A DNA stretch of 41,786 nt from Campylobacteraceae bacterium. Its GTDB lineage: Bacteria > Campylobacterota > Campylobacteria > Campylobacterales > Sulfurovaceae. The position numbers and the translations under genes are program-made. The stretch spans positions 1 through 41,786 of the forward strand of contig JALVXD010000135.1 of the NCBI GenBank assembly GCA_027038295.1. The letters run 5' to 3'. The notes beneath the pieces are model-generated. The model was not told the DNA's origin and did no database searches. It was given only the letters and a program-made list of their open reading frames with translations. Each line of letters opens with the position of its first letter. Within the stretch, counting starts at the first letter, position 1. Below are positions 1 through 41,786 of the stretch, in pieces.

Positions 1-94
1 ATTTGCCTTACAAAAATATATATTTCAAGAAGACATTTTTTAATTAAAAATTAGTTATAATTTTTAATTAAATTTTAATAAAAGGCTTAAGGCT

Positions 95-832
95 GTGCCA
101 AAATCCATTCAAAAAAAACTAAATAAACTCTACAAAGAGGAGTTAAAAAAGAGTACTATTGATACTTTAAAAGATAAAGACAATATATCTGCTCCTCTAC
201 TTCTTAAGGTTTACAAAAGCTATCTTGACTCCAATATAAAAATTATGTATGTTGGAAAAGAGACCAATAATTGGCTGACTCGTAGCTCAATTCCTATTGA
301 GAAAAAAGGAGTAATCGGTGTTTACAAGGGTACTAAACTAGATTTAGACAGATTATTGACTCGATATAAAAAACAGATGAATACTCCTTCAAAATGGAAA
401 GCTAATGCTTTTTTTAAGCAATATACCAATATACAAAAACAGCTTCTTAGTGAGAAAATTGGAAATATTGTATGGAATAACCTATTTAAAATGTCTTATG
501 ACAGAGGAAAAGGTTACTCAAAAAATGCGTTGGGACATTCTAAATTACAAGAAATTTCAAAAAAAATATTTTTAAAAGAGCTAGAGATACTCTCTCCAGA
601 TGTTATTGTTTTTGTAACAGGACCAAGTTATGATAAGGTCATTAAAGAATATTTTAAAGATGAGTATGAAACTATTGAAATTATTATTCCTAGAAAGCTT
701 TGGAAGTTTAAATATAAAGGGATTACCTGCTATAGAACTGTCCACCCTGATAGCATTAGATTTACAAAAAAGGATGATAGAGATAACTACTATCAGATGA
801 TAATTAATGATATTAAAAAAATGGGGCTATAA
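95..832 (+). CDS. Uncharacterised protein, possible uracil-DNA glycosylase-superfamily fold
   Basis: 245 residues from a GTG start with only a weak AAGG-type ribosome site upstream. Near residues 50-58 it has IMYVGKETNNW, resembling the hydrophobic strand plus G-x-E-T-N segment of uncharacterised UDG-superfamily proteins. A second strand, SPDVIVFVTGPSYD, lies near 170-183, and the HPDSIR segment near the C-terminus could supply the His of that fold. These are motif resemblances, not proof of glycosylase activity. It is followed directly by the DUF2225 gene (TAAATG junction), so the two are very likely co-transcribed. No signal peptide or membrane segment is seen. A nucleotide- or DNA-binding role is possible but unproven. 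Confidence 0.7.
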   Translation: MPKSIQKKLNKLYKEELKKSTIDTLKDKDNISAPLLLKVYKSYLDSNIKIMYVGKETNNWLTRSSIPIEKKGVIGVYKGTKLDLDRLLTRYKKQMNTPSKWKANAFFKQYTNIQKQLLSEKIGNIVWNNLFKMSYDRGKGYSKNALGHSKLQEISKKIFLKELEILSPDVIVFVTGPSYDKVIKEYFKDEYETIEIIIPRKLWKFKYKGITCYRTVHPDSIRFTKKDDRDNYYQMIINDIKKMGL

Positions 833-1462
833 ATGGTTATAAAAAAATATAAACTTGAATGTCCTATATGTGAAGAACTCATTAGAAGTTCAGAAATGTT
901 AAGTTGTTTTGTTTTTGGACTACAAACTGACTTAGCTAAAAAGGGCTTATGTGTTTCGTATCCTAATGTACATAGTTGTTCACACTGTAACTATGTCTAT
1001 ATAGATAAAACTTTAAATGTTGACAAAACAAAAGTTAAAAAGTTATTATCTACACCTTCTTATCAAGAGTTTTTTATGAAATACTCTAATAGTGATGAAG
1101 ATGATTTTAATAAATTTAAAATTATTTATGAGATATATCAATATTTGGAGATTGACATCTATCAACAGCATCTTATACTTCTTTATAGCTATTATAATGG
1201 TTACTCTTTAAAAAATTTAAAATACTTTATTAATGAAATAGAAAAAGAGTTAACCCTTTATGAAAATCACCTTTTAAAAGGCTATCCTATAGATTTTTAT
1301 AGAGGAGAATACTACCGACGTATTGGTGAGTTCAACCAAGCAAAAGAGCTTTTTGAAAAGCTTATAAAAAAGGAGAAAGAGAATCAGGCATATCTTAAAA
1401 TAGCAAATTTTCAACTTCAACTTATTGCTCAAAAAGATAGAGAGTGTAGAACTATTGAATGA
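833..1462 (+). CDS. DUF2225-like zinc-ribbon protein
   Basis: 209 residues starting immediately after the stop of the upstream gene. The N-terminus has a zinc-ribbon-like arrangement: CPICEE near residue 10, then CSHCNY near residue 50, consistent with a four-Cys metal site as in DUF2225 proteins. The C-terminal half is helical and contains a TPR-like stretch (YRRIGEFNQAKELFEKL). Function is unknown. The tight coupling to the UDG-like gene suggests a shared role. It ends in a hairpin shared with the convergent gene downstream. Confidence 0.7.
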   Translation: MVIKKYKLECPICEELIRSSEMLSCFVFGLQTDLAKKGLCVSYPNVHSCSHCNYVYIDKTLNVDKTKVKKLLSTPSYQEFFMKYSNSDEDDFNKFKIIYEIYQYLEIDIYQQHLILLYSYYNGYSLKNLKYFINEIEKELTLYENHLLKGYPIDFYRGEYYRRIGEFNQAKELFEKLIKKEKENQAYLKIANFQLQLIAQKDRECRTIE

Positions 1463-1481
1463 TAAGGAGCTATGCTCCTTT
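1463..1481. terminator. Bidirectional hairpin between convergent genes
   Basis: AAGGAGC-TAT-GCTCCTT forms a perfect 7-bp stem with a 3-nt loop, sitting where the + strand DUF2225 gene and the - strand hydrolase gene converge. The U-tract is short in both directions, so it may be a weak or bidirectional terminator. Confidence 0.55.
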
Positions 1482-2039
1482 ATACTTTAAAAATTTATTC
1501 AATACATCTTTTATATAGTCCCTATCCAATTGATGAGAACCACCCTCAACAATGGTTAGTTGACTATTGTTTATTCCTAAAATAATCTCTTGGGCTAATT
1601 TGGGGTCACAAATTTCATCATCAAACCCTGTATGTACTTCTATATCAATTTGTGGTAATTTATTATTTTTCCTATACTCCAATAGTTTTTTTGCTCTTGG
1701 AGGAGAAATAATTGGTCTATTTGCTAAAGCTCTTGATCTGCCCAACACAGGAGAAAAGAGAAGCACCTTAGCAGGAAACTTTTCAAAATCTATTATGGAG
1801 TGCAAAAAAAGATAAGCTCCATAGGACGTTCCAATAACTATAGACTTTTCATCCCAAAAACCATTTTTTAAATCATTTTGAATTATCTCAACTTGTTTAG
1901 AGATTCTTAACGTCTCAAATGCTCCATCTATCTCGCGACCATAGACATCGTAACCCATATTTAAAAGTAGAGTTCCAATAAACCCATCTAATTTACCTTT
2001 TCTTCCTGGCAATAGATATGCTTTTTTATTTTCACTCAT
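1470..2039 (-). CDS. Small alpha/beta-hydrolase fold protein
   Basis: 189 residues. The nucleophile elbow GTSYGA lies near residue 70 (Ser of G-x-S-x-G). A candidate acid is in GFDDEICDP near residue 139, and the catalytic His is in GGSHQLD near residue 167, so a complete Ser-Asp-His triad can be assigned. There is no signal peptide, so it is probably cytoplasmic. Its start overlaps by 4 nt the end of the ADP-ribosylglycohydrolase gene, so the two are translationally coupled. The short length fits single-domain esterase/RBBP9-like hydrolases. The substrate is unknown; removal of an ester-linked group related to the neighbouring ADP-ribose chemistry is only a guess. Confidence 0.75.
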   Translation of the reverse strand: MSENKKAYLLPGRKGKLDGFIGTLLLNMGYDVYGREIDGAFETLRISKQVEIIQNDLKNGFWDEKSIVIGTSYGAYLFLHSIIDFEKFPAKVLLFSPVLGRSRALANRPIISPPRAKKLLEYRKNNKLPQIDIEVHTGFDDEICDPKLAQEIILGINNSQLTIVEGGSHQLDRDYIKDVLNKFLKYKGA

Positions 2040-2968
2040 AGTTTACCTAGTTTTAATGCCAACTCTTCAATTAACTCTCGTCTCATCAAGCCCTCTTTAT
2101 ATTCTAAGGCAATATTGTCAACTCCATAATAAGCACCTGCTAACTGTCCATAGACAGCTCCTACAGTATCTGCATCATCTCCAAGATTAACGACTAAAAT
2201 TAAGCCTTCATCAAAAGTAGAGGTATTGTAAAAAGCCCAAAGTGCTGATTCTAATGTCTTAATTACATAGCCTCTTGCTTCTATTTCACTACGAGATTTA
2301 TCTTTATACTCTCCTTGTCCTAATACTGTCACCTCTTCATGAAAAGTATAATTTTCAATATGCTCAAATAGGTTTTTTGCATATTCAAAACTCAATAACT
2401 CATCTTTTGATTTTCCCTTTATTGCTCCAATGATTAAACCAGTTAGATACATAGAAGCATCGGCACAAATAGCTAAACCATGGGTGGTTAATGAACTTTT
2501 TTTTGCCATTTTCATTGCTAATTTTACGTCATGAGCATAAAAAAGGGCTACAGGTGCAATTCTCATCAAAGAACCATTACCTGCACCTCTTGTTAATCTA
2601 CTATTTCCACACTCATTACAATATTTACTCATATAACGATACAATGCTCTTAACGTAACTTTTCCACAACCAATACTTCGTCCATTAGCACTCATATAGC
2701 CATCTTCAAACCATTTTAAATATTTTGAGAGTTGGTCTTTTTGGTCAGTTCCATTTTTATCAATAAGACTTTGAGCCAAACAGAGAGCCATGGATGTATC
2801 ATCAGTATATTCACCAATTTCTACATTGAACTTTCCACCTCGTCTATAGTGTTCAATTTTTTCAAAACTATCTTTTTGGGTAAACTCTACGGGTGCACCC
2901 AAAGCATCACCAATGGCTAAACCTAACATTGAGCCTTTATATCTATTTTTTATTTTCATTTTTGACAA
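2036..2968 (-). CDS. ADP-ribosylglycohydrolase (DraG/ARH family)
   Basis: 310 residues, full length for the family. Conserved metal-binding motifs are visible: GDALGAPVEF near residue 18, YTDDTSM near 54 and GDDADTVGAVYGQLAG near 263, which together form the di-Mg centre of DraG-type enzymes. These enzymes remove ADP-ribose from modified proteins or nucleic acids, or hydrolyse ADP-ribosylated small molecules. No ADP-ribosyltransferase gene is visible nearby, so the target is unknown. It is first in a two-gene unit with the alpha/beta hydrolase. The start chosen (MSKMKIKNRYKGSMLGLAIGD) places the first motif at the usual distance; an internal ATG at codon 4 is a possible alternative. Confidence 0.9.
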   Translation of the reverse strand: MSKMKIKNRYKGSMLGLAIGDALGAPVEFTQKDSFEKIEHYRRGGKFNVEIGEYTDDTSMALCLAQSLIDKNGTDQKDQLSKYLKWFEDGYMSANGRSIGCGKVTLRALYRYMSKYCNECGNSRLTRGAGNGSLMRIAPVALFYAHDVKLAMKMAKKSSLTTHGLAICADASMYLTGLIIGAIKGKSKDELLSFEYAKNLFEHIENYTFHEEVTVLGQGEYKDKSRSEIEARGYVIKTLESALWAFYNTSTFDEGLILVVNLGDDADTVGAVYGQLAGAYYGVDNIALEYKEGLMRRELIEELALKLGKL

Positions 2969-3108
2969 ATTAAACTATACTCCTTAAAATATTATAAATA
3001 GTAAATTATACATTTAAATAATAAATTTTAAAAGTATGAAAGCTAAGTATACACTATTCACTCAAAAAAAATTTATTAATAACCTTAGCGTTATTAACTA
3101 TAAATATT

Positions 3109-4260
3109 TTACCCATTTACAGAAAATTTCATAGGTACATCAAAAAGAAGTGACCACAGTTGCATGGTCTCTTCTTGAATCTCTCTAATATTAGTATTTT
3201 TAGCCCAATATAGATTTGATATACCAATTATCATATCTGGATGATAGAAGAAAGTTTGTAAATAGGGATAGGCTAAAAGCTGTTCATAGCAAATAAACAC
3301 ACCTGATTTTATACCATCAATAAAAACTATTGGCTGATTATATATTGTGGCTTCTGTTCCACTATTTGTAAAAGGTTTCCACATCTCAATAGGTACAGGA
3401 ACTCTCTGTTTATAAACTATTTTACTACTGTTATAATCCAAACGCATAAGCACATTAATATTTTTTGTATATCTAAAATTATAGATAGTTGCTCCTGCAA
3501 AAATGGTCTTATTTTTATCTAAATAACTCCATATCATAGATTGTAAATCACTATAATTTCCCAAAGCATTTTCAGGTAAAAGGAGATTACTTTTATTATT
3601 ATTTTGAACCAAATAAAAAAACTTTTTAATACGTTTATACTCTTCTGATTTATCAAATGTAATAGGTGAATACTCAATACTACTATTAATAACTCTAAGA
3701 TTACTATCTACTTGTATATTTTGAGTAAAAAACAGTTTAATAGAGAATAAAGAGAGTATAGAAAATAAAGTAATAACAATATTCCTATACTTTTTTAACT
3801 GATAACCTTTCCATGCAAATAGTAAAAGATAAATAAGAAGAAACTCAAATAATAATCCTAAAAAACCAAATTTTGGAAAGAGTATAGCAATGGTAGGAAG
3901 AGGGTTAAGCCAAGAGATAAAACCTATAGGTGGCAAAGTAACTATTAAAATAACTATAGGTAAAAGATAAACCCTCTTTTGAAAAGATTTACTCCAAATT
4001 AAAACCCAAGATAAGGAAGAGAGGAGTGCTACACCTCCCCAACTCAAAAAAGCATAAAATAGATTATTATAATAGTGTTCAACTCCAAAAAACAATCCTC
4101 TGCTTCCTACAAGATAATATCCTAAAACAAACAAAAAAAGATACCATCGCTTTTCCAAAAGAAGATAAGCCAAAAATAGAGATAAAGACAATATTGTCAT
4201 CTCTAAGGTCAATCCCCAAGAGAGATAAGCTATTAGCCCTCCTAAAAAAAAGTACATCAT
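3109..4260 (-). CDS. TraB-like conjugal-transfer membrane protein with nitrilase-type C-terminal domain
   Basis: 383 residues. The first ~180 are strongly hydrophobic with several predicted membrane helices. The remainder resembles a carbon-nitrogen hydrolase (nitrilase/Lnt) domain: LLPENALG near residue 229 (catalytic Glu), a Lys in VYKQRVPVPIEMWKPF near 285, and Cys in VFICYEQLL near 320. This architecture matches the TraB proteins of Ti-type plasmids, which are related to apolipoprotein N-acyltransferase (family knowledge). It overlaps the traG-like coupling-protein gene by 4 nt, supporting a transfer role. It could instead be an Lnt paralogue, but it is shorter than housekeeping Lnt (about 500 residues). 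Confidence 0.7.
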   Translation of the reverse strand: MMYFFLGGLIAYLSWGLTLEMTILSLSLFLAYLLLEKRWYLFLFVLGYYLVGSRGLFFGVEHYYNNLFYAFLSWGGVALLSSLSWVLIWSKSFQKRVYLLPIVILIVTLPPIGFISWLNPLPTIAILFPKFGFLGLLFEFLLIYLLLFAWKGYQLKKYRNIVITLFSILSLFSIKLFFTQNIQVDSNLRVINSSIEYSPITFDKSEEYKRIKKFFYLVQNNNKSNLLLPENALGNYSDLQSMIWSYLDKNKTIFAGATIYNFRYTKNINVLMRLDYNSSKIVYKQRVPVPIEMWKPFTNSGTEATIYNQPIVFIDGIKSGVFICYEQLLAYPYLQTFFYHPDMIIGISNLYWAKNTNIREIQEETMQLWSLLFDVPMKFSVNG

Positions 4261-6065
4261 AACTTTACATCATCTATAAAAGAGCTATCTCTCTTAATAA
4301 GTGTTGCTGGAACCCTAGACCTATCTAAAAAAACTTGATCCTTAAAAAAAAGTATCTGTTTGCCATATATTGGTGCTTGACCTGCAATAAAAATCAACAT
4401 ATCACCCCCTTCTAATACCTCTCCATTACTTGCTTTTTTTGCACTCTTTAATCGCATACACTCATCAACAGTTAAGAGTGGTCGAGAAATCTCTTGTAGA
4501 CTCTCTGTTACTTGCCCCAACATAACAGAAATTCTATCTCCTGATGTAGTAGTATAACTTTTAACAACAGTAGTAGTTCCTGTCATCTTAGAGAGAAGTT
4601 CTGCTGTCTCAACCTTATTGGGTGCATAAGCAATACGTACTTGACAATTTGACATAATAGACTCATCTTTACCATATGCTTCATAGAGTTGAGAAATATC
4701 TTGAACAATAATATATGCCTTTATTCCATAACCTGCCATAAATGCTAAACTCTCTTGAAATATAGATAGTTTGCCAAGACTAGTAAACTCATCAAGCATT
4801 AAGAGCATTCTATGCTTATACGTTTGAACACTTTTACCATCTTTAAACTCTAAATCTTCCAATAAACGTCTAAGTAACTGATTCATTATAAGTCTAATAA
4901 GAGGCATAATCCTACTTTTATCAGTTGGATTAAGTACCAAATAAAGGCTCATTGGTTTATTAGCATTCATTAAATCATTAATTTTAAATTCACTCTTAGA
5001 AGTATTATTAGAGATAACAGGGTCAATATATAAATTTAAAGAAGATGATGCTGAACCTACAACTCCAGATAACTCTTCTGGAGCTTTATTAAGCATCTCT
5101 CTTCCTACAAGGGAGATAAGTTTATGATTACTAGTAACCATCTCATTTAATAAATCTTGTATATCAACTTGATTCAATACTTCATATACATCAGTAAGAT
5201 TTGGATAACGTCTATTCTCCTTTTTTGATTTATAAATTGCATAAATTATTAAACCACTAATAAAAGAAAAGCTCGACTTCTCCCAATAGTCTCTTAATCC
5301 TTTTCCCTCTGTATCAACAATCATCATAGCAATATTTTGAACATCACCAATCTCATAATCTGTATCTATACGAATCTCTTCTAAAGGGTTAAACTTAGCA
5401 CTCATACCATTCGATGCAGTAGGGTCAAACTTTAAAACTCGGTTATTAGCATACTGTTCTCTCCAACCTGATGTTAACGCCCAATTTTCACCTTTTATAT
5501 CAAGAACAATAACTGATTCTCTCCAATCTAACAGGGTAGGAAGAACTAGCCCTATACCTTTACCTGAACGCGTTGGTGCAAAAGCTAATATATGTTCAGG
5601 ACCATTATGTTTAAGGTATTCTAACTTTGAATCATCTTCAAAACCTCCAATATAAACACCCTCTTTTTGTCTATATAATCCAGTTTTTTTTATATCAGAA
5701 GTATTCATCCAATGAGCTGTTCCATGCACATCATCATGAGTTTTACTTCTTCTAAGTGCAAGAAGTCGAATTAAGATAAATACTATAAAAACAGCAACAA
5801 AGACAAAAAGCATTGTAATATTTAATGTTCTAAAAAAGATACTATATTGAGTAAAGTAATCAAACTGCCAAAGAATCCAATCAAAGGGATTATAGAATGA
5901 TTGAAAAAGTGATTCTCCTAAATTTTCATGATAATCAAAATGCTGTGCTACATACTGAGTAGCAAGAATATTGACCATGAGAAATAATGAAATCACTACA
6001 ATGAAACTAATAATATAATTTCCTACTTGATTACTGCTTCTAGCTCCATAACTTTGATGATTCAA
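4257..6065 (-). CDS. traG: Type IV secretion coupling protein, VirD4/TraG family
   Basis: 602 residues. Two membrane helices lie at roughly residues 16-38 and 78-105, followed by a cytoplasmic ATPase. Walker A is APTRSGKG near residue 165 and Walker B is MLLMLDEFTSLG near 425, with the conserved LVLPTLLDW and VLDIKGENW stretches between. Such proteins carry the relaxase-DNA complex to the secretion channel. It sits downstream of the relaxase gene on the same strand and overlaps the TraB-like gene. No VirB/Trb channel genes are in the window, so the channel must lie outside it or be supplied by another element. Confidence 0.93.
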   Translation of the reverse strand: MNHQSYGARSSNQVGNYIISFIVVISLFLMVNILATQYVAQHFDYHENLGESLFQSFYNPFDWILWQFDYFTQYSIFFRTLNITMLFVFVAVFIVFILIRLLALRRSKTHDDVHGTAHWMNTSDIKKTGLYRQKEGVYIGGFEDDSKLEYLKHNGPEHILAFAPTRSGKGIGLVLPTLLDWRESVIVLDIKGENWALTSGWREQYANNRVLKFDPTASNGMSAKFNPLEEIRIDTDYEIGDVQNIAMMIVDTEGKGLRDYWEKSSFSFISGLIIYAIYKSKKENRRYPNLTDVYEVLNQVDIQDLLNEMVTSNHKLISLVGREMLNKAPEELSGVVGSASSSLNLYIDPVISNNTSKSEFKINDLMNANKPMSLYLVLNPTDKSRIMPLIRLIMNQLLRRLLEDLEFKDGKSVQTYKHRMLLMLDEFTSLGKLSIFQESLAFMAGYGIKAYIIVQDISQLYEAYGKDESIMSNCQVRIAYAPNKVETAELLSKMTGTTTVVKSYTTTSGDRISVMLGQVTESLQEISRPLLTVDECMRLKSAKKASNGEVLEGGDMLIFIAGQAPIYGKQILFFKDQVFLDRSRVPATLIKRDSSFIDDVKL

Positions 6066-6173
6066 TCTATTATCCTAAAATGAAAATTATGCTCAAAAAG
6101 CATCACTAAAAGTATAACAAAAATAATCACAATAAAACATATTTTAAATATAAAAATATTACTTAAAAGTGAA

Positions 6174-7763
6174 TCACAACCCCATCCCCTTACGCTCACC
6201 AACCTCCTGAATCTTACTCATTCTCTTATCCAAAAACTCTATCTTAAGGTCATAACGCTCATTAACCATCATCAGACGCTTTTTAAACTCTAAACTCCCT
6301 TGAACATCTAAACGTTTACCAAACTTCTCTTTAGCCATCTCTAAAGAGGTGAGTATGGCTCTGTCACTATCTTCAATGGTCACTTTCAAGTAAGAGCCTG
6401 TATCAACTATCTTTCCATGCTCTTCAATCTCATAGACTGCTTTTCCCTCTTTGGTTATCTGCAGCTTTAGACTCTCCCAAATCTTATGATTGATTTTACC
6501 CTCTGGATGTCGTAAAATATTCTCATTGGGTTTAAAGACCATTTTAGTTCTTCTAAGAGCTTCAAGAGCCAACTCATCTCCACCTAATGCTCTCTCTAGT
6601 AGAAACTCTTTATAGGAGAAGAGCCTATTGGCTTTATGAATTGCGTTTCTCTTTTTAGCAAACCGTTCACTAAGCTCCTTTAACTCTGCTCGTCTATGAG
6701 CAAAAATAGTCTGTCTACGTTGATATTTTTGAGAAGAGGAGAGGGTAGGGTGATGGTTAATCTGGTCCAACTGCTCCTTATATTTTAACCCAATACTCTC
6801 ACGTAGTGCCAATCGACTCTTTTTCTCTAAATCAAGCTCCTCTTTTTTAGTAACTCTTCTTCTTTTGATAAGCTCTTGATACTCCTCCCATAGAGAGGAT
6901 TTAGGCATACCAAAGCTCTTCTTAACCTTAGAGCTTGTCTCATAGCTTTTAAACGCTCCAAATCGCTTCTCTAAGCTCTTTTTAGACAATATCCTATGAA
7001 CATCACTCGCTTTTACAAAAAGCTTTCTCTTCTTATCTCCAATCACTAAACCATTGGCTCTTGGTTTTATCTCTAAATTGTATTGGGCTAAGAGTTCTTG
7101 TAAATCTTTTAAATCACTTTGAGGATTTGCTATAAGCTCTTTTATCTCCTCTAAAACCTCCTCTTTAATCCATGTTAAGAGATTCTTCATGCCTGAGTGT
7201 ATCTCCTGGTCTTTATACTTATGCTCTTTGGTTTGAGAAGACTCTTGATGATTATTTTTTTCATCTTTTGATAACCCATCAAACTGAATAGGGTGGTTAT
7301 CCCTCTTTAACTTGTACTTCTCCTCTAGCTCTTGAGCTTTCTTTTGAAGTTTCATTTTTGACTTCCAAGGGTCTACTAAAAGATTTGTATGAGGATTTAA
7401 TCTATTAACAGCAATATGTAAATGAAAGTTATTGGTATTATTGTGACTCACAGATAAACGATGATGCTCTTGCATATTGAGACTCTTTAAAAGCTCCAAC
7501 TCTATATCAGCCAATACCTCATGAGAAGGAACCTCCTCCTCTTGAAAAGAGACCACAAGATGTAAAGATTTATCACTATTGACCATCTGATTTAACTCTT
7601 GCATCTGTTTAATATAGGAGATATTCTCCTCTATCTGTTCAAACGGACAATTAGAGAAATCATAATCCTCTACTTTATCCCCATCATTTTTAAAATCAAG
7701 AAGATACGCTGCCAATGCTTGAAATGAGCCTTTTCCTTTAGAGGATACCTGTTTTACTATCAT
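6174..7763 (-). CDS. traI: P-type relaxase (RP4 TraI-like, MOBP)
   Basis: 529 residues, about the size of a relaxase without a large C-terminal extension. The N-terminus (MIVKQVSSKGKGSFQALAAY) carries Tyr20, candidate for the nicking Tyr as in RP4 TraI. The metal motif FHLHIAVNRLNPH near residue 112 is the H-x-H of motif III, and KLKRDNHP near 152 matches a segment of RP4 TraI. It would cut the ATCCTG-C core in the nearby oriT and stay bound to the 5' end. It begins 2 nt downstream of traJ, so the genes are coupled. The C-terminal half is Lys/Glu-rich and helical with no recognised domain; no primase is present. Confidence 0.92.
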   Translation of the reverse strand: MIVKQVSSKGKGSFQALAAYLLDFKNDGDKVEDYDFSNCPFEQIEENISYIKQMQELNQMVNSDKSLHLVVSFQEEEVPSHEVLADIELELLKSLNMQEHHRLSVSHNNTNNFHLHIAVNRLNPHTNLLVDPWKSKMKLQKKAQELEEKYKLKRDNHPIQFDGLSKDEKNNHQESSQTKEHKYKDQEIHSGMKNLLTWIKEEVLEEIKELIANPQSDLKDLQELLAQYNLEIKPRANGLVIGDKKRKLFVKASDVHRILSKKSLEKRFGAFKSYETSSKVKKSFGMPKSSLWEEYQELIKRRRVTKKEELDLEKKSRLALRESIGLKYKEQLDQINHHPTLSSSQKYQRRQTIFAHRRAELKELSERFAKKRNAIHKANRLFSYKEFLLERALGGDELALEALRRTKMVFKPNENILRHPEGKINHKIWESLKLQITKEGKAVYEIEEHGKIVDTGSYLKVTIEDSDRAILTSLEMAKEKFGKRLDVQGSLEFKKRLMMVNERYDLKIEFLDKRMSKIQEVGERKGMGL

Positions 7764-7765
7764 AA

Positions 7766-8125
7766 CTAATCCAAAAGCTTTCTAGCTATCTGGAGTAACT
7801 CATCCTCTTTAGCTATTAAATCATCTACCAAATCAGATATATCTTCATAACGTCTATCTCCTAAATTACCCCAAGAACCATTTTCACTCTCTAGCCATAG
7901 TTTAAACAATCCTCCTAAACGTCCTAAGTCTGCTTTGCACTTTACGAGTTCGGATAAGGCTCTTTGGTCTACTACGGATTTGATAGGGTAGTTCATCGCT
8001 AGGTTTCTTATATATTTTGAATTGCTGAGTCCACTGTTTTTTGCTTTTTCTGAGATGATGTTGTACTCATACTCGGTTAGTCGGCTGTCGATATGTTTGG
8101 TTCTTTGTTCTTTTTTTGTTGGCAT
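7766..8125 (-). CDS. traJ: Relaxosome protein TraJ (oriT-binding, ribbon-helix-helix type)
   Basis: 119 residues, close to RP4 TraJ. The N-terminal half looks like a ribbon-helix-helix DNA-binding domain (HIDSRLTEYEYNIISEKAKN). The C-terminal half has KADLGRLGGLFKLWL, which closely matches the GDLGRLGGLLKLWL segment of RP4 TraJ (recalled from family knowledge). TraJ binds beside the nick site and recruits TraI. The gene starts about 220 bp from the GAATAAGG element of oriT and is followed after 2 nt by traI. Confidence 0.88.
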   Translation of the reverse strand: MPTKKEQRTKHIDSRLTEYEYNIISEKAKNSGLSNSKYIRNLAMNYPIKSVVDQRALSELVKCKADLGRLGGLFKLWLESENGSWGNLGDRRYEDISDLVDDLIAKEDELLQIARKLLD

Positions 8126-8225
8126 TTTTCTTCTTTTCTATTGCTCTATATATTACTTTAAAGTGAAATTATTTATTTTTTAAACTCTCTATTTTTCTTT
8201 TGAAAAACTTCTCTTTTGGTTTTTT

Positions 8226-8338
8226 CTTTTTCAAATTCTTTCTCTTTTTTGAAAAGTTCTTTCTTCTCTTTTCAAATACTTTCTCTTTTTTTTCAAGAAT
8301 TTTATCTTTTTTTTCAAATACTTTCTCTTTTTTTTTCG
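8226..8338. repeat. Homopyrimidine tract with imperfect direct repeats beside oriT
   Basis: On the + strand this stretch is almost all C and T, interrupted mainly by short A runs. It is built from imperfect copies of a unit like TTTTCAAATACTTTCTCTTT, clearest near 8271-8290 and 8312-8331, with diverged copies around 8229-8250 and 8292-8312. It lies between traJ and the nic region. The - strand is correspondingly purine-rich. It could favour strand separation or unusual structure, or be a slippage-expanded spacer. Confidence 0.6.
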
Positions 8339-8344
8339 TTGAGC

Positions 8345-8430
8345 CATTTTATGGCGAATAAGGTTCAGGACTATCATATTTGATAAAAACTTTGTTTTTT
8401 GTCGGATATTATCCCATCCTGCCCTTTTTT
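8345..8430 (+). other. oriT: Origin of transfer (oriT), P-type nic region
   Basis: GCGAATAAGG at 8354-8363 matches the start of the TraJ-binding region of RP4 oriT. About 60 nt further is ATCCTGCCC at 8416-8424, identical to the RP4 nic core; the predicted nick lies between G8421 and C8422 on the + strand. A short palindrome TATCATATTTGATA (8372-8385) lies between. The order traI-traJ-oriT-traK is the RP4 order. If the RP4 chemistry holds, DNA right of 8422 enters the recipient first, with the + strand as transferred strand. Confidence 0.82.
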
Positions 8431-8584
8431 TATTTTTTGTTACTTTACAATAGTACTCTATTTTTATTTAAATTTACTATTTTTTGGTTTTTTTTGTTAA
8501 AATATCAAAAATAGAAAACTATTGGAAACTTTTGTAAACTATCGAATAGGTTTTGAGGTTTACTCCAAAAAGAGAGGTGATTTT

Positions 8585-8974
8585 ATGGCTAGTGGTAAAA
8601 TGGCTGTTGGTGAAGCTGTTATTGAGTTTTATGCTGCACTTGATACCATCAAGGATTATTATGAGAATAGGGGTTATAGAAAAATCTCACTTCTTCACAA
8701 GCTTCTCAAAGAGAAGCTTGGTTGGAAGATGGGATATGATACTTTTCGCTATCACTTTAACAAAGAGTTTAAGAAGAGTTTTCACTCTTCTTCTAACGCT
8801 TCTAAAGAGCAGAGTAGTAAAAATAGTGAGGGTAGTAAGGGTGATGTTAGGGGTGAGGCTTCTTCTTTGGAGAAGAAGCCTCATGAACCAATTATTGCTA
8901 CATTTTCCATGAGTGACATTAAACCTTATAATCCTCATACTTCTCCTATTGATGAGAGTAGGATTTTGAAGTGA
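8585..8974 (+). CDS. TraK-like oriT-binding protein
   Basis: 129 residues from the ATG at 8585, chosen over the upstream TTG at 8522 because GAGAGGTGAT precedes it at the right distance and the family begins near this point. The first ~65 residues (AVIEFYAALDTIKDYYENRG, then KMGYDTFRYHFNK) resemble the RP4 TraK pattern of a helical segment ending in FSYETFRSHV. The C-terminal half is Ser/Lys-rich and probably disordered. TraK binds and bends oriT in the relaxosome. The position across oriT from traJ, divergently transcribed, is as in RP4. Confidence 0.72.
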   Translation: MASGKMAVGEAVIEFYAALDTIKDYYENRGYRKISLLHKLLKEKLGWKMGYDTFRYHFNKEFKKSFHSSSNASKEQSSKNSEGSKGDVRGEASSLEKKPHEPIIATFSMSDIKPYNPHTSPIDESRILK

Positions 8975-8985
8975 GGATTTTTAGT

Positions 8986-9795
8986 TTAAAAGAGTCTTCC
9001 TGTTGCAAAGACTTCTAACTCTTGCTTGGAGTAGAGTAGTTTATTTTCAATAGTATCACAAGGTAGAGTAACTTTTTCTTTTTGGGGTTTGGATTGACTA
9101 TTTTTATCTTTTGGTCTTAACTCTTTTTTATTTTTTTTATTTTTATTAGTTTGGTATTGTCTTATTGAGGCGTTCATAATATATTTTGGGGTATACCATG
9201 TTGCAAATATTTCATTGGATAAGGCGTTACCGTGTATTACCTCTGCTGATATACCCAATAGGGAGAGTTGGATAAAGCTCATATAGACACAAAGAACATC
9301 TACATCTATTGCTTGAACCTCCATTATATTTTGGTATTCAAAACCATACTCTCTTTTTATTGCATCAGCTCTTGCGATTATCATTACTCCAGAGCCACAA
9401 CATGGCTCTACCATTGACTCTTTCTCTTCAATAGGATTACTACCTACAATGGAAGCCATAAATGATGAAACATAGTATGGGGTGAAGAATTGACCTTTGT
9501 ATTTAGAACCAAGCTTCAAATCCATAAAACATTCACCTAAGAAGTCACCCATTCTATCCTCTAAAGCCATTACTAGATAACTTAAGAGTTTAGGGAATAT
9601 CTCAATGACTTTTTTATTGTATTTGGAAATAGTATTCATATACTCCTTTTCAAGCTCTTCACTTTTAATAAAAGGTTGATAGAGGCTAATCGCTGTCATT
9701 TTACAAAAATCTGTAAAGAGTTCCCATGCTTGGAACTCATAACAGTTTGACTCTATTAATTTAATAAACTCATTTTGAGCAGTTTCATAATTCAT
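8986..9795 (-). CDS. N-6 DNA methylase-like protein lacking the NPPY catalytic motif
   Basis: 269 residues. GQFFTPYYVSSFMA near residue 101 and VEPCCGSGVMIIARAD near 129 match the FTP motif and SAM-binding motif I of N6-adenine methylases. QAIDVDVLCVYMSF near 162 fits the motif II acidic position. After GNALSNEIFATWYTP, where catalytic motif IV (N/D-P-P-Y/F) should follow, no such motif is present. The rest is Lys-rich with no target-recognition domain. Similar short orphan proteins occur on mobile elements (family knowledge). It may bind SAM or DNA without methylating. It heads or belongs to the three-gene minus-strand set down to 8986. Confidence 0.72.
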   Translation of the reverse strand: MNYETAQNEFIKLIESNCYEFQAWELFTDFCKMTAISLYQPFIKSEELEKEYMNTISKYNKKVIEIFPKLLSYLVMALEDRMGDFLGECFMDLKLGSKYKGQFFTPYYVSSFMASIVGSNPIEEKESMVEPCCGSGVMIIARADAIKREYGFEYQNIMEVQAIDVDVLCVYMSFIQLSLLGISAEVIHGNALSNEIFATWYTPKYIMNASIRQYQTNKNKKNKKELRPKDKNSQSKPQKEKVTLPCDTIENKLLYSKQELEVFATGRLF

Positions 9796-9806
9796 AACAT
9801 CACCAC

Positions 9807-9995
9807 TTAATAGATTATCTCTATAGAGTCATCAAGAGCATCTATATTTAAAAAACGTTTTACTTCATTTTCAGCCTCAGATAAATCTAAACATTTTAGA
9901 TATAAAACATCTTCACTTCCATCAATCACCACAAAAAAGCTTTTTTCAGACTCTTTACTACTCTTACCCTTAGGGTTTAATACAGTTTGGCTCAT
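9807..9995 (-). CDS. Small acidic hypothetical protein
   Basis: 62 residues, not recognised. It is acidic (SEAENEVKRFLNIDALDDSIEIIY at the C-terminus in part) and predicted cytoplasmic. It lies between the 116-residue unknown gene and the methylase-like gene with gaps of about 10 nt, so it is probably co-transcribed. Small acidic proteins in leading regions of mobile elements are sometimes anti-defence factors; nothing in the sequence proves that here. Confidence 0.55.
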   Translation of the reverse strand: MSQTVLNPKGKSSKESEKSFFVVIDGSEDVLYLKCLDLSEAENEVKRFLNIDALDDSIEIIY

Positions 9996-10004
9996 GCTCT
10001 TCTC

Positions 10005-10355
10005 CTACATCTCAAAGAGGTTTAATTGAATAGGAGCCAAAGAGACTTTTTCTAAATCAATCTTCTCATTTATTATTTTAAAAAAGTAGTTTTTAATCTC
10101 TTGATACGAAGATACACTTTGAGTACCATTGACAAAAACTGAACGATAACCTGTTGCAGTAAATCCCTCAAATCCATTACTTAGAGCATAAAAACTAAAA
10201 TGTACTAAACCAGTACGTTTAAAGTAGTGAGGTTCATACACCACCCCAAAGCTAAGATGATTAATTTTAAAGAAGAGGGTGAATACTAAACCATCACTTC
10301 TTTTATTAATTGACTCATTAAGCAGTTGCTTCTTATCATATATTTTATAATCCAT
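10005..10355 (-). CDS. Hypothetical protein of the predicted leading-region operon
   Basis: 116 residues, no recognised domain. It is rich in aromatic residues and predicted beta-strands (VFTLFFKINHLSFGVVYEPH) and ends in the motif-like tail LAPIQLNLFEM. QLNLF-type tails can resemble sliding-clamp binding peptides (QxxL-F), but this is only a resemblance. First gene of the minus-strand set 10355-8986. The large palindrome at 10419-10675 lies just upstream, where its promoter should be. Confidence 0.55.
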   Translation of the reverse strand: MDYKIYDKKQLLNESINKRSDGLVFTLFFKINHLSFGVVYEPHYFKRTGLVHFSFYALSNGFEGFTATGYRSVFVNGTQSVSSYQEIKNYFFKIINEKIDLEKVSLAPIQLNLFEM

Positions 10356-10418
10356 TTTTAAATCCTTTTCACTCTTTTTTTAAATTTTCTTGTTTATGAG
10401 CGTTTTGAATCCCCTACC

Positions 10419-10675
10419 TCTTTTTTATTTTCCAAGGTGGAGAGACTTTTGCCTCATATTCAAGATTTTCTCGTCCAATCACGCTTCGTTATCCCTATTG
10501 ACGAATGAAGAAGAGATAAAAAATACTTAGTTTGGAATAAAATACTTTTTATTCCAAAGTCAGTATTAACGCAGTGGTTTTAGCTAGAATGAAGTGAGGA
10601 ATATGGGCTAACGAAGCGTGAGTGGATGAGAACAGCCAGAGTGACAAAACTCTCTTTACCTTGAGAAGAAAATAA
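10419..10675. repeat. Large nested imperfect palindrome (~250 bp) upstream of the 10355-8986 genes
   Basis: Arms share one centre near 10545-10550. The core is TTTGGAATAAAA (10531-10542), loop TACT, TTTTATTCCAAA (10547-10558), a perfect 12-bp stem. Next out is CACGCTTCGTTA (10480-10491) against TAACGAAGCGTG (10609-10620), also perfect. The outermost arms, about 10420-10455 and 10643-10675, pair imperfectly (17 of 21 in 10433-10453 versus 10643-10663). No protein-coding signal is seen. It could fold as RNA or as single-stranded DNA. Confidence 0.7.
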
Positions 10676-11311
10676 AAAGAAATAAAAGAATCGGAACGAT
10701 AGTGTAGATTTTCCAAATGAATTGAATAAGCTATTGAAAAAGAACTTAGAAAATATTTGGCTCCTCTTTCTCTTTGACCTTTTATGAGTGGGTATGCAGC
10801 GAACAGCGAAATACTCTCTTATAAAAATTGGGGCAAAGATAAAGAGGAGGTCAATATTTTATCAGTAGTGGAATGGGGGTTTCATTTTTTTAGGAACAAC
10901 GTGGATAAAAAAAGGAAAGCCTTGTTCTACGGTCTCTTTTCAATAGATTGTTCAATGGCTTAGGGATTAGAACACGCAGTGCGACGTACCATGTACTCGC
11001 CTTGGAACGTAGTGGAAAGGTTCAAGCCCGACCCTTGGGTAAGCCCCACACACCCATCTCATTAATAGAGCATTTATAAAGCATTATCCAACCATTGATA
11101 AAAACCCCCTATAATAAAACCATGAAAGAGATGAGAATAAAACACTCCTTTGAATAACCTCATAAAAAAGTGCAAAACTAACACATTACTCCCTTGATAG
11201 AAACCTCCTTTGAAATTGCACTCTCTTTCAAAAGTATGACAATATGAAATAATTCAAAGTAATTAAAAAAACAATCACTATAATTATAATATTAAACCAC
11301 AAGGAGAAATA
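10676..11311. other. Non-coding stretch with a second imperfect hairpin; no gene seen
   Basis: A second nested inverted repeat occurs at 10755-10855: CTCCTCTTTCTCTTTG (10761-10776) against CAAAGATAAAGAGGAG (10834-10849), 15 of 16 pairs, with an inner arm TTTTATGAGTGGGTAT versus ATACTCTCTTATAAAA. Further on are the palindrome GTACCATGTAC near 11000 and G+C-richer sequence than its surroundings. No ORF, tRNA or rRNA was recognised from 10676 to 11311. The density of structure suggests a regulatory or transfer-related function. Confidence 0.45.
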
Positions 11312-11422
11312 ATGGAAAACACAATAACCATAGGTACAGTAATCATACTAACAACCCTATATTATCAGAAGAAGAAAAGAAAACCTATACAAAAGACAAC
11401 CATAAAATACCCACTCTTTTAA
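11312..11422 (+). CDS. 36-residue single-pass membrane peptide (hypothetical)
   Basis: ATG preceded by AAGGAGAAATA, an excellent ribosome site. The peptide begins MENTITIGTVIILTTLYY, a likely membrane helix, followed by a strongly basic segment (QKKKRKPIQK) and the tail YPLF. The charge pattern predicts a cytoplasmic C-terminus. Not recognised. It stands alone on the + strand in an otherwise non-coding region. Small transfer-associated or toxin-like membrane peptides look like this, but no antitoxin or antisense RNA is evident. Confidence 0.5.
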   Translation: MENTITIGTVIILTTLYYQKKKRKPIQKTTIKYPLF

Positions 11423-11885
11423 AGAATAAAAGATAGCGTTATATACATTCAAAACTCCTACACAAAATGACTTTAGAGAGTAAAACAATACTATACTCCC
11501 TATAATATAATTTACTCCCTAAATACATTAAAAAATACTTCAAAAACTCGGAGTCAAATCGGAATTTATTATATTAAACCAACTTCGGCAAAAAATATCA
11601 AACTTCGGCAATTATTCGCATTTATAAGTATTTTATAATATTTAGGCTCCCTGTTTTCTTGAAAAGAGGAGAAGAAAAAGAGTGATAATTTTTTACCAGA
11701 AATTTGATTATGTTAGCCATCTTTAAAATACCCTAATAAAAATAACAAAAATTCCGATAAACCATCTATTTATTAAACAAGTCCCGAATAAATAACTAAA
11801 ATTCCGAGAAAAATAAATAAATTTTTCGCTTTGTGCCAAATAACTATTCTGCTTCTAATGATTTATTATTTCATCGTATTTTATA
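11423..11885. repeat. Gene-free A+T-rich stretch with short direct repeats
   Basis: No gene was seen. Direct repeats: AACTTCGGCAA at 11581 and 11601 (20-bp period, two helical turns); a 20-bp unit matching AATAACWAAAATTCCGAKAA at 11741-11760 and 11791-11810 (18 of 20, 50-bp period); TACTCCCTA twice within 11490-11520. Helically phased short repeats in A+T-rich DNA are typical of protein-binding arrays (partition, origin or operator), but no Rep or Par gene is adjacent to assign a role. Confidence 0.4.
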
Positions 11886-13016
11886 TTAATCAATGGCTAT
11901 TGCATACCGTACATTACGCCCAGCACTACCCTCTACCTGTTCAATAAGTCCATAATCGACTAACCCAGTAATGTCTCTCTTTGCAGTAGCAATAGAGGTA
12001 CTCACCATATTTGCATACTTTTTAGTGCTTAATCCACCTTCAAAGTTTTCAATACCTTTATCAAGTAGCTTATTGAGTACCTTTAACTGTCTCTTGTTTA
12101 GAGGGTACTCTCTTGCCTTGTCCCAAAACTTCGTTTTTTGAGTAATAATTTTTATCTGCTCAAGTGAGTTTTCTATAGCACTGTTAATAATATTAGTATG
12201 CCATACTATCCATTTGGTAAAATCAAACTCTCGATTATAAAAAAGATTTTGTGACTTTTCTAAAGTATCGTAGTAGCCTTTTTTATCTTTTCTAATTGCC
12301 GTTGAGAGTGAATAGTATTTATGGTCAAGTCCAAGCTCTTTGGAGAGGATATAGTTTACTATTGCTCTAGCAATTCGTCCATTACCATCATCATAAGGGT
12401 GAATTGATACAAACCAAATATGAGCAATAGCACTCTTTATGTAGGGGTCATCTTTACTACTGTTAACATACTCTAAAAAGCTATTCATCTCCTGCCTAAG
12501 TTGCTCATATGGAGGTGCTACATAGTGAACAGTCTCTCTATAACCCTTATTTGACACAACACTCATCTCATCAGAACGATAGGTAGCAACATCAATTTTA
12601 TACCCATCACTATAACCTATAGGAAAGAGTATACTGTGCCAACCATGTAGACGCTCCTCTGTAAGTGGTTCATGATTATAACTACTATCAAGAAGTAGTG
12701 TCACAAGCCCATCTGTATGGTGCGTAGAGCTATCATTAACATAATCAAAACTCTCATCAAGCTTTTTTCTTACTGAAGAGCGAACACTATCACGACTTAG
12801 AATCTCCCCCTCAATTTCTGAAGATTGTAAAATTTCATCAATGGAAGCATCTATCAAAAATGAGTTAATCTTTTTATCATTAAGTCCAGATATTGCACCT
12901 TCTAATCTACCTGTGTTACGAGAAACTTTTGAGAGTATAGAACTAAGAGCAGAATTTCCATAGTTAAATTTTGGATATTCATCATGTTGCCAAATCCATT
13001 TTTTTATAGTTTCCAT
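11886..13016 (-). CDS. Fic-family AMP-transferase with DUF4172 N-terminus and autoinhibitory motif
   Basis: 376 residues. The N-terminus (METIKKWIWQHDEYPKFNYG) is of the DUF4172 type that precedes Fic domains. SSEIEGE near residue 67 fits the inhibitory (S/T)xxxE(G/N) motif, making this a class II Fic protein. The catalytic loop is HPYDDGNGRIAR near residue 205, complete with the His and the G-N-G-R phosphate-binding part. The C-terminal ~80 residues look like a winged helix (STSIATAKRDITGLVDYGLI), suggesting DNA binding and possible autoregulation. Such proteins AMPylate target hydroxyl groups. It is a single-gene unit; a good promoter with overlapping inverted repeats lies upstream. Confidence 0.9.
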   Translation of the reverse strand: METIKKWIWQHDEYPKFNYGNSALSSILSKVSRNTGRLEGAISGLNDKKINSFLIDASIDEILQSSEIEGEILSRDSVRSSVRKKLDESFDYVNDSSTHHTDGLVTLLLDSSYNHEPLTEERLHGWHSILFPIGYSDGYKIDVATYRSDEMSVVSNKGYRETVHYVAPPYEQLRQEMNSFLEYVNSSKDDPYIKSAIAHIWFVSIHPYDDGNGRIARAIVNYILSKELGLDHKYYSLSTAIRKDKKGYYDTLEKSQNLFYNREFDFTKWIVWHTNIINSAIENSLEQIKIITQKTKFWDKAREYPLNKRQLKVLNKLLDKGIENFEGGLSTKKYANMVSTSIATAKRDITGLVDYGLIEQVEGSAGRNVRYAIAID

Positions 13017-13051
13017 ACTTTGCCTTTAGTAAAACTCATACTGATGAGCCG

Positions 13052-13093
13052 ATTAATTGAGTTAATCCTATCATATTATGAGCTGATTGTCAA
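13052..13093 (-). promoter_or_regulatory. Promoter and likely operator of the fic gene
   Basis: On the minus strand TTGACA (13088-13093), a 17-nt spacer, then TAGGAT (13065-13070), upstream of the fic start at 13016. The palindrome ATTAATTGAGTTAAT (13052-13066) overlaps the -10 end, and CTCATACTGATGAG (13035-13048 region) lies in the leader. Inverted repeats here suggest a repressor site, perhaps for the Fic protein's own winged helix. Confidence 0.55.
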
Positions 13094-13500
13094 TTTTTAA
13101 AGGAAAATTGACTCCACAGAATGGCGTGTTATGTTAACTCAAGTATAAAGTGTTAAATATAGACAATTAATTACACTACATGAACCATGCATATTTCCAA
13201 CAAAGATTTCGAAATAATGGGTTTCCATACAAGATTTACACATAATAACAAAAGAAATCAGGGTGAAATACTAATCTCATTGCTCTTAATTCTCTATTTT
13301 AAGTAAGAACTCTTACCATACTTTATAACATTATGAAGTTATAGTATAATTGAATAGTTACATTTAGTTAATTATTTTCAAGATAGTATTTTATTTTAAT
13401 AAAATATAATTATCCTAGTTTATTATTATTTATTTTTTATATACTTATAAAACTAAAAAAATAATTTAAATTATTTTTCATAATAAACTTAATTTTAATC
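13094..13500. other. A+T-rich intergenic stretch; no gene seen
   Basis: About 400 bp between the fic promoter and the ter promoter. Very A+T-rich, with no ORF having a plausible start and ribosome site, and no RNA gene recognised. It separates the transfer-associated region from the Ter island. Confidence 0.4.
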
Positions 13501-13563
13501 ATGTATAATCTTCTGTATTAATTAAAAGATACAGTACAAAATAAATTTTTATAGGAGACAATA
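13501..13563 (+). promoter_or_regulatory. Predicted promoter and ribosome site of the + strand ter operon
   Basis: ATGTATAAT places a good -10 (TATAAT, 13504-13509) with the extended TG, about 50 nt before the terD start. The -35 is poorly defined, as often in this lineage. ATAGGAGACAATA is a strong ribosome site just before the ATG at 13564. Confidence 0.5.
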
Positions 13564-14136
13564 ATGGCAATTAGTTTAAATAAAGGTGGAAGAATAGACC
13601 TTGGAAAAGAAGCACCAAGCTTAAAAAATGTAGGATTTGGATTGGGTTGGGATGAGAATGATAGTGATACAGGAGCAGAGTTCGATTTGGATGCATCTGT
13701 TTTTATGCTTGCATCTAATGAAAAAATTCCTACAGATAATCATTTTATTTTTTATAATAATTTAACTTCACCTGATGGTTCAGTTGAACATACAGGAGAC
13801 AATTTAACTGGTGATGGTGATGGTGATGATGAGACCATTAATGTTGATTTAGACAAAATAGAAGAACGTGTTGAAGAGTTGGTTTTTGTGGTGACCGTTC
13901 ATGATGCAGATGTTAGAAATCAGAATTTTGGACAAGTACGAAATGCTTACATTCGTTTATATGACCTAGCAACTAATCACGAAATTGCACAATATGACCT
14001 AGAAGAAGATTTCTCAACAGAAACAGCCATTGAGTTTGGACGACTTTATAAGAAAAGTGGTTCATGGAGATTTAAGGCAGTTGGAGCAGGATTTAATGCA
14101 GGGCTTCAAGGTTTTGTTGATAAGTTTGTAGGTTAA
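13564..14136 (+). CDS. terD: TerD-family stress protein (first copy)
   Basis: 190 residues, standard for TerD. It begins MAISLNKGGRIDLGKEAP and has FDLDASVFML, HFIFYNN, SPDGSVEHTGDNLTGDGDGD and NQNFGQVRNAYIRL. The acidic loops GDGDGDDE and the FDLD segment are the calcium-binding sites known from TerD structures. First gene of an operon with terC, three terY genes, a phosphatase and a kinase. A close paralogue starts the opposing operon (26356-25778). Predicted cytoplasmic, acting with TerC at the membrane in response to metal, oxidant or phage stress (family knowledge). Confidence 0.95.
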   Translation: MAISLNKGGRIDLGKEAPSLKNVGFGLGWDENDSDTGAEFDLDASVFMLASNEKIPTDNHFIFYNNLTSPDGSVEHTGDNLTGDGDGDDETINVDLDKIEERVEELVFVVTVHDADVRNQNFGQVRNAYIRLYDLATNHEIAQYDLEEDFSTETAIEFGRLYKKSGSWRFKAVGAGFNAGLQGFVDKFVG

Positions 14137-14139
14137 TAG

Positions 14140-15132
14140 ATGCAATATTTTAAAGGTTCATTAATTGTTACTATTATTGGTTTGATATTGGCTTTCTACA
14201 TAGGTGGTTTTTATGCTTTATACATTACAGCTCTTTTAGCTATATTGGAAGTGTCTCTCTCTTTTGATAATGCAGTTGTAAATGCAAAAATTTTGGAGAC
14301 GATGGAACCAAAGTGGCAAAAAAGATTTATAACCTATGGTATACCGATTGCTGTTTTTGGAATGAGATTTGTATTTCCTATTATTATAGTTGCTATTGCA
14401 AGTAGCTTAGGTATTTTTGAAACATTTATGCTTGCGATAAATGAACCTGAAAAATACAAAACAACACTAGAGTCTGTTCATCAACTTATATATGCTTTTG
14501 GTGGTTCTTTTCTATTGATGGTTTTTTTAGATTTTCTTTTTGATGAAGAGAGAGAAGAAAAATGGGTGAAATTTATTGAAGATAGTAAAGCAATTGATAA
14601 ATTTGGAAAGGTCGATAGTATAAAAATTTTAATTGCTATTGCCTTAGGATTAGTGTTAACTTCAGTCACCGATAGTTCTACTATTGCAATGGCTTATTTT
14701 TCTGGAGTTTTCCTTCATGCTATTATTGTCTCACTTGATGATTTACTCAATACTGATGGAGTTAGAAGTGGTATGATGGGACTTTTATATCTAGAGATAT
14801 TAGATGCATCATTTAGTTTTGATGGCGTTATTGGTGCATTTGCTTTAAGTAGTGATATATTTATTATAATGATAGGTTTAGGAATCGGAGCTATGTTTAT
14901 AAGAAGTTTAACATTATATTTTGTTGCTAAAAAGACTCTAACAGAATATAGGTATCTTGAACACGGAGCATACTATGCTATTTTAGCACTATCTATTATT
15001 ATGTTTATTAAAATATTTACTAATGTAAATGAAGTTCTTGTGGGAACAATAGGAATTACTTTTATTGCAGTGGCACTGATACACTCTATTTTAGAGAATA
15101 CAGAAGAAACTAAAAAGGAAAACAATGCATAG
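14140..15132 (+). CDS. terC: TerC-family integral membrane protein (DUF475 type)
   Basis: 330 residues with about eight to nine hydrophobic helices. Two family signatures are present: LEVSLSFDNAVVNAK near residue 36 and LEILDASFSFDGVIGAFALS near 219, each with the membrane-buried acidic residue typical of TerC/YkoY proteins. These proteins are implicated in metal handling and in supporting metal-dependent exoenzymes or stress complexes (family knowledge). It starts 3 nt after terD and overlaps the first terY gene by 8 nt. Confidence 0.9.
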   Translation: MQYFKGSLIVTIIGLILAFYIGGFYALYITALLAILEVSLSFDNAVVNAKILETMEPKWQKRFITYGIPIAVFGMRFVFPIIIVAIASSLGIFETFMLAINEPEKYKTTLESVHQLIYAFGGSFLLMVFLDFLFDEEREEKWVKFIEDSKAIDKFGKVDSIKILIAIALGLVLTSVTDSSTIAMAYFSGVFLHAIIVSLDDLLNTDGVRSGMMGLLYLEILDASFSFDGVIGAFALSSDIFIIMIGLGIGAMFIRSLTLYFVAKKTLTEYRYLEHGAYYAILALSIIMFIKIFTNVNEVLVGTIGITFIAVALIHSILENTEETKKENNA

Positions 15133-15766
15133 AAGATTACCCATTTATATTTTAGTTGATACATCTTTTTCTATGACAGGAGAGCCTTTAAAGGCTGTTC
15201 AAAATGGATTGGATACTTTAGTCAAAGCGTTAAGGCAAGACCCACAAGCTTTAGAAACAGCTTATCTTTCTGTTATTGAATTTAATTCAAAAGCAAAACA
15301 ACTAGAAACACTAAAAGATTTAACATCATTTCAAATGCCAACATTAGAGGTTAGTGGAGCAACATCTATGGGTGAAGCACTCTCTCTATTGGTTGAGTGC
15401 ATTAAAAATGAGGTATTAGTTGAAGGGCGTAGAGATTGGAAACCAATGGTCTTTTTACTGACAGATGGAATTCCTACTGATAATCTACAAAAAGGTATTA
15501 ATGAACTAAAAAGTATTAAAATAGGTACATTTGTTGCCTGTGCTGCAGGTTCTGGGGCTAAGATAGAGTATTTAGAAAAAATAACCCCATTGGTAGTAAC
15601 TTTAGATGAAGCAAACACTGAATCCATATCCTCCTTTTTTAAGTGGGTATCAGCAAGTATCTCTGTGGGAAGTCAAAAAGTTGAGCAAGGTAAAGAGATT
15701 GACGCATTTGGAGAACTTCCACCACCACCAAAAGAAATTAATATTATTGATTTAACAAAACATTAA
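15125..15766 (+). CDS. terY: TerY-type von Willebrand factor A protein, copy 1
   Basis: 213 residues. Complete MIDAS metal site: DTSFSM near residue 12, the Thr in SGATSMGEAL near 77, and LTDGIPTD near 114. The tail carries LPPPPKEINI, shared with the next gene. TerY proteins bind a divalent metal through this site and act with a PP2C phosphatase and a kinase (the TerY-P triad described from genome analysis). Cytoplasmic, no signal peptide. Overlaps terC by 8 nt and is followed 10 nt later by a second copy. Confidence 0.9.
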   Translation: MHRRLPIYILVDTSFSMTGEPLKAVQNGLDTLVKALRQDPQALETAYLSVIEFNSKAKQLETLKDLTSFQMPTLEVSGATSMGEALSLLVECIKNEVLVEGRRDWKPMVFLLTDGIPTDNLQKGINELKSIKIGTFVACAAGSGAKIEYLEKITPLVVTLDEANTESISSFFKWVSASISVGSQKVEQGKEIDAFGELPPPPKEINIIDLTKH

Positions 15767-15776
15767 AAGGCAGAAT

Positions 15777-16421
15777 ATGAATCGAAAATTACCCGTTTAT
15801 CTTTTAATTGATTCAAGTGGTTCCATGAATGGAGAACCTATTATTTCAGTAAATGAAGGGCTTAGAGCCTTATTAAGTGCTTTACGGCAGGATCCCTATG
15901 CTTTAGAAACAGTCATGCTCTCTGTTATTACTTTTGATCGTGATGTTAAAGAAATTTTACCTCTAACAGCAGTAGAAGATGTACAACTAGACGACATTGT
16001 CCCTCCTATTTCTGGCCCAACACATTTAGGTGAGGCATTGGAGTATCTTATAGCTCGTTATCATACAGACATCAATAGAAAAAGTAAAAGTAGTAAAGGA
16101 GATTTCTCGCCCATGCTTTTTGTAATGACTGATGGGAAACCTTCTGATTTACAACTCTTTAATGAAAAAGCACAAGAAATAAAGCAACTAAACTTTGCAT
16201 CTATTATTGGTTGTGTTGCAGGACCAAAAGCAAAAAAAGAAGAACTCTTAAAGTTTGCAGATCCTGTTGTCTCTTTAGAATCTAATGATTCCAGCTCTTT
16301 CTCTGCATTTTTTAAATGGGTTTCAGACTCTATTACAGCAGGAAGTAGAAGTGGTGGATTAGAAGTAGGTGGTGCAAATAAACTTCCTCCTCCTCCAGCT
16401 GAAATAAATATAGTGATATAG
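15777..16421 (+). CDS. terY: TerY-type von Willebrand factor A protein, copy 2
   Basis: 214 residues, clearly paralogous to the flanking genes. MIDAS parts: DSSGSM near residue 12, SGPTHLGEAL near 78 and MTDGKPSD near 120. It ends LPPPPAEINIVI, the same proline-rich tail as copy 1. The conserved tail in two copies, absent from copy 3, suggests a docking peptide for a partner such as the kinase or phosphatase; that is inference. The next gene starts 2 nt after its stop. Confidence 0.9.
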   Translation: MNRKLPVYLLIDSSGSMNGEPIISVNEGLRALLSALRQDPYALETVMLSVITFDRDVKEILPLTAVEDVQLDDIVPPISGPTHLGEALEYLIARYHTDINRKSKSSKGDFSPMLFVMTDGKPSDLQLFNEKAQEIKQLNFASIIGCVAGPKAKKEELLKFADPVVSLESNDSSSFSAFFKWVSDSITAGSRSGGLEVGGANKLPPPPAEINIVI

Positions 16422-16423
16422 AT

Positions 16424-17479
16424 ATGAGAAGATTACCTATATTTTTTTTATTGGATGTTTCAGAATCTATGGTCGGACAACCTCTTAATGCAGTAGAAGA
16501 GGGTATGAAACGAATCATTACCTCTTTACGGCAAGACCCAAGTGCTTTAGAAACAGCCTATATTTCAATTATTGCTTTTGCAGGAAAGGCTAAAGTACTC
16601 TCTCCTCTTACCGATATTATCTCTTTTTATCCTCCTAAATTACCTATTGGAGGAGGTACATCATTGGGTTTAGGACTTATAACCCTAATGAGAGAGATTG
16701 ATGAAAAAGTAGTTTTAAAAAGCTCAACACAACAGCGAGACTGGAAACCTTTGGTCTTTTTAATTACTGATGGAAAACCTACTGACAATACAAACGAAGC
16801 AGTTAGAGAGTGGAAAGAAAACTATGCGTCTAAAGCAACCATGGTGGCTATCACCTTGGGTGATTATGCCAATGTCTCTATTTTAAAGCAACTTACGCCA
16901 CATGTTTTACTTTATGAGGGAAGTAATGATGATGACTTTAAACGTTTTTTTGATTGGATAAGTGCCTCTGTCCAGAGCCATAGCCAAGCAATAGAACAGA
17001 ATAGAGGAGACAAAACAGGTATTGACCTACAGAAAATGGGAACAATACTCAAAGAAATTTCTGATGAAAAGTCTTCCAATGATACCCCAAATATTGACAA
17101 TAATACCGTTGTGCTAACAGGACGTTGTCAAGGGAATAAACAACCCTATTTAATAAAGTATGAGAAAGCCATTACCGAGTTGGTTCTTCAAAAATATGTT
17201 ACAGGTAGAAACTATAAACTTAATGGATGTTACCCTATTACCGATGAGTATTTTGAATGGTCAACCAAAGAGAGTAATCATGAAATTAATATTTCTCAAT
17301 TGGATGGTTTTCCAAGTTGTCCCTATTGTGCCAATACCTCTGCCTTGGCTTCATGTGGATTTTGCAAAAAAAACATGTGTATAAGTGGTGAGAGTGTAGC
17401 TATTTGCCCTTGGTGTAATAAAAAAAACAACTTTATATTTACAGATGAAGACTTTAGTATTCAACGAGGAAAAGGTTAA
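16424..17479 (+). CDS. terY: TerY-type vWA protein with C-terminal zinc-ribbon domain (TerY-C), copy 3
   Basis: 351 residues. The N-terminal ~200 are a vWA domain with DVSESM, GGGTSLGLGL and ITDGKPTD as MIDAS parts. After a linker (~200-225), a second domain starts at VVLTGRCQGNKQPYLIKY and ends in a Cys-rich module: CPYC, CGFC, C and CPWC, consistent with one or two bound zinc ions. This is the TerY_C arrangement. The proline tail of copies 1 and 2 is missing. Its stop overlaps the start of the PP2C gene. Confidence 0.9.
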   Translation: MRRLPIFFLLDVSESMVGQPLNAVEEGMKRIITSLRQDPSALETAYISIIAFAGKAKVLSPLTDIISFYPPKLPIGGGTSLGLGLITLMREIDEKVVLKSSTQQRDWKPLVFLITDGKPTDNTNEAVREWKENYASKATMVAITLGDYANVSILKQLTPHVLLYEGSNDDDFKRFFDWISASVQSHSQAIEQNRGDKTGIDLQKMGTILKEISDEKSSNDTPNIDNNTVVLTGRCQGNKQPYLIKYEKAITELVLQKYVTGRNYKLNGCYPITDEYFEWSTKESNHEINISQLDGFPSCPYCANTSALASCGFCKKNMCISGESVAICPWCNKKNNFIFTDEDFSIQRGKG

Positions 17480-18918
17480 TGATTGACTATAGTGAGTATA
17501 TTGAAAGCTCTATAGAAAAGTTTACTGAAGAGATAGGTGTGAAGAAAAGTACACTCTTTAATAGCAGTAGCTTAAAAGAGGAGTTAAAAGAGGAACTTAC
17601 GTCTATTTTTAAAAAATTTAATACAAAGTTGCATGATATGAGTAAAGAAATCCTTCAACCTATAGAGGTTAAAGTTAAAATAAACAATCTGATTGTAGGT
17701 CAAGAAGTTGAACATGATATAGAAGTTCTTGATTTTAAAAAAGAAGAAGAGGACTCTTTCTATTTTGAAAAAATAGAGGGGCTAGAGAAGATTGATGGTA
17801 TTCGTTGGGATAGAGAAGAACAAAAACTTGTTGGTAAAGCTACAACTACAGGAGATTTTAAGTTATTCGCTTCTGGAACATTTAACTCTACTACTGCTTA
17901 TGAACGAAAAATAGAGAGTAACTTTAGATTAACGGTTATTCCTGACCCACGCTCTTTATGGAAAAATATTGAACCCGATGGAGCAATGCCTTATCATAAA
18001 ACTCATGAAGCCTCTGATTCTTTAATAACAGAAGATAATGTAAGGCTCTTATTTGCCTCTAAACGAGGTCGTTCACATGCACATAATGGAACCTTTAGAG
18101 ATGATGATGGACGTATTGTTTCTACGCCTTCGGGGTGGTCTATTTTATGTGTTGCTGATGGTGCAGGGAGTTGTTCTCTTTCGCGAGAGGGGTCACGCAT
18201 TGCCACCCAAACAGCAACCGATACTTTAATAGAACTTTTATCCTCCAAACGAGGTGATGAATTGGTTAATACTGTCTTAAACAATAGTAAAAGCTCTTCA
18301 TCAGAGTTAGAAGAGAAACTTCGAGAAAAAGTTGAAGAGATTATGAACAGTTCAGCCTATCATGCACTAAAAGCTATTTATGGTGAATCAGAAGAGACAA
18401 AAGAAGCAGTAAAAGAGTTTTCGACAACCCTCCTTTTAACAGCACATAAAAAGGTAGAAGAGGGGCATCTTATTATCTCTTTTTGGATTGGAGATGGAGC
18501 AATTGCTATTTATAATAAAAACACAACCATAAAGATATTAGGTGAACCAGATGGTGGTGAATTTGCAGGTCAAACACGATTCTTATCGAATGATATTTTT
18601 CAAAATAAGGAATCACTAAGTCAACGAATCTCAATAAATTTTATAGAAGATTTTACAGCAATTATATTGGTAACAGATGGCATATCAGACCCCTATTTTC
18701 AGATAGATGATGATTTAAGTAAAGTTGAAAAATGGGATACGTTATGGAGTGAATTGTCTTCCCTTGTAGAAGAGGAAGAGATAAGTGTAGCTGAGAGAAA
18801 ACTTTTGGAGTGGTTAGATTTTTGGTCTATTGGAAATCATGATGATAGAACATTAACTTTACTCTTACCTTATAACCCTACACCAATACCGTCTAAAGAA
18901 GAGTCTGATGTCCAGTAA
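17479..18918 (+). CDS. PP2C-family protein phosphatase with an extra N-terminal domain
   Basis: 479 residues. Residues 1 to about 155 form an unrecognised domain containing a beta-rich, adhesin/Ig-like stretch (VKVKINNLIVGQEVEHDIEV). PP2C motifs follow: SILCVADGAGSCSLSREGS near 217, FWIGDGAIAIYN near 335, LVTDGISDPYF near 395 and NHDDRTLTLLL near 453, with the metal-binding aspartates intact. In the TerY-P triad it is expected to reverse phosphorylation by the adjacent kinase. It overlaps both terY copy 3 (1 nt) and the kinase gene (11 nt). Confidence 0.9.
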   Translation: MIDYSEYIESSIEKFTEEIGVKKSTLFNSSSLKEELKEELTSIFKKFNTKLHDMSKEILQPIEVKVKINNLIVGQEVEHDIEVLDFKKEEEDSFYFEKIEGLEKIDGIRWDREEQKLVGKATTTGDFKLFASGTFNSTTAYERKIESNFRLTVIPDPRSLWKNIEPDGAMPYHKTHEASDSLITEDNVRLLFASKRGRSHAHNGTFRDDDGRIVSTPSGWSILCVADGAGSCSLSREGSRIATQTATDTLIELLSSKRGDELVNTVLNNSKSSSSELEEKLREKVEEIMNSSAYHALKAIYGESEETKEAVKEFSTTLLLTAHKKVEEGHLIISFWIGDGAIAIYNKNTTIKILGEPDGGEFAGQTRFLSNDIFQNKESLSQRISINFIEDFTAIILVTDGISDPYFQIDDDLSKVEKWDTLWSELSSLVEEEEISVAERKLLEWLDFWSIGNHDDRTLTLLLPYNPTPIPSKEESDVQ

Positions 18919-20413
18919 TATTAAAACAGTTCAAACATTTGCAGGTGATACTATCTCTTATTATGATGAGATTATTGGTTCAGGAACAATGAAAGATGTT
19001 TATTTTACTACTGATAAAAAGCATGTTGTTGCATTTTATCGTGATCCTTTAGAACAAAATGCTTTAGAGCGATTAAAGATGATTACGGGAGCCTATCATA
19101 AAGGTATTTTTGAAGAGAAAAATGGTAATTATTGGAATAACCTATTTTGTTGGCCAACAGATATTGTTTTTGATGGAAAGTTGCATGGTGTAGTTCTTCC
19201 TAAATATCATCAACAATATTTTTTTGAACATGGATCAATCAATAATGATTTTCTTGCTATTAAAAATAGAGAGAAAGAGGGTAAATGGTTTTCCTCTCCC
19301 ACCAATAGATTTAGCCGTCTTGACAAAAGAGAGTGGGGTGATTGGAAAAATTATCTTCGTATTGGTCTACTTGTTTCTCGTGCTGTACGAAGAATGCATG
19401 CGGCAGGATTGGCACACTCTGATTTATCTTATAAAAATGTGCTTATTTCGCCCTCTTCAGGAAATGCATGTGTGATTGATGTTGATGGTTTGGTTGTTCC
19501 TGATAAATTTTATCCAGATGTTGTTGGAACACCTGATTTTATTGCCCCTGAAGTTGTTGCTACTACTCATTTATCTAAAGAAGATGAAAAAAAAGTTTTA
19601 CCAAGCAGACTTACAGACCGACATGCTTTAGCTGTGCTGATTTACCAATATCTCTTTTTAAGACACCCTTTAAGAGGTAAAAAGATTCACGATATGGACG
19701 ACCCAGAGAGAGATGAACTGCTTATTATGGGTGAGAAAGCTCTTTTTATTGAACATCCATTAGATAACTCAAACACCACAAACCCCTCTTTAGCAAGACC
19801 AGCCGATAAATTTTGGTTAGACACTAGAAAACTACCCTATACCGTAGCAGGTCCTTATCTCTCTAAGCTTTTTAAAGAGGCATTTGTTGATGGTTTACAT
19901 CATCCTCAAAAACGCCCAACAGCCAATGATTGGGAACAAGCCTTAATTAAAACGATTGATTTAATTCAACCTTGTTCAAATAAGGAATGTTTATCTCAAT
20001 GGTATGTTTTTGACAATAGTAAAAAACCTATTTGTCCTTTTTGTGACACTCCTTATAAGGGTCAACTTCCTGTTATTAATCTATATTCTGAGAGAGGAGA
20101 GGGACGATTTATACCAGATGACCATCGTTTGATGATTTATAAAAATCAATCTATTTTTCCTTGGCATGTTGATAGAAATATTACTCCAAATGAACGGCTA
20201 GCCCCTAAAGATAGTAGTCGTGTTGGTTATTGTATTTTTCATGATAATCATTGGCTATTTGTCAATGAAAAGTTAACCCAACTTTTTGATGCTACCGAAG
20301 CAGAAGAGAAAAAGAAGATTGCAATAGGTGATACTGTTGAACTAAAAGATGGGCTAAAACTATTGGTTAAATACAATCATTCTGCTCGCTTATTACTTGT
20401 TCAGTTAGTTTGA
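18908..20413 (+). CDS. Ser/Thr protein kinase of the TerY-P triad, with zinc-finger and C-terminal module
   Basis: 501 residues. Glycine loop GSGTMKDVYF near residue 21; catalytic loop GLAHSDLSYKNVLI near 172 (HSD in place of HRD); metal loop VIDVDGL near 193 (DVD-G); then GTPDFIAPEV near 208. The usual VAIK lysine is not seen: the strand reads VVAFYRD. After the kinase core (~360) a ribbon CSNKECLSQW to CPFC appears, then a beta-rich module of ~110 residues that may be FHA-like. Last gene of the + operon; its end overlaps by 13 nt the end of the opposing HAD gene. Confidence 0.88.
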   Translation: MSSNIKTVQTFAGDTISYYDEIIGSGTMKDVYFTTDKKHVVAFYRDPLEQNALERLKMITGAYHKGIFEEKNGNYWNNLFCWPTDIVFDGKLHGVVLPKYHQQYFFEHGSINNDFLAIKNREKEGKWFSSPTNRFSRLDKREWGDWKNYLRIGLLVSRAVRRMHAAGLAHSDLSYKNVLISPSSGNACVIDVDGLVVPDKFYPDVVGTPDFIAPEVVATTHLSKEDEKKVLPSRLTDRHALAVLIYQYLFLRHPLRGKKIHDMDDPERDELLIMGEKALFIEHPLDNSNTTNPSLARPADKFWLDTRKLPYTVAGPYLSKLFKEAFVDGLHHPQKRPTANDWEQALIKTIDLIQPCSNKECLSQWYVFDNSKKPICPFCDTPYKGQLPVINLYSERGEGRFIPDDHRLMIYKNQSIFPWHVDRNITPNERLAPKDSSRVGYCIFHDNHWLFVNEKLTQLFDATEAEEKKKIAIGDTVELKDGLKLLVKYNHSARLLLVQLV

Positions 20414-20967
20414 GATAAACAACTTTCGATATATATCTTCTCTATCCGTCTTAAGATAGAGGTTACAAAGGTATCTGATTTAGTATCTAAAACATCAACT
20501 CTAATAGTCATCATTCCTACATTATTAGCTCCGATTATATCTGTAAACACTCTATCTCCTATAAAACAAATAGTATCTAACTTAATCTTTTCTCCGAAAT
20601 AATTAGAAGCATTCAAGAAAGTATTTATGCAAGGTTTTTTATCTTTTTTTGAATCTATAACATCAATACCAAAAAGATTAAAATACTTTGTTCTTTTATC
20701 AGATGGCTCATTTGTTAGTAAGCAAAAAGAATCTTTTCCAAAAATAGATTGAACCTCTTCTATCTTTTTTTGCATAGATTTTGATAAAAAATTATTGCTT
20801 TGGGAAACAATTGTTTGGTCTATATCACTGATGATATACTTTATACCTTTCTTTTTTAATAACGAGAAAGGTATATCTTGAAATGTTTTATAATTATAAT
20901 TTACACAATAATTATTTTTATTTAAAAGTTTAAAAAAACAATAAAATTTATTTATAATTTGTATCAA
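20401..20967 (-). CDS. HAD-superfamily phosphatase (YqeG-like, HAD-IIIA)
   Basis: 188 residues. HAD motifs: I, SDIDQTIV near residue 46; II, LLTNEPSDK near 88; III, Lys in KPCINTF near 112; IV, FIGDRVFTDIIGAN near 136, as in YqeG-like enzymes. A phosphomonoester of a small molecule is the likely substrate. Last gene on the - strand of the Ter island, separated from the next HAD gene by ~50 bp containing a hairpin, so its link to the biosynthetic set is less sure than for the others. Confidence 0.8.
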   Translation of the reverse strand: MIQIINKFYCFFKLLNKNNYCVNYNYKTFQDIPFSLLKKKGIKYIISDIDQTIVSQSNNFLSKSMQKKIEEVQSIFGKDSFCLLTNEPSDKRTKYFNLFGIDVIDSKKDKKPCINTFLNASNYFGEKIKLDTICFIGDRVFTDIIGANNVGMMTIRVDVLDTKSDTFVTSILRRIEKIYIESCLSQTN

Positions 20968-20988
20968 TATTAACCTTAAATTCTTTTC

Positions 20989-21006
20989 AAGGGGTTTTAC
21001 CCCTTT
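20989..21006. terminator. G+C hairpin between the two HAD genes
   Basis: AAGGGG-TTTTA-CCCCTT stem with a T-rich 3' side (TTTATTT) on the + strand. It could end read-through from the + kinase operon, or partially separate the last HAD gene from its - strand operon. Confidence 0.45.
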
Positions 21007-21020
21007 ATTTCTAGTAAATT

Positions 21021-21758
21021 CTATCCTATATTGACTAAATATTTACTTCCATTTTCTTTAGGTACTATTTTAAAATCTGTTAAGTTCATAAAATCTAAAT
21101 CACTAATATTATCTCCTGCACCTAAAGTCAAAATTGGTTTATATCTATTTATCAAATACTTTACAGCAAATTTTTTATTAAGAAAATGAGGCAAAATAGC
21201 AAAAGAGTTACCATTTTCATATAGATAAAAATCTTTTTCTATATCTAAAAAATCCATTAAATTTTCTCTTATTCTTTTTATCATCTCTTGATCATCTAAA
21301 TTAAATTTATTATAGATACTAATATAATAACTATCTATGATTTTTACTTGAAGCTTTAAATCATTATCCTTAAAATATTGCAATACATTTTTATAGAGTT
21401 TGGTTAATGGTGTAATTTTTTTATAAGAGTCATTCATAACCTTTGTCCATACTTTGTCTTCTTGATTGTCTAAAAGTATAAGCCCTCCAAAATTTAAAAT
21501 AATATATTTAATCTTGAGATTTTTATAAAAAACAGTTCTTTGATATGACGCTAAGTTTCTAGCAGTAGTAGGTATAAAGGTTATTCCTGAGTCTATAATT
21601 GTATCTACTAAAAGTTTTGTACCCTCATAAAAAAAAGAATTTTCTTCACCCTCTTTTGTGTAAGATGCAACAATAGTATTTTTATTAAAATCAGTTTTTC
21701 TTTTGGTTTGAATTAATGTATCATCTATATCACTAAAAAAAAATATTCTTTTTGGCAT
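21021..21758 (-). CDS. HAD-superfamily hydrolase of the Ter biosynthetic module
   Basis: 245 residues. Motif I FFSDIDDTLIQT near residue 6, motif II PTTARNLA near 58, Lys in NKKFAVKYLI near 198, motif IV LGAGDNISDLDFM near 216. A mid-length cap domain fits Cof/sucrose-phosphatase-like HAD enzymes. In Ter gene clusters HAD phosphatases accompany PRTases and are proposed to help make a nucleoside-like metabolite (published genome-context hypothesis). Its start is 1 nt downstream of the StiP-type gene's end. Confidence 0.85.
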   Translation of the reverse strand: MPKRIFFFSDIDDTLIQTKRKTDFNKNTIVASYTKEGEENSFFYEGTKLLVDTIIDSGITFIPTTARNLASYQRTVFYKNLKIKYIILNFGGLILLDNQEDKVWTKVMNDSYKKITPLTKLYKNVLQYFKDNDLKLQVKIIDSYYISIYNKFNLDDQEMIKRIRENLMDFLDIEKDFYLYENGNSFAILPHFLNKKFAVKYLINRYKPILTLGAGDNISDLDFMNLTDFKIVPKENGSKYLVNIG

Positions 21759-21759
21759 T

Positions 21760-22854
21760 TTAGTCCTTTTGTAGCTTTTTAATAATGGCTAGTGCTGTGT
21801 AAGGAAGTGTTTTATCTTCTACAATTTTAACCTGTTTCTCCTTGGCAAGATGTAAAAGATGTCCTATATCTTCACAACTTAAATCTTTGACTAAGATAAT
21901 ATAGGGAACACGTCTTAAAAGCACACGTGTACTTTCGCCAATACCTGGTTTAATATGATTAATATTACTTACACTATATTTTTGCATGATGTTTGCAATA
22001 TAAGCTTCTATATTTTGTTGTAACTGTATATCTTTTTTACGCAAAGCTTTTTTATTAGGTTTTAGGTCTCTAATTATGTTCAAGATATTTTCTATAAACC
22101 ATAAACTCATATCACTTTTTTTATAATTAATATAATATTTACAACCATGAAAATCACCTTTTTGAATATATTTATCATTTAAAATACTTCTACTAACTAA
22201 TCCTGATATAGTAGAATTTAGAGCTGAAGAGGGAATAAGATAATCATCATGTGTAACACTAAAGTCTGCCACACCTGCTATATCTGAAACAACATAAAGT
22301 TTGTTGCTTATCTTTTGACTATAATTATTATTGAACTCTGCAATAAATTTTTTAAGTTCACGGTTAATTACACCTTTCCCTGTCCAGCCATCAAGAAAAA
22401 TTATTTCAGATTGAGGATAAGCTTTTATAATATGCAATAAGGCGATATTATCTATCTCTCTATCTCTGATAATAGAGATAGAATAGTGCTTTACTTCGCG
22501 TTTAAAAACTTCTTTTAACACTCTTTTTAGTAAGACTCCAATAGGTGTTCCTGCACGAACCAAAGAAACCAAAACGATATTATCTTTTTGGTTTAAATAG
22601 TAGGCAAGAGATAAAATATCTTTTGCAAAACGTAGTTTATTTAAATCATAAACCTCATAAAATGTTTTTAAATACTCTTCTGTTGGCTCATATTCTTGAT
22701 TAATCATTTCAGAATAATGAGATTTACCTGATTGTATTAACTTCTCTTTTTTCTCTATTGATGTAAAATCAATATCTATGACTTTAAGTAAAAATTCTAC
22801 ATCATCTTCTAAATAACTTCCATTAAATATCAAAAAAAACCTCCTGAGTATCAA
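21760..22854 (-). CDS. StiP-type phosphoribosyltransferase with C-terminal PELOTA domain
   Basis: 364 residues. The central part has LVRAGTPIGVLLKR near residue 100 and the PRPP-loop-like IIFLDGWTGKGVINRELKK near 151, the pattern of the family annotated as cysteine protease StiP and reinterpreted as a PRTase. The last ~65 residues (GIGESTRVLLRRVPYIILVK onwards, with KEKQVKIVEDKTLPYTALAI) resemble a PELOTA RNA-binding domain. It overlaps the upstream PRTase-TRSP gene by 32 nt, so the pair is certainly coupled. Expected to act with it on a ribosyl-phosphate substrate. Confidence 0.85.
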   Translation of the reverse strand: MILRRFFLIFNGSYLEDDVEFLLKVIDIDFTSIEKKEKLIQSGKSHYSEMINQEYEPTEEYLKTFYEVYDLNKLRFAKDILSLAYYLNQKDNIVLVSLVRAGTPIGVLLKRVLKEVFKREVKHYSISIIRDREIDNIALLHIIKAYPQSEIIFLDGWTGKGVINRELKKFIAEFNNNYSQKISNKLYVVSDIAGVADFSVTHDDYLIPSSALNSTISGLVSRSILNDKYIQKGDFHGCKYYINYKKSDMSLWFIENILNIIRDLKPNKKALRKKDIQLQQNIEAYIANIMQKYSVSNINHIKPGIGESTRVLLRRVPYIILVKDLSCEDIGHLLHLAKEKQVKIVEDKTLPYTALAIIKKLQKD

Positions 22855-23902
22855 ATTTACTTGCTAACTTCTCCTTAAGGTCAAAGTTTTTGGGTAGTGT
22901 CGTAGTCTCATAACATATTATCACTTTATCATACTCTCTATCTATCACATTATATAAAAAGTTATCAATATTTTCAAAATAATTATCTTTAAAAGAAATT
23001 TTAGAAGTGATAATCCCATCAATATTAATAGGGCTTCTTGTTGTGGCTTGAAAATAGGTTTCAATACCAGAATCTTCTAAATATTGTGCCAAGAGATAAG
23101 GAACATACATAAATTCTGCAGTACCTAAAACCAAAACTTTTTTTGATTTTAAATCCTCTATATTTAGATACTTTTTAATATCTATATCTAGTTTTTTTGT
23201 TGCATATCTTGCAAAATTATATGGAATAATACCTTCCAGAGATGAAGCATCTTTGGCTTCTGATTTTATATTAGTGGCTAACTCTTCATGATTTTCCTCA
23301 AAACTAAAGTTCCCTTTATACAGAGAATATATTTCAAAATTTGAGTATTTTTTTGTTGTCCAATCTAAAATACTTACAAGTGCATACTCTTTAACTTGCG
23401 GAAGTACTTTTTGTAATGTCATAATTAAATTATTAGCTGTATTTCCAGTAGTTACTTCATCATCTATAAGTATAACTCTTGTAATCTCATTCAATAAGCA
23501 TTGTAGCTCTTTATCTTTAGGAGCATAAAAAACATGACTAGGAGCATGAGAATGTTCTTCTTGAAAAGACAATAAAACCTTATGAGAAGTTTTAAACCTT
23601 GAAGAGTGCATATAAAAACTATTGTCGAGATTTAAAGCTTCATAAACCCCTTGCCCTAAACCTGTAGCTGCTTCTGCAAAACCTATAAAAAGGGTTTTTC
23701 CTCTACTTTTAGGAATTAAGTCTGCCAACTCTTTATGTATAGTTCTCATAAGTGAAGGTTTACATGGAATATGTTTACCTATAACTTTACTTACAAAGAA
23801 AAAACCTCTTTTTTTATTTATACGAGAACTATAACCTGTTAAACGCTCTAATATTTGGTTTTGTTCAACTTTCAATACACCTGTTTTTAGAATAATACCC
23901 AT
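22823..23902 (-). CDS. Phosphoribosyltransferase with C-terminal TRSP domain
   Basis: 359 residues. PRPP-binding motif VILIDDEVTTGNTANNLI near residue 140, with FIGFAEAATGLGQGVYEAL near 73 upstream, as in PRTase_2-type Ter proteins. From about residue 235 a Rossmann-like module with KKVLVLGTAEFMYVPYLLA and TTRSPI matches the TRSP domain. This pair is characteristic of the Ter biosynthetic operons. The start at 23902 gives a short extra N-terminus; an internal start is possible. The gene begins about 18 nt after terB. Confidence 0.87.
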   Translation of the reverse strand: MGIILKTGVLKVEQNQILERLTGYSSRINKKRGFFFVSKVIGKHIPCKPSLMRTIHKELADLIPKSRGKTLFIGFAEAATGLGQGVYEALNLDNSFYMHSSRFKTSHKVLLSFQEEHSHAPSHVFYAPKDKELQCLLNEITRVILIDDEVTTGNTANNLIMTLQKVLPQVKEYALVSILDWTTKKYSNFEIYSLYKGNFSFEENHEELATNIKSEAKDASSLEGIIPYNFARYATKKLDIDIKKYLNIEDLKSKKVLVLGTAEFMYVPYLLAQYLEDSGIETYFQATTRSPINIDGIITSKISFKDNYFENIDNFLYNVIDREYDKVIICYETTTLPKNFDLKEKLASKFDTQEVFFDI

Positions 23903-23920
23903 GCTTTACTATCTAATCTT

Positions 23921-24394
23921 TTACGACTTAATCGCATTTAAAATTTTATTTTGCATTTCTACTTCTAATGGGTCTAAGTTTCCATCACTTTGTGCAATAT
24001 GAGCAATAAGTGCTTCTATCATTGGTGGATACTCTGGATAGTCCTTCATTTTCCCTAATTCAGAGAGTAATTTTGCTTCCATCAATATCCATTTTGTTTT
24101 ACTCTCAATAGCTTTTGACATCTCTTCTATATGAAACTCATAAAGTTCTATTGCCTCGGTAGTAAGATTTAAATCATTAATTTCATCAATATCATTAATT
24201 AAATCAATTGATGCAATAATCTCTTCCGTCTCAGCTTTTTTATCTGCCATCGTCATAAGTGCCATACTTAGCACTAATGCATTAACAAATTTTTTTTCTT
24301 TAGAAAAGCTCTCTGGTGTATATTGTCTAAGCTTTCTACCTGCTTCACCAAAAAGTTCACTTGTTCTGTTTTTTATTTTATTCCAATCTAACAT
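23921..24394 (-). CDS. terB: TerB-family protein
   Basis: 157 residues, all-helical, standard TerB length. FVNALVLSMALMTMADKKAE near residue 37 and IAHIAQSDGNLDPLEVEM near 130 are the paired acidic helices that bind metal in the TerB fold (a duplicated DnaJ-like/TerB arrangement). It may sense metals at the inner face of the membrane with TerC. Followed closely by the PRTase gene and preceded by terA with a 13-nt gap. Confidence 0.87.
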   Translation of the reverse strand: MLDWNKIKNRTSELFGEAGRKLRQYTPESFSKEKKFVNALVLSMALMTMADKKAETEEIIASIDLINDIDEINDLNLTTEAIELYEFHIEEMSKAIESKTKWILMEAKLLSELGKMKDYPEYPPMIEALIAHIAQSDGNLDPLEVEMQNKILNAIKS

Positions 24395-24407
24395 ATCTTA
24401 TCCTTTT

Positions 24408-25064
24408 TTATTTACTGCCTGAAGTCCAATTAAATCCAAAACCAAAATCTTTATCTAAATTCTTATGTCCTGAATAATATTTTTCTAATTTCTCTATCTT
24501 TAAATTATTGTTTTCATTCAATAAAACTGCTATTCCAACCATCGTTTTAGAAGAATCATCATTTAATTTAATAATAATGTCAGATTCATTTTCTTGTTTA
24601 ATGCTTGCAATACCATTAGCTTCTTTCCAATTAGGTGCACCTTCATAAATAAAAGCAAAGACTATTGCTAAATCTAATTCTTCTATCTTTGAAAATCTTA
24701 AAGTTTCTCCTTCTTGATTATTTCCACTTCTATCATCACCGTCAAGTAAGATGTAAGGAGATTTTGTTAAAGAGCCAAAGCTGTCCCCTAAGGCTTGAAC
24801 AACACCTTGTCTACCGTTTTTTAAACGATACATACATCCTAAATCTAAATCTAAATCACTAGAAGATAATTTATTTTTTACCTTTTCAAATAGATTATTT
24901 GAAGTTGTATTATCTATTTTACTATTCCAATTTAGATTAAACGAGAGTATTTCATTTTTCTTTTTTAAATTAATAGAATGACTATCTCCTTTTTTAGATA
25001 AATTAATAGTTGATAGCTTTTTAGGGGATTTTTTTGTATTTATCCTATTGAAAAAATCTGCCAT
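24408..25064 (-). CDS. terA: TerA-like protein (short form)
   Basis: 218 residues, shorter than classical TerA (about 385). CMYRLKNGRQGVVQALG near residue 90, SPYILLDGDDRSG near 118 and GETLRFSK near 135 match the conserved TerA/TerD-like core including the DGDD calcium loop. The N-terminal ~50 residues (LSTINLSKKGDSHSINLKKK) hold a partial TerD-like strand pattern. The missing first TerD-like domain makes it a short variant rather than a truncation: reading frame, start and ribosome site all look intact. Confidence 0.82.
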   Translation of the reverse strand: MADFFNRINTKKSPKKLSTINLSKKGDSHSINLKKKNEILSFNLNWNSKIDNTTSNNLFEKVKNKLSSSDLDLDLGCMYRLKNGRQGVVQALGDSFGSLTKSPYILLDGDDRSGNNQEGETLRFSKIEELDLAIVFAFIYEGAPNWKEANGIASIKQENESDIIIKLNDDSSKTMVGIAVLLNENNNLKIEKLEKYYSGHKNLDKDFGFGFNWTSGSK

Positions 25065-25135
25065 GTTTCTTTCCTTTATTTAATATATGCTTGAGAATCT
25101 CAAATATGTTATTTTGATATTCCCAAATTTACAGT

Positions 25136-25164
25136 AAAAAGATGAAGAGTATCTTCATCTTTTT
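25136..25164. terminator. Perfect 13-bp hairpin with A/T flanks, strong bidirectional terminator
   Basis: AAAAAGATGAAGA-GTA-TCTTCATCTTTTT lies in the 108-bp gap between the TerD-family gene ending at 25173 and terA. U-tracts exist in both directions. On the - strand it may attenuate transcription so that terA-terB-PRTase are made at a lower level than the two TerD proteins. Confidence 0.75.
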
Positions 25165-25172
25165 TATACTTA

Positions 25173-25778
25173 TTATAAATATTTTGCTTGTACAGTCTGT
25201 AGTGTTTGTTCTAACTTTCCATCTCTTGTTGGCTCGCCAATTGCAGCAAATTTCCACTCACCATTTCTTCTATAAAGTTTACCCAAAATCATTGAAACAT
25301 AACCAGCAAATTGAGCATCACCTGATACATTATATGTTGCTACAATATTATTTACACGATCAGGTGTACCTTCATAAAGTCTAATTGATGCAAAAGGAAT
25401 CGTAGCAAAATCTTGACCTTGATATGAGTTAAGTACAAAAACAACATTATCAATATTAGCAGGAATTTGAGGCAAATTGATTTGAATAACTTCATTATCT
25501 AATCCATCATCTCCATCAACATCACCTACTGTATCATCTCCAGAGTGAACAACTCCTGCACTATTTAAGTTACCAAAATAAATAACATCTACTAAATTTT
25601 TATTACTATCAAAAGTACCTACCGATAAATCCAAATCTACAGCCTCTTTCTTCGGACCACCAAAAAAACCTTTTGTTTCTATAGCACCCCAGTTTGCACC
25701 AATACAAAAAGAGGTTAGATCACTTCCATTTTCTTTTTTAAGGTTTATCTTTTGACCTTTTGCTAAATCAATTGCCAT
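25173..25778 (-). CDS. TerD-family protein (TerX/TerZ-like)
   Basis: 201 residues, diverged from both TerD copies. It starts [18 protein letters not shown], then has LDLSVGTFD, IYFGNLNSAGVVHSGDD, the acidic GDVDGDDGLDNE calcium loop, and FASIRLYEGT. The insert WGAIETKGFFGGPKKEAVD near residue 30 distinguishes TerX/TerZ-type members from TerD. The start overlaps the terD stop (TAATG), so the two are translationally coupled. Followed by a strong hairpin. Confidence 0.88.
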   Translation of the reverse strand: MAIDLAKGQKINLKKENGSDLTSFCIGANWGAIETKGFFGGPKKEAVDLDLSVGTFDSNKNLVDVIYFGNLNSAGVVHSGDDTVGDVDGDDGLDNEVIQINLPQIPANIDNVVFVLNSYQGQDFATIPFASIRLYEGTPDRVNNIVATYNVSGDAQFAGYVSMILGKLYRRNGEWKFAAIGEPTRDGKLEQTLQTVQAKYL

Positions 25779-26356
25779 TATACACTTACTCCATAAGTTT
25801 TACAGAATCCTGCAAGTCCTTCATTGAATCCTGCACCAACTGCTTTGAAATTCCAACTATCATCTTTACGGTAAAGCTCACCAAAATTAATCGCTGTTTC
25901 ACTTGAATAATCTTCATCAAGCTCATATTTAGTAATTTCTACTTCACCTTCTTGATTCAAAATTCTAATAAATGAATTGTTCACTTGTCCAAAATTTTGA
26001 CCTCTGCTATCTGCTTCATCAATAGTTACTGTAAAAATAATTTTATCTACGTCAGCTGCTATTTTTGATAAATCAATTTCAATAGCTTCATCATCACCAT
26101 CACCCTCACCTGTTCTATTATCACCTTGATGAACAACTGCACCATCAGGAGAAGTAGTATTATTGTAAAAAATAAAGTGAGCATCACTTAAAACTTTACC
26201 ATCTTTACCCACCAAAAAAAGTGATGCATCTAAATCAAATTGAGCACCTGTATCTGTTGCATTTGCATCCCAACCTAAACCCACTTTGATATTTTTTAAT
26301 CCTGGAGCTTCTTTACTTAATGAAACTCTTCCACCTTTACTTAAACTTACAGCCAT
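25778..26356 (-). CDS. terD: TerD-family stress protein (second copy)
   Basis: 192 residues, close paralogue of the protein at 13564-14136: [65 protein letters not shown] and [15 protein letters not shown]. All calcium-loop acidic residues are retained. AAGGATTAACT precedes the ATG as ribosome site, and CATGATATACT about 45 nt upstream is a candidate extended -10. First gene of the - strand ter operon. The two terD copies thus bracket the island, each leading a converging operon. Confidence 0.93.
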
Positions 26357-26507
26357 AGTTAATCCTTATTAATTTTGATACTTTTAAAAAAGTGATAAAG
26401 TATATCATGTATGAATTAATATTTCTTATAAAAATCATTAATAAATATATCTTTTTGACTTCTCTAGTTTTTTTAAGTTTAGATATAATATATTGTATTA
26501 TATTATA

Positions 26508-26597
26508 TTAAATTTGAGGTAGATTATCACACCTCTTTTCAGTAATTCCATAGCTTCTATAGCCTGTTATGCTGACTCTTGCATAACCAACTTTCAT
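26508..26597 (-). pseudogene. Remnant of a serine recombinase (resolvase) N-terminus
   Basis: A 29-codon frame begins MKVGYARVSITGY, the signature start of serine resolvases (M-K-x-G-Y-A-R-V-S-T-x-G-Q, with the catalytic Ser). It is preceded by an intact ribosome site (GTGAGGA). After TGY it jumps to RSYGITEK, which resembles a segment normally some ten codons later, then stops. So it looks like a deleted, truncated remnant. It lies between the Ter island and the IS unit. Confidence 0.5.
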
Positions 26598-26768
26598 TTT
26601 AATCCTCACTTCAATAATATGTATTATAACCCAAACTGCTAAAGAAAAGATAGAAAATTATATTATAAAACTTAAAATAATATTAATAATTTAATATAAT
26701 TTAAGTTTGATATTTAATATATTTTGTTATAATTTTTCTGTAAATATAAATTATAAAGGAGTCATAAC

Positions 26769-26852
26769 ATGGGAGCTTTAATAAGTAGCTTAATAGGACT
26801 TTTAATAACGGTAGCTGTTGTTAAATGGGCTTGGAATTCAGTATTTAGTTAA
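26769..26852 (+). CDS. 27-residue hydrophobic peptide inside the IS unit
   Basis: ATG preceded by AAAGGAGTCATAAC, a strong ribosome site, and by TGTTATAAT (26726-26734), a good extended -10. The peptide starts MGALISSLIGLLITVAVVKW and ends AWNSVFS: one membrane-spanning helix with a Trp-rich interface. Small type I toxins and membrane-stress peptides look like this, but no antisense RNA promoter was identified. It lies in the 264-bp passenger segment, opposite in direction to the transposase. Confidence 0.5.
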   Translation: MGALISSLIGLLITVAVVKWAWNSVFS

Positions 26853-26902
26853 TTTGAGTTAAATTTAAAATAAATAGATTTTATATAATTAAACCCAAAC
26901 TG

Positions 26903-27691
26903 CTAGTTAAAAGCCAATTTTTGATGAGTTGAAGAAAGCTTTAAAAACTTATCAATAGAGTAAGCTAAAATGAATAATTTTAGCTTAACAAGAAATCCAC
27001 GAATAGAAGTAGCTCTGATGACTTTACCAAATTTAGCAGTAATAACAGAGAAAGCTGTCTCAACTCCTTTTCTAATTTTTCGTTTGCTTTTATGATTTGG
27101 GTCTTGCTCCATATTTTTACGTTTAAATGCAGAAAGTTCAATCCCAAATTGAGCTAAAAACTTTTCTAGTTTTCCCGAAATATAGCCTTTGTCTCCAATT
27201 ACAATAGAATTTTTAGGAAGTGTTGGAATAAATTTATAAGAAGCTGTAGTATCGTGCATTGAACCCTCTGAAATATAACATGAAACAGGTTCTTGATTTG
27301 TAGTAACTACCATATGAACTTTAAATCCATAAAAGTATTTTTTCTTGGATGCGTTATACCCTTTAAGTGAAACATCTCTCCAAAGTCTTGACCTTTTCTC
27401 TCTTTGAATTTGACATATCTCTACAGGAAAAGAGTCCACTGAATAGATTTGTGAACCATTTAATTTTTTAAACAGTTCACTTAAAAAGACAAATAGCTCT
27501 TCTATCTCTTCCTCTAACTGATTTATTCTTCTTGTAAATCTTGAATACTCGACTTCATTCACTAATTTCATACCCATTCCATAATAATGTGCTTTTGTAT
27601 AATTCCCATTAAAATCAGCCATTGCCAAATACCCTAAAAATAATACTTCACTGTCACTTATCTCTGCTAATTTATGCTCTTCTTTTCTCAT
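26903..27691 (-). CDS. IS982-family transposase, N-terminus in another frame
   Basis: 262 residues. DDE-type core: VDSFPVEICQ near residue 85, ISEGSMHDTTASYKFIP near 140 and VIGDKGYISGKLEKFLAQFG near 163, followed by KRKIRKGVETAFSVI near 205 with the catalytic Glu. The true start is probably ATG 27750 (ribosome site AGAGG): that frame reads MEQRMITIYCLIEEFF then stops, and LKGVM of this frame continues it if one T is added in the run at 27704-27708. Either a disabling 1-nt loss or a -1 frameshift site. Confidence 0.85.
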   Translation of the reverse strand: MRKEEHKLAEISDSEVLFLGYLAMADFNGNYTKAHYYGMGMKLVNEVEYSRFTRRINQLEEEIEELFVFLSELFKKLNGSQIYSVDSFPVEICQIQREKRSRLWRDVSLKGYNASKKKYFYGFKVHMVVTTNQEPVSCYISEGSMHDTTASYKFIPTLPKNSIVIGDKGYISGKLEKFLAQFGIELSAFKRKNMEQDPNHKSKRKIRKGVETAFSVITAKFGKVIRATSIRGFLVKLKLFILAYSIDKFLKLSSTHQKLAFN

Positions 27692-27918
27692 TACGCCTTT
27701 TAGAAAAACTCTTCTATTAAGCAGTATATTGTTATCATTCTTTGTTCCATAATCTGCCTCTCACAGCTTTTATGGAACTCTGCTATTTTTTTCCTTTCAA
27801 CTAGCAGTTTGGGTGTATTATATTATCTAGACTTAATGCGATAGCTAAATGAGACTTGATTTGAGATACTTTATTTTGGAGGTCTTGATTTTTTGTGTTA
27901 GTGTCTTATAAAGTACAC

Positions 27919-30900
27919 TTTCTAAACCACCTACACGGCAGTAAACAAACTTTGCTTTATCAATCAACTTGGCTCTCTTTTCTAAACCACCTACACGGCA
28001 GTAAACCTATAAAGTTCGCTCTGATGCAGTTCGCATTGTTTCTAAACCACCTACACGGCAGTAAACGTACTAAAGAGAATTACAGTAACTATGCTGGTTT
28101 TCTAAACCACCTACACGGCAGTAAACGCTGTCAAAAGCTGTTTTTGGGTAACTTTTTTTTTCTAAACCACCTACACGGCAGTAAACAGCTCCACGACCAT
28201 AAATAATCTGATTTTTATTTTCTAAACCACCTACACGGCAGTAAACGTTCCGTACACTAACAAAGGTATAGGCATGTTTTTCTAAACCACCTACACGGCA
28301 GTAAACTAGAGAAGATGATGAAGCTTGAAGATGAACTGGTTTCTAAACCACCTACACGGCAGTAAACTAGACAAAGAAAAACCACGCCTCAAACATCTAT
28401 TTCTAAACCACCTACACGGCAGTAAACTAGGGGGTCTTAAAAATGTTTTTATAGCTTTGTTTCTAAACCACCTACACGGCAGTAAACGAAATTTTAAAAG
28501 CATTGCTTATATCTGCATTTTTCTAAACCACCTACACGGCAGTAAACCAAGTCCTTTGAGCGTTTCTTCCGTAAAATCATTTTCTAAACCACCTACACGG
28601 CAGTAAACGAGAACAAGTACTTGCTCATCTTTGCGAATCGTTTCTAAACCACCTACACGGCAGTAAACGCTACTACATGCACATAGACCCACGCTCTATA
28701 TTTCTAAACCACCTACACGGCAGTAAACCTTGATAGTTCGCCTTGTAGAAGTTTGTGGATTTTCTAAACCACCTACACGGCAGTAAACTTGAAATTAGTT
28801 CAGTAAAGCCATTAATTAATTTTCTAAACCACCTACACGGCAGTAAACATTATGATATTAAGCTCATAAAAGAGTCTCTTTTTCTAAACCACCTACACGG
28901 CAGTAAACGGAATGGGAAGAGTTTACGCCCTTTTGCTGGTTTTCTAAACCACCTACACGGCAGTAAACTTATCTTAGAGACAATTTTATCACCCAAAATA
29001 TTTCTAAACCACCTACACGGCAGTAAACAAGTTGATGCAGTAATTACCGATGTTCCGTTTTTTCTAAACCACCTACACGGCAGTAAACGGGTGCTTGTTG
29101 ATGTGCGTACTCCTGTATTTTTTCTAAACCACCTACACGGCAGTAAACGACTTTTTTGCTATGCCCCTGAGTCATTTGTGTTTCTAAACCACCTACACGG
29201 CAGTAAACAGAGTCATAGCCTGTATTTATCTCATCATTTGTTTCTAAACCACCTACACGGCAGTAAACAGAAGATGAGCTTGTAGGTATGTACTTTGCTT
29301 TTTCTAAACCACCTACACGGCAGTAAACACCCTTTAATCGTTTTTTCTTTTTGTCTAAAATTTCTAAACCACCTACACGGCAGTAAACGTGGGATGATAA
29401 CCCGTCCAAACTTGGCAGGTTTTCTAAACCACCTACACGGCAGTAAACCCACTTCACTACTGCTGGACTCTGCAACTTTATTTCTAAACCACCTACACGG
29501 CAGTAAACATGGAAAAGCACACTCTATGGGGCATCGTTCGTTTCTAAACCACCTACACGGCAGTAAACGACTGCTCTGCTCTGAAAGCACAACTCCAAGA
29601 TTTCTAAACCACCTACACGGCAGTAAACACATACCCAAAGAGGCTGTAGTGTTGCTATGATTTCTAAACCACCTACACGGCAGTAAACGACACTCGTAGA
29701 CGTTGGTTAGGGGTTGATATTTTCTAAACCACCTACACGGCAGTAAACACTTTATGAAATCAGTAGAATTTAACGCTGATTTTCTAAACCACCTACACGG
29801 CAGTAAACCACTCGCAGGTGCTACACGATGGACAGAAGATTTTCTAAACCACCTACACGGCAGTAAACGTTTATACGGCTCTACATCAACAGCAGGTGCA
29901 TTTCTAAACCACCTACACGGCAGTAAACATGACTTTAAGGCTCTCCAAGCAGAGTATAAATTTCTAAACCACCTACACGGCAGTAAACTTATGTCGCTGT
30001 TTGATACCATTGCCCTACATTTTCTAAACCACCTACACGGCAGTAAACTAGTACGTATACCAGAAGCTTTTAACCTTACTTTTCTAAACCACCTACACGG
30101 CAGTAAACTAGAAACACCCTCATGAGCCAAACCAGTAACATTTCTAAACCACCTACACGGCAGTAAACACCTTATCTCCAAACATATCTCGTCTTGTAGA
30201 TTTCTAAACCACCTACACGGCAGTAAACTAGAGTGGTCACCTTGTAAGTTGTACTCAACTTTTCTAAACCACCTACACGGCAGTAAACAACCTAGTGATA
30301 GCTTTGGAAAAGATGAACAATTTCTAAACCACCTACACGGCAGTAAACTATAAAAGCTGAAGAGAAACGTACCACCGTTGTTTCTAAACCACCTACACGG
30401 CAGTAAACAGTAGGAGAAATAACATTTGCCAACTCTAAAATTTCTAAACCACCTACACGGCAGTAAACGATAAAAGAGGTAAAGTAGTTGAGGTCTTAAA
30501 TTTCTAAACCACCTACACGGCAGTAAACACAAAAGGTATGGATTTATTCGCTACTGCTAATTTCTAAACCACCTACACGGCAGTAAACATAGTACTAATG
30601 AATGTACAAATATTGTGAATTTTCTAAACCACCTACACGGCAGTAAACGAAAATTTAATGATATACTCTTTTTCAGAGTATTTCTAAACCACCTACACGG
30701 CAGTAAACTTTTATAGCCTTAGCTGGAATTTTGGCACTTTTTTCTAAACCACCTACACGGCAGTAAACATAACTTGACTTATGCTCTTGTTTGTTGCGTT
30801 TTTCTAAACCACCTACACGGCAGTAAACACACCCAAAACACTTCCAAAACTGCTGTATTTTTTCTAAACCACCTACACGGCAGTAAACGGTGTACCCTTT

Positions 30901-32689
30901 TCTATCATCACGGCTGCAAATTTCTAAACCACCTACACGGCAGTAAACCCCTAAGACATGCCCAATACGTTTGTTTTAACTTTCTAAACCACCTACACGG
31001 CAGTAAACGTTTATGTACTCTTTGCATTACCAATATTACGTTTCTAAACCACCTACACGGCAGTAAACTTTTTAAATATTTAATTTTAGTATTGACATTT
31101 TTTCTAAACCACCTACACGGCAGTAAACGTAATAAGGAAAACTATAGTAACTACGCTGGTTTTCTAAACCACCTACACGGCAGTAAACGAGTGTTAGCAA
31201 TGTAAGAGTATTTGGCTGTATTTCTAAACCACCTACACGGCAGTAAACAAAAAGGTTACAAGCTAATAGGTGCATTCGATTTTCTAAACCACCTACACGG
31301 CAGTAAACCCTTTGCAAAGTGGGGAACCCAGCAACGCTTATTTCTAAACCACCTACACGGCAGTAAACAAAATCTCCGTTACTTGTTTGCTTTTTAAACA
31401 TTTCTAAACCACCTACACGGCAGTAAACAACGCTCCATTTTGCATGGTTAAAATACGTTTTTTCTAAACCACCTACACGGCAGTAAACAAGAGGGCAGGG
31501 CTTCACAAAGGTTTTTTATGTTTCTAAACCACCTACACGGCAGTAAACAATGGTAAAACAAGTCTCGGAGAGGGGTGTTTTTTCTAAACCACCTACACGG
31601 CAGTAAACACATTAAAAAGTATCGTGAAACGTCATAATGATTTCTAAACCACCTACACGGCAGTAAACCGACTCATGCACACGCATAGCTGCAACCTCTG
31701 TTTCTAAACCACCTACACGGCAGTAAACGCTATCATGCTCTTTGCAATAGTTACATCTTTTTTCTAAACCACCTACACGGCAGTAAACCTTCATCAGGCG
31801 AAACGGTTGAAATGATTACATTTCTAAACCACCTACACGGCAGTAAACATATGTTTCTATTGCATTTACTCCTTTTTGAAATTTCTAAACCACCTACACG
31901 GCAGTAAACTTGTAAACTTTACAGCTACTAAAATGATAGAGTTTCTAAACCACCTACACGGCAGTAAACTTAAACAGATTTGAAAATGGTTACAGTATGG
32001 ATTTCTAAACCACCTACACGGCAGTAAACGAGGGTAGGGCAGTAGATGGCAACGTCCAGATTTTCTAAACCACCTACACGGCAGTAAACACATGGGGCAG
32101 AGCCTTTTAGTTCCAGTATTATTTCTAAACCACCTACACGGCAGTAAACCTCCAAGAAAAATAGCAAACGTTAATTTTGACTTTCTAAACCACCTACACG
32201 GCAGTAAACTTGAGCCGTTATGGGATTAGAAAGGGGGTTTTTTTCTAAACCACCTACACGGCAGTAAACATACTTGTTCTTCCCTACAATCTCTAACAGT
32301 ATTTCTAAACCACCTACACGGCAGTAAACATAAGTGAAAGCACTTTCCCTTTTTTTTCAATTTTCTAAACCACCTACACGGCAGTAAACCAATACTTGAA
32401 TTAGATGGAGATGATGACATGTTTCTAAACCACCTACACGGCAGTAAACGTGGTGGGAATGACCCAAAAAATGAAGCTGATTTTCTAAACCACCTACACG
32501 GCAGTAAACGGGAAAGTGATTTTATAGATAACTATGGTGGTTTTCTAAACCACCTACACGGCAGTAAACAACACTAACATATAACGAGGAGACGAACAAA
32601 TTTTCTAAACCACCTACACGGCAGTAAACTTTGGGTGCGTTTCATCCTTAAAAAGTTCAAGTTTCTAAACCACCTACACGGCAGTAAAC
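27919..32689 (-). CRISPR. Type I-F CRISPR array, 80 repeats and 79 spacers
   Basis: 80 copies of a 28-bp repeat, all identical by eye. Read on the - strand it starts GTTTACTGCC, has the Cas6f hairpin CTGCC-GTGTA-GGTGG and ends TTTAGAAA (the 8-nt 5' handle), the type I-F pattern. Spacers are 32 nt, except three of 33 nt (28307-28339, 28548-28580, 31849-31881). Leader and newest spacers are at the right, next to cas6f; the oldest end is at 27919, about 100 bp from the IS. No decayed terminal repeat is visible. Two spacers are sister sequences. Confidence 0.99.
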
Positions 32690-32828
32690 ACCAAAAAATC
32701 ATTTTCAAATCAAATAATTCTCGCATATAGAAGCATTTTAACCAAAAATACCTTTATTTTTACGACTTTTTTTAAAGCCCTAAAAATAGGCATTTTTATC
32801 TTGGGCTAATTTTTTTGGTATTTTTTGG
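32690..32828 (-). promoter_or_regulatory. CRISPR leader with nested inverted repeats
   Basis: 139 bp, about 75% A+T, between cas6f and the first repeat. GGTATTTTTTGGTTAA (32817-32832) and TTAACCAAAAATACC (32738-32752) form a long inverted repeat (one-base difference), enclosing AGCCC (32776-32780) with GGGCT (32803-32807). The inner pair could terminate the cas transcript. AATCAAATAATTC (32708-32720) matches the IHF consensus except the last base; IHF bending aids type I-F spacer insertion in gammaproteobacteria, but its use here is uncertain. Confidence 0.7.
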
Positions 32829-33431
32829 TTAAAAAGAGGGTACTGTACTCTCGTGACTTAACCCATAAGTAGAAAACAACCCATCTTTTGGATTGTCTCT
32901 CTCTATTTTTTCTATAAAAATTTTCAACTCTTGATTGCTTGATAGACTTTGCATATTAATATATGGTAACTTATTCTCTTTTTTTACTTTCTCATACTTC
33001 TCTTCTGTCTCTACAAACTTTTTTAGAGCCTCCTCATACTCAATCCCCTCTCTTTTTGCATACCGTTTTGCCAGTCTTCTTATCTCTGAATTTGACTTAA
33101 ATCGTTTTCTGCTAAATGAAACAAAACCATCTACATTAGCAGGAACTTTTTGTATCTCTGAAACAGTTATGTAGTCCATTAGTCGATTTAACCAATGAGC
33201 TAGATTTAACTGCTCTAGCTCCTCTTTGGTTTTGGCAAAGAGTCGTAGTTTGTTTCCAAGAGGAAATTTGCTCTCTTGGTAGTTTGGGAAAGAGAGACCA
33301 ACAGAGACTAGATTTTTTTCATCTCTAACCTCTACTAAGGCTAGGTGAATTTGAGAGTAAAGCTTTTTCCACACAAAACCAAGTGTTATCTCTGTATCTT
33401 TTAAGAGTTCTATCTCTATGTAGTAGTTCAT
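32829..33431 (-). CDS. cas6f: Cas6f (Csy4) crRNA-processing endoribonuclease
   Basis: 200 residues. It begins MNYYIEIELL like other Csy4 proteins. The catalytic His lies in SQIHLALVE near residue 30, and the Ser region in INMQSLSSNQE near 160. It ends STYGLSHESTVPSF, matching the usual YGLS-x-G-x-V-P-x-F tail. It cleaves the repeat below the CTGCC/GGTGG stem to leave an 8-nt 5' handle and stays on the 3' hairpin. Last gene of the cas operon, 6 nt after csy3 and about 140 bp before the array. Confidence 0.96.
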   Translation of the reverse strand: MNYYIEIELLKDTEITLGFVWKKLYSQIHLALVEVRDEKNLVSVGLSFPNYQESKFPLGNKLRLFAKTKEELEQLNLAHWLNRLMDYITVSEIQKVPANVDGFVSFSRKRFKSNSEIRRLAKRYAKREGIEYEEALKKFVETEEKYEKVKKENKLPYINMQSLSSNQELKIFIEKIERDNPKDGLFSTYGLSHESTVPSF

Positions 33432-33437
33432 GGTTAC

Positions 33438-34460
33438 CTACTTGTCACTTTGACCAAAAACACCACCACGCACAAGCACAGCCATAACATAGTGTTCATC
33501 TTCTACTCTGTCAAGCTTTTGACCTTGGGCAAATTTATCAAAGTGGGTGTAAAAATCTTGTTTCTCTTTTGGGGTTCTGAAAGCTTTACCCATATTGGTT
33601 ACAGCACCATAAGGCTCTATGGCTATAGCTCCATTTCCACTCTCTGTGCCAAATTCAGGATACCACGTATCTATACTTCTTAAAGCATTTCCTAATTTTT
33701 GAGAGTGCATTGAAGCCACGTTATCTACATGATATAAGATTTTACTCTTTTTCCCTGCCCCTTTGTCTAAAACCAACTCTTCACTAGGGTAAACCTCTTG
33801 GGCTTTTCCTATTTTGGCATAGGTTGTAACCTCTAACATTAAAAACTCATCATCACTAGAGAGTGCTTTAGCTATATTTGCTCCCAAATCAATAACCTCT
33901 TTATTATCACTACTCATAGAGCGAATATCAAAACTTTTAGCATCAAAATTCCAAGTTTTATTACCTATCAAATCTTTTACTTCAATCTCAATAAACTCTG
34001 TTCCTACTCTGTTTCTCCATAAAAATCGTCCATTGGCTAAGTTAATAGCATAACGCAATCCAAGTTCTCTAAAAGCCTCTTTTTCAATGTACCCTGCTAC
34101 AGCCTCTTGATAACTCTTTAAAAAACTACTGTTATTACAAGCCGATGGCTCTTTGATACCTCCTAAAACTTTAAGTGTAAATTTTAACACCAAAGTATCT
34201 TGCTCTGACTCTAAAGCACAAGAGTCTACCGTTTGTAAATTTGCTTTTTCAACTTCTGCATTTAGTTTAGCAGGGTCATTTTTAATCGCAGGTTTTAGAC
34301 GGTTGGCGATTGTCCCTCTAACTGATTTTTCTACCAATTTCAGAGGTGTTTTATTCTCTCTATTTTCCCAAGTTGTACCATACATCATTCCATCAGATGG
34401 AACTAATTTTTTCTCAAATGCTAAAACCGAAGCCACTTTACTATTTTTATCTTTTGCCAT
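33438..34460 (-). CDS. csy3: Csy3 (Cas7f) backbone subunit of the type I-F Cascade
   Basis: 340 residues, normal length. The start KVASVLAFEKKLVPSDGMMY is the typical Csy3 opening. Further family-like stretches are NLANGRFLWRNRVGTEFIEI near residue 142 and YPEFGTESGNGAIAIEPYGA near 270, then a Lys-rich FYTHFDKFAQGQKLD region. Six copies coat the 32-nt spacer part of the crRNA. Between csy2 (gap 12 nt) and cas6f (gap 6 nt) in one operon. Confidence 0.96.
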   Translation of the reverse strand: MAKDKNSKVASVLAFEKKLVPSDGMMYGTTWENRENKTPLKLVEKSVRGTIANRLKPAIKNDPAKLNAEVEKANLQTVDSCALESEQDTLVLKFTLKVLGGIKEPSACNNSSFLKSYQEAVAGYIEKEAFRELGLRYAINLANGRFLWRNRVGTEFIEIEVKDLIGNKTWNFDAKSFDIRSMSSDNKEVIDLGANIAKALSSDDEFLMLEVTTYAKIGKAQEVYPSEELVLDKGAGKKSKILYHVDNVASMHSQKLGNALRSIDTWYPEFGTESGNGAIAIEPYGAVTNMGKAFRTPKEKQDFYTHFDKFAQGQKLDRVEDEHYVMAVLVRGGVFGQSDK

Positions 34461-34472
34461 GTTATTTTCCTT

Positions 34473-35360
34473 TTAGTTATTTTTATTTTGTTCACACAGA
34501 TACAATCCATGCTCTTTATCTACGCTATAGTGCCATAAAATCTCATCTAACGACTCAATCTTATAGAGCATCTTAAACTCACCCAATGTCACAACCGACT
34601 CTGCAAAACGGTGAGGTTTGTTTGCATCGCGTTGATTTTTGGCTTTTCCCAACTCTGAAATGGCTTGAAAACCTGTAGCTATTGGTACTATCCACCCTGC
34701 TGTTTTTCGTTTGCTACTCCAAAGAACTTTGCCCTCTTCATCTTTTTGGGAAGAGTTAGTAATAGTGACATATTCAAGTAGGGCATCCATAGCATCTAAA
34801 CCACGGCTCATCGCCTCTAGCATTAAATCTCTTCGCTCTACAATCGCATAGCTTGGCATTAGTTTTCCTCTAATACGCCGAATATCCTCTTCATTATCAT
34901 CCTCTACTCTCTCAATGGTAGGCTTTTTAAATCCAAAAATATCACCACTAGCCATTTTCATACGAGATTGTAAATGGTGTGAAACTCGCTCTTTAAATCT
35001 CTCTTCATCTCGTTTATGCAGACCTGAAAACTCAATAATCAACGAAACATCAAGATGAATTCTCGCCTCCTCTATAAACGCAGGTCGTTTTCCATCTTTG
35101 TCTACAGGGTTACTTGTACCAATAATTGAATTGACATAATCTCCAACTCCTTTATGCACTTGCAAATCAGCCTTGTGACTTAACACGGCTGTTGCATTAA
35201 ACTTTAACTCTTCAAAACCATCACTATTGAGCTTTCGTTGCAGTGCATGAATCGCCCCTAACCATGCCGACATAGCAGGAAATCCAATGGTAAAAGGACT
35301 AGAGAGAGCATTTGCATTGTGTACCAAAATATGAGGTATTATTAAAACAGTTTTTATCAT
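34473..35360 (-). CDS. csy2: Csy2 (Cas5f) subunit of the type I-F Cascade
   Basis: 295 residues. IIPHILVHNANALSSPFTIG near residue 7 and FPAMSAWLGAIHALQRKLN near 28 are the typical N-terminal Csy2 segments. Csy2 binds the 5' handle of the crRNA and, with Csy1, recognises the PAM-proximal DNA. It overlaps csy1 by 4 nt, so the two are made together. Confidence 0.94.
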   Translation of the reverse strand: MIKTVLIIPHILVHNANALSSPFTIGFPAMSAWLGAIHALQRKLNSDGFEELKFNATAVLSHKADLQVHKGVGDYVNSIIGTSNPVDKDGKRPAFIEEARIHLDVSLIIEFSGLHKRDEERFKERVSHHLQSRMKMASGDIFGFKKPTIERVEDDNEEDIRRIRGKLMPSYAIVERRDLMLEAMSRGLDAMDALLEYVTITNSSQKDEEGKVLWSSKRKTAGWIVPIATGFQAISELGKAKNQRDANKPHRFAESVVTLGEFKMLYKIESLDEILWHYSVDKEHGLYLCEQNKNN

Positions 35361-36640
35361 CGTAACGCCTCCTTATATTTTTCAAGAAGAGTTAATAAGT
35401 GTAGATACTCCCCTTTTCCAAACTTGATATACTCTTTTTTCCCTACAACCTTTTTATAACCAACATCAATAACCCATCGGGCTATCTCTTTAAGCAATTT
35501 TTCTAACCACTCATCACTCTCTTTTCGCTCTTTTTGGTAGGCTTCACTCTCGATTAGCCATACCTTTTGATTAGATTTAAGTTTTGAATTTTTTTCATAA
35601 TATTGACTCGTTGATACTTCTCGAACGGCATACATTCGCTCTATAATTCTATCTATTATCTCGCCATAACGATAATCTCTACCCTCACGAATATTGATAT
35701 TGTTGTAGTCCGTTTTATAAATGTTATCTAAGGCAAAAAAAGTATTTTTGAACTCCCAAATGGTTATGGAGTTTTTAAAAAAGTCCTCTTTTGGAAAGCG
35801 AATATCTCTACTCTCTAAAATTGGTGGCATAGAGTTTAATAATTGTGCTTTTCCTCCATTTCGATTGTTCAATACTGAAATATTTTGAGGTTTAGTCCCT
35901 CCATAACCAATAGTAGTCAATCCAAAAATCTCTCTATAGTTATCTTCTGAATATTCATCATTTCGCTTCTTATTCCGTAAAGTTTTTAAAAGCTCTTTCT
36001 CCTCTTCATCCTCTCCAAATCGTATTTTGTTGAATCGTTTTCTTAACTCAAATACCATACCAGAGTTGGTTAAAATAGAGAGTTGATGATAGTTGTCATC
36101 TACAGGAAAATAGACCTGCTTTATCTTAGAACTTGTAACCAATTCGGTTGAGCTTGTAACCATTGCTAAAAACTCATCTCGTAATTCATTATAATCTTTA
36201 GTTTTAATGGTTAAAAGTGAAGTAGCTAGTGAAGTCTCTTTTTCTATATGCTCTATAAGCTGTTTTCCATCAGGCATAATTAGGGTTAAAAATTTATGTA
36301 CATCTAACGCGGCCGCATTTCCAAGTGCATCGCTTTGAACCTCTACATTACCTGTTCGTAAAAAGCCATCTCTTCTATGCTCTACATTAGCAATAATCGA
36401 AGTGACATCACCATTTTTATTTTTTCTCGAACTCGGATGAGAAAAAGTACAAGGGTGTGTTGAGATAGAGATTTGCTTTGCTCTCTTAGAAGCATTGGGT
36501 AACCAAACTTCACGAGAGAACTCAATGGCACTCTTTTCATGTAACTCTAAAACCTCACTCTCTTCCATTGAAGATTTAAGATTTTTCTTAATCCAAGCCT
36601 CTTTTCGTTCATCGAAAAACTTGGATATTGTTTCATTCAT
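35357..36640 (-). CDS. csy1: Csy1 (Cas8f) large subunit of the type I-F Cascade
   Basis: 427 residues, expected size. NASKRAKQISISTHPCTFSH near residue 51 matches the typical Csy1 opening, with GYGGTKPQNISVLNNRNGG near 252 as the other conserved block. It contacts the CC PAM (as GG on the target strand) and the start of the R-loop. Preceded by AAAGGAGA as ribosome site. It is first in the csy operon, which has its own 259-bp upstream region carrying the degenerate mini-array. Confidence 0.95.
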   Translation of the reverse strand: MNETISKFFDERKEAWIKKNLKSSMEESEVLELHEKSAIEFSREVWLPNASKRAKQISISTHPCTFSHPSSRKNKNGDVTSIIANVEHRRDGFLRTGNVEVQSDALGNAAALDVHKFLTLIMPDGKQLIEHIEKETSLATSLLTIKTKDYNELRDEFLAMVTSSTELVTSSKIKQVYFPVDDNYHQLSILTNSGMVFELRKRFNKIRFGEDEEEKELLKTLRNKKRNDEYSEDNYREIFGLTTIGYGGTKPQNISVLNNRNGGKAQLLNSMPPILESRDIRFPKEDFFKNSITIWEFKNTFFALDNIYKTDYNNINIREGRDYRYGEIIDRIIERMYAVREVSTSQYYEKNSKLKSNQKVWLIESEAYQKERKESDEWLEKLLKEIARWVIDVGYKKVVGKKEYIKFGKGEYLHLLTLLEKYKEALR

Positions 36641-36753
36641 AATCGGTCTCCTTTAACTGTTTTGTTTAGTAAAAAATCACACTTTAAATTAAATGGATAC
36701 TTGTTCAGCATTTGACAGAAAGAAGTTTAGCACTTTTAAACTTAATTTTAAAT

Positions 36754-36772
36754 ATAAGTCATAATAGTATGG
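36754..36772 (-). promoter_or_regulatory. Predicted target of the mini-array guide, with CC PAM, upstream of csy1
   Basis: On the - strand CC (36772-36771) is followed by ATACTATTATGACTTAT (36770-36754). These 17 nt are identical to the first 17 nt of the pseudo-spacer, and CC directly 5' of the protospacer is the type I-F PAM. The site ends 114 nt before the csy1 start codon, in the only non-coding DNA ahead of the operon, and TATTAT within it could be part of a -10. A bound Csy complex would block initiation or early elongation. Confidence 0.7.
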
Positions 36773-36783
36773 ATAAAAATAAA

Positions 36784-36867
36784 AAATAAAACCACCTATA
36801 CGGCAGTAAAAAATCATAAATGATAAGTCATAATAGTATTTTCTAAACTGCTTACTCAGCAGAATAA
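36784..36867 (-). CRISPR. Mini-array of two degenerate type I-F repeats around a 28-nt pseudo-spacer
   Basis: First repeat on the - strand 36867-36840: 20 of 28 match the array repeat; hairpin changed to CTGCT-GAGTA-AGCAG (a fully paired stem), handle TTTAGAAA intact. Pseudo-spacer 36839-36812, 28 nt. Second repeat 36811-36784: 21 of 28 match, hairpin CTGCC-GTATA-GGTGG intact, the following handle decayed to TTTTATTT. The conserved parts are just those needed for one mature crRNA. A possible -10 (TATGAT or TATTAT) lies 36868-36890. Confidence 0.85.
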
Positions 36868-36899
36868 TATCTATATTTTGAATCATATCTAATTTTATA

Positions 36900-39800
36900 T
36901 TAAAGCTTTACCAAACCAAATTGGTCACTATACTCATATTTACTACCCTCATAATAACCAAAACTCAACTCTCCATACTTGATAGATACAGCCCTTTTAG
37001 ATTTATCGAACTCCTCTATCAATGCATTATAATCTCTTTGTAGCCATAAGCCCTCTTTTAAACTCTCATCAATCTCTATTTTCTCTATCTGTAGTATCTC
37101 CTCTCTTTTTATAATATTATCGTAGCCCTCTATCTCACAAAAAGAGTAGGCTTTCTCATTCTCATCATAAACTAAAAACACCTTTTGTGTGGGTTCACTC
37201 TCTCTAAAAGGGTGTAGATATTGAGGGTGAGCTGTCAAAAACCAATGTTCATTTAAATAGCCCTCTAAACCTGTAGCTCCCTTTTTATCATAAGAGGTTA
37301 AAGCTTTATGCGTTTGATAATGCTCCAAATCACTTAGAGATGATTTATAGTTTAATTTTTTAGGTTTTATGACTCTAGCTGTTGCGTCTAGTCGTTCATT
37401 TAATGCTTTGGTATCTACCAATTCCTCTATATTGTGAGTGTTTAAAGTAATACCTACTTCATAACCAGGGTATTTAAAATAAGCCTCTCCCTCTTCATCA
37501 TTGGCTTTAAAAGCTTTGTAGTTGTACTGCATAAGAGCAATATTTTGGTGGGTTATGGCTAAATTTCGATGTCGCAAAACACGCCCTGCTAGTTGAATAA
37601 TAGAACGATAAGAAGATGGCTCAATAACAGCCCAATCAAAATCATGGTCTCGCCCAACTTCTTCTACAGGTGTTGCCACCACTACAAAAAGTATATCTTT
37701 AGCTTTAGAAGCATCTAAATAAGAACGAATAATTTTATCTTCAAACGCTATTGGTTCTTCATCCTCTTGCTCTTTACGTTTTAAAATCTTCTCTAGGTAA
37801 CGCTCTTGGGCTTGTCGTAAAAGCAGTACTTGGTTAGAGTGATACGCCATAACCCTAATCTCTACATTTTCACTTTTTATTTGGGCTAAAAACTTTGCCA
37901 ATGCTACACATGGACGAATATTTGCCACACGAACCACACCAAATGAGACATGAATACCACTCTTTTTATCTACAGTAAAGTGCTGTTTATGTTTTTCTAT
38001 CATGGCACTCTTTATTTTAAAAAAATAACTCTCCTCTTTTGTCTCATCATCTTCAAAATCACACTCTTGCATTAACTCTTGACAAGCAACAATCTCTACT
38101 TTTCGTTTAACAGGCTCTTTTGCTAAATTTACAATACGTTTTTGCACAAATTTACGATGTGACTCTCCATAACCCTTTATAGCCTCTTGGCTATCAAAAC
38201 TTTTAATCAAAGAGACATCTGTTTTAAACTCATCTATCCAAGCACAAACTATCTCATTTTTAGCCTCTCGTGTTTTGCAAAAGAGTTGCCAACCTTTTTT
38301 GTAAGCATTAAAATACCCCTCTGCCAAATCAGGAGGAATGGTCGCCGAAGAAATCATTACTTTTCGTCCCAACATACCTGCAAGATGAATCAAACGCCCA
38401 ATAGCAATCAAATCAGACCCTGTAAAGTCATCAATCTCATCAATAACCAAATCAGAACTCATAAGACGCAAAGAGGGTAAGATATATTTCCCACCTCTTT
38501 TTGTCTCAGTTGCACCCATAAGATGGTCAATGGTACAGACCAAAACAGGAGCATAGAGAAAAGCTTTATCTTTTGCTTTTTTAAGCACCGTAGCTAACCC
38601 CTCTTCGGGAATGCTAGAGTCAAAATCTATCCACTCATCAAGCAGAGACTCACTTGACTCTGAACCATAATTATCTACGCTATCATCATCTTGCTCTTTG
38701 GCTCTGTTATGAAGCTCTAAAACAGCTTTAGAACCAATCAAAACAGCCAACTCACTATCATCTAACCCGATACGCTCTCGGTACTCGTCACCTGTTTGTA
38801 GCGTAAGAGTTCTAAGCCCCAAAGCCAAAATATATCGAAGTGTGTTCTCCTCATTAGCTACAGACTGCATCACTTTTGCATTGGCAAAGGTCTTTCCACA
38901 ACCTGTACTTGCCATATTGACAGCAAAGAAGCCTTGTTTTATGCTTTTGTCTTCCATAAAGGGTTTGATTTTAGCTACTGCCTTATCTTGCCAAGAAAAA
39001 GCTTTTGGGCTTCTCTTTTTCAATACTCGATTATCTTCAACCAAGGGTGGCTCTTTTTCAAAAGCAGGTAAAAGATGTACTGTTTTTAAAGCACTCTTCA
39101 TAACACCACAAAGATGTTCATCTAATTTCTGTTTCATCTTTTTATCGTTATCGGTATTGGCAAAAAGGTTTGTGGTATCTTTCCAACTCAAATTGGCATC
39201 CTGTGAGGAGTAGTAGTGGTCGCCCAACATCAAAGTTAACCTTGCATGGTGTAAAACCATTCTATAGCTTCCATCAGCCATAGACTCCTCTAATAAATCA
39301 AGAGAGCCAAGCAGACGATTTGACCACTTTTTAAGCTCTTTTGTCCATTTATCAGAATGACTTAACAAGCCCTTTGGAAAAATAAAACATTTTTTTAAAT
39401 GCTTCTGATACTCATCTTCTTCATATCTATTTTCATATCCCCAAGATTGTGTAATGTACTCAAAAACATCATCCATAGAGTTGGCTTCTACACCATTCCA
39501 CCCACTTCTAAGCTCTTTTTTTACTGTTGATTCACTCGGTAACCGATGGTGCGAAACAATAAGCCACATAACAAGCTTTGCCGAATTTGGAAGATTTTCT
39601 AAAACTTTTTTATCTACATTTTGAATACTCTCTTTTAAAGCCTCCTCATCTATCTCTCCCAACGCAAAAGCCTTTAACCATCCCTCTTCATCAGCTCCAT
39701 TTTGGGCAATAAAAGCATTGAGCAACATACATGAAATCCACTCATGACGAATAGGGTCGCCTTTTTTGGTTGAAGATTTCAGTTTTTCTTGAAAAAGTTG

Positions 39801-40187
39801 GGTTGATTTACCCCAGTCATGAAGCAGAGCAGAGAGAGCAACCAAAGATTTAATAAGAGGTAGATACTTCCAATCACTCTCTTTGTATTTGTCTAAAATA
39901 GTTTTTTGTGTACGATTTACTGGCACAACCCCTTCACTATTAAACCTATCTCGATTACCCACTATCCACATAAGCTCAACCCTTCTACTACTACGTATCC
40001 AATGACAACTTACAGCCGTACTTTTAGAAGCAGTTTGTCTAAGCAGTTTTTTAACAGCCTTTAACCCCTCTTGAGTAATAATAGTCTGCCAAGTGTTATC
40101 ACCTATTCTATTAGCAAAAGAGTCTAAGACTCTTCTTGTTTTTTTTAGAGCATTTTTTTCACATTGAGAGATAAATGTTACTATCAT
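36900..40187 (-). CDS. cas3: Cas2-3 fusion: adaptation subunit plus HD nuclease-helicase (type I-F)
   Basis: 1095 residues. The N-terminal ~95 are the Cas2-like domain (MIVTFISQCEKNALKKTRRV), fused as in all I-F systems. HD nuclease: LSALLHDWGKS near residue 115 and IRHEWIS near 146. Helicase: Walker A MASTGCGKTFANAK near 424, DEID box LVIDEIDDFTG near 575, motif III SSATIPPDLA near 606 and motif VI QLAGRVLRHR near 870. All catalytic motifs look intact. It degrades DNA bound by the Csy complex and joins Cas1 in spacer integration. It overlaps cas1 by 4 nt. Confidence 0.97.
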   Translation of the reverse strand: MIVTFISQCEKNALKKTRRVLDSFANRIGDNTWQTIITQEGLKAVKKLLRQTASKSTAVSCHWIRSSRRVELMWIVGNRDRFNSEGVVPVNRTQKTILDKYKESDWKYLPLIKSLVALSALLHDWGKSTQLFQEKLKSSTKKGDPIRHEWISCMLLNAFIAQNGADEEGWLKAFALGEIDEEALKESIQNVDKKVLENLPNSAKLVMWLIVSHHRLPSESTVKKELRSGWNGVEANSMDDVFEYITQSWGYENRYEEDEYQKHLKKCFIFPKGLLSHSDKWTKELKKWSNRLLGSLDLLEESMADGSYRMVLHHARLTLMLGDHYYSSQDANLSWKDTTNLFANTDNDKKMKQKLDEHLCGVMKSALKTVHLLPAFEKEPPLVEDNRVLKKRSPKAFSWQDKAVAKIKPFMEDKSIKQGFFAVNMASTGCGKTFANAKVMQSVANEENTLRYILALGLRTLTLQTGDEYRERIGLDDSELAVLIGSKAVLELHNRAKEQDDDSVDNYGSESSESLLDEWIDFDSSIPEEGLATVLKKAKDKAFLYAPVLVCTIDHLMGATETKRGGKYILPSLRLMSSDLVIDEIDDFTGSDLIAIGRLIHLAGMLGRKVMISSATIPPDLAEGYFNAYKKGWQLFCKTREAKNEIVCAWIDEFKTDVSLIKSFDSQEAIKGYGESHRKFVQKRIVNLAKEPVKRKVEIVACQELMQECDFEDDETKEESYFFKIKSAMIEKHKQHFTVDKKSGIHVSFGVVRVANIRPCVALAKFLAQIKSENVEIRVMAYHSNQVLLLRQAQERYLEKILKRKEQEDEEPIAFEDKIIRSYLDASKAKDILFVVVATPVEEVGRDHDFDWAVIEPSSYRSIIQLAGRVLRHRNLAITHQNIALMQYNYKAFKANDEEGEAYFKYPGYEVGITLNTHNIEELVDTKALNERLDATARVIKPKKLNYKSSLSDLEHYQTHKALTSYDKKGATGLEGYLNEHWFLTAHPQYLHPFRESEPTQKVFLVYDENEKAYSFCEIEGYDNIIKREEILQIEKIEIDESLKEGLWLQRDYNALIEEFDKSKRAVSIKYGELSFGYYEGSKYEYSDQFGLVKL

Positions 40188-41134
40188 ACCTTAGACTCTT
40201 TGTAGTACAAAGAAGCCTTTTTCACTTCAGCAAACATAAAATCCAAAGCCTTATGCTCTACAAACTTTTGTAACACTTGATTTCTAAACTCCTGCTCACT
40301 CATTCCCTCTTTTGCACAGACAAAAGCCCAAGGTAAGACAATTGCATCTTTAATCAAATCTGCCACATCAAAAACTAAAGCTCCACGCCTTGTTTTTCCG
40401 TGCATTACAGCAAAACCATGAGGAATACCAAGTACCCAAAGTGTTGTAGCTCCTAAGCCATAGGCAAGATAGTTACCGTGATTCAAAAAAATATTGGCTT
40501 CATCTGCGTTGTTATTGTCTCTTGTAAAGCCTATAAGGTTGGTCTTTTGAGCTGAATATTTGTAAAGTCTTTTGGTTAAGTCTGCTTCGAGTTGTAGAAG
40601 TTTTCCAACATTATAAGCATTGGGTATCTGCTCTAACGTCTTATTTAGCATTTGAGACAACTCTTCATCAAGTCCAAAACCTTCTGCCTTTAGCTCTTTA
40701 TCTTTTGACCAAATTTTAGCAAGAAACTCTACTCTTGCCATTTGAAATCGTTTTGCTGTTTCCAATCGTTTAGCATCATCAAACCAAAACTGCATCCACC
40801 CTTGGATATATTCAGTTGGTCTATATTCACTTTGAGGTGTCATCCACTCTATCTCTGTTCCCATAAAAAGAGGTGTAGCTCCACCACCACAAAAACCTAC
40901 CAATACTCCTGCACTTGCTAACATTCTCATTGAAGCTTGGGTAATAGAAGTTCCTGTTCCAAGGAGTAAACAGGTAGTATTGGCTATAGGAATATTAAAA
41001 TATTGGTACTCCTTTTTCGCTTCTGTTAAGTAGAGGACTCTACCATCTTTTTGCATAACACGGCACTTTTCTAAATAATAAATATTAGCTCGTTTAGAAT
41101 GCAGTATCGCTTTTAAATCTGTAAGTTGTTCCAT
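40184..41134 (-). CDS. cas1: Cas1 integrase (type I-F)
   Basis: 316 residues, normal length. N-terminal beta domain with TTCLLLGTGTSITQASMRML and GVLVGFCGGGATPLF near 54-86. Catalytic residues: Glu in LLQLEADLTKRLYKYSA near 185, His in IPHGFAVMHGKTRRGALVFD near 245 and the following Asp/Glu in VFDVADLIKD. It inserts new spacers with Cas2-3. First gene of the cas1-cas2-3 transcript, with a promoter at 41242-41269. Confidence 0.96.
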   Translation of the reverse strand: MEQLTDLKAILHSKRANIYYLEKCRVMQKDGRVLYLTEAKKEYQYFNIPIANTTCLLLGTGTSITQASMRMLASAGVLVGFCGGGATPLFMGTEIEWMTPQSEYRPTEYIQGWMQFWFDDAKRLETAKRFQMARVEFLAKIWSKDKELKAEGFGLDEELSQMLNKTLEQIPNAYNVGKLLQLEADLTKRLYKYSAQKTNLIGFTRDNNNADEANIFLNHGNYLAYGLGATTLWVLGIPHGFAVMHGKTRRGALVFDVADLIKDAIVLPWAFVCAKEGMSEQEFRNQVLQKFVEHKALDFMFAEVKKASLYYKESKV

Positions 41135-41241
41135 GATTTAATTCTCTCCAAAATCTTCTAAAGCTATCTCTAGTTTCATCTTTTATTGCATATATCCAAA
41201 GACAGAACTTCTCTCTACTCATAATACTCTTTATATAAACA

Positions 41242-41269
41242 AATATAAGATTATTTTATCATGATTCAA
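41242..41269 (-). promoter_or_regulatory. Predicted promoter of cas1-cas2-3
   Basis: On the - strand TTGAAT (41269-41264), a 16-nt spacer, then TATATT (41247-41242), about 105 nt before cas1. The gene's ribosome site is GGAGAGAATTAAATC. No copy of the mini-array's 17-nt target was found in this intergenic stretch (41135-41297), so the predicted autorepression would act on the csy operon only. Confidence 0.5.
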
Positions 41270-41297
41270 AATAACTTCCTTGAAAAGTGTCAAATTG

Positions 41298-41786
41298 TCA
41301 TACTTTGAAATCTAAGAGAGTAATCAAATTTTTTAAATCTGTCATAGTAGTATGTAAAATCCCACTCTCTGGATAAACCCCCAATAAAAAATAAACAGCA
41401 AAAACACCCAAAGAATACATCCCAAACAGATAAAAAACTCTCCATCCAAAAGACAATGAAAAGAAAAAGTACTTCAACACTCGATAAAAAATATATGCTA
41501 CTAAAAATGAACCTCCAAACATAAATAGTTTATTTAAAGGTACAACCTCACGAATCAACTCAAATACAATCACAGTTATAGGAACCAAAGGCAGGACCAA
41601 AAGATAGAAAAACTTATAGATAAAAATCCCAAATGGAATCACCATAATCAAAGAAAAAAGCTCTATAACTCCAAAATTAACATTAGGTCGTTTTCCATAA
41701 TGCTCATGCTTTATAATGGGTGGGTCATAGTTCTCTTTACTAGCAACTATCTCTACTCCATACTCCATATCAGGGTTAAACTGATA
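41298..41786 (-). CDS. Membrane protein of unknown function, 5' end open at window edge
   Basis: At least 156 residues from an internal ATG at 41768, but the frame stays open to the window end (YQFNPD precedes), so the true start may lie outside. It has a soluble N-terminus (YDPPIIKHEHYGKRP) followed by four or so membrane helices, with an aromatic-rich cluster YFFFSLSFGWRVFYLFGMYS. Not recognised. Next to the cas operon on the same strand, but separated from cas1 by a promoter, so probably unrelated to CRISPR; a membrane-bound CRISPR accessory role cannot be excluded. Confidence 0.65.
   Translation of the reverse strand, partial: YQFNPDMEYGVEIVASKENYDPPIIKHEHYGKRPNVNFGVIELFSLIMVIPFGIFIYKFFYLLVLPLVPITVIVFELIREVVPLNKLFMFGGSFLVAYIFYRVLKYFFFSLSFGWRVFYLFGMYSLGVFAVYFLLGVYPESGILHTTMTDLKNLITLLDFKV

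Follow-up and report, generated by a model that had tools for sequence, protein, structure and literature searches.

Single-strand promoters are proven for enterobacterial plasmids, and Frpo is known to serve both as a promoter and in second-strand initiation. The available text of one report describes Frpo1 and Frpo2 as required for early expression, shown in vivo (PMC9849209), and that of another describes many conjugative elements that contain Frpo homologues and candidates, with anti-defence genes of the leading region lying on the T-strand (PMC11541004). The word Campylobact is absent from the main text of PMC11541004, the one searched paper containing both Frpo and Campylobacter is by its title about Fusobacterium, and the papers that we searched gave no report of such elements in Campylobacterota. 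When we folded the region upstream of ssb in F, the T-strand formed one 317-nt hairpin (Frpo2) with an A/T-rich end stem, an asymmetric interior loop and a base lying 46 nt from the ssb start, which gave a z of −6.4 in its own shuffle test. Here we describe a locus in Campylobacterota, beside the transfer origin of a plasmid from a bacterium of sulphur-oxidising type, that appears Frpo-like by its anatomy, a variant that would be new for this phylum, and whose folds probably let the first genes or second-strand copying start while the DNA is single-stranded.

Gene content and direction of transfer

The window, that is, the whole stretch of DNA analysed, comprises all 41,786 nt of contig C135 from an assembly of 2.8 Mb in 293 contigs. 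From left to right it carries a MOBP relaxase with TraG/VirD4, leading genes, the palindromes and cargo, and the features that matter here are:

4257 to 6065, minus strand: TraG/VirD4
6174 to 7763, minus strand: MOBP relaxase
7766 to 8125, minus strand: NikA-like protein
8415 to 8422, plus strand: MOBP nic motif CATCCTGC, cut after ATCCTG, a regex match to the consensus
8986 to 9795, minus strand: N6-adenine DNA methyltransferase (PF02384, E 2e-10; phrog_5696, E 1.7e-67), a T-strand-templated leading gene
9807 to 9995, minus strand: 62-aa ORF, kept in relatives
10005 to 10355, minus strand: 116-aa protein, first gene past element A
11886 to 13016, minus strand: fic

The 116-aa gene was present in 9 of the 175 family genomes, and its product was assigned no family in family searches; comparison of the methyltransferase with the DNA methylase of F gave no meaningful similarity. 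The cargo to the right of the palindromes consists of Fic, tellurite-type genes and a type I-F CRISPR-Cas set. The tellurite/stress cluster (13564 to 26356) encodes two TerD proteins, a TerC-like protein, TerY-type VWA proteins, PP2C, a kinase and StiP, and the CRISPR-Cas set, here on a plasmid contig (32829 to 41134), comprises Csy1, Csy3, Csy4, Cas3 with a Cas2 domain, and Cas1. Two close relatives from the same genus, G163 (contig C65) and G170 (contigs C1 and C82), have the relaxase, leading genes and palindromes in common with the window.

The MOBP nic consensus is given as (C/T)ATCCTG(C/T), with the relaxase remaining on the 5′ end behind the cut, in the available text of PMC3772185. Since CATCCTGC lies on the plus strand and the relaxase stays on the 5′ end, the plus strand is the T-strand, and motif and gene geometry together show that after nicking at 8415 to 8422 it leads rightwards. 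The motif occupies the equivalent place in both relatives (L030, 12253; L032, 1669), which backs the premise of the initial annotation that the plus strand enters first. Its further point, that the incoming strand is the template of the genes at 10355 to 8986, agrees with the nic direction and the minus-strand coding: with the plus strand transferred, the 116-aa, 62-aa and methyltransferase ORFs are templated by the T-strand, and the layout of nic on the plus strand with leading genes on the minus strand is the same in the window, G163 and G170. That stretch had been taken for one gene; the leftward coding stands, and the single gene gives way to three ORFs (10355 to 10005, 9995 to 9807 and 9795 to 8986). 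The hairpins had also been placed upstream of fic, which was mistaken, as fic sits to their right; lying beyond the palindromes, on the far side, it cannot be driven by element A. Some 2.0 kb separate element A, in the leading region, from the nic motif, and the diverged copies A′ and B′ described below are far from nic. A plus-strand gene directly after nic (8522 to 8974), for which the T-strand is not the template, is kept in both relatives and has moderate single-stranded structure inside it.

Elements A, B and C

Folding of the plus strand from 10400 to 10870 as single-stranded DNA gave −87 kcal/mol with a z of −9.7, none of 100 dinucleotide shuffles being as good, so that the palindromes of the initial annotation are real. 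Tested separately, A (10405 to 10700) gave a z of −8.9 and B (10700 to 10960) a z of −10.2, each with 0 of 200 shuffles as good, and in a sliding scan A and B were the strongest structures of the 41.8-kb window. The parts are:

10388 to 10421, minus strand: spacer between A and the RBS, in which a local hairpin is possible in gene-sense RNA
10422 to 10678, plus strand: element A, a long imperfect hairpin in the ssDNA fold, candidate single-strand promoter
10721 to 10956, plus strand: element B, a Y-shaped three-way junction in the ssDNA fold
10955 to 11047, plus strand: element C, a small fold after A and B

The stem of A corresponds to the palindrome of about 250 bp that had been reported just upstream of the first leading gene. 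It spans 257 nt, with an A/T-rich end stem, interior loops lower down and a base 67 nt from the gene start. The second hairpin that had been proposed, at 10755 to 10855, does exist as a structure, and it proved to be only one arm of the larger Y of B, which consists of a 22-pair outer stem with the arms B1 (10744 to 10866) and B2 (10868 to 10930).

The end of C is the exact synteny breakpoint with both close relatives. To its left the sequence is conserved and to its right it is unlike in all three plasmids, which marks the end of C as a cargo boundary or an insertion hot spot. C recurs after A or B (L030, ending at 14969; L032, ending at 5125; L039, 152 to 252 and 13554 to 13633), and B is present or absent between A and C.

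Two other identities for these folds were rejected. Integron attC sites do not fit, as the inner repeat of A has its GTT/AAC cores, judged by eye, in the opposite order. A tRNA-Leu relic in B, suggested by the motif GGGTGTGGCG, was set aside after ARAGORN found no tRNA in the window; few genomes have the motif itself (9 of 175 when one mismatch is allowed), and control matches were similarly low. An Rfam search of the window gave nothing at gathering scores and weak E-value matches only.

Conservation and compensatory change

In the relatives the arms have been kept together with the genes, the A–B region being 91–92% identical in G163 and G170 and the neighbouring 116-aa protein 67–72% identical. 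A was held by only 3 of the 175 family genomes. G163 and G170 each contain one diverged copy, A′ (72–74% identity), directly upstream of another minus-strand gene, p116b (L029, 908 to 1258 in G163; L033, 3661 to 4053 in G170), which had no match to the 116-aa gene in the same query set. A thus stands before two unrelated gene sets, each time in identical orientation. In G167, homologues of the 116-aa, p116b and methyltransferase genes form one row (L034, 15565 to 17755).

The alignment of five A copies (that of the window, and A with A′ from each of G163 and G170) had 88.4% of its cells paired, compared with 42–60% for slid partners, a figure that favours the window structure because the structure was taken from the window copy alone, one row of the alignment. 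Thirteen of 106 pairs were changed on both sides, with a covariation score of 0.152 against 0.027–0.068 for slid partners, and the firmer evidence here comes from the two-sided changes that separate A from A′. For B, seven copies were available (window, one; G163, three; G170, two; G114, one), and each of the seven, folded alone, yielded the same Y. In the divergent copies the 5′ arms of the outer stem are only 54–75% identical and still pair over 19–24 bp; across all seven, 30 of 93 pairs were changed on both sides (score 0.246, slid partners 0.102–0.158). B′ precedes a minus-strand gene in both G163 and G170, and the copy on L054 (G163:C48) is not before the start of a T-strand-templated gene.

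Two B copies of G163 (L054, 1134 to 1416; L029, 220 to 500) are 93% identical over 322 nt, which suggests that B may have spread recently with cargo; one of the two lies among genes that, by eye, resemble a G170 DNA/RNA nuclease. The G114 copy (L040, 18029 to 18252) has an integrase-like gene nearby and is directly followed by two small genes of toxin-antitoxin-like appearance, both identities again being judged by eye. G097, from another genus, carries several folds in a row ahead of a related row of genes (L038, 18040 to 18700; z −15.7, 20 shuffles).

Wider searches returned little beyond these copies. With a covariance model built on the gene-proximal part of A, five sites were recovered in 3 of the 175 genomes, all already known. 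The exact 19-nt core of A had no match in viral contigs and matched eight stretches in genome contigs, four of them G163/G170 and four single matches in unrelated taxa; allowing two mismatches, an order-wide search hit 15 of 398 genomes, scattered like the reversed control, with an exact match in the window alone.

Strand preference of the folds

A G·T mismatch on one strand is an A·C mismatch on its complement. Selection on the T-strand, or on RNA of T-strand sense, is therefore expected to leave an excess of G·T, a duplex cruciform none, and a leader RNA of the leftward genes the opposite. On structures predicted without G·T pairs, the T-strand ratio of G·T to A·C was 37:8 for B, 22:7 for A and 15:3 for Frpo1 and Frpo2 of F combined, in cells that are not independent of each other and with a base composition that favours G·T in B (expected ratio 1.4–2.5) and hardly in A (0.8–1.4). 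The ratio was 26:6 when only one A, one A′ and four B representatives were taken, and 7:0 for the G097 folds (L038), counted on the plus strand. Counting on arm alignments gave the same direction, more weakly: 4:2, 6:2 and 5:4 for A of the window, G163 and G170, 5:5 and 4:3 for A′, 3:0 for B1 of the window and 8:3 for Frpo2.

When dinucleotide shuffling was used to control for composition, each of the 12 copies (five A, seven B) had a T-strand of greater stability than the complement, the T-strand being set by nic on the same contig for eight of them, by synteny with G163 for the two G170 copies on C82, and by homology alone for the L054 and G114 copies. The composition-corrected strand bias was strong for B (z −3.2 to −7.2) and modest for A (z −4.2, −3.9, −1.8, −1.6 and −1.2, weak in three of the five), and Frpo1 (z −3.4) and Frpo2 (z −1.5) of F had the same sign. 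That the T-strand is the more stable one in 12 of 12 copies speaks against two readings, a leader RNA of the leftward genes and a cruciform in duplex DNA, and favours the T-strand as the selected molecule, RNA of the same sense being less likely. The strongest single result of this analysis is that it is in the transferred strand that the folds act, as with Frpo. The excess of G·T over A·C on the T-strand, checked on Frpo, also allows folds active on incoming single-stranded DNA to be tested for from sequence alone.

Promoter motifs and the arms of A

The available text of PMC3656092 describes Campylobacter σ70 promoters as having an extended −10 and no clear −35 box. The best T-strand site common to the five A copies reads TAGAAT, TAGAGT or TAAGAT, and in the window it is:

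10585 to 10590, plus strand: TAGAAT, a −10-like site bordering a 14-nt interior loop on the gene-distal (would-be non-template) arm of A

A site as good or better arose in 207 of 1000 column shuffles, so that A has no significant −10 or −35, and TAGAAT as a promoter element is a lead only. Conserved columns among the five copies were most frequent in the gene-proximal arm (64 of 90) and the spacer (26 of 30, alignment columns 336–365), compared with 46 of 91 in the other arm, as expected if the gene-proximal half is the 5′ end of the mRNA too. Gene-proximal arm and spacer can also fold locally in gene-sense RNA (z −2.4).

Other relaxase loci

At 16 further, more distant relaxase loci of the family, z fell below −3.3 in 1 of 1914 leading windows, as against 15 of 1425 lagging windows; in the three plasmids with A it did so in 13 of 673 leading windows, eight of them A or B. 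This 280-nt scan does not flag Frpo in F and is thus not a sensitive detector; G136:C119, G170:C50, G111, G128, G050 and G107:C12, with too little sequence, were left out of it. None of the 16 loci had the methyltransferase, 62-aa or 116-aa genes. Outside the 16-locus scan, G010 (L035) has a methyltransferase beyond the relaxase and 0 windows past z −3.5. In G154, a short, promoter-like repeat that includes a small hairpin precedes most of six related leading-type genes, and long hairpins are lacking before most of them:

L037, 10041 to 10190, 11026 to 11124, 12597 to 12910, 14915 to 15056, 16168 to 16273 and 16903 to 16994: G154 repeats

This row resembles a duplex establishment regulon. The 16 negative loci and the short repeats of G154 indicate that a single plasmid group has the fold-back unit as one solution, which is no rule for the family.

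Proposed function and alternatives

From the anatomy described above, we propose that A and B belong to a control unit of the leading region that acts on the transferred single strand and that the main role of A would be that of a Frpo-like single-strand promoter, each at a probability of roughly 0.6; that A and B function at the level of single-stranded DNA in some form is quite probable. The plus strand brings in the template of the 116-aa, 62-aa and methyltransferase genes first, with A and B about 2 kb behind nic. On entry, A would fold into a duplex that serves host RNA polymerase as a promoter, and the polymerase would read the gene-proximal arm and then the genes, such that the methyltransferase and its partners could be made before a second strand exists. 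The transcript from A may also prime second-strand synthesis, and conversion to duplex would remove the fold and switch the unit off. B could be a second promoter of that kind, or a site (ssi) at which the complementary strand is primed. More tentatively, B may represent a new class of conjugation element, a Y formed only by the T-strand, with conserved loops, that acts as promoter, priming site or both; it is similarly no better than possible that B, on that reading, forms with A and C a composite entry unit in Campylobacterota, its shape unlike the single-hairpin Frpo.

The T-strand bias fits any function in single-stranded DNA, including that of ssi- or sso-like sites loading primase, a PriA-type primosome or RNA polymerase, for which the place before genes would be secondary. 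B would suit such a site, being a Y whose loops are conserved and which no gene of its own follows in the window, and the function is known for ICEBs1 (PMC4595007, available text). Nevertheless, we consider it unlikely, given that conservation ties A, the spacer and the RBS side to the gene start as one unit, that A recurs in one orientation before two different gene sets, and that B′ lies before a gene in G163 and G170. As Frpo does both, the promoter and ssi readings are not mutually exclusive. The strand bias would be explained equally well if A and B acted as T-sense RNA, whether antisense, small RNA or the leader of rightward genes: G·U pairs contribute more stability to RNA than to DNA, B is more strongly biased than Frpo, and A′ lies 5′ of a rightward tra operon. 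This becomes rather improbable in light of the unlike sequence to the right of C in all three plasmids next to a conserved left side, the absence of a significant T-sense promoter motif, and the 0 Rfam matches in the window at gathering scores.

The opposite orientation, in which A is the structured 5′ leader of a leftward mRNA from a duplex promoter to its right, draws on the superior conservation of the gene-proximal arm and spacer and on the local gene-sense hairpins. In all five A and all seven B copies, however, the long fold has lower stability in the gene sense than in the T-sense, and a local leader hairpin fits alongside a single-strand promoter without being a substitute for it, making this reading very improbable. 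Finally, the near-identity of two G163 copies of B and the variable presence of B between A and C would be in keeping with MITE-like mobile fold-back repeats devoid of a regulatory role. We give this next to no credence: compensatory changes with a strand bias are unexpected for dead repeats, and A keeps its place relative to gene starts and occurs in few genomes of the family.

Comparison with known systems

The single-strand promoter reading of A is closest to Frpo and Frpo2 (ssiD) of F. Both have a long imperfect T-strand hairpin with its base tens of nucleotides from the first gene, repeats before separate leading operons, T-strand-templated genes and a T-strand stability bias, and the second copy in F (88.8%) parallels the pair of A and A′ in G163. 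Unlike Frpo, A and B belong to a host group in Campylobacterota and lack detectable sequence similarity to it (blastn of 8126 to 11886 against 72,556 plasmids, F included, gave no match), A is accompanied by the Y-shaped B and by C, and the −10/−35 of A is only a candidate. By description only, ssi2 and ssi3 of ColIb-P9 (PMC9849209 and PMC11541004, available text) are also alike, as is the sso of ICEBs1, an ssDNA-acting part of a conjugative element, in the available text of PMC4595007.

According to the available text of PMC7736820, the M.EcoGIX unit of pESBL has an N6-methyltransferase gene behind a leading-region hairpin, readable from the T-strand; the methyltransferase of the window is likened to it by gene kind and position. 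The EGeRS of pLS20 and p576 are repeated upstream sequences that mark an establishment regulon, a plan to which the G154 repeats are similar, and the available text of PMC8708921 argues that they are not ssDNA promoters, whereas A and B are fold-backs on the template strand. A is repeated like EGeRS, its gene-sense promoter motif is not significant, and its fold is T-strand-biased. In sum, the G·T excess supports elements of this kind in a distant phylum without sequence similarity to Frpo, beside a methyltransferase gene of the anti-restriction kind, and the Y of B adds a second shape that is open to direct assay.

What the first reader, a model, noticed from the sequence alone, without database searches (positions are those of the whole stretch)
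28067..31160. Two sister spacers encode the same peptide with mostly synonymous differences
Spacers 28067-28098 and 31129-31160 are 51 positions apart in the array and match at 26 of 32 bases. Read on the + strand they encode (T/N)-K-E-N-Y-S-N-Y-A-G; five of six differences are third-codon changes. So both come from the same coding site in two diverged relatives (phage or plasmid), captured at different times. In crRNA numbering from the handle one mismatch falls at seed position 7, which would blunt the older spacer against the newer variant and fits re-acquisition after escape or by priming.
Basis: partly seen in the sequence, partly recalled or inferred. Interest (0 to 1): 0.75.

Follow-up and report, generated by a model that had tools for sequence, protein, structure and literature searches.

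The report
Twin CRISPR spacers, one coding site
A bacterial CRISPR memory array holds two look-alike entries that were very probably copied, long apart in time, from the same stretch of one gene in two distantly related mobile elements (phages or plasmids); it is a neat natural example of repeat infection by relatives, but of a known kind, and the invader itself was not found.

Summary
Spacers 28067-28098 (#77 of 79 counted from the leader) and 31129-31160 (#26) match at 26 of 32 bases in the same register. The next best of 3081 same-register pairs is 19/32. The system is type I-F1, and #26 is the younger. In one + strand frame they read TKENYSNYAG and NKENYSNYAG: 5 of 6 differences are synonymous transitions. 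That pattern alone is only moderate evidence (random-mutation control P 0.02-0.06), but with the mostly coding nature of phage and plasmid DNA it makes a shared coding site very likely. In-array duplication and decay is excluded because all 80 repeats are identical.

The "escape, seed position 7, priming" part is not supported. A seed mismatch is expected by chance 85% of the time at this divergence, none of the six differences is in the five PAM-proximal bases, and 19% mostly synonymous divergence looks like standing diversity.

No protospacer was found in viral contigs, phages, plasmids, 84,980 species genomes or relatives, so PAM, gene and element are untested. Older/newer spacer pairs on overlapping target sites are already described in Legionella (PMC5071653). 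Modest interest.

The parts
27919..32689 (-). CRISPR array, 80 identical 28-nt repeats and 79 spacers; crRNA sense is the - strand, leader side at 32690 and above
   Evidence: orientation from cas6f adjacency, the far-end variant repeat in a relative's array and A/T preference at crRNA base 1
28067..28098 (-). older sister spacer, #77 from the leader; + strand frame from the third base reads TKENYSNYAG
31129..31160 (-). younger sister spacer, #26 from the leader; + strand frame from the third base reads NKENYSNYAG; 26/32 identical to #77
32690..32828 (-). presumed leader, A/T-rich stretch between the array and cas6f
   Evidence: position; sequence not alignable with the leader side of the related array in G117
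32829..33431 (-). Cas6f/Csy4
   Evidence: TIGR02563, 142 bits, cut-off 36
33438..34460 (-). Csy3 (Cas7f)
   Evidence: TIGR02566, 413 bits, cut-off 158
34473..35360 (-). Csy2 (Cas5f)
   Evidence: TIGR02565, 210 bits, cut-off 154
35357..36640 (-). Csy1 (Cas8f)
   Evidence: TIGR02564, 168.4 bits, just under its cut-off of 169.4, E 2e-49
36900..40187 (-). Cas2-3 fusion (Cas3f)
   Evidence: TIGR02562, 961 bits, cut-off 566; full-length tblastn to plasmid Cas3f
40184..41134 (-). Cas1f
   Evidence: TIGR03637, 469 bits, cut-off 150

Best explanation
The two spacers are independent type I-F1 acquisitions, separated by about 50 later insertions, from the same PAM-defined site in the same gene of two diverged relatives of one mobile element family (phage or plasmid). 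The gene encodes ...x-(T/N)-K-E-N-Y-S-N-Y-A-G... on the + strand of the window, so both crRNAs are antisense to it. The shared register follows because the adaptation complex sets the spacer end by the PAM. Most differences are synonymous because both relatives kept the peptide. Shown: pair, register, identity, open frame, system type. Inferred: coding, element type, PAM, repeat exposure. With six mismatches (one in the seed) the older crRNA probably could not clear the newer variant, so a second spacer was useful; whether the older one primed its capture is undecided.
For: 26/32 in register against a next best of 19/32 in 3081 pairs. Only one open frame with 1 residue change; five synonymous transitions; pS 1.0, pN 0.04. 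All 80 repeats identical, so spacer decay at 19% is excluded. Complete type I-F1 cas set. Orientation: 63 of 79 crRNAs start with A/T (P 9e-4), the other end does not (45 of 79), as reported for type I-F acquisition (PMC5059440, section heading). The peptide pattern has no other exact place in the own genome, so the target is foreign to what is assembled.
Against: No protospacer found in any searched collection. The synonymous pattern alone has P 0.02-0.06 and was tested after it was seen. Two hits on one site need either many spacers from this family or a hot spot: for a 40-kb genome the expected number of same-PAM pairs is 0.08 with 20 spacers from the family and 1.26 with all 79.
Confidence: 0.88

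Rival explanations
1. Re-acquisition after escape: the element first infected with the #77 sequence, mutated under pressure from that spacer, and the mutant was recaptured by priming from #77.
For: #77 is older, one of six differences is in the seed. Type I priming tolerates many mismatches (up to 13 in type I-E, passage in PMC4117759). Legionella shows older mismatched and newer perfect spacers on overlapping sites (PMC5071653, section 12).
Against: 0 of 6 differences in the first five bases and 1 of 6 in the first eight, chance P of at least one 0.85; viruses under pressure from this kind of immunity show mismatch enrichment in the PAM-proximal five bases (PMC6452263, passages). 19% divergence, mostly synonymous. 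Type I-F priming puts new spacers to the sides of the primed site (PMC5059440, PMC4117759, passages). Spacers #25 and #24, next younger, find no target in 34 genus genomes at 3 mismatches or fewer, so clustering could not be tested.
Confidence: 0.15
2. Duplication of one repeat-spacer unit inside the array followed by mutation of one copy.
For: Duplications within arrays are known (PMC2886076, figure-legend passage).
Against: 80 of 80 repeats identical while the spacer pair differs at 6/32; at that rate zero changes in 2240 repeat bases is impossible. Neighbouring spacers are not duplicated. Decay would not be synonymous.
Confidence: 0.01
3. Both variants come from one genome that carries two diverged paralogues of the gene, or from one mixed population at nearly the same time.
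For: Not excluded; the target is unseen.
Against: 51 array positions apart, so not one acquisition burst; one-spacer-per-site sampling of paralogues is a special case.
Confidence: 0.07
4. Chance resemblance between spacers from unrelated targets.
For: None.
Against: Binomial expectation about 7e-7 over all pairs; best of 30 control arrays 22/31.
Confidence: 0.005

Closest known systems
Legionella pneumophila Toronto-2005 type I-C spacer pairs on LME-1 (PMC5071653, section 12 read)
   Same: Two spacers of different age in one array on overlapping sites of one element family, the older mismatched to the present element.
   Different: There the element is known, the older spacer's defect is in the PAM or seed, and escape was argued from it. 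Here the target is unknown, the register is identical, and the differences are spread and mostly synonymous.
Primed and interference-driven adaptation in type I-F, Pectobacterium atrosepticum (PMC4117759, PMC5059440, passages)
   Same: Same system type, 32/33-nt spacers, A/T preference at spacer base 1.
   Different: Laboratory priming gives clusters at the sides of the primed site, not a second spacer at the same site in a relative; that clustering could not be tested here.
Sulfolobus islandicus spacers against SIRV and SSV viruses (PMC6452263, passages)
   Same: Spacer sets that match diverged relatives of one virus family with mismatches, and spacer age compared with the number of mismatches.
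   Different: There mismatches against SIRVs are enriched next to the PAM; here they are not.

Membership tests
Type I-F1 CRISPR-Cas | Cas1f, Cas2-3 fusion, Csy1, Csy2, Csy3, Cas6f in one operon | tested here: met
   NCBIfam models for all six, five over cut-off and Csy1 1 bit under
Type I-F1 CRISPR-Cas | 28-nt repeat and mostly 32-nt spacers | tested here: met
   80 repeats of 28 nt; 76 spacers of 32 nt and 3 of 33 nt
Type I-F1 CRISPR-Cas | CC PAM 5' of the protospacer in crRNA sense | not testable with these tools
   no protospacer found for any spacer searched
Sister spacers from homologous sites of related elements | same register and identity far above chance | tested here: met
   26/32 at zero shift
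Sister spacers from homologous sites of related elements | both protospacers located in related genomes | tested here: inconclusive
   none found
Re-acquisition after escape or by priming | differences concentrated in PAM or seed | tested here: not met
   1 of 6 in first 8 bases, expected 1.5; 0 of 6 in first 5; PAM unseen
Re-acquisition after escape or by priming | younger neighbouring spacers clustered around the same site | tested here: inconclusive
   #25 and #24 searched in 34 genomes, no target

The most novel reading that the evidence does not exclude
The KENYSNYAG site is a preferred, repeatedly sampled site: strong purifying selection on the peptide and a local acquisition hot spot make type I-F1 arrays of this lineage return to the same PAM in one gene across highly diverged relatives, so that the array holds an allelic series of one essential site. 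The two spacers then give two time-ordered alleles of an unsequenced element.
Probability: 0.1. Interest if true: 0.5.

Novelty: new member of a known kind. Interest (0 to 1): 0.3.

Why it matters
If both protospacers were found, the pair would give two time-ordered alleles of one element family from a single array and a direct test of whether an older, six-mismatch spacer still protects or primes. As it stands it is a clean natural illustration that one host lineage met diverged relatives of the same element again, and that a seed mismatch by itself is no evidence of escape.

Tried and rejected
Target search for the peptide. Exact KENYSNYAG back-translated: 0 in viral contigs; 2 in 84,980 species genomes, a sulfatase-like frame (by its look) with R for S in a Cytophagales MAG and a place in an Ignavibacteria MAG where the listing shows no ORF in that frame; both taken as chance. 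Relaxed patterns in viral contigs: KExYxNYAG 7 loci, NY[WSN]NYAGG 11 loci (8 of these are one family of about 610-aa marine phage proteins with NYRNYAGG), ENYxNYAGG 0, KENYxxYAG 9 loci. None is a convincing protospacer. Best lead: L260, a 72-aa ORF of a 131-kb viral contig reading NCTKENYDYYAGALDAL, 25/32 identical to #77 and followed by GC, not GG. Given that it was fetched by the pattern, a match this good has P about 0.03 per hit, with about 7 distinct hits, and the reversed-spacer control also gave a 7-mismatch hit in 60 kb of that contig: treated as chance. L008, a 66-aa phage ORF MNKEQYTNYAGAVYAG, is no better. Neither ORF has a family (best phrog_24659 at E 0.056 for L260's) and L260's finds nothing among phages by tblastn.

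Single-spacer blastn of #77 and #26 against phages and plasmids: chance matches only, best 20 of 20 bases in Vibrio phages at E 0.08; the annotated Vibrio phage gene there runs on the opposite strand. Peptide pattern in relatives: 175 family genomes gave, besides this array, only HldE-like in one; 397 class genomes with up to 2 mismatches gave 4 other genomes against 4 in the reversed control.

All 79 spacers against fetched DNA, local scans: 106 loci (110 loaded, 1.07 Mb in all, the 4 from this array skipped), 28 mobile-element loci of genus genomes, some overlapping, 0.25 Mb, 80 phage loci 0.70 Mb, 15 loci 0.11 Mb, 3 loci 0.06 Mb: nothing below 7 mismatches. Reversed-spacer controls also had nothing below 7; real counts at 7-9 mismatches were up to about 2.5 times the control's, with the same site often recurring in related loci, and three of the 7-mismatch hits lie in loci fetched by the peptide pattern. 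Two related type I-F arrays in the family (G117, 26 spacers; G048, 9 spacers) share no spacer with this one. Leader comparison with G117: no conservation above shuffles, so orientation rests on the other evidence.

Paper searches: (open-access library only). No paper with synonymous sister spacers turned up in these; that is not proof of absence.

Full report
What is there. The window carries a type I-F1 CRISPR-Cas locus: Cas1f, Cas2-3, Csy1, Csy2, Csy3 and Cas6f on the - strand (41134 down to 32829, and for Cas3f), followed by an array of 80 identical 28-nt repeats and 79 spacers at 27919-32689. The own genome holds no other copy of this repeat: the 80 places counted there are the 80 of the window. 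The window's conjugation-type VirD4 has Campylobacter plasmid proteins among its best relatives (11 of the 12 rows listed, about 50% identity); the host itself is not named by any search.

Orientation. crRNAs read on the - strand, and the leader side is at the high-coordinate end. Cas6f adjoins that end. A related array in another genus of the family (G117) has the same arrangement, with Cas6f next to its high end and the one variant repeat at the far end. Of 79 crRNAs, 63 start with A or T and only 2 with G (P 9e-4 and 4e-5), while the opposite spacer end shows no A/T excess (45 of 79); A/T preference at the first spacer base is reported for type I-F acquisition (PMC5059440, heading and passages). 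So #77 (28067) is the older and #26 (31129) the younger spacer. The leader sequence itself was not conserved with G117.

The pair. #77 and #26 agree at 26 of 32 bases at zero shift. Among 3081 same-register pairs the next best are 19 and 18; allowing shifts to 12 and both strands, the next best pair is 15/20, and 30 Markov arrays reach at most 22/31. They are homologous. They are the only such pair in the array.

Coding. Frame +3 gives TKENYSNYAG and NKENYSNYAG; the other two frames open in both spacers differ at 6 of 10 residues. Five differences are synonymous transitions at two-fold sites; the sixth is an ACT/AAT (Thr/Asn) change in the first codon of the frame. Nei-Gojobori counts give pS 1.0 and pN 0.04. 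Random sixfold mutation of either spacer gives at most one residue change in an open frame in 2-6% of trials, so the pattern by itself is suggestive. Since mobile-element genomes are mostly coding (recalled, no call), a shared coding site is nonetheless by far the likeliest reading.

Not a duplication. All 2240 repeat bases are identical across the array. A spacer copy drifting by 6 of 32 while no repeat changes is not credible, and neighbours are not duplicated.

Escape and priming. The differences fall at crRNA positions 7, 16, 19, 22, 25 and 29. None is at the every-sixth positions that do not pair (6, 12, 18, 24, 30; recalled, as is the 8-base seed), so all six should count. One in the first eight is what chance gives (expected 1.5; P of at least one 0.85). 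Viruses under demonstrable CRISPR pressure show enrichment in the five PAM-proximal bases (PMC6452263, passages); here none is there. The differences track codon structure rather than the seed. The older crRNA would probably fail on the newer variant (six mismatches; inference), but that follows from divergence and not from escape. Priming remains possible, since many mismatches are tolerated (PMC4117759, passage on type I-E), but type I-F priming places new spacers at the sides of the primed site (PMC4117759, PMC5059440, passages), and the clustering it predicts could not be tested without the target.

Same PAM twice. With 35% GC (assumed), a 40-kb genome has about 2450 CC sites. Random sampling gives 0.08 same-site pairs expected if 20 of the spacers come from this family and 1.26 if all 79 do. 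So either the family supplied a large share of the array or the site is a hot spot; both are untested.

Target search. Five pattern scans and three phage-terminase-guided fetches of viral contigs, one scan of species genomes, four blastn searches with the two spacers, pattern searches in 175 family and 397 class genomes, and local scans of all 79 spacers against about 2 Mb of fetched phage and mobile-element DNA found no credible protospacer. The nearest look-alike, a small ORF in viral contig L260 reading TKENYDYYAGA, is within chance for the way it was fetched.

Known or new. Pairs of older and newer spacers on overlapping sites of one element are described for Legionella (PMC5071653, section 12). 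This pair is a new member of that kind, unusual for its identical register and its mostly synonymous divergence.

Noticed in passing
window 27919-32689: First crRNA base is A or T in 63 of 79 spacers and G in only 2, a natural-array echo of the laboratory-reported A/T preference of type I-F acquisition.
   Followed up: partly
window 28307, 28368, 28428, 30049, 30109, 30229: Six of 79 spacers begin with TAG on the + strand (PAM-distal end), three of them in a row (#73, #72, #71).
   Followed up: no
window 3109-8125: Conjugation-type genes (VirD4-like; relaxase-like by its look, no family search) at the left end, so the window's contig may hold an integrated conjugative element or plasmid piece.
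   Followed up: no
window 26903-27691: Transposase-like ORF beside the leader-distal end of the array (by its look, no family search).
   Followed up: no
window 13564-26356: A cluster with TerD-like, TerC-like, VWA-like, phosphatase-like and kinase-like ORFs (by their look, no family search), resembling tellurite-resistance/stress operons.
   Followed up: no
L015, L017, L024, L025 and four more loci: A family of about 610-aa marine phage proteins with a conserved NYRNYAGG stretch; function not determined.
   Followed up: partly
L170 (G117:C6:24000-30000): A second type I-F array of the family with a near-identical repeat (1-2 mismatches over 25 bases in the rows listed) and 26 spacers, none shared with this window.
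   Followed up: partly

Follow-up and report, generated by a model that had tools for sequence, protein, structure and literature searches.

A degenerate mini-array between cas2-3 and csy1 very probably supplies an autoregulatory guide in a type I-F1 CRISPR-Cas locus of a Sulfurovum-like bacterium

We describe a degenerate mini-array, lying between cas2-3 and csy1 in the type I-F1 CRISPR-Cas locus of a Sulfurovum-like bacterium, that very probably provides an autoregulatory guide of the CreR type, with which a non-cutting Csy complex would repress csy1-cas6f. As relatives keep the match between guide and target even though its sequence has changed, this element is, on comparative grounds, very probably a self-made brake on the bacterium's own CRISPR system. 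Ten Campylobacterota loci show, by evolution alone, that type I-F self-regulation guides are under selection while their sequence drifts, and the mismatches fall on bases that the effector cannot read.

Results

Organization of the type I-F1 locus

The window, by which we mean the whole analyzed stretch of 41,786 nucleotides, carries a complete type I-F1 CRISPR-Cas locus on its minus strand, with cas1, cas2-3, a gap of 259 nt, csy1, csy2, csy3, cas6f and the cognate array all present in that order:

40184..41134, minus strand: cas1 (Pfam Cas_Cas1, 5.9e-13)
36900..40187, minus strand: cas2-3 (Cas3f; TIGR02562, 9.5e-289; Cas3_I-F_Cas2 domain)
35357..36640, minus strand: csy1 (cas8f; PF09611, 2.1e-108), first gene of the presumed regulated operon
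34473..35360, minus strand: csy2 (cas5f; PF09614, 3.1e-103)
33438..34460, minus strand: csy3 (cas7f; PF09615, 9e-145)
32829..33431, minus strand: cas6f (csy4; PF09618, 4.6e-55; TIGR02563, 1.7e-41), the enzyme expected to process the guide
27919..32689, minus strand: main CRISPR array of 80 repeats and 79 spacers (76 of 32 nt, 3 of 33 nt)

The array, already counted at 80 repeats in a first-pass annotation made from the sequence, indeed has that number, and its repeat is GTTTACTGCCGTGTAGGTGGTTTAGAAA with a stem of CTGCC/GGTGG. A search of the whole genome returned no near-identical repeats outside it, and Rfam gave no match within the window. Spacer uptake in type I-F systems can be primed by partial matches; regarding self-priming, 0 of the 79 array spacers matched the rest of the window above 70%.

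A mini-array guide and its CC-flanked target

Read towards csy1, the cas2-3/csy1 gap contains psiR1, a 28-nt guide, psiR2, a CC dinucleotide and another copy of the first 17 guide nucleotides, ATACTATTATGACTTAT, which lies at 36770-36754 on the minus strand, 69 nt downstream of the guide from start to start. The first-pass annotation had reported two degenerate repeats flanking a 28-nt pseudo-spacer between cas2-3 and csy1, an exact 17-nt recurrence after CC at that distance, and AA instead of CC before the pseudo-spacer, and its coordinates and description proved correct on all of these points. The elements of the gap, some of them placed with the help of related loci described below, are as follows:

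36882..36887, minus strand: candidate -10 (TATGAT) of the mini-array promoter, suggested by analogy with the TATAAT just 5' of psiR1 in L012, L013 and L015
36840..36867, minus strand: psiR1, a degenerate repeat with 8 mismatches to the array repeat that folds as the repeat hairpin
36812..36839, minus strand: 28-nt guide (pseudo-spacer), starting exactly after the handle
36784..36811, minus strand: psiR2, a degenerate repeat with 7 mismatches to the array repeat that keeps the fold (stem CTGCC/GGTGG) and has lost the handle
36771..36772, minus strand: CC PAM of the target; CC stands 5' of the target in 10/10 loci, by design of the scan
36754..36770, minus strand: target, an exact 17-nt match to guide positions 1-17, unique in the genome
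36724..36729, minus strand: candidate csy1 -10 (TAAACT, after TGC), of weak consensus and aligned by eye with TGCTATCAT in L009 and L017

The stem of psiR1 reads CTGCT/AGCAG (36862-36848) where that of the array reads CTGCC/GGTGG, so the changes are compensated and the repeat fold is kept, and compensatory changes in this 5-bp stem are also seen across loci. The 3' end of psiR1 is an intact 8-nt 5' handle, TTTAGAAA, at 36847-36840. The T-rich tail of psiR2 makes an intrinsic-terminator-like site (terminator scan; 0.0 expected in shuffles), and because 36784-36811 is the only such site in the region, transcription of the mini-array may also terminate at the second repeat. With AA preceding it, the guide's own site is left without a PAM. 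Beyond position 17, guide and target mismatch at positions 18, 19, 22 and 24 and match at 20, 21 and 23, so that the earlier statement that the match is lost after 17 nt is nearly correct. The element thereby departs from a canonical type I-F spacer, having a 28-nt guide, degenerate repeats and a 17-nt match in place of a 32-nt spacer, intact repeats and a full-length match. Like a CreR, it has two degenerate repeats that flank one guide adjoining the cas operon, and this guide partially matches a PAM-flanked site (CC plus 17 nt) upstream of csy1, whose promoter in the window is a predicted one.

A match of this quality is not expected by chance: a 17-mer with up to 2 mismatches should occur 0.06 times in the window, and when control 17-mers were scored against the intergenic CC sites, 0 of 3000 reached 17/17. 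Even if positions 6 and 12 are ignored, the genome holds no further CC-flanked match with fewer than 2 mismatches, and the sole other genomic target of the guide is a weak site on C62 with 2 mismatches. The 17-mer is also present in 16 viral contigs, in none of which the crRNA handle precedes it, and no Csy1 relatives were found in viral contigs. We took the viral matches as chance; three related contigs do have the CC, with no mini-array in the short flanking context.

Guides and targets change together across ten loci

Relatives of csy1 were collected from genomes, and each cas2-3/csy1 gap was subjected to an unbiased scan that considered any pair of 18-mers, one of them after CC, and made no use of the repeats. 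The resulting ten Campylobacterota loci are the window, L003, L005, L009, L012, L013, L015, L017, L020 and L021, some of which are related and many of which come from metagenome assemblies. In all ten, the top-scoring pair starts exactly after an 8-nt handle, which reads [CT]TTAGAAA, CTTATAAA or CTTAGAAG. The target lies at csy1 in eight loci, and in the other two at the promoter of a PBECR3-like gene that the gap also contains; the eight csy1-linked loci are alike in anatomy and different in their guides, at Csy1 identities down to about 46%. When every guide was compared with every target, a guide matched its own target at 14-17 of 17 positions and those of the other loci at a mean of 6.7. 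The first-pass annotation had named both a search of related type I-F loci for CC-flanked matches and the conservation of the guide-target match despite sequence drift as tests of its idea, and both came out in its favor.

How the pairs diverge is informative. In L012 and L021, the most alike, guide and target have changed together at positions 4 and 14, and the only uncompensated difference within the first 18 falls on position 12. Over all ten loci, mismatches are found at position 6 in 3/10, at position 12 in 5/10 and at position 18 in 8/10, compared to 6/150 cells for the other positions of 1-17 (Fisher p=1.7e-5; permutation p=3e-5), and on leaving out one or two loci, p stayed at or below 0.012 in the subsets tried. 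Class 1 effectors flip out every sixth base and do not read it, which renders mismatches there harmless (PMC12774636). The co-change of guide and target, together with the phasing at 6, 12 and 18, hence indicates selection on pairing within the effector (Cascade) and not a chance duplication, and a guide-target match kept by selection among relatives is a further trait shared with CreR. A start right after the handle, a CC and mismatches at 6, 12 and 18 also make a simple finder for such guides.

Guide length is 27-29 nt in three loci, namely the window, L009 and L017, and 18-22 nt in the remaining seven (measured as stem start minus 5), and pairing ends near position 18 in both groups alike. 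As a control, the scan of Acinetobacter LoGeW2-3, one of the strains of the published CreTA work, recovered a guide anchored to the handle and mismatched at 6, 12 and 14. The cas3f-csy1 gap of a plasmid of Acinetobacter sp. ANC 7970 (L059) holds a handle-anchored guide with a CC-flanked partial match and mismatches at 6, 14 and 18, probably a further CreTA-type guide. A Methylobacter locus (L037) with an opposite-strand guide and an 11-nt CC-flanked match near csy1, spotted by eye, was not ranked by the 18-mer scan and was not counted. In several I-F loci on plasmids, no gap precedes csy1. The element is dispensable, given that it is absent from L004 and L006, where csy1 is 80-83% identical and the cas2-3/csy1 gap measures only 24-25 nt. 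In the Csy1 tree, the nearest element-bearing relative of the window is L003, and L009 pairs with L020; these pairings, along with the short gaps of L004 and L006, imply that the state of this slot changes often.

Promoter placement and the proposed mode of action

Promoters were placed by eye in the related loci, and that of csy1 in the window by analogy, such that all positions are predicted ones. A good sigma-70 promoter is predicted to end just before the CC in L005, L012 (TTGACA-17-TAATAT) and L021, with the target at the start site, while in L013 and L015 the target contains the predicted -35. For the window, L009 and L017, the prediction is a weaker -10 with a TGC extension, downstream of the target, which is placed at the -35 or just 5' of it; by consensus, the csy1 promoter of the window is weak.

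In the mechanism that we favor, the mini-array would be transcribed towards csy1 and cut by Cas6f at its two degenerate repeat hairpins, yielding a product of handle UUUAGAAA, 28-nt guide and 3' hairpin that would load into the Csy complex. This complex would bind the CC-flanked site just upstream of csy1 through ~17 bp of pairing, in which bases 6, 12 and 18 do not count, and would form an R-loop too short to recruit Cas2-3, leaving the DNA uncut. In Aggregatibacter, the type I-F1 Cas2/3 is triggered by R-loops of at least wild-type length and by no shorter ones, and truncation abolishes cleavage (PMC7296934), so that binding without cutting is to be expected here. Long-guide and short-guide loci appear to limit the R-loop in two ways, both of which fit the rule in type I-F1 that Cas2-3 is activated only once the R-loop has reached full length. 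Bound Csy could block the csy1 promoter as well as read-through from cas2-3, and the effector level would thus feed back, by repression and by its presumed release through crRNAs or anti-CRISPR proteins, on csy1-csy2-csy3-cas6f. One point against such a brake is psiR2, which lacks the handle and could act as a terminator. The first-pass annotation had proposed in essence this mechanism (a crRNA-like guide, a CC PAM, limited pairing, no cutting and repression of csy1-cas6f), and it gains strong comparative support from the ten loci, the co-change and the mismatches at every sixth base.

Bound Csy might instead serve another purpose at this site, namely as a road-block to cas1-cas2-3 read-through, in the balance between adaptation and interference genes, or in activation, rather than by occluding the csy1 promoter. 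The position of the target upstream of the predicted promoter, not on it, in the window, L009 and L017 speaks for such a role, which we consider unlikely in view of L005, L012, L013, L015 and L021, where overlap of the target with the -35 or the start site is what occlusion would predict.

Toxin-like genes in the same gap

The target of L003, like that of L020, is found upstream of the mini-array, at its own promoter; next comes a gene encoding 135-137 aa, before csy1. These genes resemble PBECR3 (PF18812), a barnase/RelE-like nuclease family, at 6.7e-7 and 5e-5, values below the curated cut-off. With PBECR3-like genes under the guide, both loci look like CRISPR-guarded toxins, and csy1 is therefore not the sole use of this position: one genomic slot serves now as a brake on csy1 and now to control a putative RNase toxin, an alternation that is possibly new.

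Such loci invite the idea that the window, too, carries a CreTA-like addiction module, in which the guide silences a small toxin between target and csy1 and loss of Csy becomes harmful. L003, the closest element-bearing relative by Csy1, and L020 target the promoter of the RNase-like gene in this very gap, and the same gap of Acinetobacter holds a CreTA with a 33-bp mini-ORF (PMC10097628). In the window, however, no gene lies in the gap at 36641-36753, downstream of the target where CreTA has its toxin, which excludes an RNA toxin less fully than a protein. The only ORF seen there by eye, 24 codons from 36711, overlaps the csy1 start, lacks a ribosome site and is unseen in relatives, and in eight loci it is csy1 itself that stands downstream of the target. 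We thus judge an addiction module in the window very unlikely compared to the csy1 brake.

It is hardly credible that the element is a relic or arose by chance, as old repeats plus a short duplication that now do nothing. The repeats are degenerate, the region is AT-rich and close relatives lack the element, but decay would yield neither repeat stems that stay paired via compensatory changes nor guides that diverge and yet each fit their target, with a mismatch phase of 6, 12 and 18.

Apart from the two PBECR3-like genes under a mini-array guide in the cas2-3/csy1 gap, two more occur at other places in the window's own genome, with no mini-array (G000:C83:2758-3147 and C95:1279-1668). Putative RNase genes of this kind are found at L003:7426-7839 (plus strand) and L025:1452-1859 (minus strand), and in G326 the PBECR3-like gene comes after a cas1 gene. 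A conserved stretch of ~100 nt (AGCAGACCAAAAACTGCT ... ACGTCCnAAACGAACTCCGATGGTTTTA) lies 3' of the PBECR3 genes, from about 7838 in L003 and likewise in L077-L093; its first hairpin covaries, Rfam gave no match to it in L003 and L025, and it is possibly a partner RNA or the end of a mobile cassette. In L036, a Methylomonas koyamae plasmid, the cas3f-csy1 gap (5114-5876) encodes a GNAT-family and DUF1778 protein pair that is toxin-antitoxin-like, suggesting that toxin cargo may settle in this gap repeatedly.

A third repeat-like hairpin in the predicted csy1 leader

From the psiR1 and psiR2 sequences of the other loci we made a profile, and searching with it between target and csy1 revealed a third repeat-like element, R3:

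36697..36711, minus strand: R3, repeat-like hairpin ATGCT-GAACA-AGTAT in the predicted csy1 leader, its stem covarying across 8 loci

None of 1000 shuffles scored as well as this hairpin. R3 was found in all eight csy1-linked loci, with shuffle p of 0.023 or less in seven and of 0.078 in L005, the weakest, and its stem shows paired changes at pair 1 (A-T or C-G), pair 4 (T-A or C-G) and pair 5 (T-A or C-G). It appears to lie shortly downstream of the predicted csy1 start site, and a nearly identical hairpin serves L003 as its working psiR1. R3 may act as a Cas6f site in the csy1 leader, or it may be what is left of an earlier mini-array. Taken by itself, its stem has little stability in the window (-2.7 kcal/mol) and ends in an A-U bottom pair, which makes cutting by Cas6f uncertain. 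A double brake, in which Cas6f binds or cuts R3 in the csy1 message and free Cas6f also tunes its own operon post-transcriptionally, is a tentative idea that we hold to be somewhat unlikely. The presence of R3, with its covarying stem, in the csy1 leader is possibly new.

Comparison with known systems

Mini-arrays aimed at cas8 promoters were reportedly predicted by Shmakov et al. 2023 (NAR 51:8150), with one of type I-F1 said to have been tested, and the element here resembles those type I-F1 regulatory mini-arrays in its partial match to a cas8 promoter.

CreR guides, cas-regulating RNAs, are reported for types I-B, I-E and V-A (cited in PMC13131331 and PMC12737573). They share with the present element a degenerate mini-CRISPR beside the cas genes and a limited, PAM-flanked guide match at a cas promoter region. 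What sets the element apart from them is its type I-F effector, its occurrence in Campylobacterota and R3, the additional repeat-like hairpin of the csy1 leader. The solitary phage repeats of RacrIF1 likewise involve a repeat-like hairpin that is processed by Cas6f outside an array, but RacrIF1 is a phage inhibitor without a guide, whereas the window has a host element with guide and target (PMC10651486).

In the CreTA of Acinetobacter, a type I-F guide in the cas3-csy1 gap has a CC-flanked partial match and represses transcription of a toxin RNA via the Csy complex (PMC10097628). Its CreA agrees with our guide in the cas3-csy1 gap, effector type, CC PAM, 17 paired bases and two degenerate repeats, while its guide is 20 nt long instead of 28 nt and represses a divergent toxin RNA, in contrast to a site before csy1 with no toxin found (PMC10097628). 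Because this guide in the same gap was already published, the first-pass annotation was wrong to know of no type I-F case (PMC10097628), and with that its claim to a first one fails, the novelty being the part of its proposal that does not stand. A self-regulating guide of this kind has already been described, and the element in the window is a further example.
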